Assembly (NCBI RefSeq): GCF_017349295.1
Contig: NZ_JAFMPK010000032.1
Span: 1-45,451 of the forward strand
DNA: 45,451 bases
Source: Myceligenerans salitolerans
GTDB taxonomy: Bacteria > Actinomycetota > Actinomycetes > Actinomycetales > Cellulomonadaceae
Direction of reading: 5' to 3'
The position numbers and the translations under genes were made by a program. Each line of letters starts with the position of its first letter. Position 1 is the first letter of the stretch. Below, in pieces: positions 1-45,451 of this stretch. Below the pieces are notes generated by a model that saw only the letters and a program-made list of their open reading frames with translations, was not told where the DNA came from and made no database searches.

Positions 1-26
1 GGGGCTTCCCCCCGAATGGTGGACAC
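1..26. repeat. IS3 left terminal inverted repeat
   Basis: The terminal 12 bases (GGGGCTTCCCCC) are identical to the inverted right end, and the inner part ends in TGGACAC at both ends. 23 of 26 bases match. This end lies downstream of orfB. Confidence 0.92.
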
Positions 27-35
27 CTCGGTGTG

Positions 36-929
36 TTAACCAGCAATCGGCATTGTAGTGGCGAGGTGAGTATTCTCGAAATCGATTGGGCTCATGTAGT
101 CGCAGTAGGAGTGTCGTCGTCGCGTGTTGTAGCGGGTGACCCACCGGAACACGGACTTCCTGCACTCCCGGGCCCCGTTCCAGCGGCGTTCACCCTGGAG
201 AGTCTCGCGCTTGAGCGCGGCGTTGAAGCTCTCGGCCAGCGCGTTGTCGGCGCTGGTCCCGACCGCGCCGCGTGACAGGGTCAACCCGTGCCGCCCGGCC
301 GCGGCGAGGAAGTCGTCCGAGCAGTACTGACGGCCGTTGTCGGAGTGGAAAATCGCCCCAGCCAACGAGCCTCGTTCGCGGGCGGCCGCATCGAGGGCCT
401 CGATGACCAGGGTGTCGCGCATGTGGTCGGCGATCTGCCAGCCGACCAGGCGCCGGTTGAAGCAGTCGATCACCGTGGCCAAGTAGAGGAACTGCCCATC
501 CCCGATCGGCAGGTAGGTGATGTCACCGACGTACTTCCGGTTCGGCGCGTCGGCCGTGAAGTCGCGTTCTAGCAGGTCAGGGACCTTCGGGGCGTCCTTG
601 GCCGGGACCGTGGTGCGGACCTTCTTGCGCAGGTGGACCCCCACAACCCCGTGCTCGCGCATCACCCGGGCCACGCGCTTGGCGTTCACCACGACCCCGG
701 CGTCGCGCAGCTCAGCGGTCACCCGCGGGGACCCATAGGTCCCATCGAACTGCGCGGTGATCGCGGACGCCTTCGCGGCCAGATCGGCGTCCGCCGCCAC
801 ACGCTCGGCCCGACGATCAGCGCCATCACGCCACTTGTAGTAGGAAGACCTGCCGATCTGCAGGACCTCACACAGCCGCTTCACCCCGTAGGTGTCATGG
901 AACTCGGCGACGAACTGGAAACGGCTCAC
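36..929 (-). CDS. IS3-family transposase OrfB (DDE integrase domain)
   Basis: Catalytic part of the IS3 transposase, 297 aa. The N-terminal part holds the HTH_21-like segment and the rest is an rve-type integrase core. The catalytic triad is visible: Asp in the DITYLP motif, Asp in HSDNG, and Glu in ALAESF, with exactly 35 residues between the last two. The start is a GTG at 929 that overlaps the orfA stop as GTGA, so re-initiation by translational coupling is likely. OrfB lies in the -1 frame relative to orfA, as usual for IS3, but I see no classic A6G slippery heptamer near the overlap. The full length suggests a functional enzyme. Confidence 0.93.
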   Translation of the reverse strand: MSRFQFVAEFHDTYGVKRLCEVLQIGRSSYYKWRDGADRRAERVAADADLAAKASAITAQFDGTYGSPRVTAELRDAGVVVNAKRVARVMREHGVVGVHLRKKVRTTVPAKDAPKVPDLLERDFTADAPNRKYVGDITYLPIGDGQFLYLATVIDCFNRRLVGWQIADHMRDTLVIEALDAAARERGSLAGAIFHSDNGRQYCSDDFLAAAGRHGLTLSRGAVGTSADNALAESFNAALKRETLQGERRWNGARECRKSVFRWVTRYNTRRRHSYCDYMSPIDFENTHLATTMPIAG

Positions 930-1270
930 CAGGTCGTCTCGCCCGCGAAATACTTCGCCGCCTTGCGCAGGATCTCCCGCTCGGTCTCCAGCAGTGACTT
1001 GTCCGCCCGCAACCGCTTGACCTCCGCGCGCAGCCGCTCCAGCTCCTCAGCCGCCGTCTCAGGCACCCCCGCCCCGCTCGACCCACCGCCGTCATCGGCC
1101 CGACCAGCCGCCGTCGGCGACGTCACACCAGCGGCCTGCAACCACCTCGACAGGGTTCCCTCGTGAACTCCCAGGTCAGCAGCGATCTCCTTGATCGTCG
1201 CCCCCGGCGTGGAGGAGTACAGCTCGACAGCGTCGGCCTTGAACTCCTCCGGATAGAACTTCCGCACCAT
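926..1270 (-). CDS. IS3-family transposase OrfA (HTH DNA-binding)
   Basis: 114-aa first frame of the IS3 element. The N-terminal ~55 residues form the HTH_Tnp_1 helix-turn-helix (KEIAADLGVHEGTLSRWL region) that recognises the terminal repeats. A Glu/Arg/Leu-rich segment at about residues 75-105 looks like the leucine-zipper coiled coil used for multimerisation. The start ATG at 1270 lies 48 bp inside the right inverted repeat. The stop overlaps the orfB GTG start. Confidence 0.92.
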   Translation of the reverse strand: MVRKFYPEEFKADAVELYSSTPGATIKEIAADLGVHEGTLSRWLQAAGVTSPTAAGRADDGGGSSGAGVPETAAEELERLRAEVKRLRADKSLLETEREILRKAAKYFAGETTW

Positions 1271-1317
1271 GACGGTGAACTCGCTTCCTCCGGACCAAAC
1301 CAGGTCCAGTCTCTCGC

Positions 1318-1343
1318 GTGTCCACTACTCAGGGGGAAGCCCC
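1318..1343. repeat. IS3 right terminal inverted repeat
   Basis: Read as the reverse complement, it begins GGGGCTTCCCCC and ends GTGGACAC, pairing with bases 1-26 with three mismatches. This end is upstream of orfA and abuts the interrupted methyltransferase at 1344. Confidence 0.92.
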
Positions 1344-2123
1344 GGTGAAGAACTCTTCGCGCACGGTCGCCGCGGGGAGGCCGCACGGCTCGCCGCTCTG
1401 GCCGCGGCGCTGGATGGCAGCACGTTCAGGTGGCTGGAGCGGCTACCGATGCTCCCGCACTGGCGATGCCTTGACATCGGCACCGGGATCGGCACGGTAG
1501 CGACCTGGTTGTCGCGGCGCTGCCCCGACGGCCGGGTCGTGGCCACCGACCGCGACTGCGCCCTGCTGCCACCCGCAGCGGAACGCGACTGGGAAGCGCT
1601 CGAACACGACGTGACCACCGACGACTTCCCCAACAGGTCGTTCGACCTGATCCATATTCGGTGGGTGCTGTCTCACCTGCGCGACCGTGAAGCCGTACTG
1701 GCCCGAATCGTACGGTGGCTCGCACCCGGCGGCTGGATCCTGATCCAGGACCTCGACCGGTTCCCCATCGCCTCCTCACCCGACCCGGTCTACCGAAAAG
1801 TCAGCGAAGCGATGTGCGACGCGGTGGAGGCCAGAATCGGCACCGACACCTCATGGGCACGCACCTTTCCAGCCCCACTTCGGCGCGCCGGCCTGGTCGA
1901 CGTCGACACCGAGGCGCACGTCGCCCCGACCGGAGCCACGGCGATGGGCCGATTCTGGCTGGGCAGTACCGACCAACTGCGGGGAGATCTGCTCGACCAG
2001 TTCGCCGTCACCGAACCAGAGCTGAAGCACGTGCGCGAACAGATGGTGAACCCGAGCTATCGCGACTTCGCGCTGGCGTCGGTCGCAGCATGGGGCCGCC
2101 GCCCCTCACCCCGTCACGCTTGA
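1344..2123 (+). pseudogene. Class I SAM-dependent methyltransferase, 5' end cut off by the IS
   Basis: The frame encodes a methyltransferase with motif I DIGTGIG, an acidic residue at the end of strand 2 (ATDRD), and a motif IV/post-I region (DLIHIRWVLSHL) followed by LAPGGW. The C-terminus (AAWGRRP) looks complete. Relatives of this type begin roughly 10 residues before the first residue encoded here, so the IS removed the native start and a few N-terminal residues but left the Rossmann core intact. The frame stays open into the IS up to an ATG at 1269, giving a possible 284-aa hybrid whose first 25 residues come from IS DNA. It may therefore still be expressed. The substrate cannot be told from sequence; small molecules are typical of the family. 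Confidence 0.78.
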
Positions 2124-2182
2124 ACTATCCACGAAGCCTGCGAACACCCCACCGCCACATGTCAGGGCAGCCCCGTGATCAC

Positions 2183-2214
2183 GTACGAGCATCAGGTACG
2201 AGCATGCGCATGCT
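2183..2214. repeat. Short direct repeat and 14-bp palindrome at convergent gene ends
   Basis: GTACGAGCAT occurs twice (2183-2192 and 2196-2205, period 13). The second copy runs into the perfect palindrome AGCATGCGCATGCT (2201-2214). It spans the last codons and stop of the AraC-type gene, facing the end of the methyltransferase. It could act as a weak bidirectional terminator or be a repeat scar; no U-run is present. Confidence 0.55.
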
Positions 2215-3196
2215 TGAGCGTCTCGCCCGGCCGCTCACCGTACCGATTGCGGTACTCGGCAGCGAACCGGCCGATATTGCTGTAACCCCAACGGGCGGCC
2301 ACCTCGCTCACCGACGCCGCACCGCCCCGAAGGTCGGCACGAGCCCGCTTCAAGCGCGCCGAACGAAGGTACTCCCCCGGCGTCGAATCGAGATAACGCC
2401 GGAACCCCGCCTGCAGCGCCCGCGCACTGGCCCCCACATCGCGGGCGAGCTCAGCGATCGAAGACACGGCGTCGGGCCGCTCCTCAATCAGCTCGACCGC
2501 CCTGCGCACCTGCTGCGGACCCAAGGATCGTGTCCGCCCGGTCAGCGCATCGGTGTAGTTGTGCCTCTGCACCGTCAGGAGCCCCGTCGTCACGACATGC
2601 TCGACCGCATCGCTCGACATCGCCTGCTCGACCAAGTTGTCCTCAAAAGCTAGATCCGAGGCCAGATGGCTCACATAGCCCCACCAGCTCCGACCCAGGC
2701 CCCGGGTCAGATCCATCGCCGCATGGAATCGGATCGGATGGTCCAGTGGCGCGTCGAGCAGGTCCCGCAACTCCGCCTCGAGCGCCGACCGCTCGATCCG
2801 GACCACCAGATAGGTGCTCGTTGCGGCCAGTTCCAACGACAGGTGCCTCATCGGGTCCGGAACACAGGCCAGCCCTGGGTGCACGTCCACGCGATCCGTC
2901 CCGGAGGTGAACACGTCGGCTCCGATCAGCGGGACGTGTACCAGATAGAACGACTCCAGCTCGCCGGGCGTAACCGTTACCTCGGCCCCGTACTGCATGT
3001 AGTTAAACGATGTCGTCCGCAGCCGCGCACTGTGTAGCCGCGCGTCCAGCACCCGGTCGACTCCAGTGGGTTCGAGCCGATGCGGGCAGAACAGCCGAGT
3101 GCTCTCCTCAGCCATCTCATCTACATCGGCGGTACGCAGCAACTCGTGCCGGTGCAACGGAAGCGAACCGTGTTGAGATTGATCGAGCTGTGACAT
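2192..3196 (-). CDS. AraC-family transcriptional regulator
   Basis: 334-aa cytoplasmic DNA-binding protein. The N-terminal ~200 residues resemble the AraC_binding_2 (cupin-like) sensory domain. The C-terminal ~100 residues hold the paired AraC helix-turn-helix: first helix SIAELARDVGASARALQAGF, second VSEVAARWGYSNIGRFAAEY, ending in the typical YRNRYGERPGETL. The start is placed at the ATG at 3196 because AGGAG sits 10 nt upstream; the frame extends 30 codons further, but that extension has no ribosome site. No clear target gene is adjacent: the nearest downstream gene is convergent and disrupted. AraC_binding_2 regulators often control uptake or catabolism of small aromatic or amine compounds, but the ligand here is unknown. 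Confidence 0.9.
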   Translation of the reverse strand: MSQLDQSQHGSLPLHRHELLRTADVDEMAEESTRLFCPHRLEPTGVDRVLDARLHSARLRTTSFNYMQYGAEVTVTPGELESFYLVHVPLIGADVFTSGTDRVDVHPGLACVPDPMRHLSLELAATSTYLVVRIERSALEAELRDLLDAPLDHPIRFHAAMDLTRGLGRSWWGYVSHLASDLAFEDNLVEQAMSSDAVEHVVTTGLLTVQRHNYTDALTGRTRSLGPQQVRRAVELIEERPDAVSSIAELARDVGASARALQAGFRRYLDSTPGEYLRSARLKRARADLRGGAASVSEVAARWGYSNIGRFAAEYRNRYGERPGETLKHAHART

Positions 3197-3332
3197 CGTC
3201 GATGTGCTCCTGCCGTGATCGATCCACGCCCCCTCATCGCGGCAAGCCAACGCACGGTATGAGTGTAAACGCGAAGAACCGGGCACGCACCCATTCCGTC
3301 AGGATCAGCAGATTTCGTGCCGACCGATCAGG

Positions 3333-3458
3333 GCCTTCCGCCTGGCGGGCTGGTCGATCGCCGACCACATGCACACACAGCTCGTCGCCGACGCGCTCCA
3401 GGCCGCCGCGGCCGAGCGTGGTTCGCCGGCCGGAGCGATCTTCCACAGCGACCACGGG
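3333..3458 (+). pseudogene. Remnant of an IS3-type transposase (integrase core fragment)
   Basis: About 42 codons in one frame match the middle of an OrfB integrase core: GWSIADHM is followed by an Ala-rich stretch and AGAIFHSDHG. The intact OrfB at 36-929 has GWQIADHM and AGAIFHSDNG in the same order and spacing. The match begins near LAGW and stops abruptly right after the catalytic-Asp motif; no upstream or downstream transposase sequence remains. It lies on the opposite strand to the intact IS and differs at many residues, so it is an older, independent insertion rather than a copy of the first element. Confidence 0.82.
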
Positions 3459-3635
3459 CCCAGGACAGTTCCCGCTCAGGTCGGCGGGTGCGGGTGCCAG
3501 GGTGCCCCCTGGGTCGGTGGGCGGCCGCATCCGGGCCGGCCACGAAAGGTCGGCCCGAACCCACATTTCCTCCGCCGCCCTGTCTGCTCACCAGCAGCAC
3601 CGGGGATCCGGGGGCCCGGCCCCCCGGGGCGGGGC

Positions 3636-3654
3636 GTGGGGGCTCCGCCCCCAC
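3636..3654. repeat. GC-rich hairpin
   Basis: Perfect 8-bp inverted repeat GTGGGGGC / GCCCCCAC around the loop TCC. It lies between the IS remnant and the tRNA terminator. It could be an extra terminator or the scar of a mobile element end. Confidence 0.5.
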
Positions 3655-3665
3655 ACAACATGACG

Positions 3666-3698
3666 AGACGGCGTGGCCCGAAAGGGCACACGCCGTCT
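3666..3698 (-). terminator. Terminator hairpin downstream of tRNA-Leu
   Basis: The 10-bp stem AGACGGCGTG / CACGCCGTCT continues, past one bulged base, into GCCC / GGGC capped by a four-base GAAA loop (written on the + strand). It begins 10 nt beyond the tRNA 3' end on the tRNA strand. A U-run is absent, which is common in high-GC actinobacteria. Confidence 0.75.
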
Positions 3699-3707
3699 GT
3701 CGTCGAG

Positions 3708-3793
3708 TGTCCGAGAGGGGACTTGAACCCCTACGCCCTAATACGGGCACTAGCACCTCAAGCTAGCGCGTCTACCAATTCCGCCACCCGGAC
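3708..3793 (-). tRNA. tRNA-Leu (anticodon GAG)
   Basis: An 86-nt class II tRNA on the minus strand. The acceptor stem pairs GTCCGGG with CTCGGAC (one G-T wobble) and is followed by discriminator A. The anticodon arm is CTAGC-TTGAGGT-GCTAG, giving anticodon GAG (reads CUU/CUC). A long variable arm and a T arm with GGTTCAAGTCC are present. CCA is not encoded. A stem-loop terminator follows immediately. Transposon debris lies downstream of it. Confidence 0.95.
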
Positions 3794-3838
3794 AGGTGGA
3801 CCGGCCCGGCCCTTGCGGCGCCGTTCCGGTGCGGAAAA

Positions 3839-3844
3839 AACATA
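3839..3844 (-). promoter_or_regulatory. Possible -10 element of the tRNA-Leu promoter
   Basis: On the minus strand TATGTT lies about 45 nt upstream of the mature tRNA 5' end, in an otherwise very GC-rich stretch. No convincing -35 box is seen at 16-18 nt, so this is a weak call. Confidence 0.35.
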
Positions 3845-4020
3845 GCACGAACCGGGCGCGAACTTCGCATCGATAGGGATGTGACCTGTGCCGCTCCCCG
3901 CCGCCCCGGCGTCGTGGCCCGCGCGGTGGCGACCTGCCGCCGCGCGCACGACGATGGAACGGAGCTGACCCAGGGCCGACCCGGTCGGCCCGCCGAGATG
4001 GCCGGAAGAGAGGACCCGCA

Positions 4021-4530
4021 ATGTCCCCGAAGCTGCCCCGCTACACCGTCCCGTCCCTCACGCCCGAGGAGGGCGGCAAGGTCGCCGGGATCCTGCAGGA
4101 ACGCCTGCACGCCCTGAACGACCTGCACCTGACTCTCAAGCACGTGCACTGGAACGTGGTGGGCCCGCACTTCATCGGCGTCCACGAGATGCTGGACCCG
4201 CAGGTCGAGGCGGTTCGCGCGATGGTCGACCAGATCGCCGAACGCATCGCGACGCTGGGTGCCGTCCCGATCGGTACGCCCGCGGCCCTTGTCGCGGCGC
4301 GCAGCTGGGACGACTACAAGCTGGGCCGCGCCCCGGCGATCGAGCACCTGGGCGAGCTGGACCATGTCTACGACGGCGTCATCACGTCCCACCGCGAGGC
4401 CGCCGAGAAGACGGCAGGCCTGGATGACGTCACGAACGATCTGCTCATCGGCCACCTTCACGACCTCGAGCAGTTCCACTGGTTCGTCCGCGCCCATCTG
4501 GAGTCGGCATCGGGCGCGCTCCCGGAGTGA
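4021..4530 (+). CDS. dps: Dps-family ferritin-like DNA-protection protein
   Basis: 169-aa Dps/miniferritin. The protein forms a dodecamer that oxidises Fe(II) with peroxide, stores iron and shields DNA during stress and starvation. The family signature KHVHWNVVGPHF (about residues 40-51) followed by GVHEMLD, and later DQIAERI near residue 70, supplies the His/Asp/Glu ligands of the inter-subunit ferroxidase site. Length is typical and no C-terminal extension is seen. The start ATG has a purine-rich AGAGAGGA about 6-8 nt upstream. The gene stands alone on the + strand between tRNA-Leu and a PAS-ANTAR gene, with about 230 nt of non-coding DNA on each side. Confidence 0.94.
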   Translation: MSPKLPRYTVPSLTPEEGGKVAGILQERLHALNDLHLTLKHVHWNVVGPHFIGVHEMLDPQVEAVRAMVDQIAERIATLGAVPIGTPAALVAARSWDDYKLGRAPAIEHLGELDHVYDGVITSHREAAEKTAGLDDVTNDLLIGHLHDLEQFHWFVRAHLESASGALPE

Positions 4531-4638
4531 CCGAGCCCGCCGCCCGTTCATGACCGCGGGCTGAGGGGCGGCCCGGACCGCCAGGCCACGCCGGGGGGGG
4601 CGCCGAGCGCGCGGCGCCACCCGGCTCGACCTATGTGA

Positions 4639-4712
4639 GAACCGTGTGTCGGTTCCGCGCAGGCAGCATGGTTCCTCGCTTCTCCGCGCCGACTTGGATA
4701 CGTTGGCAACGT
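4639..4712 (+). promoter_or_regulatory. Two small palindromes upstream of PAS-ANTAR gene
   Basis: GAACCG-TGTGT-CGGTTC (4639-4655) forms a 6-bp hairpin, and ACGTT-GGC-AACGT (4700-4712) is a second inverted repeat. Both lie 50-120 nt before the ATG at 4761. They could be operator sites or leader-RNA hairpins; nothing in sequence settles which. Confidence 0.4.
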
Positions 4713-4760
4713 GGTCGAGCAGGGGCCATCAACAGGCTGAGCACTGTCGATGGAGCAACC

Positions 4761-5414
4761 ATGCGCGATTCCGTCCCTGTCCCACTCCCCGCCCCAGTCT
4801 CCGACCGCCTGACCATGGGCAGCGCCACCCCCGTCGGGCGGTTCGCCGCCGATCTCTCCACCGGTCGATGGCGGTGGTCGGACGAGACCTACCGCATCCA
4901 CGGCTTCGAGCCCTCCGAGGTGGTTCCGAGTACCGCCGTCGTGCTCGCGCACACCCACCCGGACCACCGTGAGCGGGTTCGGGGCGTCCTCGACCACGCC
5001 GTACGCACCGATGAGCCCTTCGCCACCGTGCACCGCATCATCGACGCCGATGGGCGCGACCACGTCGTCTCGGTGGTCGGTGAGGCACGGCCGGGGCCTT
5101 CCGAGTCGTCCCACGAGGTCACGGGTTACGTGCAGGACCTGACGAGCACGGTCAAGGAGTTCGCCGCCGAGCAGGCCGACGAGTCCATCCGGGCCGCCGC
5201 CCGCAGCCGCCGCGACGTCGAGCAGGCCAAGGCGATCGTCGCGATGCTCCTGGACGTGGACGACGACGTCGCGTTCGGGGTGCTGCGCCACGAGTCCGAC
5301 GTCACCAACACCCCGGTCCGGGAACTCTCCCAGGACCTGGTGGCTCGCGCCCGTGAGACGGGGCGCGACTACTGCCTCTCCCCCGACCTCCTGCCCCGCC
5401 TGCTCCGCTCGTGA
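4761..5414 (+). CDS. PAS-ANTAR domain regulator (first of three)
   Basis: 217-aa cytoplasmic protein. Residues ~25-135 form a PAS domain with the features RWRWSDETYRIHGF and HPDHRERV. Residues ~142-200 form an ANTAR RNA-binding domain containing the hallmark DVEQAKAIVAMLL helix. ANTAR proteins bind paired hairpins in nascent RNA and prevent termination; the PAS part presumably senses a ligand or redox signal. The start is set at the ATG 4761, which has GGAG 6 nt upstream; the open frame extends 42 codons further without a ribosome site. It is followed 10 bp later by a membrane-protein gene, so the two may be co-transcribed. Two paralogues lie at 10330-11106 and 27887-28573. Confidence 0.88.
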   Translation: MRDSVPVPLPAPVSDRLTMGSATPVGRFAADLSTGRWRWSDETYRIHGFEPSEVVPSTAVVLAHTHPDHRERVRGVLDHAVRTDEPFATVHRIIDADGRDHVVSVVGEARPGPSESSHEVTGYVQDLTSTVKEFAAEQADESIRAAARSRRDVEQAKAIVAMLLDVDDDVAFGVLRHESDVTNTPVRELSQDLVARARETGRDYCLSPDLLPRLLRS

Positions 5415-5424
5415 CGCCGGCCGG

Positions 5425-6537
5425 ATGCCGCCGCACCACACCATGACACGACGACGCGAACCCGGCCGCCCCCCGGAGAAGTCCGGGAGCCGCCTGCTCA
5501 CGATGCTGTGGCACCCGCGGTGGGGGCTCGCGGCGCGGGGTGCGGTCGCCGCCTCGCTCGCCTGGCTCGCCGGTGAGCTCGCGCCGGCGCCCTTGTCCGA
5601 CTACGCCTACTACGCGCCCCTGGGGGCGGTGGCGGCGACGTCGAGCACGACGATCCGGTCGGCACGGGAGTCCGCGCACGCGATGCTCGCCGTGCTGCTG
5701 GGCGCCGCGATCGCGCTCGGCGTCGACGTCCTGGCGCTGCCCGGCACCCTCGCGGTGGGCCTCGTGGTGGCACTCACCCTGCTGTTCGCCGGATGGCGTG
5801 CGCTCGGCGAGATGGGCAGCTGGGTGGTCACCTCCGGCCTGTTCGTGCTGCTGCTCGGCAGCGCGCACGACCTCGAGTACCCGCTCGCGTTCGCCGGGCT
5901 GCTCTCCGCCGGCGCGTTGATCGGTGTCGTGCTCAACCTGATCGCGCCTCCGCTGCCGCTCGCGCCGTCCGACGTCGCCCTCGGCCGGCTGCGCGGGGCG
6001 CTGGTCGACCAGCTCGACGCCCTCGCGTCCCAGCTGGAGTCGCACGGTCCGCTCGTGGCGGACGAGTGGGAGGACCGGCGCCGCGCCCTGGTACCGACGC
6101 TCCACCGCGCGCAGGACGCCGTCTCGCATCTGCAGGAGGCGATGCGCGCCAACCGCCGCGTGCGTCGCTTCCACGACCGCACCACGGCCCAGATCCGGCG
6201 TGCGGAGCAGCTCAGCAGATCGGCGGACGTCGTCGACGACGTCGTGCGGCTCCTGGCGGACTGGGAGCGCCAGGATCTCACCGAGGTCGCGTTCGGGCCG
6301 GACCTGCGCCCCCGGCTCGCCGCGGCGCTGCGGGCCTACGCCAGGGCCGTGGAGGCGGCGGCACCGGACGAGGAGGACGAGGCCTCCGAGGTGGCCCTGT
6401 CCCGGTTCACCGACGCCGTCAGGACGTTGAGCGAGGACGTCGAGGCCGCTTCCCGCACACCGGGTCACCGCTACTTCGTGGCCGCCGCCTTGATCGTGGT
6501 GCTCTGGCGGGGCGGCGACACGCTCACCTCCCGGTGA
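5425..6537 (+). CDS. Aromatic-acid-exporter/FUSC-like integral membrane protein
   Basis: 370-aa protein. The N-terminal ~165 residues contain several hydrophobic segments, including a LAVGLVVALTLLFAGW-type helix. A long charged, helical cytoplasmic region follows (about residues 175-345), and one hydrophobic helix (YFVAAALIVVLW) sits at the C-terminus. This half-size layout with a short membrane domain and a soluble helical domain resembles the ArAE/FUSC-like exporters for aromatic acids or other small organic anions. The start is uncertain: ATG 5425 is used, ATG 5443 is equally possible, and neither has a strong ribosome site. The close spacing to the preceding PAS-ANTAR gene suggests coupling. 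Substrate unknown. Confidence 0.72.
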   Translation: MPPHHTMTRRREPGRPPEKSGSRLLTMLWHPRWGLAARGAVAASLAWLAGELAPAPLSDYAYYAPLGAVAATSSTTIRSARESAHAMLAVLLGAAIALGVDVLALPGTLAVGLVVALTLLFAGWRALGEMGSWVVTSGLFVLLLGSAHDLEYPLAFAGLLSAGALIGVVLNLIAPPLPLAPSDVALGRLRGALVDQLDALASQLESHGPLVADEWEDRRRALVPTLHRAQDAVSHLQEAMRANRRVRRFHDRTTAQIRRAEQLSRSADVVDDVVRLLADWERQDLTEVAFGPDLRPRLAAALRAYARAVEAAAPDEEDEASEVALSRFTDAVRTLSEDVEAASRTPGHRYFVAAALIVVLWRGGDTLTSR

Positions 6538-6543
6538 CGAGTG

Positions 6544-6617
6544 CCGCCGCCCCGCGGACGGCCCGACGAGGTGAGCGCGCCCGCCCGCCGGCTTCGTGAG
6601 CGTGCCCGGGGCGGCGG
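6544..6617. terminator. Possible bidirectional terminator between convergent genes
   Basis: CCGCCGCCCCG (6544-6554) pairs perfectly with CGGGGCGGCGG (6607-6617) across a 52-nt loop, between two convergent genes. The long loop makes this only a weak candidate. Confidence 0.3.
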
Positions 6618-6632
6618 TCCGCGCCGGGCGGC

Positions 6633-7595
6633 TCAGAGCGCGCGGATCCGGTCGGCCAGCGGCCCGGCCGCCTCGGCGAGGAAGCGCTCCTGGTGGTGGT
6701 CGCCGATCTGGATGATCGCCAGGTCGGTGAATCCCGCGTCGAGGAACGGCCGGGCGCTCTCGGCGAGCTTGTCCAGGTCGGGGCCGCACGCGATCGACGC
6801 CGCGACGTCCTCGTGGCGCACGAACCGCGTCGCGGCCGAGAACCCCGCGGGCGTCGGCAGGTCCGCGTTCACCGACCAGCCGCCTCCGAACCAGCGGAAC
6901 TCGCGGTGGGCACGTTCGACCGCCGCCTGCTCGTCGGGATCCCAGCACACCGGCAGCTGGCCGTACACCCGGGAGCCGCCGGGGTGCCCGTCGGACCAGC
7001 CACGCACGACCTCGCCGTCGGGCATCGCCTGGACCAGGTGGTCCGCGATCGGGGCGAACCGTTCGACCCCCCGGTCCCCGGACAGCGCGACGCCGATCTC
7101 GACACCGACGTCGGGGACGTCCCACAGGCGTGCGGAGTCGACACGGAAGTGGTCGCCCTCCCAGGTCACCAGCTCACCGGTGAAGAGCTCCCGGATGATG
7201 TGCATCGCTTCCTCGAGGAGGTCCTGACGCACCTCGATGCTGGGCCAGCCCTCGCCGACGACGTGCTCGTTCAGGTTCTCGCCGCTGCCCAGCCCCAGGG
7301 TGAACCGGCCGTCGGCCAGGAGCTGCAGCGTCGCCGCCTGCTGGGCCACCACCGCGGGGTGGTACCGCATGGTGGGGCAGGTCACGAAGGTCATCAGCTC
7401 GACGTCACGGGTCGCCTGGGCCACGGCCCCGAGCAGCACCCAGGCGTTGGGTGCGTGTCCCTGCTCCGTGAGCCACGGGGTGTAGTGATCGCTCGACAGC
7501 TCGAAGTCGAAGCCGGCCTCCTCCGCTGCGACGGCGTATCGCAGCAGCTCGCGTGGACCGCTCTGCTCGGTCATGAGGGTGTATCCGACGCGCAT
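6633..7595 (-). CDS. Luciferase-like F420-dependent oxidoreductase (G6PDH-type family)
   Basis: 320-aa TIM-barrel enzyme of the luciferase-like monooxygenase superfamily. The N-terminus MRVGYTL, the segment ELSSDHYTPW, the GHAPNAWVLLGAVAQAT strand and the LGLGSGENLNEH motif match the F420-dependent glucose-6-phosphate-dehydrogenase-type family, whose members transfer hydride to or from coenzyme F420. Actual substrates of non-Fgd members are mostly unknown. The start ATG at 7595 is chosen because AAGGAG lies 6 nt upstream; the open frame runs much further but is then antisense to the lipoprotein and NRAMP-like genes. It is a single gene, divergent from the lipoprotein operon and convergent with the exporter-like gene. 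Confidence 0.88.
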   Translation of the reverse strand: MRVGYTLMTEQSGPRELLRYAVAAEEAGFDFELSSDHYTPWLTEQGHAPNAWVLLGAVAQATRDVELMTFVTCPTMRYHPAVVAQQAATLQLLADGRFTLGLGSGENLNEHVVGEGWPSIEVRQDLLEEAMHIIRELFTGELVTWEGDHFRVDSARLWDVPDVGVEIGVALSGDRGVERFAPIADHLVQAMPDGEVVRGWSDGHPGGSRVYGQLPVCWDPDEQAAVERAHREFRWFGGGWSVNADLPTPAGFSAATRFVRHEDVAASIACGPDLDKLAESARPFLDAGFTDLAIIQIGDHHQERFLAEAAGPLADRIRAL

Positions 7596-7716
7596 GATCT
7601 GCTCCTTGCCGCGTGTGCCGGGAACGTACGCCTTCGACCATAGGCAGGCCCGTGGCCACTCGCCCGTCCCACAGTCCCGGCGTGCGAGCGCTGTCGTCGC
7701 GCGGCACGATGCGGCC

Positions 7717-8217
7717 GTGACCCGTGACCTCCCCCGGCGCCTGCGCCGTGCCTGCGCCGCGGTGGCGGCGGCGTGCGTGACCGCCGGCGCACTGGTCGCC
7801 TGCGGCCCGGCCGCGGTCCGCGCGGACGACGTGAACGCCCTGAGAAGCGTGTCGGACCACCTCGACGCCTCCGCGTCGGCCGTCGCGACGGCACGGCTGG
7901 CCGTCCGGGCACGCGCCACGGGACGCCTGCCCTCCGTGACGGCCGACGCCACCGTCGCGGAGGCCGCCGAGACCGCCACCGGCGCGGTGCACGGCATCGG
8001 CACGCTCACCGTCGCGGGGCAGGACGCCGCCGGCGCGCGTGAGAAGGCTCTCGATGCGGCGTCGGGTGCCGTCGGCCCGATCGCCGCGGTCCGCACCTGG
8101 CTGGGCGGGTCGCCGTCGGCCCCGGACGACGTGCTCCGCGCCCTGGACGACGCCGCGACGGCCCTGGACGACGCCGACCGCATGGTCCGGCGGACAACCG
8201 GCGAGGTGGCGCCATGA
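7717..8217 (+). CDS. Small secreted lipoprotein, Ala-rich
   Basis: 166-aa protein starting at a GTG. The arginine-rich N-terminus (RDLPRRLRR) is followed by a hydrophobic stretch and the lipobox LVAC with Cys29, so it should be exported and lipid-anchored on the outer face of the membrane. The mature part is Ala-rich and predicted helical (for example the ALDDAATALDDADRMVRR C-terminal helix) without a recognisable domain. Its stop overlaps the start of the NRAMP-like gene (ATGA), so it is the first gene of a four-gene operon. Function unknown; a partner of the transporter is an inference from coupling. Confidence 0.75.
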   Translation: MTRDLPRRLRRACAAVAAACVTAGALVACGPAAVRADDVNALRSVSDHLDASASAVATARLAVRARATGRLPSVTADATVAEAAETATGAVHGIGTLTVAGQDAAGAREKALDAASGAVGPIAAVRTWLGGSPSAPDDVLRALDDAATALDDADRMVRRTTGEVAP

Positions 8218-9443
8218 GCCGTCGGCTGCTGGTCGTCGCCCTGGGGGTGCTCACGGCCATCGGCGGCTTCGTCGACGCGGGCGACCTGGTCACCAACGCG
8301 GTGGTCGGCTCCCGGTTCGGGCTGTCGCTCGTCTGGGTGGTCGCGGTGGGCGTGGTGGGCATCTGCGTGTTCGCCCACATGTCCGGCAAGGTCGCGGCCG
8401 TGTCCGGGCGGGCGACGTTCGAGATCATCCGCGAGCGCCTCGGGCCGACGGCGGCAGGTCTCAACCTCCTGGCGAGTCTCGCGGTCACGGTGCTCACGCT
8501 GGTGGCCGAGGTGGGCGGGATCGCGCTCGCGCTGCAGCTCGCGAGCAGCGTGGACCACCGGTTGTGGGTTCCCGTGGCGGCTCTGGCGCTGTGGCTGGTG
8601 CTGTGGCGCGTGAAGTTCAGCGTGATGGAGAACGCCGCGGGCCTGCTGGGCCTGGCGCTCGTCGGCTTCGCCGTCGCGGTGTTCCTGCTCGGCCCCGACT
8701 GGGCCGAGTTGGGCGCGCAGGTGGCTCAGCGCTCGGCCGCCACGGAGACGGGGGCCACGTACTGGTACTTCGCCGTGGCGCTGTTCGGCGCCGCGATGAC
8801 GCCGTACGAGGTGTTCTTCTTCTCGTCCGGTGGCGTCGAGGAGGGCTGGGGCACGAAGGACCTGGCGACCTCGCGGCTGAACGTCCTGGTGGGTTTCCCG
8901 CTCGGCGGGCTGTTGTCGGTCGCGATCGCCGCGAGCGCCGCGGTCGTGCTGCTGCCGGCGGGGATCGCCGTGGACTCGATGGCCCAGTTGACGCTGCCCG
9001 TCGCGCAGGCGGGCGGCACGCTGCTCGTGGCGGTCGTGATCGTCGGTCTGGTGGCGGCGACCTCGGGTGCGGCGATCGAGACGACGCTCTCCACGGGTTA
9101 CACGCTCGCGCAGTATCTCGGATGGTCGTGGGGCAAGTTCCGGCGCCCGGCAGAGGCGCCCCGGTTTCATCTGGCCATGATCGTCGCGCTCGTGGTCGCG
9201 GTGGGCGTCCTGATGACGAACGTGGACCCGATCGCCGTCACGGAGTACTCGGTGGTCTTCTCGGCCGTGGCGCTGCCGTTGACGTACGTGCCGATCCTGG
9301 TGGTCGCGAACGATCCGGAGTACATGGGTGAGCACGTCAACGGGCGGGTGATGAACTTTCTGGGCACGGTGTACCTGGTGATCCTCGTCGTCGCGGCGGT
9401 GGCGGCGATCCCCCTGATGATCGTGACGGAGGCGGGTGGATGA
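8214..9443 (+). CDS. NRAMP-family-like transporter with divergent metal-site motifs
   Basis: 409-aa integral membrane protein with about 11 hydrophobic helices and the NRAMP/LeuT-type layout. Helix 1 reads GGFVDAGDLVTN where canonical divalent-metal NRAMPs have DPGN. Helix 6 reads AMTPYEVFFFSSGG where they have MPH. Both metal-coordinating signatures are therefore altered although the surrounding fold is recognisable. It may carry a different ion, be an NRAMP-related transporter with another substrate, or act as a sensor. It overlaps the lipoprotein gene by 4 nt upstream and a PRC-barrel gene by 4 nt downstream. Confidence 0.8.
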   Translation: MSRRLLVVALGVLTAIGGFVDAGDLVTNAVVGSRFGLSLVWVVAVGVVGICVFAHMSGKVAAVSGRATFEIIRERLGPTAAGLNLLASLAVTVLTLVAEVGGIALALQLASSVDHRLWVPVAALALWLVLWRVKFSVMENAAGLLGLALVGFAVAVFLLGPDWAELGAQVAQRSAATETGATYWYFAVALFGAAMTPYEVFFFSSGGVEEGWGTKDLATSRLNVLVGFPLGGLLSVAIAASAAVVLLPAGIAVDSMAQLTLPVAQAGGTLLVAVVIVGLVAATSGAAIETTLSTGYTLAQYLGWSWGKFRRPAEAPRFHLAMIVALVVAVGVLMTNVDPIAVTEYSVVFSAVALPLTYVPILVVANDPEYMGEHVNGRVMNFLGTVYLVILVVAAVAAIPLMIVTEAGG

Positions 9444-9889
9444 GCGTGAGGCGTGCCGAGAAGGCGAGGTCTGCGGTGCCGGAGCCGCCGCAGCCGGGCC
9501 GGGTGCTGGACGCGCGGCTCCATCTGCTCGACCGGCAGGTGCTCGACGTCGACGGCGTGCCCGTGTGCACGCTCGACGATCTCGAGCTGGACGACGTCGC
9601 GGCGGAGCCCGCGACTCGCGCGGCGGGCGGCGGCACCGCCGTCGGCGACGGCCCGGTCGTGATCCGGGCGCTGCTCAGTGGCCCGGTGCTGGGTACGCGG
9701 ATGTTCGGCGGGCGGCCGCCCGGGTCTCGGTGGCACCGCCTGCCGTGGCGGGACGTCACGGACATCGGCACGGCGGTGCGCCTGGGTGTTCCCGGGGCGC
9801 GGCTCGACGTGACGTGGCTCGAGCGGTGGGCCCGCAACCACGTCGTGGGGCGGATCCCGGGCGGCCGGGCCCGGCCGGGGAAGGGCTGA
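9440..9889 (+). CDS. PRC-barrel-like protein 1
   Basis: 149-aa soluble protein. The segment RLHLLDRQVLDVDGVPVCTLDDLEL has the PRC-barrel start (a conserved strand, then 'D.DG.PV..V.DL'). Later parts (RALLSGPVLGTR, WHRLPWRDVTDIG) continue the small beta-barrel pattern. PRC-barrel proteins bind RNA or act in assembly or membrane-associated regulation. It overlaps the NRAMP-like gene by 4 nt and lies 4 nt before a second PRC-barrel gene. Confidence 0.7.
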   Translation: MSVRRAEKARSAVPEPPQPGRVLDARLHLLDRQVLDVDGVPVCTLDDLELDDVAAEPATRAAGGGTAVGDGPVVIRALLSGPVLGTRMFGGRPPGSRWHRLPWRDVTDIGTAVRLGVPGARLDVTWLERWARNHVVGRIPGGRARPGKG

Positions 9890-9893
9890 GGGG

Positions 9894-10253
9894 ATGATCG
9901 CTTCGGACCTGCTCGACGTCCGGGTGCTGGACGCGGGGGGCACGCCGGTCGGCTGGGTGGTGGACCTGCGTTTCGTGCTCGACGGGCCACCGGACGGCCG
10001 GCTCGCCGGGGCGCGGCTGCACGGGCTGGTGGTGTCCCCGCGCACGCGGTCCTCGTTCCTGGGCTACGAGCGGTCGCGCGTGCGGCACCCGTGGCCGATC
10101 GCTCCGCTGGTGCGCCGCCGGCACCGTGGCACGTTCCTGGCCCACTGGGAGGACGTCGCACGGGTGCCGGACCGGGACGACGGCACGGATCCGGAGCGCG
10201 AGCCCGTCGTCGTGCTGCAAGTGGGATACACGCGCTACACGGCCGGTCTCTGA
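9894..10253 (+). CDS. PRC-barrel-like protein 2
   Basis: 119-aa protein beginning with a PRC-barrel strand (SDLLDVRVLDAGGTPVGWVVDLRF) and continuing with LHGLVVSPRTRSSFLGYERS, then a short strand HWEDVARV. It is the last gene of the lipoprotein / NRAMP-like / PRC / PRC operon. AAGGG and GAGGGG just upstream serve as the ribosome site. The two neighbouring PRC proteins differ in sequence, so they may pair as a heterodimer; that is inference. Confidence 0.72.
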   Translation: MIASDLLDVRVLDAGGTPVGWVVDLRFVLDGPPDGRLAGARLHGLVVSPRTRSSFLGYERSRVRHPWPIAPLVRRRHRGTFLAHWEDVARVPDRDDGTDPEREPVVVLQVGYTRYTAGL

Positions 10254-10329
10254 CCAGTGCCGGGGCGAGGTCCGGCCCGCCGCCGCGACGCCTCGTGCTG
10301 GGAGAGGGCGGCGGCGCGGGGCGGGACGG

Positions 10330-11106
10330 TCATTTGCGTGCGGGGCGTGGGCGCCGGGTGAGCAGCGGGTCGCGGCCGTGCGGACGGTCGACGGGATGGA
10401 TGGCGTCCAGCGCCCGCGACAGCGCGGCCTGCGTGACGCCGGACTTCTCCCCCGTCTGCAGGGCCGCGATCATCTGGTCGGCCGCGACGCGCAGGGGGAT
10501 GCCGACCTCGCCGGCCGCGTCGCGCAGCAGCTGCTCCGCCGCGCTGTCCCCGATCCCGCGGACGGCCGATATCACGCCCTTGGCCTGTTCGATCACGGCG
10601 CGGCTGACGAAGGCGTGCTGCACGACCGACGCCGCGCGGCGGTCGAGCGCCTCCTTCTGCACGGGGGTCACGTCGACCACGTATCCGGCGATCTCCGGTG
10701 TGCCCGCGGGTGTGTTCCGCCGACCCTGCCCGACCACGACGAGCGACCGTGTCCGGCCGTCGTGGCCCACGATGCGGTGCCCGCAGGCGAACGGGCGCCC
10801 GGCGCGCAGGGCGTCGCCGACGGCGCGGACCATGCGGGCCCGGTCGTCGGGGTGTTTGCGGGAGCTGAGTGCCTGGAGGCTCGGCTGCACCTCGTGCCGC
10901 TTCCAGCCGTGCATGGCGTACACCTCGTCCGACCACCACCAGTCGCCCGAGGCGAGCTCGACGCAGTAGCGGCCGATCAGCAGGTTGGTCCCGACGCCGA
11001 GGGCGTCGGTCAGTTCGCCGGCGGAGAGTGGCGGGAGCGTCCCGTTCGTGGCCCCGTTCTCGACGGCCGGACGGGATTGCTGGGCGGGGGACTTGACAGG
11101 GGACAT
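10330..11106 (-). CDS. PAS-ANTAR domain regulator (second of three)
   Basis: 258-aa protein with a PAS domain at residues ~45-150 (DWWWSDEVYAMHGW; KHPDDRARM) and an ANTAR domain at ~160-216 (AVIEQAKGVISAVRGIG). A basic, proline-rich tail ends in RRPRPARK. The N-terminal ~40 residues are low-complexity. The start ATG at 11106 is preceded by GAGAGG. A 7-bp hairpin sits directly upstream of that ribosome site, suggesting leader-RNA control. It converges on the PRC-barrel operon and diverges from the FAD/Rieske gene. It shares with its paralogues the 'WSDE.Y..HG' and 'HPD.R' PAS features. Confidence 0.9.
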   Translation of the reverse strand: MSPVKSPAQQSRPAVENGATNGTLPPLSAGELTDALGVGTNLLIGRYCVELASGDWWWSDEVYAMHGWKRHEVQPSLQALSSRKHPDDRARMVRAVGDALRAGRPFACGHRIVGHDGRTRSLVVVGQGRRNTPAGTPEIAGYVVDVTPVQKEALDRRAASVVQHAFVSRAVIEQAKGVISAVRGIGDSAAEQLLRDAAGEVGIPLRVAADQMIAALQTGEKSGVTQAALSRALDAIHPVDRPHGRDPLLTRRPRPARK

Positions 11107-11115
11107 GTGAACCTC

Positions 11116-11145
11116 TCAGATCCGGGCGCGATCTGAAGCCGCTTC
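11116..11145 (-). promoter_or_regulatory. Hairpins in the leader of the second PAS-ANTAR gene
   Basis: On the minus strand, TCAGATC and GATCTGA (7 bp, 7-nt loop GCGCCCG) end just before the GAGAGG ribosome site. The upstream arm overlaps the small inverted repeat GAAGC-G-GCTTC (11135-11145). The two structures share bases and could be mutually exclusive. ANTAR proteins act on RNA hairpins, so self-regulation is possible, but the loop is not the usual hexaloop. Confidence 0.5.
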
Positions 11146-11290
11146 ATGACTCCGTCCGTTGCGAGTGTAGAGCGTTCAGCAGAAAAGGGACACCCCGCCT
11201 GGCAGGGCGGCCGCCCGCTGCGAGTGGCGGAGCTCCGTGTCAGGCTCGTGAGGCTGTCCGGGAAGCGACCGCGTGCGCAGGAGGCACATC

Positions 11291-12709
11291 ATGAGCAACG
11301 AACCCCGCCACCGCACCCCCGGCCCCGGAGGGACGGGCACGCCCGACGTCATGGCGCCGGGCCCGCTCCGTGCGGACGTCGTCGTGGTCGGCGCGGGCCT
11401 GACCGGGGTCACGACCGCCGGCCTGCTCGCGGAGGGCGGTGTGGACGTCGTCGTGCTCGACGCCCGGACCGCCCGGGCGACCACCACCGCGCGCTCGACG
11501 GGCAAGCTGTCGGTGCTGCAGGGCACGCGGCTGGCCCGCATCGCCCGCCACGGCGACGAGACGCTGCGTTCCTACCTCGCCGCCAACTTCGCCGGTCTCG
11601 GCTGGCTCCGGCGCACCCTCGAGGACCTGGGGGTCCCCGTGGACAACCGCGACGACCTCACCGTGGCCACGACGCCGGACCAGGTGAGCGAGGTCGACGA
11701 CGTGCTCCTGGCGTGCGCGCGCCAGGACGTCGCGGCCCGCTGGGAGGAGGACCCGCCGTTCCCCGGACGAACCTTCGGCGCGGTGCGCCTGCCCGGGCAG
11801 GGGCAGACGGATCCGCTGCGCATGCTCTCGGCCCTTCGTGCCCGCCTCCGCGCTCGCGGGGTACCCGTGCACGACGGCGTGCGGGTGCGGGAGGTACGCC
11901 GCCACCGCTCCGGCATCGCGCTGCGCACCACGCGTGGCACGGTGCAGGCCGACCGGGTGGTGCTGGCCACCGGCGCCCCGCCCGGGCGGCTCGGCGGCCT
12001 GTTCCTGCGCCTGGAGGCCGGACGCAGCCTGCTGACCACCTGGGAGGTGCCCGATCCGGCCGCCCTGCCGCTCGGCTTCGGCGACACCATGTCGATCACG
12101 GCCGGCACCCCGGTGCGTTCGCTGCGCATGGCGGGCGATCTGCTCGTGGTCGGCGGCGAGGGCTACACCGTCGGCCGGGAACGCCACCCCTCCCGGCGGC
12201 TGGCCGCACTGGACGAGTGGACCGGCACGCAGCTGCCGGTCGGCGATCCCGTGCACGCCTGGGCCGCCCAGGACTACACGACCGACACGGGGCTGCCGTT
12301 CGTGGGGCCCGCCGTACCGGGCGACGAGCGACTCCTCGTGGCGACGGGCTACGCCAAGTGGGGCCTCACCAACGCCGCGGCGGCAGGGCTTGCGCTCGCC
12401 GGACGTATCCTCGACGACCCCGTGGAGTGGGCGGCGGACCTGGAACCGTGGGCACGCCCGGCCGCTCCCACCACCCGCGCCGCGGCGACGTTCGGGGAGC
12501 AGGCCAAGGGGTGGGCGTGCGCCACGACGCGTCCCGCGGGGCAGCGGTCCGGGGCCCGCCGGGTGTCGCGCGTGTGCCCCCATCTGGGCGGCGTCGTGCG
12601 GTGGAACGACCAGGAGGAGTCCTGGGACTGCCCGGTCCACGGCTCGCGGTTCGCCGCCGACGGCACGCTGCTCGAAGGACCCGCCACGGAGGACCTGTCC
12701 CCACGATGA
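11291..12709 (+). CDS. FAD-dependent (DAO-type) oxidoreductase with C-terminal Rieske [2Fe-2S] domain
   Basis: 472-aa protein. Residues ~28-385 form a DAO/glycine-oxidase-like flavoprotein with the dinucleotide-binding motif VVGAGLTG (Gly34, 36, 39) and late FAD contacts (ATGYAKWGLTNA). The C-terminus is a Rieske domain with ligands Cys429, His431, Cys447 and His450 (CPHLGG ... CPVHGSRF). The segment joining the two is short and irregular compared with relatives, so the Rieske N-terminal strands may be partly lost. Start at ATG 11291 with AGGAGG 7 nt upstream. It probably couples oxidation of an amine or carbonyl compound to an Fe-S electron acceptor; substrate unknown. Divergent from PAS-ANTAR 2. 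Confidence 0.87.
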   Translation: MSNEPRHRTPGPGGTGTPDVMAPGPLRADVVVVGAGLTGVTTAGLLAEGGVDVVVLDARTARATTTARSTGKLSVLQGTRLARIARHGDETLRSYLAANFAGLGWLRRTLEDLGVPVDNRDDLTVATTPDQVSEVDDVLLACARQDVAARWEEDPPFPGRTFGAVRLPGQGQTDPLRMLSALRARLRARGVPVHDGVRVREVRRHRSGIALRTTRGTVQADRVVLATGAPPGRLGGLFLRLEAGRSLLTTWEVPDPAALPLGFGDTMSITAGTPVRSLRMAGDLLVVGGEGYTVGRERHPSRRLAALDEWTGTQLPVGDPVHAWAAQDYTTDTGLPFVGPAVPGDERLLVATGYAKWGLTNAAAAGLALAGRILDDPVEWAADLEPWARPAAPTTRAAATFGEQAKGWACATTRPAGQRSGARRVSRVCPHLGGVVRWNDQEESWDCPVHGSRFAADGTLLEGPATEDLSPR

Positions 12710-12824
12710 CCTGCGCCGACATGGGGAGAGCACCGAGAAGCGCTTCAAGATGCGAGTGGTTCTCCGGCCTGAGAGCGTGAGTGAACCGGAAGAAGCCCGG
12801 TGACGACCACTTGTGGAGGTCACT

Positions 12825-14513
12825 GTGCGAGTTCTCGGGGTCAACGCTCTGTTCCATGATCCGTCGGCGGCGCTCGTCGTGGACGGGCACGTGGTGGCCG
12901 CGGCCGAGGAGGAACGGTTCTCCCGGCGCAAGCACGGCAAGCGCCCGGTGCCGTTCGCGGCCTGGGAGCTGCCCGAGCAGGCGATGCGCTGGTGCCTGGA
13001 GGTGGGCGGGCTCGAACCCGCCGACCTGGACGCGGTCGCCTACTCGTTCGATCCGGGCCTGGCCAAGCCGTCCGACGAGATGGGGCTGCCCGACCCGTGG
13101 GACTGGCTGCGCCTGCGCTACGCGGAACGGGCGCCGCAGTTCATCGCGACCGCGCTGCCCGGCCTGAGCCCCGCGACCGTGCGGTTCGTGCCGCACGAGG
13201 TGGCGCACGCCGCGTCGGCGGCACTCGCCTCGCCGTTCGACACGTGCAGCGTGATGTCGCTCGACGGGCGCGGTGAGCGGTCCTCCTACCTGGCGGGCCG
13301 GTACGACCACGGGCGGCTGGAGATGCTCGCGAGCCAGGACCTGCCGCACTCGCTCGGCCTGGTCTACGAGTCCCTGACGGAGCATCTCGGCTTCCTGCGC
13401 TCGAGCGACGAGTACAAGGTGATGGCCCTGGCCTCGTACGGCCGTCCCCGGTTCCTGGACCAGCTGCGCGACATCCTGCGCCCCACGCCCGACGGCGGAT
13501 TCGTCGCCGAGGCACCCGACTGGTCGCGCTGGGCGGCGGCGGCCGCTCCCGGAACCGCCGACGAGGTCATCGCCACCGGCACCCCGGCATCCGACCGGGC
13601 CGACCTGGCCGCCTCCGTCCAGGCACGCCTGGAGGAGGTACTCGTCGAGCTCGCCACGGCGCTGCACGCCCGGACCGGTGACCGGGCGCTCACCCTGGCC
13701 GGCGGCACCGCACTGAACTGCGTGGCGAACTCGCGGGTGTGGCGGGAGGCACCGTTCGACGAGGTGTGGGTGCAGCCCGCGGCCGGGGACTCCGGCACGG
13801 CGCTGGGCGCCGCCCTCCAGCTCACGGCCGAGGCAGGCGTCCCCGTCGTGCCCATGGAGTCGGCGGCCCTCGGCCGCTCCTGGTCCGACCGGGAGCTGTC
13901 GGACGCGCTGCGCGCCGCCCGGCTCCCGTTCACCACGCCCGCCGACCTGCCCCGGCAGGTCGCCGACGTGCTGGCGGGCGACGGCATCGTGGCCTGGTTC
14001 GACGGCCGCGCGGAGTTCGGGCCGCGCGCGCTGGGCCAGCGTTCCCTGCTGGCGCATCCCGGCCGGCGCGCCACCACGGAGAAGCTGAACGACGTCAAGG
14101 GACGCGAGCAGTTCCGGCCGGTGGCGCCCATGGTGCTGCTGGAGGACGCCCCGGACATCTTCTCGGGCGGGCCCGTCCCCAGCCCCTACATGCTGTTCGT
14201 CCACGACGTCGCACCCGAGTGGCGCAACCGGATTCCCGCGACCGTCCACGTCGACGGCACCGCGCGGATCCAGACGGTCGACGACTCCCAGCCGCGCCTG
14301 CAGGCGACGCTGCGCGCGTTCCGGGACCGCACCGGGCTGCCGGTGGTGGTGAACACCAGTCTCAACACCGCCGGAAGGCCGATGGTCGACAGCCCGCGCG
14401 ACGCGCTCGAGCTCTTCGGCTCCGCGCCCGTGGACCTGCTGGTGCTCGGGCCCCACCTGGTGCGCCGGGCGGACCTCGCGGCACTGCCCGCCCGAGAGGA
14501 GACGACCTCATGA
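12825..14513 (+). CDS. Carbamoyltransferase (NodU/TobZ/CmcH family)
   Basis: 562-aa enzyme that transfers a carbamoyl group from carbamoyl phosphate, via a carbamoyl-AMP intermediate, to a sugar hydroxyl. The N-terminal Kae1-like domain shows NALFHDPSAALVVDG, EEERFSRRKHGKRP, the metal-binding HEVAHAAS and LAGGTALNCVANSR. The C-terminal domain shows GRAEFGPRALGQRS, NDVKGREQFRPVAPM and VNTSLNTAGRPMVDSP. The GTG start at 12825 is supported by a perfect GGAGGT 4 nt upstream. It is the first gene of the nine-gene glycan operon, overlapping the next gene by 4 nt. In this context it probably carbamoylates a heptose or a heptose-containing glycan. Confidence 0.93.
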   Translation: MRVLGVNALFHDPSAALVVDGHVVAAAEEERFSRRKHGKRPVPFAAWELPEQAMRWCLEVGGLEPADLDAVAYSFDPGLAKPSDEMGLPDPWDWLRLRYAERAPQFIATALPGLSPATVRFVPHEVAHAASAALASPFDTCSVMSLDGRGERSSYLAGRYDHGRLEMLASQDLPHSLGLVYESLTEHLGFLRSSDEYKVMALASYGRPRFLDQLRDILRPTPDGGFVAEAPDWSRWAAAAAPGTADEVIATGTPASDRADLAASVQARLEEVLVELATALHARTGDRALTLAGGTALNCVANSRVWREAPFDEVWVQPAAGDSGTALGAALQLTAEAGVPVVPMESAALGRSWSDRELSDALRAARLPFTTPADLPRQVADVLAGDGIVAWFDGRAEFGPRALGQRSLLAHPGRRATTEKLNDVKGREQFRPVAPMVLLEDAPDIFSGGPVPSPYMLFVHDVAPEWRNRIPATVHVDGTARIQTVDDSQPRLQATLRAFRDRTGLPVVVNTSLNTAGRPMVDSPRDALELFGSAPVDLLVLGPHLVRRADLAALPAREETTS

Positions 14514-16054
14514 CGCCGTCGTACTCCGTCGTCGTGCCGACCATCGGGCGGCCCGTGCTCGGCAACCTGCTCACCTCGCTGGCCGCGGCGCTGACCGCGG
14601 GACCACGGCCGCTCGACGTCGTGGTGGTCGACGACCGCCCGTTCCCCCGCCGCGGCACGAACGCTCCCCTGGCCCTGGGGCCCGCACCGGTCGCGGGTGT
14701 CCGCGTGTTGCGTACCGGCGGGCGGGGCCCCGCCGCCGCGCGCAACGCCGGGCGGCGCACGACCCGCGCGGACTGGATCGCCTTCCTGGACGACGACGTC
14801 GTGGTCCCGCCGGACTGGGCGGAGGCGCTGGAGCGGGACCTGGCGGACGCCGGCCCCGAGGTGGCCGGCGTCCAGGGCCGGATCGTGGTCCCGCTGCCGG
14901 AGCACCGCCCGCCGACCGACCTCGAACGCAACACCGCGGGCCTGGAGCACGCGGCATGGCCGACGGCCGACCTGGCCTGCCGGCGCGCCGCCCTGGAGTC
15001 CGTGCACGGGTTCGACGAACGCTTCACCCGGGCCTACCGGGAGGACGCCGACCTCGCCCTGCGGCTGCGCGAGGCCGGCTGGAAGCTCGAGCGCGGTGCC
15101 CGGCACGTACGGCATCCGGTGCGGCCCGCCGGCAACCTGGCGAGTGTGCGGGCCCAGGCCGGCAACGCGGACGACGCGCTGCTGCGCGCCCTGCACGGAC
15201 GCCACTGGCGCCGGCGCACCGAAGCCGGCCGCGGGCGCCTGCCGTGGCACGCGGCCACCGTGGCGGCGGGACTGACGGCGCTGGGCGCCGGCCTGACCGC
15301 GGCCCGCTCCCCTGCCCGGCGGCCCGCGGGCGCCCGCGTGACCGCCGTCGTGGCCGGTGCCGCCTGGGCAGGCCTCACCGGCGCGTTCGCCCGCGAGCGC
15401 CTGGCTCCCGGCCCGCGGCCCGGCGACGAGGGTTTCGCCGCGGAGGTGGGGCGCATGCTCGTCACGAGCGCGCTGATCCCCTTCGCCGCGGTCGCGCATC
15501 GTGCCCGGGGGGCCTGGAGCTGGCGGGGCCGGGAGGTGCCCGCCTGGCCGCTGCCCGTGCGGGCCGTCCTGTTCGACCGTGACGGCACCTTGATCCACGA
15601 CGTGCCGTACAACGGTGATCCGCGGGCCGTGGAGCCACTTCCCGGTGCGCGGCGGGTGCTGGACCAGCTGCGCGCGCGCCGGCTGCGGGTGGGCGTGGTG
15701 TCGAACCAGTCGGGCATCGGCCGTGGCCTGCTGACGACGGCTCAGGTGGACGCCGTCGACGACCGGGTGCGTGAGCTGCTGGGCCCCTTCGGTACCTGGC
15801 AGCGCTGTCCGCACCACCCGGAGGACGGGTGCACGTGCCGCAAGCCGGAGCCCGGCCTGGTGCTGCGGGCGGCGGCGGAGCTCGGGGTGCTTCCCGCGGA
15901 GTGCCTCGTGGTGGGCGACATCGGGGCGGACGTCGACGCGGCGATCGCGGCGGGCGCCCGGAGTGTTCTGGTTCCGACGGCGATGACCCGGCGGGAGGAG
16001 CTGTCCTCCGCGCCGGTGGTCGCCTCGACGCTCGACGAGGCGGTGCCGCTATGA
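14510..16054 (+). CDS. Fusion: GT2 glycosyltransferase plus GmhB-like heptose-bisphosphate phosphatase
   Basis: 514-aa two-enzyme protein. Residues 1 to ~250 are a family 2 glycosyltransferase (YSVVVPTIGRP, DDDVVVPPDW, later RAYREDADLALRLREAGW). Residues ~245-345 hold two hydrophobic stretches that may anchor it. Residues ~350-514 are a HAD phosphatase of the D,D-heptose-1,7-bisphosphate type: FDRDGTL with Asp356 and Asp358, SNQSGIGRG, the zinc loop Cys433, His435, Cys441, Cys443 (CPHHPEDGCTCRKP), and VVGDIGADVDAA. No internal start is needed since the frame is continuous. GmhB is usually a free ~190-aa enzyme. ATGA overlaps with both neighbours place it inside the operon. Confidence 0.9.
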   Translation: MTPSYSVVVPTIGRPVLGNLLTSLAAALTAGPRPLDVVVVDDRPFPRRGTNAPLALGPAPVAGVRVLRTGGRGPAAARNAGRRTTRADWIAFLDDDVVVPPDWAEALERDLADAGPEVAGVQGRIVVPLPEHRPPTDLERNTAGLEHAAWPTADLACRRAALESVHGFDERFTRAYREDADLALRLREAGWKLERGARHVRHPVRPAGNLASVRAQAGNADDALLRALHGRHWRRRTEAGRGRLPWHAATVAAGLTALGAGLTAARSPARRPAGARVTAVVAGAAWAGLTGAFARERLAPGPRPGDEGFAAEVGRMLVTSALIPFAAVAHRARGAWSWRGREVPAWPLPVRAVLFDRDGTLIHDVPYNGDPRAVEPLPGARRVLDQLRARRLRVGVVSNQSGIGRGLLTTAQVDAVDDRVRELLGPFGTWQRCPHHPEDGCTCRKPEPGLVLRAAAELGVLPAECLVVGDIGADVDAAIAAGARSVLVPTAMTRREELSSAPVVASTLDEAVPL

Positions 16055-17199
16055 CTTCGAGATCGGCTCTGACGAACGCTTCTCCCGTGCCGGACGGTGC
16101 GGCGGACCGGCAGGTGCGGGTGCTGGCCGTGCGGCTCGACAGCGACGGGGACGTCCTGGTGACCGGGCCGGCGATCCGTGCGCTGGCCGCGACCTACGGT
16201 CAGGTGGACCTCCTGGTCTCCGGGGCGGGGACGCAGGCCGCCGCGCTGCTGCCCGGGGTGACGGAGACGCTCCGGTTCGACGCGCCCTGGTCGGGCACGC
16301 ACCCGCCGCGCGTGTCGCCGGAGGCGGTCCTCGACCTCGTGGCCGGGCTGATCGCCCGGCGCTACGACCTGGCGGTGATCTTCACGTCGTTCCATCAGTC
16401 GCCCCTTCCGATGGCGCTGCTGGCGCGCCTCGCGGGCGTGCGGCAGGTCGTCGCGACGAGCGAGGACTATCCCGGTTCGCTGCTGGACGTGCGCCATCAC
16501 CGGCCGCCGGGGCTGCACGAGGTGGAGGCGTGCCTCGACCTGGCCGCCCGGGCCGGTGCCCAGCTACCGCCGGAGGACGACGGGCTGCTCGCCGTGCACG
16601 ACGCGCTGCCCCCGGTCCCGGCGTGGCCCGCACCGCGCGGCGCCGGCGACACGGGCGGCCGCGACGGTGACACGGTCGTGCTCCACCCCGGCGCCTCGGT
16701 TCCCGCCCGGGCACCCCGGCCCGAGGACTCCCGGGCGTTCGCCGAGCGGCTGGCGCACGACGGCTGGGACGTGCTGGTCACGGGGACGGCCATGGAGCGT
16801 GAGCTGACGTCGTACGTCGCGGGGGGCCACGCCGTGGACCTCGGCGGGCGCACGAGCCTGGCCGAGCTGGCGGCCGTGCTGCGGACGGCGGCGTGCGTGG
16901 TGGTGGGGAACACGGGCCCGGCACACCTCGCGGCGGCCGTCGGGACCCCGGTGGTGAGCCTGTTCGCGCCGGTCGTCCCTCTCGAACGGTGGTCACCGTA
17001 CGGCGTGCCGCTGTTCGTGCTGGGCGACCAGGGCGCCGCCTGCCGGGACACCCGGGCACGCACGTGTCCCGTCTTCGGCCATCCCTGTCTCGCGTCGGTG
17101 ACGCCGGACCAGGTGTCGGACGCGGTGGCGCGGCTGGCCCGCCCGCCGGCCGGTGCAGCGGCCGGCGGCCGGCGGCCGGCCGTGGGGAGGTGGTTCTGA
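16051..17199 (+). CDS. GT9 heptosyltransferase-type glycosyltransferase 1
   Basis: 382-aa GT-B enzyme. The N-terminal half has VRVLAVRLDSDGDVLVTGPAIRAL, the GT9 pattern R.D..GD...T.P...L. The C-terminal half has VVLHPGAS and VVVGNTGPAHLAAAVGTPVVSLFAP, the donor-binding signature of the family. Family members move heptose from an ADP-heptose-type donor. Unlike the classical lipopolysaccharide enzymes, it works here in what looks like a Gram-positive cell, so the acceptor must be something else. Sits between the GT2-GmhB fusion and a GT4-like gene with 4-nt overlap upstream and a 1-nt overlap downstream. A GC-rich 7-nt tandem repeat encodes the Gly/Arg-rich C-terminus. Confidence 0.9.
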   Translation: MTSRSALTNASPVPDGAADRQVRVLAVRLDSDGDVLVTGPAIRALAATYGQVDLLVSGAGTQAAALLPGVTETLRFDAPWSGTHPPRVSPEAVLDLVAGLIARRYDLAVIFTSFHQSPLPMALLARLAGVRQVVATSEDYPGSLLDVRHHRPPGLHEVEACLDLAARAGAQLPPEDDGLLAVHDALPPVPAWPAPRGAGDTGGRDGDTVVLHPGASVPARAPRPEDSRAFAERLAHDGWDVLVTGTAMERELTSYVAGGHAVDLGGRTSLAELAAVLRTAACVVVGNTGPAHLAAAVGTPVVSLFAPVVPLERWSPYGVPLFVLGDQGAACRDTRARTCPVFGHPCLASVTPDQVSDAVARLARPPAGAAAGGRRPAVGRWF

Positions 17200-18206
17200 T
17201 GAGGATCCTGTTGTGGCACGTCCACGGCTCATGGACGACCGCTTTCGTGCAGGGCGAGCACGAGTACCTGGTACCCGTGCTGCCCGGACGGCCCGCGGAC
17301 GGCAGGGGCCGGGCCCGCACCTGGGACTGGCCGTCCTCGGTCCGCGAGGTGACTCCCGGCCGGCTGCGCCGCGCGGTCGAGGACGGCGAGGTGGACGTGG
17401 TGCTGCTGCAGCGCCCCCACGAGGCCCGGCTGCTGCGCGAGTGGACCGGGCGGACCGCGGGCGGCGACCTGCCGGCGGTGTATCTCGAGCACGACGCGCC
17501 GGGCGGGCCCGCGGCCGCGACGCGCCACCCGCTGGCGGACGTCGACGCCGTCGCGGACGGCCGCGTCCCGATCGTGCACGTGACCGCCTTCAACGCCCTC
17601 ATGTGGGACACCGGTACCGCGCGCACCACCGTGATCGACCACGGCGTGCCCGACCCGGGACACCGCTACACGGGCGAGCGCGAGCACCTCGCGGCGGTGG
17701 TCAACGAGCCCGTCCGCCGCCGGCGCGCGGCGGGCACGGACATCCTCCTGTGCCTGGCACGGGAGATCCCCGCCGAGGTGTACGGGATGGGGACGGAGCG
17801 GCTCGCCGAGCAGCTGGCTCCGCTCGGCCCGGTCGCGGCCGGGACGGCGGGGCGGCTCCACGACTTGCCCCAGCCGGAGCTGCACGAACGGCTCCCCGGG
17901 GCGCGCCTCTACCTGCATCCGTACCGCTGGACGAGCCTCGGGCTCGCGCTGCTGGAGGCGATGGCGCTGGGCATGCCCGTGCTGGCGCTGCCCGTCACGG
18001 CGGCGTACGAGGCCGTGCCCCCGGAGGCCGGCGTCCTGAGCGCCGACCCGGACGAGCTGGCCGCGGTCGCACGCCGCTGGCTGAACGACCCGGCGGAAGC
18101 CGCCGCCTACGGCAAGTCCGCCCGGGAGCACGTGCTGCGCCGCTACCCGCTGGACCTCTTCCTCGACCGCTGGTCCACGCTGCTGACACAGGAGGTGTCC
18201 CCATGA
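17199..18206 (+). CDS. GT4-like glycosyltransferase (GT-B fold)
   Basis: 335-aa protein beginning MRILLWHVHGSWTTAFVQG. The C-terminal donor-side region reads YRWTSLGLALLEAMALGMPVLALP, the E-x7-E-like pattern of family 4 glycosyltransferases, followed by a typical PDELAAVARRWLNDP helix. The ATG shares its first base with the last base of the upstream stop codon. It overlaps the next glycosyltransferase by 4 nt. Donor and acceptor are not predictable; context suggests assembly of the heptose-containing glycan. Confidence 0.85.
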   Translation: MRILLWHVHGSWTTAFVQGEHEYLVPVLPGRPADGRGRARTWDWPSSVREVTPGRLRRAVEDGEVDVVLLQRPHEARLLREWTGRTAGGDLPAVYLEHDAPGGPAAATRHPLADVDAVADGRVPIVHVTAFNALMWDTGTARTTVIDHGVPDPGHRYTGEREHLAAVVNEPVRRRRAAGTDILLCLAREIPAEVYGMGTERLAEQLAPLGPVAAGTAGRLHDLPQPELHERLPGARLYLHPYRWTSLGLALLEAMALGMPVLALPVTAAYEAVPPEAGVLSADPDELAAVARRWLNDPAEAAAYGKSAREHVLRRYPLDLFLDRWSTLLTQEVSP

Positions 18207-19504
18207 GGATCGCCATGATCTCCGAGCACGCCAGTCCGCTCGCCACCCTGGGCGAGGCGGACGCCGGCGGGCAGAACGTGCATGTCGCCGCGCTGGCGAA
18301 GGGCCTCGCGGCCGAGGGCCACCGCGTCGACGTCTACACGCGGCGTGACGACCCGGACCTTCCGGAGCGGGTGCCTCTGACGCACGGCGTGGACGTCGTG
18401 CACGTCGACGCCGGTCCGCCCGAGCCGCTGCCGAAGGACGAGCTGCTGCCCTGGATGGACCGGTTCGGCGACGATCTTGCGGCGCGTTTCGCCGACCCGG
18501 GCTCCCGTCCCGACGTGCTGCACGCCCACTTCTGGATGTCCGGCCTCGCGGCCCTGCGGGCGACCCGGGGCGGGGCTCGCACCGGCTCCGGCCGGGTCCC
18601 GGTGGTGCAGACCTTCCACGCGCTCGGCTCCGTCAAGCGCCGCCACCAGGGCGCGGCCGACACCAGCCCGGCCGAGCGCATCGGGCTGGAGAGCAGGCTG
18701 TGCCGCGAGGTCGACCTCGTCGTGGCGACGTGCCGGGACGAGATCCGTGAACTGCACCGGCTGGGCGCGACGGACGACCGGGTCGAGATGGTGCCCTGCG
18801 GCGTCGACCTGCGCACGTTCGCGCCCGGCCCGGGCCCGGCCCGCCCCGCCGACGACCCGCTGCGGGTCCTGTCCCTGGGCCGGCTCGTGGAACGCAAGGG
18901 GGTCGCCACCGTCGTGGAGGCTCTCGCGCGCCTCGCCGAGCGCGGGAACGCGCCGGTGGAGCTCCTGGTCGCCGGCGGACCGCCGGCCGCGGAGCTCGAC
19001 CGCGACGCGGAGGTGCGGCGCCTGCGGGACCTGGCCGCCCGTGCCGGGGTCGCCGGCCGGGTGCGGTTCCTGGGCGCCGTGGCGCACGAGGACATCCCGG
19101 ACCTCATCCGGGGCGTCGACGTCGTCGCCTGCACCCCGTGGTACGAGCCGTTCGGCATCGTGCCGCTGGAGGCCGGGGCGTGCGGGCGGCCGGTGGTCGC
19201 CTCCGCGGTGGGCGGGATGCTCGACACCGTGGCGCACGACCGCACCGGCATCCTCGTGCCACCGCGCGATCCGGCCGCCGTCGCCGCAGCTCTCGGAAGG
19301 CTCTCGGACCGCCGGTTCCGCCGGCGTCTGGGCGCAGCCGCGCGGGTCCGCGCGGAACGCCGGTACGGCTGGGCGGAGATCGCCCGGCAGACGTCCGGCG
19401 CCTACGCCGGGGTCGCCGGTTCCGCGGCTCCCCGGCACCCCGTCACCGCACGCACCACCGAGACGCGTGCGCCACTGGCCACCGCGGCAGGAGGTACCCG
19501 ATGA
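18203..19504 (+). CDS. GT4 family glycosyltransferase
   Basis: 433-aa GT-B enzyme. The N-terminus has GEADAGGQNVHVAALAKGLA, a glycine-rich donor/acceptor loop like MshA and sucrose-phosphate-synthase-type enzymes. The C-terminal half has LSLGRLVERKG and YEPFGIVPLEAGACGRPVVAS, with the E-x7-E retaining-GT motif and the GG-loop AVGGMLDTV. GGAGGT lies 6 nt before the ATG. Retaining transfer from a nucleotide-sugar is expected; sugar unknown. Operon member with 4-nt overlaps on both sides. Confidence 0.9.
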   Translation: MRIAMISEHASPLATLGEADAGGQNVHVAALAKGLAAEGHRVDVYTRRDDPDLPERVPLTHGVDVVHVDAGPPEPLPKDELLPWMDRFGDDLAARFADPGSRPDVLHAHFWMSGLAALRATRGGARTGSGRVPVVQTFHALGSVKRRHQGAADTSPAERIGLESRLCREVDLVVATCRDEIRELHRLGATDDRVEMVPCGVDLRTFAPGPGPARPADDPLRVLSLGRLVERKGVATVVEALARLAERGNAPVELLVAGGPPAAELDRDAEVRRLRDLAARAGVAGRVRFLGAVAHEDIPDLIRGVDVVACTPWYEPFGIVPLEAGACGRPVVASAVGGMLDTVAHDRTGILVPPRDPAAVAAALGRLSDRRFRRRLGAAARVRAERRYGWAEIARQTSGAYAGVAGSAAPRHPVTARTTETRAPLATAAGGTR

Positions 19505-20175
19505 ACTCCGCGCTCGACGACCTGACCACCGAATCCGACGCCTCCGGCGGACACCGCTGGCTCGACGAGCACCGCAGCGACCTCACGCTGGGGCTCGACC
19601 ACCTGACCGCCTCCGTGGACCGCATCGAGTCCTGGGGCCGGGAGCTCGCCGACCGGATGCTGGACGGGCACCGGCTGCTGGTGGCCGGCAACGGCGGCAG
19701 CGCCGCCGAGGCGCAGCACCTGACGGCCGAGCTCGTGGGCCGGTTCGAGGGCGAGCGGGTTCCGCTCGCGGCGATCGCCCTGCACGCCGAGACGTCCAGC
19801 CTCAGCGCCATCGTCAACGACTACGGCCAGGACGAGATGTTCGCCCGGCAGGTCGCGGCGCACGGCCGCCCGGGCGACGTGCTGCTGTGCCTCTCGACGT
19901 CCGGGGCGAGCGCCAACGTGCTGGTCGCCGCGCGCCGCGCACGTGAGCTGGGCCTGACGACGTGGGCGATGACCGGTCAGGCGCCCAATCCGCTCACGGC
20001 GCTGTGCGACGACGTCCTCGCGGTCCCCGCGAAGTCCGGTGCCGCCGTGCAGGAGGTCCACCTCGTCGCGGTCCACGCGCTGTGCGCGACACTGGACGCG
20101 CGGGTCGCCCAGCGCTCCCGCTCCCACGTCCGCGCGCGGCGAACCACCCCGCCGTCGGTCGGGACGCGAGCATGA
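19501..20175 (+). CDS. gmhA: Sedoheptulose-7-phosphate isomerase (GmhA)
   Basis: 224-aa SIS-domain enzyme that converts sedoheptulose 7-phosphate to D-glycero-D-manno-heptose 7-phosphate, the first heptose-pathway step. Visible signatures are AGNGGSAAEAQHLTAELVGRF, the phosphate-binding LSTSGASANVL, and VQEVHLVAVHALC carrying the late Glu and His used for proton transfer in GmhA. About 30 extra residues at the C-terminus (basic, Pro-rich) exceed the usual ~190 aa. It lies directly before HldE with a 4-nt overlap; having both genes side by side makes the GmhA assignment firmer than the SIS fold alone. Confidence 0.9.
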   Translation: MNSALDDLTTESDASGGHRWLDEHRSDLTLGLDHLTASVDRIESWGRELADRMLDGHRLLVAGNGGSAAEAQHLTAELVGRFEGERVPLAAIALHAETSSLSAIVNDYGQDEMFARQVAAHGRPGDVLLCLSTSGASANVLVAARRARELGLTTWAMTGQAPNPLTALCDDVLAVPAKSGAAVQEVHLVAVHALCATLDARVAQRSRSHVRARRTTPPSVGTRA

Positions 20176-21692
20176 GCGGCCCGGCCGGCGCCCGCGGCGG
20201 CTCCGCGCGCGCCTACCTCGCTCCCGTACCGGGCGACGCACCCGCGCGGCCGCGGGTCGCGGTGGTCGGAGACGTCCTGCTCGACCGGGACATCGACGGC
20301 ACCGTCACCCGCCTCGCCCCGGACGCGCCCGTCCCCGTCGTCGACGTGACGACCGTGCGCCACAGCCCCGGGGGTGCGGGCCTCGCCGCCCTGCTGTGCG
20401 CCCAGCGGGCCGACGTCGTCCTCGTCGCGCCGCTGGCCGACGACACCGACGGCCGCGAACTGCGCCGCCGGCTCGAGGGAATCACCCTGGTGCCGCTCGG
20501 CCACGAAGGGCCCACCCGCCGCAAGACCCGCGTGCGCAGCGACGGGCAGGGCATCGTCCGTGTCGACGAGGGCGGCCCCGGCACCCCGACCGGCACGACC
20601 CCGTCGGCCGTGACACGGGTGCGCGACGCCCTGGCCGGGTGCGACGCCGTGCTCGTCGCCGACTACGGCGGCGGCACCACCCGCGACCCGCACCTGCGCG
20701 AGCTGCTCACCGAAGCGGCCGCGCGCGTACCGCTCGTGTGGGACCCGCACCCCCGGGGCGGTGCTCCCGTACCGGGTGCCGCCCTGGTGACGCCCAACGC
20801 CGCCGAGGCCGAGCGCGCCGCCCAGGACCTGCCCGGGGCCGGCGCCACCACGCCGCTCCCCGATCTGGCCGAGGTGCTGCGCCGCGCGTGGTCCGCACGA
20901 GCCGTCAGCGTCACCGCGGGCGAACGCGGCGCGTTCGTCGCCGCCCGCCCGCACGACGGCGACGACGGCGAGCCCGCCGCCGTCCGGCACCTGCCCGCGC
21001 GGCCCGCGCACGGGGCCGACTCCTGCGGGGCCGGCGACCGCTTCGCCGCGACGGTCACCGAACGGCTCGCCGGCGGCGACGAGCCGGCCACCGCCGTCCA
21101 GGAGGGCGTGCTCGCCGCGAGCGCCTGGGTCGCCTCGGGCGGCGCCGACGGCTTCCGCCGCGCTCAGGAGGACGGGCAGCAGCGACCCGAGCCGGACCCG
21201 GCGACGTCCCTGGAGGAGCTCGGCGCGCGGCTGCGCGCCGCCGGCGGCGTCCTCGTGGCGACCAGCGGCTGCTTCGACCTGCTGCACGCCGGCCACGTCA
21301 CCATGCTCGACGCCGCCCGGCAGCTCGGCGACCACCTCGTGGTGCTCGTCAACTCCGATCGTTCCGTGCGCCGCCTCAAGGGACCCGAGCGGCCGCTCGT
21401 GCCGTTGGCGGAGCGGCTGCGCGTCCTGGAGAGCCTCGCGTGCGTCGACGCGGCCGTCGTGCTGGAGTCCGACGAACCGTCCGACGCCGTCGCGGCCCTC
21501 CGGCCCGACATCTGGGCGAAGGGCGGCGACTACACCGTCGCGGACCTGCCCGAGGCCGCCGTCGTGCGCGCCTACGGCGGACAGGTCGTCACGCTGCCCT
21601 TCCTGCCCGGCCACTCCACCACCCGGCTCGTCGACCGTGTCCGGGAGTCCGAGTCCGTCACCGCCACACCGACCATGAGGAGGTCATCATGA
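20172..21692 (+). CDS. hldE: Bifunctional heptose-7-phosphate kinase / heptose-1-phosphate nucleotidyltransferase (HldE-like)
   Basis: 506-aa two-domain enzyme. The N-terminal ribokinase/PfkB domain (~residues 25-325) starts VAVVGDVLLDRDIDG and ends with the anion-hole motif GAGD, catalytic Asp289. The C-terminal domain (~355-490) is a nucleotidyltransferase with TSGCFDLLHAGH (HxGH at 372-375), LKGPERPLVPL and WAKGGDYT, all typical of HldE. It phosphorylates heptose 7-phosphate at C1 and, after GmhB removes the 7-phosphate, adds AMP (or another NMP). Same domain order and nearly the same length as enterobacterial HldE. Overlaps GmhA and the SDR gene by 4 nt each. Confidence 0.91.
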   Translation: MSGPAGARGGSARAYLAPVPGDAPARPRVAVVGDVLLDRDIDGTVTRLAPDAPVPVVDVTTVRHSPGGAGLAALLCAQRADVVLVAPLADDTDGRELRRRLEGITLVPLGHEGPTRRKTRVRSDGQGIVRVDEGGPGTPTGTTPSAVTRVRDALAGCDAVLVADYGGGTTRDPHLRELLTEAAARVPLVWDPHPRGGAPVPGAALVTPNAAEAERAAQDLPGAGATTPLPDLAEVLRRAWSARAVSVTAGERGAFVAARPHDGDDGEPAAVRHLPARPAHGADSCGAGDRFAATVTERLAGGDEPATAVQEGVLAASAWVASGGADGFRRAQEDGQQRPEPDPATSLEELGARLRAAGGVLVATSGCFDLLHAGHVTMLDAARQLGDHLVVLVNSDRSVRRLKGPERPLVPLAERLRVLESLACVDAAVVLESDEPSDAVAALRPDIWAKGGDYTVADLPEAAVVRAYGGQVVTLPFLPGHSTTRLVDRVRESESVTATPTMRRSS

Positions 21693-22441
21693 CCGCGACC
21701 ACGACCGGCACGTCGCAGGGCACCGTGCCCGTGCCCGCCACCGCTTCGCTCACGCCCCGTGCCCTCGGCACCGTCTTCGTCACCGGAGGGGCGTCCGGCC
21801 TCGGTGCCGCGCTCGTCGACGTGCTGGGGGCGTCCGGGGGCCGGCCCGCCGTCGTGGACGTCGTCGAGCCGCCGGGCGACGTGCCCTTCGCGGCCGCGGA
21901 CCTCGGGGACCCCGGCGCCGCCCAGGCCGCCGTCGACCAGCTGGTGGAACAGGTGGGCCCGCCCGACGCGGTGGTGACCGCCGCCGGCATCGACGCCTGC
22001 GGGCCGCTGCTGGGGATCGACCCGGACAAGTGGGAACAGGTGGTCCGCGTCAACCTGTTCGGCACCGTCTCCGTCGTCCGTGCGGCGCTGCCGTACCTGG
22101 AGGAGCGTCGCGGCACCGTGGTCACGGTCGCCTCGACCCTGGCGCTGCGCGGCGCCGGGGACGCGACCGCGTACTGCGCGTCCAAGTGGGGGATCCGCGG
22201 TTTCAGCCAGGCGCTCGCGGCCGAGTACGCGGGCCGGGTCGGGGTGACGTGCCTCATCCCCGGTGGCATGCGGACCCCGTTCTTCGACGGGCGCACCGAG
22301 CAGTACAAGCCCGGCCCGGACGCCGACCTCAACGATCCGGCCGCGACGGCCGCGGCCGTGGTGGCCGCGCTGACGCAGCCTCCGGGCAGCGAGATCCGCG
22401 AGATGCTGGTCATGGCCTCGGGTGAGGCGTCGTGGCCGTGA
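21689..22441 (+). CDS. Short-chain dehydrogenase/reductase in the heptose operon
   Basis: 250-aa classical SDR. The cofactor motif is VTGGASGLG, the acidic residue after strand 2 (VVDVVE) favours NAD(H), and the active site is a Ser in VASTLALRG with Tyr/Lys in YCASK. GAGGAGGT precedes the ATG, inside the HldE reading frame. It is not HldD: that epimerase is an extended SDR of ~310 aa. It may oxidise or reduce a heptosyl intermediate, but this is inferred from operon position only. Confidence 0.87.
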   Translation: MTATTTGTSQGTVPVPATASLTPRALGTVFVTGGASGLGAALVDVLGASGGRPAVVDVVEPPGDVPFAAADLGDPGAAQAAVDQLVEQVGPPDAVVTAAGIDACGPLLGIDPDKWEQVVRVNLFGTVSVVRAALPYLEERRGTVVTVASTLALRGAGDATAYCASKWGIRGFSQALAAEYAGRVGVTCLIPGGMRTPFFDGRTEQYKPGPDADLNDPAATAAAVVAALTQPPGSEIREMLVMASGEASWP

Positions 22442-22466
22442 TCGGGCGGGCCGTCCGGGGCCGGTC

Positions 22467-23498
22467 GTGACCGTCCTGGCGCTGCGGGCGCTGGGGCTGG
22501 GTGACGCGCTGACGGGCGTGGCGGCACTGCGCGGGGTGCGGCGGGCGTGGCCCGGGCACCGGCTGGTGCTCGCCGCGCCCCAGCCGGTCGGCCAGTGGCT
22601 GACCGACCTCGGCGTGGTGGACGCGGTGCTCCCCACGCCCGGGCTGACACGGCTGCCCTGGCCGTGGAGCGGGCCGGGCGGCGCCCAGGACGCACCCGGA
22701 TGCCTCGCCGTGAACCTGCACGGCAGCGGGCCGCAGAGCCACCGCGTGCTGCAGGCGACGCGGCCGGACGCCCTGATCGCCTTCGCCAGCCCGGCCGCAG
22801 GGCATCCTGGCCCGGCATGGGACGAGCACGAGCACGAGGTACTGCGCTGGTGCCGCCTGGTGAGCGGTGTGGGCGGCCGCTGCGGTCCGGAGGATCTCCG
22901 CCTCGGCGCGGCCGACGCGCCGGACGCGCACGACGGCCCGGACGCCGGACGCACCCGGGTGGTCGTCCACCCGGGTGCGTCCGCCGGGGCCCGGCGCTGG
23001 CCCGCCCCCCGCTGGGCGCAGGTCGTCAGGGCGCTGGTGGCGCAGGACTGCGACGTCACGCTGACGGGCTCCCGCGCGGAGCAGCGGCTCTGCCGGCGTG
23101 TGCGCGCGGCAGGGCCCGCCGACGGGGTGCGGGACGACTCGGGGCGGCTCGACCTGCCCGCGCTGGCGGGGCTCGTGTCACGCGCGCACCTGGTGGTCAG
23201 CTCCGACACCGGGGTCGCCCACCTCGCGACGGCCTACGGCACGCCGTCGGTCACGTTGTTCGGGCCCACCCCGCCCGATCTCTGGGGCCCGGCGATCGAC
23301 CGGTCGCGGCACCTCGTGGTCTGGCACGGCGAGCCGGGGGCGCCACCCCGGGACGCGAACGCCGAGCGTCTCGACCCCGCGCTCGCCCAGGTGACGGCCG
23401 AGGAGGTGCTGGCCGCGTGCGAGGCGGCGCTCAGGCGGCCTCCTGCCCCCGCCGCCGGAACCACCCCACCGTCCGGGACAGCCCGTCCGGCCACGTGA
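22467..23498 (+). CDS. GT9 heptosyltransferase-type glycosyltransferase 2
   Basis: 343-aa GT-B protein. It begins VTVLALRALGLGDALTGVAALRG, the GT9 N-terminal pattern, and carries VVHPGASAGARRWP and SSDTGVAHLATAYGTPSVTLFGP near the C-terminus, the donor-site signature. The GTG start at 22467 is chosen because it places the family's first strand at the N-terminus; the ribosome site is weak, and 25 nt separate it from the SDR stop. It is the second GT9 enzyme of the operon and diverged from the first. Its last 68 nt overlap the 3' end of the convergent epimerase gene. Confidence 0.88.
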   Translation: MTVLALRALGLGDALTGVAALRGVRRAWPGHRLVLAAPQPVGQWLTDLGVVDAVLPTPGLTRLPWPWSGPGGAQDAPGCLAVNLHGSGPQSHRVLQATRPDALIAFASPAAGHPGPAWDEHEHEVLRWCRLVSGVGGRCGPEDLRLGAADAPDAHDGPDAGRTRVVVHPGASAGARRWPAPRWAQVVRALVAQDCDVTLTGSRAEQRLCRRVRAAGPADGVRDDSGRLDLPALAGLVSRAHLVVSSDTGVAHLATAYGTPSVTLFGPTPPDLWGPAIDRSRHLVVWHGEPGAPPRDANAERLDPALAQVTAEEVLAACEAALRRPPAPAAGTTPPSGTARPAT

Positions 23499-24432
23499 CG
23501 CCCGGCTCCCAGCCCAGCTCCGTCCGGGCCAGGGTGATGTCGGGGCACCGCATCCCCGGGTCGTCGACCGGCCGCTCGATGTGGTCGATCCGTGAGCGAG
23601 ACCCCGTCGCGTCGATCACGTCCTCGGCGATCCGGCGGACCGTGAGCTCGTGCGGGTTACCCAGGTTCATCGGGCCGGGGTGGCCGCTGCGGGCAAAGGC
23701 CAGCAGGCCCGCCACCATGTCGTCGACGTAGCAGAGCGAACGGGTCTGCGACCCGTCCCCCGCCACGGTGAGCGGCTCGCCGGCGAGCGCCTGGCGGATG
23801 AACGTGGGCACGACGCGGCCGTCGTGCTCCCGCATCCGGGGCCCGTAGGTGTTGAAGATGCGCACGATGCCGGTGTCCGTGCCGAGGGTGCGGCGGTAGC
23901 CCGACACGAGCGCCTCGGCGAACCGCTTGGACTCGTCGTAGACGCTGCGCGGCCCGACGCTGCTCACGTTGCCCCAGTACTCCTCGCGCTGCGGATGCAC
24001 CTGCGGGTCGCCGTAGACCTCGGACGTGGAGGCGAGCACGAGACGCGCGCCGTGCTCCTGGGCCAGGTCGAGCGCGGCGCGGGTGCCGCGCGACCCCACG
24101 TCGAGCGTCTCCAGCGGGTGTTCCAGGTAGTCGACGGGCGAGGCCGGGGAGGCCAGGTGCATGACGAGGTCGACGCCGGGTCGCAGGGCGGCGCGCACGG
24201 CGGGCGACGTGAAGCCGTCCTCCGCGATGTCGGACCGGACGAACCGCAGGGCGCCGCGTCCGCGCAGGGCACCGAGGTTCTCGATGGCTCCGGTCAGGAG
24301 GTTGTCCACGCACACGACCTCGGCACCCGAGTCGACGAGCGCCTCGCAGAGCCTGCTCCCGACAAATCCTGCCCCACCCGTGACGACGGCCCGTGTCACG
24401 GACACCCGCGGGAAGTACGTCTGGCTGCTCAT
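23431..24432 (-). CDS. UDP-glucuronate decarboxylase-type NAD-dependent epimerase/dehydratase
   Basis: 333-aa extended SDR. Motifs are VTGGAGFVGSRL, cofactor Asp in CVDNLLTG, STSEVYGDP, YWGNV, YDESKRFAEAL (Tyr/Lys pair) and FNTYGPRM, followed by AGDGSQTRSLCYVDD. The HPQ/YWGNV/GPRSVYDE combination is typical of UDP-xylose synthase (UDP-glucuronate decarboxylase), making UDP-xylose from UDP-glucuronate with bound NAD. Start ATG 24432 with AAAGGA upstream. Encoded opposite to the heptose operon and overlapping its last gene by 68 nt. It could supply a pentose for the same glycan. Confidence 0.85.
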   Translation of the reverse strand: MSSQTYFPRVSVTRAVVTGGAGFVGSRLCEALVDSGAEVVCVDNLLTGAIENLGALRGRGALRFVRSDIAEDGFTSPAVRAALRPGVDLVMHLASPASPVDYLEHPLETLDVGSRGTRAALDLAQEHGARLVLASTSEVYGDPQVHPQREEYWGNVSSVGPRSVYDESKRFAEALVSGYRRTLGTDTGIVRIFNTYGPRMREHDGRVVPTFIRQALAGEPLTVAGDGSQTRSLCYVDDMVAGLLAFARSGHPGPMNLGNPHELTVRRIAEDVIDATGSRSRIDHIERPVDDPGMRCPDITLARTELGWEPGVTWPDGLSRTVGWFRRRGQEAA

Positions 24433-24635
24433 CGGTCGTCCTTTCGCCGGCGGCTCCGGCAGCCTGTTCTCGACCACTTCCCCTACGGTGCACCGCTCCA
24501 CGCCCACTCGCAGAAGCTGGACGGCAGGCGCGCCGGAACGAGGTCCCTGCGACCGGGCGGCGCCCCGGTTAGCCTGAGGAAAGGTCGAGCAGAGGCCGGC
24601 ACGTCGATCGAGAACGCCCGACGACGGAGGACGGC

Positions 24636-25496
24636 ATGAGCCAGGACCAGCACTTCCCCGCCCAGCGGCAGAGCCCGCCGGGCGCCACCGACGCGATGAC
24701 GCCCGAGCCGGACTGCGGCGAGGCCGACTACGTCGGCACGGAACAGCTCACCGGCCGCCGGGCCCTGGTGACGGGCGGCGACTCCGGCATCGGGCGGGCC
24801 GTCGCCATCGCGTTCGCCCGCGAGGGCTGCGACGTCGCCCTGTCCTACCTGCCCGAGGAGGAGCAGGACGCGCGCACGACGGCCCGGTGGGTGCACGAGG
24901 CGGGACGCCGGTGCGCGCTGCTGCCGGGAGACCTGCGCGACGAGGCGACCGCCCGCGGCGTCGTGCACCGCGCGGCCGGCGAACTGGGCGGCCTCGACGT
25001 GCTGGTGAACAACGCCGGCCACCAGATGGCCCGCCGTGGCTCGGTGGAGGACATGACCACCGAGGAGCTGGACCGGGTGCTCAAGACCAACCTGTACGCG
25101 CTGTTCTGGGTCACCCAGTCGGCGCTGAAGTACCTGGAGCGCGGCGGGGCGATCATCAACACCTCCTCGATCCAGGCGTACCGGCCGTCCGGCACCCTCC
25201 TCGACTACGCCGCCACCAAGGCGGCGATCAACAACGTCACCGTGAACCTCGCCGCGGAGCTCGGGCCACGCGGCATCCGGGTGAACGCCGTCGTGCCCGG
25301 GCCGGTCTGGACGCCCCTGCAACCCGCGACCCAGCCGGCCGAGAAGATCCCGGCGTTCGGTGCCGACACGCCGCTGGGCCGCGCCGCTCAGCCTGCCGAG
25401 GTCGCACCCGCCTTCGTGTTCCTCGCCTCGCCCCGCACGGCGTCCTACGTGTCCGGCACGGTGCTCGGCGTGACCGGCGGACATCCCGTCTTCTGA
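24636..25496 (+). CDS. SDR-family oxidoreductase (YghA-type)
   Basis: 286-aa classical SDR with a ~40-residue N-terminal extension (FPAQRQSPPGATDAMTPEPD), typical of the YghA/general-stress SDR group. Motifs: VTGGDSGIGRAVAIAF, NNAGHQM, active-site Ser in NTSSIQAY, Tyr/Lys in YAATKAA, and the PG motif VVPGPVWTPLQPA. GGAGG lies about 8 nt before the ATG. The gene is divergent from the decarboxylase-type gene across ~200 bp. Relatives are often stress-inducible aldehyde or ketone reductases; substrate unknown. Confidence 0.9.
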   Translation: MSQDQHFPAQRQSPPGATDAMTPEPDCGEADYVGTEQLTGRRALVTGGDSGIGRAVAIAFAREGCDVALSYLPEEEQDARTTARWVHEAGRRCALLPGDLRDEATARGVVHRAAGELGGLDVLVNNAGHQMARRGSVEDMTTEELDRVLKTNLYALFWVTQSALKYLERGGAIINTSSIQAYRPSGTLLDYAATKAAINNVTVNLAAELGPRGIRVNAVVPGPVWTPLQPATQPAEKIPAFGADTPLGRAAQPAEVAPAFVFLASPRTASYVSGTVLGVTGGHPVF

Positions 25497-25606
25497 CCCC
25501 GGAGCGGGGCCGCACCGTCCGCCGCCCGGACGGCCCTCCCGCGTGCGAGTGACCCAGCCGGTGGCGACAGTGGATCCACCGGCGCGACAACACCGAGGAG
25601 CCCGAC

Positions 25607-26743
25607 ATGTCCTCCCTTCCGGTACGAGAAACCAGCTCCGGCCCGACGAACGGGGCCTTGCCGCGCGGCTCCGCCCCGCAGGGGGCCGCCGCCCGGCTCC
25701 CGGTCCCGCGGCCCCGCGGACCGTTGAGCGCACTGCTGCTGACCACCCTGACGGCAGGCCCGCCGGCCGGGTCCGCGGACCCCTGGGCGTCACCGCTGCT
25801 GCGGGCCGCCGAGGAAGCGGCCGACGCCGCCGCCGACCCCTTGCGGGACGACGACACGCAGCTGGCGCTCGCGGTCCTGTACGAACTGCACCACCGCGGC
25901 GTCGAGGGCGTCGACGACGCCTGGGAGTGGGAGCCGGGACTGCTGTCCGCACGGCGTGTCCTGGAGGTGCCGTTCGAGGCGGCCCTGCGCCGGCGGGCAG
26001 GGCAGCCGGTCGCCACGGAGTCCGACGCGGCCGGCTTCGCCCGCCGCCTGTTCGAGTTCGTGGCCGACGACGGCGGCCCGGCGCTGGCCCGCTACCTGGC
26101 CCGGCGCGCCGACCGGGAGCAGGCGCGCGAGTGGCTGGCGCTGCGGTCGCTGTACCAGCTGCGGGAGGCGGACCCGCACTCGTGGGCCCTGCCCCGCCTG
26201 GCCGGCGCGCCGAAGTCGGCACTCGTGGAGATCCAGGCCGACGAGTACGGCGGCGGACGGGCGGGCCGCACGCACGCGGAACTGTTCGCGCGGACGCTGC
26301 GCGGCGCGGGGCTCGACGACCGGTACGGCCGGTACGTCGACGTCGCGCCCGTACCCGTCCTGGCCGCGCTGAACACGATGTCGCTCCTGGGGCTGCACCG
26401 CAGGCTCCGGGGAGCGATCGTCGGCCATCTGGCGGCGTACGAGATGACCTCCCCGATCCCCAGCCGCCTCTACGGCGACGGCTTCCGCCGGCTCGGGTAC
26501 GACGCGGACACGACGCTCTACTTCGACGAGCACGTGGAGGCCGACGCCGTGCACGAGCAGATCGCGGCCCGTGACCTCGCGGGACGGCTCGTCGAGCAGG
26601 AGCCCGGGCTGCGCGACGACGTCCTGTTCGGGGCCGCCGTGTGCCTGGCCGTGGAGGGGGACGCCGCCGCCCACACGCTCACGCGCTGGAAGGAGGGCCG
26701 CTCGGCCCTGCGGGCGCCGCTCGACGATCCGGAGGAGACATGA
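25607..26743 (+). CDS. Haem-oxygenase-fold iron-containing redox enzyme
   Basis: 378-aa protein of the iron-containing redox enzyme family (haem-oxygenase-like diiron fold). Candidate metal-ligand segments are LYELHHRG (~residue 90), LVEIQADEYGGG (~208), and a late FDEHVEADAVHEQ (~310), the usual spacing of Glu/His/Asp ligands in this fold. The first ~50 residues are Pro/Ala-rich and probably disordered. GAGGAG precedes the ATG. The last codon region overlaps the CDGSH gene by 4 nt (ATGA), so the two are translated together. Known members do varied chemistry on fatty acids and amino-acid derivatives; no substrate is assigned. Confidence 0.85.
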   Translation: MSSLPVRETSSGPTNGALPRGSAPQGAAARLPVPRPRGPLSALLLTTLTAGPPAGSADPWASPLLRAAEEAADAAADPLRDDDTQLALAVLYELHHRGVEGVDDAWEWEPGLLSARRVLEVPFEAALRRRAGQPVATESDAAGFARRLFEFVADDGGPALARYLARRADREQAREWLALRSLYQLREADPHSWALPRLAGAPKSALVEIQADEYGGGRAGRTHAELFARTLRGAGLDDRYGRYVDVAPVPVLAALNTMSLLGLHRRLRGAIVGHLAAYEMTSPIPSRLYGDGFRRLGYDADTTLYFDEHVEADAVHEQIAARDLAGRLVEQEPGLRDDVLFGAAVCLAVEGDAAAHTLTRWKEGRSALRAPLDDPEET

Positions 26744-26964
26744 GGGCCCACGACGAGATGCCCCGGCACGACGACGAGGTGACCCTGGCGGCCTGCCCCG
26801 ACGGCCCGCTGCTGCTTCGCGGCCCGGTACGGATCGTCGACGACCGTGGCCAGGACGTGCCACGGCACCGCGCGACGGTGGCACTGTGCCGCTGCGGCGG
26901 CACGGCCATCCCGCCGTGGTGCGACGGGACGCACAAGGTGAACGGCTACCGCAGCGAGACGTGA
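26740..26964 (+). CDS. CDGSH-type iron-sulfur protein
   Basis: 74-aa protein with a single CDGSH domain. The cluster-binding motif is complete: CRCGGTAIPPWCDGTH, giving three Cys and one His ligands of a [2Fe-2S] cluster. The preceding strands (GPLLLRGPVRIVDD) fit the mitoNEET-like fold. Translationally coupled to the haem-oxygenase-fold protein, so it is a likely electron or cluster donor for that enzyme. Converges on the GT2 gene. Confidence 0.92.
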   Translation: MRAHDEMPRHDDEVTLAACPDGPLLLRGPVRIVDDRGQDVPRHRATVALCRCGGTAIPPWCDGTHKVNGYRSET

Positions 26965-27009
26965 CACCGGCGCGGTTGCGGCGCCCGGCGGCGCTGCGGG
27001 ACCGGGCGT

Positions 27010-27858
27010 TCACCACGGCGCGAGCAGCGCCCGCAGCGCCATCACGTCGGCCGGGACCGGGCGGCGCCGTCGCAGGGCGGCCGGCGCCTCCCGGAGCCCG
27101 TGCAGCACGCCGGCCCGGTGGCTGGGGCTCATGGCCGCCACCCGGCGGATCTCCCCCACCGCGTCGCGCCACGGCAGGCGCATCAGCGCGCTGAGCGTCG
27201 CGGCGCGCGCGATCCCGCGCCGTCGCCGGTCGGGCGAGTGCCTGCTCGGCGACGGATGGTGGTGCACCACGACGTCGTCCAGGTAGCTCATCGCCCAGCC
27301 GGCGGCGGCGAGGTCGAGCGCGAGACGCTCCTCCTCGCCCGGGAACCGCACCACCGGGTCGAACCCGCCCACGGCGAGGAAGGCGCTCCGGCGCACCATC
27401 GCGGCGCACGCCACGAAGCCCAGGAGCGGCTCCCCGGGCAGCCGCGGGTCGCGCGGCAGGGGCGAGCGGGCCATCGCGGCGCTGATCGGGTCGGTGCGTT
27501 CCTCGGGCCCGACGAGGATCCGGGCGCACACCAGCCCGAGGCGCGGGTGCGCCGCCAGGGTGCGGGCCGCCTCGCGCAGAGCCCCCGAGGCCCACCACGA
27601 GTCGTCGTCGGCGAACGCGACGAACGGCGTGGTCGCCGCCTCCACGCCGACGGTCCGGGCCATGGCGCCGAGGTTGCGCGGCAGCCGGATCACGGCCGCG
27701 TCGGGCCGGGCCGCGGCCACCGCGTCGGGACTGGCGTCGGTCGATGCGTTGTCCACCAGGATGACCGGGGCTCGGTGCCGCGGCAGCGAGGCGAGGAGGT
27801 CGTCCTGGCGGTTCCTCGTCGCGACCACGACGGTCACGCGGTCGTCCTCGGGCTCCAT
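27010..27858 (-). CDS. GT2 family glycosyltransferase
   Basis: 282-aa GT-A enzyme. It begins VTVVVATRNRQDDLLASL, contains VDNASTD, the metal-binding FADDDSWW and later GFVACAAMVRRSAFLAVGGFD, then FPGEEERLALDLAAAGW for acceptor binding. GAGGAGG precedes the ATG at 27858. The gene follows PAS-ANTAR 3 by 28 nt on the same strand, so it may be controlled with it. The Arg-rich C-terminal part (~190-282) has no known domain. Confidence 0.88.
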   Translation of the reverse strand: MEPEDDRVTVVVATRNRQDDLLASLPRHRAPVILVDNASTDASPDAVAAARPDAAVIRLPRNLGAMARTVGVEAATTPFVAFADDDSWWASGALREAARTLAAHPRLGLVCARILVGPEERTDPISAAMARSPLPRDPRLPGEPLLGFVACAAMVRRSAFLAVGGFDPVVRFPGEEERLALDLAAAGWAMSYLDDVVVHHHPSPSRHSPDRRRRGIARAATLSALMRLPWRDAVGEIRRVAAMSPSHRAGVLHGLREAPAALRRRRPVPADVMALRALLAPW

Positions 27859-27886
27859 GACGGTCCTCCTCGCTCTCGCGTGCGGT

Positions 27887-28573
27887 TCAGCTGTCGACCG
27901 GCACCTCCGGGTCCTTCAGGAACGCGTCGATCGCCTCGCGGGTCGGGAACACCGTGACGTCGGGCCCGGCGATCAGCTCCACCAGCCTGTCCGCGAGGTC
28001 TCGCACGGCGATGTTCGTCCGGTTCGACGCCTCTCGCAACAGCTCGAACGCCTCCAGCTCCTCCACGCCGTAGACCGCCATCAGCATGCCCTTGGCCTGC
28101 TCGATCACGGCGCGGTGCTCCGCCGACGCCTTGATGGACGCCGTGGCGTCCCGCTGCGCCGCCGCGCGGTGGGAGTCGGTGACGTCGATGAAGTACCCGA
28201 TGAGTTCCGTGACCCGGCCGGTGGCAGGGTCACGCCGGCCCTGTCCCGTGACGGCCAGGGTGCGCGTCGAACCATGGGCGTCACGGATGCGGTGCACGGA
28301 GCTGAACGTCTGCCCCGTCTCCGCGGCCCGGCGCAGCACGCCGTCGACCCGCCCGCGGTCGTCGGGGTGCTTGTGGGAAAGCATGAGCGGTGTCGTCGGC
28401 ACGATCTCGCCCGGCTCGAAGCCGTGCATCAGATAGACCTCGTCCGACCACGCCCACTCCCCCGTGGCGAGATCGAGACGGTAGCGTCCGACCGGGGGGC
28501 GAGTCCCCCCGTCGAGCGCCTGTTCGACCTTCCCCTCGAGTGGAGAACCGCCCGAAGGCTGTACAGAGGTCAC
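27887..28573 (-). CDS. PAS-ANTAR domain regulator (third of three)
   Basis: 228-aa protein with a PAS domain (~residues 26-132; EWAWSDEVYLMHGFEPGE, KHPDDRGRV) and an ANTAR domain (~140-200; AVIEQAKGMLMAVYGV). The final ~25 residues (VTVFPTREAIDAFLKD) are extra. The start is taken as GTG 28573, preceded by AGGAGG; an upstream ATG frame of 59 more codons lacks a ribosome site. It precedes the GT2 gene. It is closer to the second paralogue than to the first in the 'W.WSDEVY.MHG' and 'AVIEQAKG' stretches. Confidence 0.88.
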   Translation of the reverse strand: MTSVQPSGGSPLEGKVEQALDGGTRPPVGRYRLDLATGEWAWSDEVYLMHGFEPGEIVPTTPLMLSHKHPDDRGRVDGVLRRAAETGQTFSSVHRIRDAHGSTRTLAVTGQGRRDPATGRVTELIGYFIDVTDSHRAAAQRDATASIKASAEHRAVIEQAKGMLMAVYGVEELEAFELLREASNRTNIAVRDLADRLVELIAGPDVTVFPTREAIDAFLKDPEVPVDS

Positions 28574-28882
28574 GATTCCTCCTGGGATGAATTTCGTGAA
28601 TGGCCTACATGACCGGACAGAAGGGTACGACACCCGCGACACAACGAGCGTATCCGATCCAGCGCGGCTTGACTCCCGGGTGAAGGAACATAGGGCGACG
28701 AGTATATGGTGCGCCGATCGTGAGCCCTCGGTGCCGAGGCGGCACACCACATCGCCCGCGCTGCTGCTGCGGCGGCTGCGGCGGCGGCTGCGGTCTCGCC
28801 CTGCGCGGTTCGCGCGATGCCCGGCAGCGCGACCCCGTGACGTCGCCCGGAGCGGCCCGGCGGGGCCGCTCCGGGCGACGGC
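28574..28882. other. Intergenic region with regulatory side of PAS-ANTAR 3 and a strong hairpin
   Basis: 309 bp without a gene. Its left part holds the leader of the third PAS-ANTAR gene. Its right part holds the 17-bp hairpin that ends the pyruvate-oxidase-like gene. TTGACT followed 16 nt later by TAGGGC (28669-28696) reads as a promoter-like pair on the + strand, but no gene follows it in that direction. Confidence 0.55.
28842..28879 (-). terminator. Perfect 17-bp stem-loop terminator
   Basis: 17 nt at 28842-28858 (starting GTCGCCCGGAGC) pair without mismatch with 28863-28879, leaving a 4-nt loop GGCG. It begins 4 nt past the stop of the pyruvate-oxidase-like gene on that gene's strand. 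No U-run is seen. Confidence 0.8.
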
Positions 28883-30652
28883 TCACCGCTCCCCGGCCCG
28901 CTGTTCCCGCAGCAGGCCCCGGGCCTGGTCGCCGTCGCTCTCCTGGTCCAGGGCGTCGGCGGTCCGCGCGACCTTCTCCTCCGGCTGACGTGGCGGCAGG
29001 AGCGGGACGTCGGGGTCGACGAGCGCCTCGACCAGCACCGGCCGGTCGGCGCTCAGCGCCATGGACCAGACCTCACCGACCTGCTCGGGCCGCTCGACGC
29101 GCAGGCCCCGCAGGCCCAGCAGCTCCGCGTAGGCGGCGTACGGGAACGACGGCACGGCCTGGGAGGCCGGGAACCGGGGCTCGCCCTCCATCTCGCGCTG
29201 CTCCCAGCTGACCTCGGCCAGGTCGCCGTTGTTCAGGACGACGACGACGAACCGCGGGTCGGGCCAGTCCTGCCACCGGTCGGCCACGGTGATGAGCTCC
29301 GACAGCCCGTTCATCTGCATCGCCCCGTCACCCGCGAGGGCGACCACGGGGCGGTCGGGGTGCAGCAGCTTGGCCGCGATCCCGTACGGCATGGCGGAAC
29401 CCATGGAGGCGAACGTGCTCGACAGGTGCGCCGGTACGCCGTCGGGCAGCCGCAGGAAGCGCGCGTACCAGTACGTGACGGATCCGACGTCCACGGCCAC
29501 CTGCGCGTCCGCCGGCAGATGGCCGGACAGCTCGCCGACGAGGAACTGCGGGTTGAGCCTGTCGGGTTCCTCCGCGAGGCGCCTCCGCGCGACGTCGTGC
29601 CAGTCGGCGACGGCGCGTTCCACGTCCGGCCGCCATCCCGGTTCGTCCGGCAGCAGGGGCAGGAGGGCGTCCAGCGTGGCGGCGGCGTCGCCGACGAGCG
29701 CCACGTCGACGGGGAACTTGGTGCCGATGTTGCGGGCCGTGACGTCGATCTGCACGGCCCGGGCCTGGTCCGGCCGCGGGTAGAACTCCGTCCACGGATC
29801 GTTGCTCCCCACGATCAGCAGCGTGTCGCAGCCGTTCATCAGGTCGGCCGAAGCCGTGGTGCCCAGATGTCCCATGACCCCGCAGTGGTACGGCAGGGAC
29901 TCGTCGAGCAGGGGCTTGCCCAGCAGGGAGGTGGTCAGCCCGGCGCCGAGCCGCTCGACGACGTCGCGCAGCTGCCGTTCGGCGCCCGCCGCACCCTGGC
30001 CCGCCAGCACCGCGACCCGCCGCCCGTCGGCGAGCAGGTCGGCGGCCGCCCGCAGCTGGTCCGAGCCCGGCAGGGCACGGCCGCGCGCGTAGGCCGTGGA
30101 CGTCGGCACGATGCCGTGCCCGTGGTCCTCCTGCGCGGCCGACTCGGCCGTCTGGACGTCGTGCGGGATGATCACGCAGGTGGGGCTGGACGTGGCCAGG
30201 GCCGTGCGGAACGCGTTGTCCAGCACGTGCGGCAGCTGCTGCGGCGACGACACCGTCTGCAGGTACTGCGCACAGACGTCCTTGAACAGGGTGTGCAGGT
30301 CGACCTCCTGCTGGTATCCCGACCCCAGCGCCGTGCTCGTCACCTGCCCCACGATCGCCACGACCGGCCGGCGGTCCAGCTTCGCGTCGTACAGGCCGGC
30401 GAGCAGGTGGACGGCGCCGGGGCCCTGCGTCGCCAGGCACACGCCGACGCCTCCCCCGTACTTCGCGTGGCCGCCGGCCATGAAGGCGGCCATCTCCTCG
30501 TGACGGGCCGTGACCAGCTCGATCCGGTCCTCCTGCCGGTGCAGGGCCCCCAGGATCGGGTCGACGCCGTCGCCCGGGTAGCCGAAGACCCGTCGCACGT
30601 CCCAGTCGACCAGCCGGTCGACGATGTGATCGGCCGCGATGGTGGAGCTCAT
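28883..30652 (-). CDS. Thiamine-pyrophosphate enzyme, pyruvate oxidase/dehydrogenase (PoxB-like)
   Basis: 589-aa three-domain TPP enzyme. The N-terminal PYR domain includes FGYPGDGVDPILGAL and the catalytic Glu in RHEEMAAFMAGG. The middle domain shows VAVLAGQGAAGA and VGSNDPWTEFYP. The C-terminal PP domain has the TPP/Mg motif GDGAMQMNG (441-443) with Asn474-475 (VLNNGD) about 31 residues later. The order and length fit pyruvate oxidase/quinone-dependent pyruvate dehydrogenase or a close relative rather than acetolactate synthase. Start ATG 30652 with GGAGAG upstream. It ends in a strong hairpin. Product could be acetate (or acetyl phosphate) plus CO2; the acceptor is not evident. Confidence 0.85.
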   Translation of the reverse strand: MSSTIAADHIVDRLVDWDVRRVFGYPGDGVDPILGALHRQEDRIELVTARHEEMAAFMAGGHAKYGGGVGVCLATQGPGAVHLLAGLYDAKLDRRPVVAIVGQVTSTALGSGYQQEVDLHTLFKDVCAQYLQTVSSPQQLPHVLDNAFRTALATSSPTCVIIPHDVQTAESAAQEDHGHGIVPTSTAYARGRALPGSDQLRAAADLLADGRRVAVLAGQGAAGAERQLRDVVERLGAGLTTSLLGKPLLDESLPYHCGVMGHLGTTASADLMNGCDTLLIVGSNDPWTEFYPRPDQARAVQIDVTARNIGTKFPVDVALVGDAAATLDALLPLLPDEPGWRPDVERAVADWHDVARRRLAEEPDRLNPQFLVGELSGHLPADAQVAVDVGSVTYWYARFLRLPDGVPAHLSSTFASMGSAMPYGIAAKLLHPDRPVVALAGDGAMQMNGLSELITVADRWQDWPDPRFVVVVLNNGDLAEVSWEQREMEGEPRFPASQAVPSFPYAAYAELLGLRGLRVERPEQVGEVWSMALSADRPVLVEALVDPDVPLLPPRQPEEKVARTADALDQESDGDQARGLLREQRAGER

Positions 30653-30788
30653 GCGCTCTCCTCGTTGTCTCCCGTCCGCGGACGGCGGGCCCACGTCCCG
30701 GCGTGGGCTCCACCGGGAAGCGCCCTGCCGCCAGTATGGGCAGGGTGCCGGGCACTCGCCACGCGCGGGCGCTCCCGCCCCACGGCGG

Positions 30789-32099
30789 CTACCCTGCGCC
30801 GATACCGAAGCGCAGGGCGAGGTGGTCCATCGTGCACGGCAGCGGGTCGTGCCGCAGGAACCGCCCGCGTTCGACGCGCGGGTCGTGGCCCGACAGCCGG
30901 CTCAACGCGTGGGAGGCGACCAGCAGGACGAGGTTCCGGGCGGGGCAGGCGGCCGGTCCGCCGCTGAACGGCACCATGCGGGCGTCCGCGTCGTGCCGCC
31001 CGTCGATCCAGGCGTCGGGCACGAACCGGTCGGCGTGTGCGAGCCGCCCCGGGTCCCGGTGGAAGAACGCGCTGACGATCACGAACCCCGTCCCCGCCGG
31101 CAGCATGCGCCGGCCCCAGACGATGGGGCGCGTCGCGTCGCGCAGCACCGCGAGCGTCGTCGGCCACAGGCGCAGCGACTCCAGCACGCACGCGCGCGCG
31201 TAGGGCAGCGGCGCCGGGCCCGGCCCGGCCTGCGCCGCCTCGGCGCGCAACCGGTCACGGACCTCGGGCCGCGCCGAGGCGACCGCGAGCGCCCGCAGGG
31301 TCGCGGCCGCGGCGGCGTCGAACGCGAACAGCCAGTGCGGCACCTGGCTGACGGCGACGGCGAGGCCGGCGGGCCGCAGGCGGGCCGCCAATGATCCCGG
31401 CGCGGGCGTGTCCAGGTGTGCCGCGATGCGGCGCTCCAGCTCGCGACGCAGCCACGGCCGGCGGGGCCGGAACCACGACCAGTTCCCGTCCCGGCGCAGC
31501 CGGTCGAGAAGATCGATGATCCGCCGGTCCGTGCGCGCCGCGGGGCCCAGCACGATCTCCAGGACGAGCTCCCACCAGGCGTCGGTGAAGCCCGCGGCGT
31601 CGAACTGCCCGGCCGGACGGGCCCGGTCGACCAGACCGTCCATGGCCGCGGCGGTCGCCCGGACGAACCCCTGCCCGTCGTCGTGCACGGGACGGCCGGC
31701 CTGGAGCGCCGCCTCGTTCACGGGCCGCAGCACCGCGCGGGCGGCAGCCGAGGAGATGAGGACGCCGTCGGGCTGGAAGTGCGCGAGCGCGCCGCGCTTC
31801 TCGAAGGAGGCCGGCGTGAAGGGGGCGGGCGTGCCCTCCAGAAGGCGCCGCACGTCACGGGGCTGCGTCACCACGACGAGACGGCGCCGGCCCACCGGCA
31901 GGACGAGCGGGGCGTCCCCGTACCGGTCGCGCAGGCCGGCCAGGACGGCACGGGCCCGGCGGTCCGTCTGGTGCCGCTCGGCCCAGGCCGTGGCGCGGGG
32001 GCGGCGGATGATCGCTCCCTGCGCGACGAGCGGCAGCAGCACGGAGGCCGCCACGCGCAGACGTTCGGCAGGCTTCAGGTCGACCGGGGTGCTGGGCAT
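30789..32099 (-). CDS. Cytochrome P450
   Basis: 436-aa soluble P450. The K-helix ExxR is ESLR (307-310) and the haem-thiolate loop is FSGGPAACPARN with Cys385. In the I helix (WLFAFDAAAAATLRAL, ~256-271) the usual acid before the threonine is replaced by Ala, so the acid-alcohol pair for O2 activation is incomplete although Thr267 remains. No membrane anchor is seen. It lies 6 nt downstream of an FMN-reductase-like gene, which could supply electrons. Substrate unknown. Confidence 0.9.
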   Translation of the reverse strand: MPSTPVDLKPAERLRVAASVLLPLVAQGAIIRRPRATAWAERHQTDRRARAVLAGLRDRYGDAPLVLPVGRRRLVVVTQPRDVRRLLEGTPAPFTPASFEKRGALAHFQPDGVLISSAAARAVLRPVNEAALQAGRPVHDDGQGFVRATAAAMDGLVDRARPAGQFDAAGFTDAWWELVLEIVLGPAARTDRRIIDLLDRLRRDGNWSWFRPRRPWLRRELERRIAAHLDTPAPGSLAARLRPAGLAVAVSQVPHWLFAFDAAAAATLRALAVASARPEVRDRLRAEAAQAGPGPAPLPYARACVLESLRLWPTTLAVLRDATRPIVWGRRMLPAGTGFVIVSAFFHRDPGRLAHADRFVPDAWIDGRHDADARMVPFSGGPAACPARNLVLLVASHALSRLSGHDPRVERGRFLRHDPLPCTMDHLALRFGIGAG

Positions 32100-32105
32100 G
32101 GCCGG

Positions 32106-32711
32106 TCAGACGGTGGGCGCGGGGACGGGATGTGCCGCCAGCGCCGAGGCGACGGCGTGGAGGTTGTGCGCCATCAGCCGGCCGGTCCCGTGCGACCACT
32201 CGTGCCCGTGCTCGGTCTGCGGGTACTCCGCGCCCGGCCCCGGTCCCTGGTTCCAGTACGTCCAGGCCTGGCCGGGGATGGTGTAGCCGATGTCGGCGAG
32301 AGCCCCGTTGATCTCGGAGATGACGTGGTGCGCGCCGTCCTCGTTGCCGGTCACCACCACCCCCGCCACCCGGTTGTAGGCCACGGGCGTGCCGTCGGAG
32401 CGCTTCTCGGTGAGCATCGCGTCCATCCGTTCGAGCATGCGCTGGGCGATGGACGACGGCCGCCCCAGCCACGTCGGGCTGACCACGACCAGGATCTGCG
32501 CGTCCAGGAGCCGCTCGTGCACCCCGGGCCACTCGTCGTCACCGCCCAGGTCGGTCACGACCCCCGGCGGCACGTTCAGGTCGGCGAGGCGGACGTGCTC
32601 GACGGCCACCCCGCGATCCTCCAGATCGGCGGCGACGACCCGGGCCAGCGCCTCGGTGTTGGACGGTTCGGGGGACGGCTTGAGCGTGCAGCTGAGGAAC
32701 AGCGCCTTCAT
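32106..32711 (-). CDS. NADPH-dependent FMN reductase / flavodoxin-like protein
   Basis: 201-aa flavodoxin-fold protein. It starts MKALFLSCTLKPSPEPSNTE, with a phosphate-binding loop rich in Ser/Thr for FMN, has VVVSPTWLGRPSS and VAGVVVTGNEDGAHH as later flavin and nicotinamide contacts, and a conserved aromatic stretch (TYWNQGPGPG). It reduces FMN or quinones with NAD(P)H. Because it directly precedes the P450 gene in one transcription unit, it may serve as its reductase. Confidence 0.88.
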   Translation of the reverse strand: MKALFLSCTLKPSPEPSNTEALARVVAADLEDRGVAVEHVRLADLNVPPGVVTDLGGDDEWPGVHERLLDAQILVVVSPTWLGRPSSIAQRMLERMDAMLTEKRSDGTPVAYNRVAGVVVTGNEDGAHHVISEINGALADIGYTIPGQAWTYWNQGPGPGAEYPQTEHGHEWSHGTGRLMAHNLHAVASALAAHPVPAPTV

Positions 32712-32812
32712 GGAACACCTCGTCGGGACGGTGTGGCGACAGCCGCTTCTCGACCACTGCCACCATAACGCGGGGGTCGCGCGTCAACGAGTCCGGCAGC
32801 GCCCGGGCGCCG

Positions 32813-33229
32813 TCACGTGCCATCCGCGCCCGGGCGGAAGACGCGCCGGTAGACCGCGCCCGCCTCCTCCACCACGGCCGGGCGGATCGCCGCGACGGGT
32901 ACGACGTCGACGAGCAGCGGCTCGCAGTCCGGGCCGCGCCCGGCCACCCGCCCGGACAGCAGCCACGGCAGACGGCCGTCCACCATGAGGTGCGCGTACT
33001 GGCACAGCTGCCGCGCCGCCCAGTGCTCCACGGGCCGGGTCCACCACGGCTCGGGCGTCATCGGGTTGACGCTCAGGCCCGGCAGCACGCAGCCGCTCTC
33101 GTGGTCCCGGCTCACGATCGTGCGGTCCGCCTCCGGGCCGGCGCTGAACCGCACGTACACCGCGGGCAGCGCCTCGACCAGTTCGGCGAGCTCGCCGAGG
33201 GAGCCGAGAAGCGGCGCTCCCGGCGGCAT
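32813..33229 (-). CDS. DUF6098 family protein
   Basis: 138-aa protein with conserved patterns LAELVEALPAVYVRFSAGPEAD, HESGCVLPGLSVNPMTPEPWW, LCQYAHLM and LSGRVAGRGPDCEPLL, which I recognise as the DUF6098 family of actinobacteria. No catalytic role is known. The start is put at ATG 33229 (GAAGG upstream); a GTG at 33256 is an alternative. It is divergent from the respiratory operon. Confidence 0.8.
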   Translation of the reverse strand: MPPGAPLLGSLGELAELVEALPAVYVRFSAGPEADRTIVSRDHESGCVLPGLSVNPMTPEPWWTRPVEHWAARQLCQYAHLMVDGRLPWLLSGRVAGRGPDCEPLLVDVVPVAAIRPAVVEEAGAVYRRVFRPGADGT

Positions 33230-33287
33230 GAGCAACCTTCGCGGTTCGCCGTTCACGCCGTCCACGCTAGCCCGCCTCGCCGCACGC

Positions 33288-33315
33288 TTGCGAGTGCGGG
33301 CCACGTTGTTAGCGT
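33288..33315 (+). promoter_or_regulatory. Putative promoter of the respiratory operon
   Basis: TTGCGA (33288-33293), a 16-nt spacer and TAGCGT (33310-33315) lie about 48 nt before the GTG of the first operon gene, in a plausible sigma-70-type arrangement. The match is imperfect. Confidence 0.45.
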
Positions 33316-33362
33316 CGAGATGCTCCCACGCCCTGCGCCCCGACCCACCGCGAGGTGATCCC

Positions 33363-34355
33363 GTGACCGCCCCCGAGACGAGGCCCGACGAGACCGGGGA
33401 CGACCCGGCCACCCAACCCCGGGCGGCGGTGACCCGGCGGTCGGTGCTCCGGTCGCTCTCGCTGATCAGCGGCGCCGGGCTGGTCGGCGGGACGGCGCTC
33501 GCGGGCTGCACGCCGGACTCGCCCGGTGGCGTCGCGACGCGCGGCCGTCCCGGCGACGACGACGTCCACCAGCCCGAACGCCCGCCGCTGCCGCCGGAGG
33601 AGGCACCGGACGAGTTCCGGTTCCTCACCGACGAGGAGGCGCGCCTGCTCGAGGCGGTCCTGGCCCGGCTCGCGCCCGGCGACGACGGCGACCCGGGCGC
33701 CGTGCAGATGGGGGTGGCGAGATACATCGACGGCAAGCTCGCCGACGCCACGTACGCCGAGCCCACCTACACCCACGGCCCCTTCGCGAGCGCCTACGAG
33801 GAGTCCCCGGACGAGGTGGAGCGCGACCAGGTCCCGGTCGCCGCGGACCAGCTCTACCGGTACGGCTACCAGGACAGCCGGCCGCCGCAGGACGTGTACC
33901 GGCTCGGCCTGGCCGCACTGGACCGGTACGCGCAGACACGGTTCGGGCGCCTCTTCGCCGATCTGGCCCCGGAGCGCCGGGACGGGATCCTCGTGGTCCT
34001 GGAGGACCACGGGCGGCGCGGCGAGGGGGACACGGTCCCGACGAGCGACACCGTGCTGGACCAGGCCGGTGAGGTGTTCGGCGCGGTGGACCCGGGCGGC
34101 TTCTTCGCCATGGTGCGCGAGGACATGATCGAGGGGATGTTCGCGGACCCGGTCTACGGCGGGAACCGGAACCTGGCCGGCTGGCAGCTGATCGGCTGGC
34201 CCGGCGCGCAGCGCTCGTACTCGCCGCAGGAGATGCTGCACGGCACGGACAAGCAGCCGCGCCCGATGCACGAGCTGCCCGTGATGAACCCCGACCGTCC
34301 CGGCGGCGGCAGGCAGGCCCTCGAGCGGCCCCGCACCGGCTCCGGGGAGGGCTGA
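33363..34355 (+). CDS. Gluconate/glucose dehydrogenase small subunit (subunit 3 family), Tat lipoprotein
   Basis: 330-aa exported protein. The N-terminus carries twin arginines and a hydrophobic stretch (TRRSVLRSLSLISGAG) ending in lipobox LAGC, so it should go out by Tat and be lipid-anchored. The rest (DEFRFLTDEEARLLEAVLARL ... VYGGNRNLAGWQLIGWPG) is the gluconate_2-dehydrogenase subunit 3 domain. In known FAD-dependent glucose/gluconate dehydrogenases this subunit carries the catalytic subunit across the membrane. The GTG start has GAGGTGA upstream. The large subunit follows after 2 nt; it is the first gene of the 11-gene operon. Confidence 0.9.
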   Translation: MTAPETRPDETGDDPATQPRAAVTRRSVLRSLSLISGAGLVGGTALAGCTPDSPGGVATRGRPGDDDVHQPERPPLPPEEAPDEFRFLTDEEARLLEAVLARLAPGDDGDPGAVQMGVARYIDGKLADATYAEPTYTHGPFASAYEESPDEVERDQVPVAADQLYRYGYQDSRPPQDVYRLGLAALDRYAQTRFGRLFADLAPERRDGILVVLEDHGRRGEGDTVPTSDTVLDQAGEVFGAVDPGGFFAMVREDMIEGMFADPVYGGNRNLAGWQLIGWPGAQRSYSPQEMLHGTDKQPRPMHELPVMNPDRPGGGRQALERPRTGSGEG

Positions 34356-34357
34356 GG

Positions 34358-36124
34358 ATGCGGCGTCACGACCCCGTGGACATCGTGACGATCGGTGGGG
34401 GCATGTCCGCCTCGATCCTCGCCTCGCAGATCCTGCCGCCCACGTCGCTGCGGATGGTGTCGCTCGAGCAGGGGCCCGCCCAGTGGACCTACCCGGACTT
34501 CGCGCACAACCACGACTCGCTGCGCTTCCGCAACCGCTACGCGATGATGCAGGACCTCTCGCAGACCACGTGGACGTGGCGGCCCGACGCGCGCTCACCG
34601 GCACTCCCCTACCGGCAGTTCGGCAGCTTCCACCCGGGCGAGGGCCTGGGCGGCTCGATGGTGCACTGGACGGCCGTGATGTGGCGGTTCCTGCCGGACG
34701 ACTTCCGCTACCGCAGTCTCAACGAGGAGAGGTACGGCGCCGACCGCATCCCGGACGAGATGACCACTCAGGACTGGCCGATCGGCTACGAGGAGCTGGA
34801 GCCCTACTACGACCAGCTGGAGTACGACATGGGCGTCTCCGGCCGGGCCGGCAACCTGGGCGGGCAGATCCTGGCCGGGGGCAACCCGTTCGAGGGCCAC
34901 CGCCGCCGCCCCTACCCGAACCCGCCGCTCGCGCGCAGCAAGTTCGGCCGGCTGTTCGCCGGTGCCTGCGAGGGACTGGACCTGCACCCCTTCCCGACGC
35001 CGGCGGGCATCCTGTCGCAGGGGTACACCGATCCGTACGGCAACACCCGTGCGGGCTGCCTGTACTGCGGCTTCTGCACCCGGTACGGCTGCGAGGTGGG
35101 AGCCAAGACGAGCCCTCTGACGACGTGGCTGCCCCCGGCGCTCGACACCGGACGGTACGACGTGCGCACGGGCTGCCGGGTGCTGCGCATCGAGACGGCC
35201 GACGACGGGAGGGCCACCGGCGTGCGGTACGTGGACTCCGCCGGCGAGGAACACGTGCAGCCCGCCGAGGTGGTGGTCTGTTCGGCGTTCACCCTGGAGA
35301 ACGTCCGGATGCTGCTCCTGTCCCGCGGTGACGCGCACCCGGACGGCATCGGGAACGACCGGGGGCAGGTGGGACGCAACTACACGTACCAGATCATCCA
35401 GTCGCCGGCGAAGGGCCTGTGGGAGGACGAGACGTTCAACTTCTACATGGGCAACGGCTGCACGAACGCGCAGATCTACGACTACAACGCCGACAACTTC
35501 GACCACTCGGACCTCGACTTCCTGGGCGGTGCGGCCATCTCGGGCCAGGCCGGGCAGCGCGAGCCGATCAGCTCGTCGATGTCGCTCCTGAGCGGGTTCA
35601 CCGACCGGCAGTGGGGCGCGGAGTGGAAGTCGATGCTGGGCCGTTCCTGGGACCGGGTGGGCTCGGTGAACATCCAGGGGGACAGCCCGGCCTACGCCGG
35701 AAACTTCCTGGACCTCGACCCCACGTACAAGGACGCGTGGGGGGTTCCGATGCTGCGCATCACCTTCGACTGGCGGGAGAACGAGCGGAACATGTACCGC
35801 TTCCTCGCCGCCCGGTGCGAGGAGGTGCTGCGGGCGATGAACCCCGACCGGGTGACCGTGAGCCCCGAGCTGGGCTCCTACCGGATCGACCAGTACCAGA
35901 GCACCCACCCCACGGGCGGGGCGATCATGGGCCGGGACCCCGGCGAGAGCGTGACCAACAGCTACGGGCAGGTGTGGGACACGCCCAACGTGTTCGTCAC
36001 CGGGGCGGCCCTCTACCCGCAGAACCCCGGCGCGAACCCGAGCGGCACGGTGGGGGCGCTGGCCCTGCGCACCGCCGAGGCGATCCGCGACCGCTACTTC
36101 TCCGCACCCGGGGAGCTGCTGTGA
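34358..36124 (+). CDS. GMC oxidoreductase with Fe-S motif (gluconate/glucose dehydrogenase large subunit)
   Basis: 588-aa FAD enzyme without its own signal peptide, expected to ride with the Tat subunit encoded just upstream. FAD motif: TIGGGMSAS (Gly13-15). Cys234, Cys237, Cys240, Cys245 (GCLYCGFCTRYGC) match the iron-sulfur motif seen in FAD-dependent glucose dehydrogenase alpha subunits. Catalytic His517 lies in STHPTGG and the late Asn in NPGANPSGTVGALALR. It oxidises a sugar or sugar acid on the outer face. The usual third partner, a multihaem cytochrome c, is not encoded beside it; a cupredoxin-like lipoprotein and cytochrome oxidase follow instead. Confidence 0.9.
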   Translation: MRRHDPVDIVTIGGGMSASILASQILPPTSLRMVSLEQGPAQWTYPDFAHNHDSLRFRNRYAMMQDLSQTTWTWRPDARSPALPYRQFGSFHPGEGLGGSMVHWTAVMWRFLPDDFRYRSLNEERYGADRIPDEMTTQDWPIGYEELEPYYDQLEYDMGVSGRAGNLGGQILAGGNPFEGHRRRPYPNPPLARSKFGRLFAGACEGLDLHPFPTPAGILSQGYTDPYGNTRAGCLYCGFCTRYGCEVGAKTSPLTTWLPPALDTGRYDVRTGCRVLRIETADDGRATGVRYVDSAGEEHVQPAEVVVCSAFTLENVRMLLLSRGDAHPDGIGNDRGQVGRNYTYQIIQSPAKGLWEDETFNFYMGNGCTNAQIYDYNADNFDHSDLDFLGGAAISGQAGQREPISSSMSLLSGFTDRQWGAEWKSMLGRSWDRVGSVNIQGDSPAYAGNFLDLDPTYKDAWGVPMLRITFDWRENERNMYRFLAARCEEVLRAMNPDRVTVSPELGSYRIDQYQSTHPTGGAIMGRDPGESVTNSYGQVWDTPNVFVTGAALYPQNPGANPSGTVGALALRTAEAIRDRYFSAPGELL

Positions 36125-36582
36125 CCCGCCCCGCCGCCCCCGCGACGCCGTCCGCCCGGACGCGAGGCCGCACGGCGAGCCGGCCTCGCACGGCGGCCGG
36201 CACGCTCGTCCGGGCGGCGGCGTCGCTCGTCGTCGCCGCGGCGGTCCTGACCGGATGCGCCGACGCCGGCGGGCCGCCACCCGTGGAGCTGCGGCTCCGC
36301 GCCTCGGGGTTCGACCCGGTGCGCCTCGAGACCGCCGCGGGCGCGGAGGTGCGCTTCGTCAACGACTCCGGCCGCCCGCAGCGGATCGTGTCCGCCGTGC
36401 TCGGCGACGGTGACGGCGTCGCCGTCCCGGCGGGAGCGGAACCCGTCGACTCGGGCCGTCTCGTGGCGGGGGCCGCCCACGCGAGACGGCTCGACGTGCC
36501 GGGCGAGTACGTGGTCGAGGCGGTCCCGGCCGACGGCGGCACGCGCGCGGTCGCCACGATCCTGGTGGAGGAGGCCTCATGA
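36121..36582 (+). CDS. Cupredoxin-like lipoprotein lacking copper ligands
   Basis: 153-aa lipoprotein. An Arg-rich start and hydrophobic stretch end in lipobox LTGC. The mature domain (VELRLRASGFDPVRLETAAGAEVRFVN) has a cupredoxin-fold pattern, but the positions for the type-1 copper ligands read RPQRIV instead of a His, and there is no Cys or Met in the C-terminal loop. It may be a structural or binding partner. GTG start overlapping the GMC gene by 4 nt; 4-nt overlap with oxidase subunit II downstream. Confidence 0.72.
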   Translation: MTRPAAPATPSARTRGRTASRPRTAAGTLVRAAASLVVAAAVLTGCADAGGPPPVELRLRASGFDPVRLETAAGAEVRFVNDSGRPQRIVSAVLGDGDGVAVPAGAEPVDSGRLVAGAAHARRLDVPGEYVVEAVPADGGTRAVATILVEEAS

Positions 36583-37616
36583 TCGACGCCCGGATCCGGT
36601 CCATGTTCCCGCCCGCCGGCGACGTCGCCGACCGCGTCGACAGTCACTGGCAGCTGCTCCTGGTCGTCGGCTCGGTGGTGTGGCTGGTCGTCGTGACGGC
36701 GATGCTCGTCGCGGTGCTGCGCCGCCGCCGGGCGGAACGGGAGGAGCGGGACGACGACGTCCCCGGCGACGAGCCGGGAAGGGGCCATCTCGTGGTCGCG
36801 TTCCTCGGCGGCGTGGCGCCGGCGCTGATCATCCTCGGCATCATGGCCGACTCGGTGCTGACGCTGCGCGACACCGGTGCCGCCACCGACGCGTCGCGGG
36901 CACCGGTCGTCGTCGAGGTCGACGGCCGCCAGTTCTGGTGGGAGGTGCGCTACCCGGACCACGACGTCGAGACGGCCAACGAGATCCACATCCCCACCGG
37001 CCAGGACGTGCGCATCGAACTGACCAGCGACGACGTGATCCACAGTTTCTGGGTGCCGCAGCTCGCCGGCAAGGTGGACCTCGTCCCGGGCCGGACGAAC
37101 GTCCTGACGCTCCACGCGGACGAACCCGGCACGTACTGGGGGCGGTGCGCCGAGTACTGCGGCCTGCAGCACGCCTGGATGCGGTTCGTCGTGGTGGCCC
37201 ACGACGCGCCCGAGTACGCCGGCTGGCTGGAGGCGCAGGCGCGGCCGGCGCGGTCCCCCGACCGCGTCGACGACGGCGACGACCAGCCGGGCGGCGACGA
37301 GACCGGCGGCGACGACGGGCCGGGCGCCGGCCCGGACACGGAGGTGGCGGCGGGCCGCGAGATCTTCATGTCGTCGTCCTGCGTGTACTGCCACACGATC
37401 GCCGGTACGGAGGCGCGAGGCACCCTCGGACCGGACCTGACGCACCTGGCGAGCCGGCAGGCGATCGGCGCCGGCGTCCTGCCCAACGACCGGGAGAGCC
37501 TCGCCCGCTGGATCACCGAGCCGCAGGACGTGAAGCCCGGTAACGCCATGCCCGGCACCGAGCTGGACGACGACGAGCTCGACGCCCTGATCACCTACCT
37601 GGAGAGCCTGGAGTAG
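36579..37616 (+). CDS. ctaC: Cytochrome c oxidase subunit II with fused cytochrome c (caa3 type)
   Basis: 345-aa subunit. Two N-terminal transmembrane helices (~25-48, ~70-92) are followed by the CuA domain: His155 (DVIHSFW), Cys190, Glu192, Cys194, His198 and Met201 (CAEYCGLQHAWM). An acidic Gly/Asp linker (~230-258) joins it to a C-terminal cytochrome c domain with haem site CVYCH (268-272) and axial Met324 (NAMPG). The fused haem domain needs covalent haem attachment, which fits the ccm genes downstream. No cleavable signal peptide is obvious. Confidence 0.94.
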   Translation: MIDARIRSMFPPAGDVADRVDSHWQLLLVVGSVVWLVVVTAMLVAVLRRRRAEREERDDDVPGDEPGRGHLVVAFLGGVAPALIILGIMADSVLTLRDTGAATDASRAPVVVEVDGRQFWWEVRYPDHDVETANEIHIPTGQDVRIELTSDDVIHSFWVPQLAGKVDLVPGRTNVLTLHADEPGTYWGRCAEYCGLQHAWMRFVVVAHDAPEYAGWLEAQARPARSPDRVDDGDDQPGGDETGGDDGPGAGPDTEVAAGREIFMSSSCVYCHTIAGTEARGTLGPDLTHLASRQAIGAGVLPNDRESLARWITEPQDVKPGNAMPGTELDDDELDALITYLESLE

Positions 37617-37619
37617 CAC

Positions 37620-40151
37620 GTGACGACGACCGACCAGGAGACCCGCCCCACCGCCGAGGACAGGTCCCGCTTCGAGGAGGTCTGGGCCAGGCCGCGCGGC
37701 TGGCGGCGGGCGCTGACCTCCGTGCAGCACAAGTCGGTCGGCACGCGCTACATGGTGACGGCGGCCGTCTTCTTCTTCGTCGGTGGTATCCAGGCGCTGT
37801 TCATGCGGGTGCAGCTGGCCCAGCCCGAGCAGCAGGTGCTGTCCGCGCAGACGTACAACGAGCTGTTCACCATGCACGGCACGACGATGATGTTCCTCTT
37901 CGCCGTGCCGTTCCTGGAAGGGCTGGCCGCGTACCTGCTGCCGCTGATGCTCGGCGCCCGCGACATGCCGTTCGCCCGCTACAACACGTTCAACTACTGG
38001 TGCTACCTGTTCGCCGGCATCATCCTGTACAGCAGCTTCCTCGTCGGGATGGTGCCCGACGCCGGCTGGTTCGCCTACGTGCCGCTGTCCGGCCCCGAGT
38101 TCGCCGACAAGGCCATGGACATCTGGCTGTTCGGCCTGGCGCTGGCCGAGCTCGCCGCGATCGGCGCGGCGATCGAGATGATCGTGGTCGTCCTCGGCAT
38201 GCGCGCGCCCGGCATGTCGCTGGACCGGATGCCGATCTTCGCGTGGACCATGCTGTGCGTCGCGGCGATGATCATCCTGGCCTTCGTGCCCCTGCTGGTC
38301 GGTTCCATGCTGCTGGAGCTGGACCGCAACGCCGGCACCGCGTTCTTCGACGTCGAACGCGGTGGCGACCCGCTGCTGTGGCAGCACCTGTTCTGGATCT
38401 TCGGGCACCCGGAGGTCTACGTGATGTTCCTGCCGGGCGCCGCCATCATCAGCCAGGTGGTGCCGGTGCACTCCCGGCACCGGCTGGTGGGCTACCCGTT
38501 CGTGGTCGCCGCCGTGGTGGTGACCGCGATCATGAGCCTGGGCCTGTGGGTGCACCACATGTACACGACCGGGCTGCCACCGGTGACGCTGTCGTTCTTC
38601 ACCGCCGCGAGCATGTCGATCAGCGTGGCCTCCGGCGTGCAGGTGGTCGCGTGGATCACCACCCTGTGGTCGGGCCGGCCGCGGCTGACCGTGCCGATGC
38701 TGTTCTCCCTCGGCTTCCTGTTCACGTTCGTGGCGGGCGGGATCACCGGGGTCATGGTCGCCTCCGCCCCGTTCGACGCCCAGGCGCACGACTCCTACTT
38801 CGTCGTGGCCCACTTCCACTACGTGCTGATCGGCGGCATGCTGTTCCCCGTCATGGCGGGACTGTTCCACTGGTGGCCCAAGTTCACGGGCCGCATCCCG
38901 TCGGCCCGGCTCGGCACGGTGAGCTTCTGGCTCACGTTCGCCGGCTTCCACCTCACGTTCTTCCCGATGCACCTGACCGGGCTGTGGGGCATGCCGCGCC
39001 GGGTGTTCACCTACGACGCCACGCTCGGCGTCGGCCTGCTGAACCTGTTGTCCACCGTCGGCGCGTTCGTGCTCGCCGCCGGCTTCGTGCTGGCCGCCAC
39101 GACCCTGCTGGTCGCCCTGCGCCGCGGAGAGCGGTCGGGACCCAACCCGTGGGGGGCCGACTCCCTCGAGTGGGCCGCCGACTCGCCGCCGTCGTCCCCG
39201 AACTTCGGCCGGATACCGGTGGTCGGCAGCCGGGCGCCGCTGTGGAACCCGCCGCCGCAGGACCCGGAGCTCGACGGGATGGCCGCCGCGTTCGACCACG
39301 CCCCGCAGAACGTGCGCGCCACACCCTTCACCACCGTCCTGGCGGCCCGCCCGGGCACCGCGGCCGTCCAGGCCCGCCCGAGCCTCTGGCCCCTCGTCAC
39401 CGCCGGTGGGCTCGCCCTGGTCGCCGTCGGCCTGCTCGTCGGAAGCGTCTGGGTCGTGGCCGCGAGCGTGCTGGTCATCGTTGCGGGATTCGTGGCGTGG
39501 GAACTGCAGAACGAACGGGAACTGGGCGCGGGGGAAGCCAGGGAACCCGTGGGCGGCCGGTACCCCGTCGAGGCGCCCGGCCCCCGCTCCCCCGGCTGGT
39601 GGGGCGCGACCGCCGCCGCGGTCGTGCTCGTCGTCGCCGTCGCGACCGTCGCCTTCAGCCTGCTGTTCCTGGAGGTGAACGCGCCCGTCTGGCCCGCGGG
39701 AGAGACCCTCGGGCGGCCATGGCTGTCGGCGGGAACGGGCGTCGCTCTCGCCCTGGCCGTCGCCGCGGCGTGGTGGGGGTCGCGCCACGGTCCCCTGGAC
39801 CACGCCGCCGCGTCCGAGGCACGCGGCGTCCACCTCGCCGCCACCGCGACGGCCGGCCTGGCCGGAACGGCCGCCCTGGCGCTCACGGTGGCCCAGTGGG
39901 TCACGTCGGACCTCGACCCGACGGCGCACGCCTACGACTCCGGCGTCCTGACACTCCTCGGGACACAGGCCCTGGCGATCGTGCTCGGCCTCGGCATCAC
40001 CGGCTGCGCCGTGGTGGCGCGCCTGACGCACGCCCGCGACGTCCGCCCCCGGATCATGCTGCAGAACAGCGCGATGCTCTGGACCGGCGTGCTCGTCGTG
40101 TGGGCGATCGCGTGGGCGGCCACCGACCTCGTCCCCGTGGCGGTGGTCTGA
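37620..40151 (+). CDS. ctaD: Cytochrome c oxidase subunit I fused to subunit III
   Basis: 843-aa polytopic protein. The subunit I part (~1-560) holds the haem and CuB ligands: His86 (MHGTTM), His263 and Tyr267 (HPEVY), His312-313 (HHMYTTG), and His398 and His400 (HFHYVLIGG). The C-terminal ~250 residues form further transmembrane helices that look like a subunit III part (WPLVTAGGLALVAVGLL ... RIMLQNSAMLWTGVLVVWAIAW). The fusion saves a separate ctaE gene, none of which is in the operon. GTG start 3 nt after the subunit II stop. It reduces O2 to water and pumps protons. Confidence 0.94.
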   Translation: MTTTDQETRPTAEDRSRFEEVWARPRGWRRALTSVQHKSVGTRYMVTAAVFFFVGGIQALFMRVQLAQPEQQVLSAQTYNELFTMHGTTMMFLFAVPFLEGLAAYLLPLMLGARDMPFARYNTFNYWCYLFAGIILYSSFLVGMVPDAGWFAYVPLSGPEFADKAMDIWLFGLALAELAAIGAAIEMIVVVLGMRAPGMSLDRMPIFAWTMLCVAAMIILAFVPLLVGSMLLELDRNAGTAFFDVERGGDPLLWQHLFWIFGHPEVYVMFLPGAAIISQVVPVHSRHRLVGYPFVVAAVVVTAIMSLGLWVHHMYTTGLPPVTLSFFTAASMSISVASGVQVVAWITTLWSGRPRLTVPMLFSLGFLFTFVAGGITGVMVASAPFDAQAHDSYFVVAHFHYVLIGGMLFPVMAGLFHWWPKFTGRIPSARLGTVSFWLTFAGFHLTFFPMHLTGLWGMPRRVFTYDATLGVGLLNLLSTVGAFVLAAGFVLAATTLLVALRRGERSGPNPWGADSLEWAADSPPSSPNFGRIPVVGSRAPLWNPPPQDPELDGMAAAFDHAPQNVRATPFTTVLAARPGTAAVQARPSLWPLVTAGGLALVAVGLLVGSVWVVAASVLVIVAGFVAWELQNERELGAGEAREPVGGRYPVEAPGPRSPGWWGATAAAVVLVVAVATVAFSLLFLEVNAPVWPAGETLGRPWLSAGTGVALALAVAAAWWGSRHGPLDHAAASEARGVHLAATATAGLAGTAALALTVAQWVTSDLDPTAHAYDSGVLTLLGTQALAIVLGLGITGCAVVARLTHARDVRPRIMLQNSAMLWTGVLVVWAIAWAATDLVPVAVV

Positions 40152-40152
40152 C

Positions 40153-40530
40153 GTGACCGCCGTCCCCGCCGCCCGCCCGCGCACCGTCCGCGCGGCCGTC
40201 ACCGCCGTGCTCGTCCCGCCCGCCGCATGGCTGGCCGCCCTCGGCCTGTCCTACGTCGTCCAGGACTTCGCCTGCTCCGCGTACACGAGCGCCGGCCGGG
40301 TACCGCCCGCTACCGCCATCGGCGCCGTCGTCGTCGGGCTCGACGTCGTCCTGCTGGCGCTGACCCTGGCCGCCGGTGTCGTGGCCTGGCAGGCGTACCG
40401 GCACGCCAGTACCGAGCACTCGCCGCTGCCCGGCTTCCTCGGCGTTCTCGGCATGATCCTCTCCCTCGCGTTCGCGGGCGGGATCGTCATGATCGCCGTC
40501 AACCCGCTCGTCCTGGAGGTGTGCGCATGA
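40153..40530 (+). CDS. Small membrane protein in the oxidase operon
   Basis: 125-aa protein with three or so hydrophobic helices (WLAALGLSYVVQ, GAVVVGLDVVLLALTLAAGVVAW, FLGVLGMILSLAFAGGIVMIAVNPL). No recognised domain. The GTG start lies 1 nt after the oxidase stop and the gene overlaps ccmC by 4 nt. Position suggests a subunit-IV-like or assembly role. Confidence 0.7.
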   Translation: MTAVPAARPRTVRAAVTAVLVPPAAWLAALGLSYVVQDFACSAYTSAGRVPPATAIGAVVVGLDVVLLALTLAAGVVAWQAYRHASTEHSPLPGFLGVLGMILSLAFAGGIVMIAVNPLVLEVCA

Positions 40531-41264
40531 GAACACGTCCCGACCGGCCCGCCGCGCCCGGCCCGCGCCCCCGCCAGGCGCTCACCGCCGCGGCCGGTGT
40601 CACCACCGCCGTCGCCCTCGTCCTCGCCCTCGTGGTCGCACCGCCCGACGCCGTCCAGGGCGAGGCCCAGCGCTGGATGTACCTGCACGTCCCAGCGGCG
40701 TGGTCGGCCTACCTGTGCTTCGCCGTCGTCCTGGTCGCGTGCCTGCCGGTCGTCCGGCACGACGCCGCACGGCCACGCGCCGTCGCCCGCGCCGCCGCCG
40801 AGACGGGCGTGGCACTCACCGCCCTCACCCTGCTGACCGGCAGCATCTGGGGCGCGCAGACCTGGGGCACCTGGTGGGTGTGGGACGCCCGCGTGACCAC
40901 CACGGTCGCCATGGGACTCGTCCACGTCGCCTTCCTCGCCACGCTCGCCCTGGCCACGACCCGCCGCGCCCGGCGCGCCGCCGGCCTCGTCGGCGTACTC
41001 GGCTTCCTCATGGTGCCGGTGGTGCACCTGTCGGTGGTGTGGTGGCGCACCCTCCATCAGCCGCCCACCCTGCTCGCACCCGGCGCGGGCGCGCCGATCG
41101 CCCCGGTCATGGCCTGGACGCTCGGCGTGTGCGTCCTGGCGTGCACCCTGCTGACCGCGGCGGCCCTCCTCACCCGGGTACGGTCGGGCGCCCCGCACGA
41201 CGCCGTCGTGCCCGCGCGCCCCGCAGCCACCGCACCCGCCCCGCGCCCGCAGGCGACACCATGA
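40527..41264 (+). CDS. ccmC: Haem exporter/handling protein CcmC
   Basis: 245-aa membrane protein with six hydrophobic helices. The WWD haem-handling motif reads WGTWWVWDARVT (Trp113-Asp120 region), and conserved histidines lie in YLHVPAAW and VVHLSVVWWRTLHQP. CcmC moves haem to CcmE in cytochrome c maturation System I. The last ~35 residues (Pro/Ala-rich) are extra. 4-nt overlaps on both sides. Confidence 0.9.
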   Translation: MRTRPDRPAAPGPRPRQALTAAAGVTTAVALVLALVVAPPDAVQGEAQRWMYLHVPAAWSAYLCFAVVLVACLPVVRHDAARPRAVARAAAETGVALTALTLLTGSIWGAQTWGTWWVWDARVTTTVAMGLVHVAFLATLALATTRRARRAAGLVGVLGFLMVPVVHLSVVWWRTLHQPPTLLAPGAGAPIAPVMAWTLGVCVLACTLLTAAALLTRVRSGAPHDAVVPARPAATAPAPRPQATP

Positions 41265-41659
41265 GGCTCGCGGTCCCGCGCGGACGCCCGCGCGCCTGGC
41301 TGGTTCTCGCCGTCGCCTGCCTGGGCCTGGCCCTCCTGCTGACGTCCGCGATGCGCGACGGGCTCACCTACTGGGGCACGCCCAGCGAGGTCGCGGCCGC
41401 CGGCCCGCCGCACGACGACGTCCGGCTCGGCGGCCTGGTGGTGCCCGGCACCCTCACCGAGGAAGCCGCCGGCTCCTCGTTCGTGCTGACCGACGGCGCC
41501 ACCGACGTGACCGTGCACTACGCCGGCGCGCTCCCGGCCACCGTCCGCGAGGGCGAGGGCGCCGTCGTCGAGGGCCGGCTCGACGGACACGTGCTGCACG
41601 CGCGTGCCGTGCTGCTCCGCCACTCGAACGAGTACCGGCCACCGGAGGAGACACCATGA
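41261..41659 (+). CDS. ccmE: Haem chaperone CcmE
   Basis: 132-aa membrane-anchored periplasmic-side chaperone. One N-terminal helix (WLVLAVACLGLALLL) is followed by an OB-fold domain. The haem-binding HxxxY is present as His121-Ser-Asn-Glu-Tyr125 in LLRHSNEYRPPE. The protein receives haem from CcmC and passes it to CcmF/CcmH. Confidence 0.92.
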   Translation: MRLAVPRGRPRAWLVLAVACLGLALLLTSAMRDGLTYWGTPSEVAAAGPPHDDVRLGGLVVPGTLTEEAAGSSFVLTDGATDVTVHYAGALPATVREGEGAVVEGRLDGHVLHARAVLLRHSNEYRPPEETP

Positions 41660-44082
41660 CCGGCGCCATGCTCGCCGGCACCGCACTGCTCGTCCTCACG
41701 CTCACCGCGGCGCTCGCCGGAGCCGCCGGGTGCGGCATCACGGCACGGGCCCCGGCCGCCCGCACCGGCCACGTCCTCGGGCACGCCGCCCGGCTCGGCC
41801 CGCGGGCACTCGTCCTGAGCGCCGTCGCCGCCGCGGCCGCCACCGCACACCTCGAGGCCGCCCTGCTGCGCGGGAGCGACGCGCTGCCGTACGTGAGCCG
41901 CGTGACCGCCCCCGACATGCCGGCCTACTACCGCGCCACCGCGATGTGGTCCGCACTGGAGGGCTCGCTGCTCCTGTGGCTCCTCGCGCTCGCCGCCGTG
42001 GCGGCGCTCGCGACCGCCACCACCCGCCGCCTGGAGCCGCGGCACCGCGCGGCCGTCCTGACGGTCCTCGGCGCCGTCGTCTCGGTGTTCGGTGTGATCT
42101 CCCTGCTGGCGTCCCCCTTCACGACCGCGGCCGGCGCCGGTGGCGCGCCGAGCCCGCTCCTGCGCGACCACGCCGCGATGGGCGTCCACCCTCCCCTGCT
42201 GTACGCCGGGTTCGCGGCCCTCGCGGTGCCGTACGCGCTGTCCGTCGCGGCGTCCGCCGGACGCCGGCTGCCGCGCGGCTGGGCCGCCACCACCCGCGCC
42301 TGGAACCTCGGGGCGTGGATCCTGCTGACCGCCGGCGTCGCCCTCGGCGCGTGGTGGTCCTACGCCGTGCTCGGCTGGGGCGGGTACTGGGCGTGGGACC
42401 CCGTCGAGAACGCGTCGCTGCTGCCGTGGCTCGCGTCGACCGCGCTCCTGCACACCGTCGGCCCCCGCACCCGCGGCGGGCACTGGGGCACCTGGGCGGT
42501 CGTCCTGGCCGGGCTCGGGTTCGTCCTCGTGGTCCTGGCACAGCTCGTCACCCGGTCCGGCATCGTGGAGTCCGTCCACGCCTTCACCACCTCGGCGCTC
42601 GGGCCCGCCCTGGCCGTCACGCTCGGCGTGGTGACCGTGCCGTGGGCGGCCCTGCTCGTGCGCGGCCGCTCCCCCACCGGCCTCCCGGGCAGCGGCCCGG
42701 CCCGCCACGGCCTGCGCGGCGCCGCGCTCGACGCACAGCGCACGATCCTCACCGTCGTGCTCGTCGTGGTCGCCGTCGGCACCCTGCTGCCCACCGCGCT
42801 CCTCCTGGCCACCGGCGAACGGTTCTCCGTGGGCCCGCCCTGGTACCAGCGCACCCTCGCGCCCTTCGCCCTGCTGCTCCTCGTGCTGCTCGCCGCCGCC
42901 CCCTGGCTCGCAGGCCGCCCACGACCACCGCGCCCGCTCGTGCCCGCCGCCGCCGGCGCCACCGCGTGCTGCGCCGTGGGCGTCGTCGTACGCGACCCCG
43001 TGCTCGCCGCCGTCGCCGGCCTCGCCGCGTTCACCGTCGTCGCCGGCGCACCACCCCTGCGCCACGGCCGGGCACGGGTTCCCGACCGGCGGACCGCCGG
43101 CTCCTGGCTCGCGCACACCGGGGTCGCGCTCGGCGCGGTCGCCGTCGTCGCCGGCAGCCACGGATCCGTCCAGGAGGGCGTCCTGGCCCCGGGCGAGACC
43201 CTCACCGCGGGGGACACCACCGCCACCCTCATCCACCTCGACCGGCGCGACGACGCCGGCCGCGACGTGGCCGAGGCAGAACTCCTCCTCGGCCGCGACG
43301 GCCGCCCCCTCGGCACCGCCCGCCCCGAACTTCGCTGGTACCCCGACCACGCCACCATGCTCGCCGGACCGGACATCCACGGCGGCGCCGTCGACGACGT
43401 CTACGTCACCCTCCTCGACGCCGACCCCGCCTCCGGCGCCGCCACCGTCCGGCTCGCCGTCACCCCACTGGTCGGCTGGCTGTGGGCGGCGGCGGCGCTC
43501 GCCGTCGCGGGCGGGCTCGTGGCCGGCGCGCCCGGGCGGCGGCGGACGACGCCACGCGTCCGCCTGCACCGGATACCGAGCACGCCGGCATCCGCCCGCC
43601 TGCTCACCCTCCTGATCGTCCCCGGTCTGGTCACCGGGCTCGTCGGCTGCGCCCCTGCCGAGGACGAGCCGTCCCCGGCGCCACCCCTCGCGGGTGAAGG
43701 GCTCGACGGCGGCCGGTACGACGTCGCGGACCTGCGCGGGTCCGTCGTGCTCGTCGCCGCCTGGGCGTCGTGGTGCGCCCCCTGCCGCGACGAGCTGCCG
43801 CTGCTCGAGGACGCGGCACAACGGCACGAGGACGACGGCCTCGAGGTGCTCGGCATCAACGTGCGCGACCTGCCCGGCCCCGCCCGGCGGTTCGCCGCCG
43901 AGCACGACGTCTCCTTCCCGAGCGTCGTGGACCGGCGCGGCACGCTGTCGGTCGCCTGGGGCCTGCGCGGCCTCCCCGCCACCTACCTCGTCGACCGGGA
44001 CGGCAACCTCGTCGCCCGGCATCCCGGGCCCGTGACCGAGGAGTGGATCGACACCGTCGTCGTGCCGGAGGTGCGCCGATGA
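41656..44082 (+). CDS. ccmF: CcmF haem lyase fused to CcmG thioredoxin
   Basis: 808-aa fusion. The first ~640 residues are CcmF: many transmembrane helices, GVHPPLLYAG, and the WWD motif WGGYWAWDPVENASLLPWL (Trp245-Asp248). Residues ~645-808 form a CcmG/DsbE-type thioredoxin domain with active site Cys707-Ala-Pro-Cys710 (WASWCAPCRDE) and the cis-Pro LRGLPATYLVDRDG. The hydrophobic stretch ARLLTLLIVPGLVTGLVGC between them looks like the former signal/lipobox of a free CcmG, now an internal helix. No ATG, GTG or TTG lies in frame near the junction. It combines haem ligation and apocytochrome thiol reduction in one polypeptide. Confidence 0.92.
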   Translation: MTGAMLAGTALLVLTLTAALAGAAGCGITARAPAARTGHVLGHAARLGPRALVLSAVAAAAATAHLEAALLRGSDALPYVSRVTAPDMPAYYRATAMWSALEGSLLLWLLALAAVAALATATTRRLEPRHRAAVLTVLGAVVSVFGVISLLASPFTTAAGAGGAPSPLLRDHAAMGVHPPLLYAGFAALAVPYALSVAASAGRRLPRGWAATTRAWNLGAWILLTAGVALGAWWSYAVLGWGGYWAWDPVENASLLPWLASTALLHTVGPRTRGGHWGTWAVVLAGLGFVLVVLAQLVTRSGIVESVHAFTTSALGPALAVTLGVVTVPWAALLVRGRSPTGLPGSGPARHGLRGAALDAQRTILTVVLVVVAVGTLLPTALLLATGERFSVGPPWYQRTLAPFALLLLVLLAAAPWLAGRPRPPRPLVPAAAGATACCAVGVVVRDPVLAAVAGLAAFTVVAGAPPLRHGRARVPDRRTAGSWLAHTGVALGAVAVVAGSHGSVQEGVLAPGETLTAGDTTATLIHLDRRDDAGRDVAEAELLLGRDGRPLGTARPELRWYPDHATMLAGPDIHGGAVDDVYVTLLDADPASGAATVRLAVTPLVGWLWAAAALAVAGGLVAGAPGRRRTTPRVRLHRIPSTPASARLLTLLIVPGLVTGLVGCAPAEDEPSPAPPLAGEGLDGGRYDVADLRGSVVLVAAWASWCAPCRDELPLLEDAAQRHEDDGLEVLGINVRDLPGPARRFAAEHDVSFPSVVDRRGTLSVAWGLRGLPATYLVDRDGNLVARHPGPVTEEWIDTVVVPEVRR

Positions 44083-44990
44083 CGACGCCCCGACGCCCCC
44101 GCCCCGCGGTCCTGCTCGGCCAGCTCGCGGCCATGATCGCCGTCGCCGGCCTGATCGTCGCCCTCGTCGGCGCGGAGCCTGCCACCCAGGCCCAGCAGGT
44201 CCGCGAGGTGGCGAGCACCCTGCGCTGCCCCACCTGCGTCGGCGAGCACGTCGCCGACTCCACGTCCCCCGTGGCGCAGTCCATGCGGCTGGTCGTGGCC
44301 GAACAGCTCCAGGCCGGGCGCTCACCCGACCAGGTACGGGCCTGGTTCGCCGACGCCTACGGCGACGACGTCCTCCTCGAACCCCCACGCCGCGGACTCG
44401 GCTGGACCCTCTGGGCCGTGCCCCTCGTCGTGGTCGCCGCCGCGGCCACGGCCTTCGCCCGGCGACACCGCGGCCCGGCCCGGCGCCTCCGCCGCACCCT
44501 CGGCGCCGCGGCCGCCACCGTGGGCGTCGCCGCCCTCGGCGTCTGGTGGCTCGCACCCGGCCTGCTCCCCGGACCCGGCGGCCAGGCGGGCGCCGCCAGC
44601 ACCGGGGCCGACACGCCCGACGGCGCCACCGTCGTGCTCGAACGTGCCGTCGAGGACCAGCCCGGCCGCGTGGAACTGCGCACGGCGCTCGCCCACCGCC
44701 TCGACGACACCGGCCAGGAGGCCGCCGCCGTCCCGCAGTGGGCCGCCGCCGTCCGCCTCCGGCCGCTGGACGCGGACCTGCGCTACCGCTACGCCTTCGC
44801 GCTCACGCGCACCGGCTCCACCCCGCAGGCCGTCCCGATCCTGGAGGAGACACTCACCATCGACGCACGGCACGCCCCCTCGCTCCTGCTGCTCGGTTCC
44901 GTGATCGAGAAGTCCGACCCCGACCGCTCGGCGGCCCTCCTGGAGCGCTACCGCGCCCTGCGCGCGGACGCCGGGGAGGACGACCGATGA
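44079..44990 (+). CDS. ccmH: CcmH redox domain fused to CcmI-type TPR domain
   Basis: 303-aa protein. An N-terminal helix is followed by the CcmH redox domain with LRCPTC (Cys50, Cys53) and the VADSTSPVAQSMR helix; a transmembrane helix (~108-128) is followed by a second one near 143-160. The C-terminal ~130 residues are TPR-like (VELRTALAHRLDDTGQ ... ADLRYRYAFALTRTG), equivalent to CcmI, which holds apocytochrome. 4-nt overlaps with ccmF and the cupredoxin gene. Confidence 0.9.
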   Translation: MTTPRRPRPAVLLGQLAAMIAVAGLIVALVGAEPATQAQQVREVASTLRCPTCVGEHVADSTSPVAQSMRLVVAEQLQAGRSPDQVRAWFADAYGDDVLLEPPRRGLGWTLWAVPLVVVAAAATAFARRHRGPARRLRRTLGAAAATVGVAALGVWWLAPGLLPGPGGQAGAASTGADTPDGATVVLERAVEDQPGRVELRTALAHRLDDTGQEAAAVPQWAAAVRLRPLDADLRYRYAFALTRTGSTPQAVPILEETLTIDARHAPSLLLLGSVIEKSDPDRSAALLERYRALRADAGEDDR

Positions 44991-45448
44991 GGACACCACG
45001 GCACGCCCGGCGACATCCCGCCCGGGCTCACCCCGCCCGGCCGCGCAGGCCCGGGAGCCTCCCGGCCGCCCTCCTGGCCGGCGCCCTCCTGACCGGTGGC
45101 CTCCTGACCGGATGCACCGCGGCAGCCGACCCGCCTCCACCGGCGCCGTCCGGCGGCCCCACCAGCACGCTGCGTGTCGGCCTGACCGAGTGGACCATCG
45201 AGACGGGCGACGCCGTGCCCGCGTCCGGACGGCTCACCGTCCTGGTCACCAACGTGGGCGCGACCGGCCACGACCTCATCGTGCGCGGCAGCCGCGGCAC
45301 CTGGGGCACCCCGGTCCTCGCCCCGGGCGAACGACACGAGCTCACCGTCACCACGGTGCCCGGGGAGACGCTCGAGCTCGACTGCAGCGTGTCGGGACAC
45401 CACGCCGCGGGCATGAGCGCCGAACTGGACGTCGCGGAGGAACAGTGA
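44987..45448 (+). CDS. Cupredoxin lipoprotein with intact type-1 copper site
   Basis: 153-aa lipoprotein. The Arg/Pro/His-rich start is followed by a hydrophobic stretch and lipobox LTGC (Cys43). The mature cupredoxin domain keeps all ligands: His95 (TGHDLIV), Cys133, His138 and Met143 (CSVSGHHAAGM). It should be a blue-copper electron carrier on the outer face, probably passing electrons to or from the oxidase. Unlike the homologue at 36121-36582 it can bind copper. It overlaps ccmH by 4 nt and ends 3 bp before the window edge. Confidence 0.88.
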   Translation: MRTPRHARRHPARAHPARPRRPGSLPAALLAGALLTGGLLTGCTAAADPPPPAPSGGPTSTLRVGLTEWTIETGDAVPASGRLTVLVTNVGATGHDLIVRGSRGTWGTPVLAPGERHELTVTTVPGETLELDCSVSGHHAAGMSAELDVAEEQ

Positions 45449-45451
45449 CCC

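What the first reader, a model, noticed from the sequence alone, without database searches (positions are those of the whole stretch)
12825..24432. Complete heptose-activation and transfer operon with carbamoylation in a Gram-positive-looking genome
GmhA, HldE and a GmhB domain together make nucleotide-activated D,D-heptose, and two GT9 enzymes plus GT2/GT4 enzymes could transfer it. These are hallmarks of lipopolysaccharide core synthesis, which a Gram-positive cell does not have, so the product must be another heptose-containing glycan, glycolipid, glycoprotein or secreted molecule. A carbamoyltransferase leads the operon and a UDP-xylose-type enzyme sits at its end, suggesting a carbamoylated heptose/pentose polymer. 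No HldD is present, so the heptose should keep the D,D form. Gene identities rest on visible motifs; the product is inference.
Basis: partly seen in the sequence, partly recalled or inferred. Interest (0 to 1): 0.78.

Follow-up and report, generated by a model that had tools for sequence, protein, structure and literature searches.

The report
Actinobacterial cell-wall heptose glycan operon
A Gram-positive actinobacterium carries a full enzyme set for making and attaching a seven-carbon sugar best known from Gram-negative endotoxin; it is a rearranged relative of a known but chemically unsolved Streptomyces cell-wall stress operon.

Summary
A tight + strand operon (12825-23498) encodes an O-carbamoyltransferase, a GT2-GmhB fusion, two GT9 and two GT4-type glycosyltransferases, GmhA, HldE and an SDR. 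The UDP-xylose-synthase-like gene (23431-24432) lies on the opposite strand and converges, so it is not in the operon. Closest relatives are Promicromonosporaceae; the genome shows no LpxC and no HldD above cut-off.

It is not an unknown system. With the published sigma-E promoter of the Streptomyces coelicolor cwg operon (sco6179-6190) as a search pattern I reached that operon in an unnamed Streptomyces genome with an exact match: ten cwg positions match the window's genes at 47-66% identity, nine of them in the same order. A window GT2 (27010-27858, -) resembles the last two cwg genes. Differences: cwgC and cwgD are fused, the cwgA equivalent is moved and inverted, an SDR is added, and no sigma-E-like motif lies upstream.

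Most likely product: a carbamoylated envelope glycan or glycolipid with D,D-heptose and perhaps xylose. My searches found no structure in print, and I saw no polymerase or exporter in the cluster. New member of a known kind, moderate interest.

The parts
12737..12757 (+). Upstream element conserved in Promicromonosporaceae; function unknown (promoter or leader?)
   Evidence: Alignment of the window with L005, L006, L008, L009, L010; weak or absent in Georgenia L011, L012; only match in the genome at up to 2 mismatches; no Rfam match
12825..14513 (+). O-carbamoyltransferase (cwgB position); GTG start at 12825 behind GTGGAGGT
   Evidence: 66% to L101
14510..16054 (+). GT2 glycosyltransferase fused to a GmhB-like heptose-bisphosphate phosphatase (cwgC plus cwgD)
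   Evidence: fused in 27 loci, separate in 19
16051..17199 (+). GT9 glycosyltransferase, heptosyltransferase-like (cwgE position)
   Evidence: 57% to L101
17199..18206 (+). GT4-like glycosyltransferase (cwgF position)
   Evidence: 56% to L101
18203..19504 (+). GT4 glycosyltransferase, MshA-like but under the MshA cut-off (cwgG position)
   Evidence: 56% to L101
19501..20175 (+). GmhA, sedoheptulose-7-phosphate isomerase (cwgH)
   Evidence: 61% to L101
20172..21692 (+). HldE, heptose-7-P kinase / heptose-1-P nucleotidyltransferase (cwgI); NTP-choice motif FLPGHSTT
   Evidence: 49% to L101
21689..22441 (+). Short-chain dehydrogenase/reductase, no counterpart in the cwg operon of L101
   Evidence: in 39 of 57 full-flank loci
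22467..23498 (+). GT9 heptosyltransferase-like (cwgJ position); a start at 22422 is also possible
   Evidence: 47% to L101
23431..24432 (-). UDP-glucuronate decarboxylase / UDP-xylose synthase-like (cwgA equivalent), convergent, outside the operon
   Evidence: 66% to L101
27010..27858 (-). GT2 glycosyltransferase resembling cwgK and cwgL; membership inferred
   Evidence: Pfam GT2; tblastn of L101 cwgK-like 51% over 196 aa and cwgL-like 46% over 284 aa

Best explanation
This is the local version of the actinobacterial cwg ('cell wall glycan') operon. [quoted passage not shown] the HldE kinase half makes the 1,7-bisphosphate; the GmhB domain, fused to a GT2, removes the 7-phosphate; the HldE nucleotidyl half makes ADP-D,D-heptose, which stays D,D because HldD is lacking. 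The GT9 pair transfers heptose to a growing oligosaccharide built with the GT2 and GT4 enzymes; UDP-xylose from the neighbouring UXS may add a pentose, and the carbamoyltransferase caps a sugar hydroxyl. The product is most likely an envelope glycan or lipid-linked glycan. Shown: gene content, intact frames, motifs, orthology by position and sequence to the cwg operon, absence of LpxC and of HldD above cut-off. Inferred: the four enzyme activities, ADP as the nucleotide, the acceptor, the carbamoylated sugar, the envelope location. Unknown: how it leaves the cell and whether it is a polymer.
For: Gene identities. The published cwg promoter (PMC6767563, passages) matches exactly once in 392 Streptomyces genomes (G642) and with one mismatch in 3. 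Behind the exact match (L101): UXS-CarbT-GT2-GmhB-GT9-GTx-GT4-GmhA-HldE-GT9, all like the window's genes (47-66% identity), then two GT2s, with a divergent polysaccharide deacetylase in front; 147 bp from promoter to the first start codon, the distance printed in the paper. The labels seen in print fit at E (heptosyl transferase, PMC5882110), H (phosphoheptose isomerase) and I (bifunctional synthase/transferase) (PMC5839063). cwg is a sigma-E target induced by vancomycin, hence the envelope inference. The GT2-GmhB fusion ties a glycosyltransferase to heptose activation; in the HldE tree the fused and split forms are separated by a single change (28 and 19 rows, 0 of 500 shuffles as low). UDP-glucuronate supply: two UDP-sugar dehydrogenases over cut-off.
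Against: No enzyme or glycan has been assayed. The printed label of SCO6182 (cwgD) is 'putative dehydratase', not a phosphatase; I read this as a HisB-type mislabel (inference). No sigma-E-like motif upstream of the window's CarbT or UXS, and few in other Streptomycetaceae: 1 of 16 loci strict, 2 of 16 loose, with start codons estimated from alignments. Of 4 loci fetched behind the promoter, L103 keeps only the GT2, part of GmhB and the GT4, and L102 has GT9a and HldE in two pieces in different frames. The SDR has no place in the scheme. No exporter or polymerase seen. HldE is in only 93 of 394 genomes of the class, and the one other genome of the same family lacks it at E <= 1e-40, so the glycan is dispensable.
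Confidence: 0.7

Rival explanations
1. The operon makes a secreted specialised metabolite (a carbamoylated heptose glycoside or antibiotic, as septacidin and hygromycin B use heptoses) rather than an envelope glycan.
For: Septacidin in Streptomyces draws on this pathway (PMC11461863; PMC10948575, passages). CarbT is closest to antibiotic carbamoyltransferases (TobZ, novobiocin, GdmN). Patchy distribution, 93 of 394 genomes. No polymerase or wall-ligation gene seen nearby.
Against: Gene order is kept across many families and genera, unusual for an antibiotic; the Streptomyces counterpart is under envelope-stress sigma-E. No PKS, NRPS, resistance or efflux gene among the window ORFs scanned.
Confidence: 0.15
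2. The heptose is attached to proteins (surface glycoprotein) by the GT9 pair.
For: Heptosylated autotransporters are known in Gram-negative bacteria (PMC11573728).
Against: No dedicated target protein gene seen in the locus; four or more further glycosyltransferases and a carbamoyltransferase suggest an oligosaccharide. Not tested directly.
Confidence: 0.07
3. The enzymes have drifted and handle another sugar phosphate, so no heptose is made.
For: Heptose equivalog cut-offs are not reached; GT9a has GNTGPAHLA where GT9b has DTGVAHLA.
Against: All four steps are present together and near-invariably linked (GmhA, GmhB in 55 of 57 loci); diagnostic motifs of GmhA, HldE and GmhB intact; both HldE halves match heptose or related enzymes.
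Confidence: 0.05
4. LPS core synthesis: the host is Gram-negative or the contig is a contaminant.
For: GmhA, HldE, GmhB and GT9 are textbook LPS core genes.
Against: No LpxC in the genome while 4 of 14 controls have it; no HldD over cut-off; the HldE tree places the window with Promicromonosporaceae at full support.
Confidence: 0.01

Closest known systems
Streptomyces coelicolor cwg operon, sco6179-6190 (sigma-E target, putative cell wall glycan)
   Same: UXS, CarbT, GT2, GmhB, GT9, GT4-like, GT4, GmhA, HldE, GT9 all matched at 47-66% identity in L101; a K/L-type GT2 also nearby
   Different: GT2 and GmhB fused; UXS inverted and downstream; SDR inserted between HldE and the second GT9; one K/L-type GT2 instead of two, displaced by about 3.5 kb; no sigma-E-like motif found
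ADP-D,D-heptose pathway of LPS core synthesis (GmhA-HldE-GmhB, WaaC/WaaF GT9)
   Same: Same four activation steps and GT9 transferases by sequence
   Different: No HldD over cut-off, no LpxC; carbamoyltransferase, GT4s, SDR and UXS attached
[quoted passage not shown] papers not held)
   Same: Actinobacterial NDP-heptose supply
   Different: Here GmhA and HldE are separate genes in a glycosyltransferase operon

Membership tests
cwg operon (Streptomyces sigma-E cell wall glycan operon) | Ordered set UXS-CarbT-GT2-GmhB-GT9-GTx-GT4-GmhA-HldE-GT9 with terminal GT2s | tested here: met
   Nine of ten positions in the same order, UXS displaced and inverted, one K/L-type GT2 displaced
cwg operon (Streptomyces sigma-E cell wall glycan operon) | sigma-E-type promoter upstream of the operon | tested here: not met
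   No AAC-N15..19-[CG]GTC in 12710-12824 or upstream of the UXS. This is a regulatory feature of the Streptomyces operon, so it lowers the claim of shared control, not of shared pathway
cwg operon (Streptomyces sigma-E cell wall glycan operon) | Product is a cell wall glycan | not testable with these tools
   Only predicted in Streptomyces too (PMC6767563, passages)
ADP-D,D-heptose biosynthesis | Isomerase, kinase, phosphatase and nucleotidyltransferase all encoded with intact motifs | tested here: met
   activity not testable
ADP-D,D-heptose biosynthesis | STTR5 motif (F/L)XXGRSTT, hallmark of NTP-promiscuous enzymes (PMC11573728) | tested here: not met
   Window has FLPGHSTT; R at that column in 71 of 84 aligned rows, H 6, Y 6, M 1. 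ADP-heptose is therefore the likelier product here; promiscuity is not excluded
LPS core heptose system | Lipid A pathway (LpxC) in the genome | tested here: not met
   No match to PF03331
LPS core heptose system | HldD epimerase | tested here: not met
   Best of 5 matches 87 bits against a cut-off of 274.6; some heptose systems lack HldD anyway (recalled)
Septacidin-like heptose antibiotic cluster | Tailoring genes of the nucleoside antibiotic beside the heptose genes | not tested
   Cluster sequences were not compared; papers not held

The most novel reading that the evidence does not exclude
About a quarter of the sampled actinobacterial class carries a heptose pathway whose end product is a so far unrecognised class of carbamoylated D,D-heptose (and xylose) envelope glycan or glycolipid, made under wall stress in some lineages. 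Its precursor would make these Gram-positive bacteria producers of NDP-heptose, the ligand of the vertebrate immune sensor ALPK1, often CDP- or UDP-heptose too, since 71 of 84 relatives have the promiscuity motif that the window's own lineage has lost.
Probability: 0.4. Interest if true: 0.7.

Novelty: new member of a known kind. Interest (0 to 1): 0.42.

Why it matters
The cwg operon has been used for two decades as a readout of envelope stress, yet the papers I could see name its product only as a predicted cell wall glycan. Recognising that its conserved core is a complete heptose activation and transfer pathway with a carbamoyltransferase gives a testable chemical prediction across many actinobacterial families. 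It would also explain why heptose genes occur in bacteria that lack LPS, and would make such bacteria candidate sources of ALPK1-activating sugars.

Tried and rejected
LPS or contamination: rejected. A single operon including the UXS: rejected, opposite strand. Short leader peptide upstream of CarbT: rejected by eye from the alignment, because the frame is not kept in L008. Known regulatory RNA upstream: no Rfam match apart from one tRNA. Membrane anchoring of the GT2-GmhB protein: a simple hydropathy scan found no helix in the GT2 tail, so I do not claim it. Heptose in actinobacterial wall glycans in print: searches and cwg searches gave no structure; the library lacks most subscription papers, and the original cwg paper (Hong et al. 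2002) was seen only as a citation. Sigma-E motif as a general mark of the operon: not borne out (1 of 16 strict, 2 of 16 loose). No structure prediction was run; it would not settle the substrate.

Full report
What is there. The window is a whole contig (C27) of a 4.58 Mb genome in 49 contigs, 99.97% complete. On the + strand nine genes follow one another, six of the eight junctions overlapping by 4 bases, one sharing a single base, and the last depending on the start chosen for GT9b: carbamoyltransferase 12825-14513, GT2-GmhB fusion 14510-16054, GT9 16051-17199, GT4-like 17199-18206, GT4 18203-19504, GmhA 19501-20175, HldE 20172-21692, SDR 21689-22441, GT9 22467 (or 22422)-23498. The UDP-xylose-synthase-like gene is on the other strand, 24432-23431, its 3' end overlapping that of the last GT9 gene. 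Family and structure searches support each name; the heptose-specific NCBIfam cut-offs are missed, by little for the nucleotidyltransferase half (174 of 181.5 bits) and by more elsewhere. Motifs of GmhA (GNGGSA, QHLTAEL, VQEVHL), HldE (GDVLLDR, CGAGDRF, GCFDLLHAGH, KGGDY) and GmhB (DRDGTL, zinc-type CPHHPEDGCTCRKP) are present (the meaning of the motifs is recalled).

Host. The best relatives of HldE lie in Myceligenerans (85% identity) and Promicromonospora, and a tree of 84 HldE rows places the window with Myceligenerans pegani inside Promicromonosporaceae with full support. No LpxC is found, while 4 of 14 control genomes ring. TIGR02197 (HldD) finds 5 weak matches, none over the cut-off; the cut-off is passed by 2 of 14 controls.

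Conservation. In 57 of 80 fetched loci with at least 9 kb on both sides of HldE, GmhB, GT4 and GmhA are found in 55, GTx and GT9a in 54, GT9b in 53, SDR in 39, GT2 and CarbT in 35, UXS in 31 (E < 1e-20; the 80 are the best of 176). Two layouts stand out: one with CarbT and GT2, mostly with UXS too (window, Streptomyces, Georgenia, Mycolicibacterium, Nocardioidaceae and others), and one of 17 loci without hits for CarbT, GT2 and UXS, mostly Microbacteriaceae. In the class, 93 of 394 sampled genomes and 46 of 138 genera have HldE at E <= 1e-40; this count includes more distant paralogues as well.

Identification with cwg. Papers seen in passages describe a 12-gene operon sco6179-6190 (cwg), a vancomycin-induced sigma-E target predicted to make a cell wall glycan, and print its promoter, 147 bp before the start codon (PMC6767563). 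Gene labels seen: cwgE 'GT1 putative heptosyl transferase' (PMC5882110), cwgH 'putative phosphoheptose isomerase', cwgI 'putative bifunctional synthase/transferase', cwgD 'putative dehydratase' (PMC5839063). A divergent neighbour, SCO6178, is labelled putative deacetylase or glycoside hydrolase (PMC13011467). I searched 392 Streptomyces genomes with that promoter: one exact match and three with one mismatch. Behind the exact match, L101 carries, in order, homologues of the window's UXS (66%), CarbT (66%), GT2 (54%), GmhB (59%), GT9a (57%), GTx (56%), GT4 (56%), GmhA (61%), HldE (49%), GT9b (47%), then two GT2 genes, with a divergent polysaccharide deacetylase in front and 147 bp from promoter to start (from the positions). 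L104 has the same set; L102 too, with GT9a and HldE in two pieces in different frames, so its row in the tree is unreliable; L103 keeps only GT2, part of GmhB and GT4.

What differs in the window. GT2 and GmhB are one protein: so in 27 of 84 loci, separate in 19 (all Streptomycetaceae or L101, L102, L104), on different strands in 1, and not scorable in 37. On the HldE tree the two states are parted by one change (28 rows with the window, 19 rows; 0 of 500 shuffles as low; 37 rows unlabelled). An SDR is added. The UXS is moved. One GT2 like cwgK/cwgL (51% over 196 aa, 46% over 284 aa) lies at 27010-27858 on the minus strand. No sigma-E-like motif lies upstream of CarbT or of the UXS; nor is it general in Streptomycetaceae (1 of 16 strict, 2 of 16 loose). 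Instead a 21-base element at 12737-12757 is conserved in five Promicromonosporaceae loci and occurs once in the genome.

Nucleotide. Two commentaries on work by Tang and colleagues (PMC11461863 and PMC11573728, part 1 of 2 of each text) give (F/L)XXGRSTT as the hallmark of heptose nucleotidyltransferases that also use CTP and UTP. The window has FLPGHSTT; its sister L004 also has H. Of 84 aligned rows 71 have R, 6 H, 6 Y, 1 M at that column (many of these rows have Y, not F or L, at the first position). So the window enzyme is likelier ADP-specific, while most relatives look promiscuous; this is a prediction from a motif.

How it works. Activation to ADP-D,D-heptose follows from established enzymology of the four families. 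Transfer by the GT9 pair is likely; the other GT donors are unknown. The GT4 is like the MshA group (TIGR03449, 244.5 of 462.5 bits; PDB 3c48 and 7qsg). UDP-glucuronate for the UXS can come from two UDP-sugar dehydrogenases found over cut-off. Carbamoylation of a hydroxyl follows from the TobZ/GdmN relation. I saw no flippase, polymerase, ABC exporter or LCP protein among the ten proteins or the 20 further window ORFs (not every ORF of the window was scanned). The product may therefore be a lipid-linked oligosaccharide handled by genes elsewhere.

Verdict. Observation confirmed with two corrections; interpretation partly supported; a new, rearranged member of a known and chemically unsolved operon type. 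[quoted passage not shown]

Noticed in passing
L019-L021, L026, L028, L037, L042, L050, L053, L055, L064, L066, L067, L070, L074, L078-L080: 18 of 80 loci, mostly Microbacteriaceae and Actinomycetospora, show a second HldE-like stretch (35-50% identity) in the same locus; in the three checked it covers nearly the whole bidomain protein.
   Followed up: partly
84 HldE rows, column of window HldE residue 481: R of the STTR5 promiscuity motif in 71 of 84 relatives but H in the window and Myceligenerans pegani.
   Followed up: partly
window 12737-12757: 21-base element upstream of the carbamoyltransferase, conserved in Promicromonosporaceae and unique in the genome.
   Followed up: partly
window 10330-11106 (-) and 27887-28750 (-): Two PAS-ANTAR proteins, putative RNA-binding regulators, stand on either side of the glycan locus.
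   Followed up: no
L103: A Streptomyces locus with the cwg promoter (one mismatch) but only GT2, part of GmhB and GT4 left: an apparently decayed or deleted operon.
   Followed up: no
L056: Record titled UNVERIFIED_ORG Bacillus sp. AZ43 carries an actinobacterial-type operon; its HldE sits among Actinomycetota in the tree, so the label is probably wrong.
   Followed up: no
window 36579-44082: Cytochrome oxidase subunits II (with cytochrome c) and I, followed by cytochrome c assembly genes with a fused thioredoxin-like domain.
   Followed up: no
window 36-929 (-): Integrase-core (rve) transposase-like gene at the contig end.
   Followed up: no
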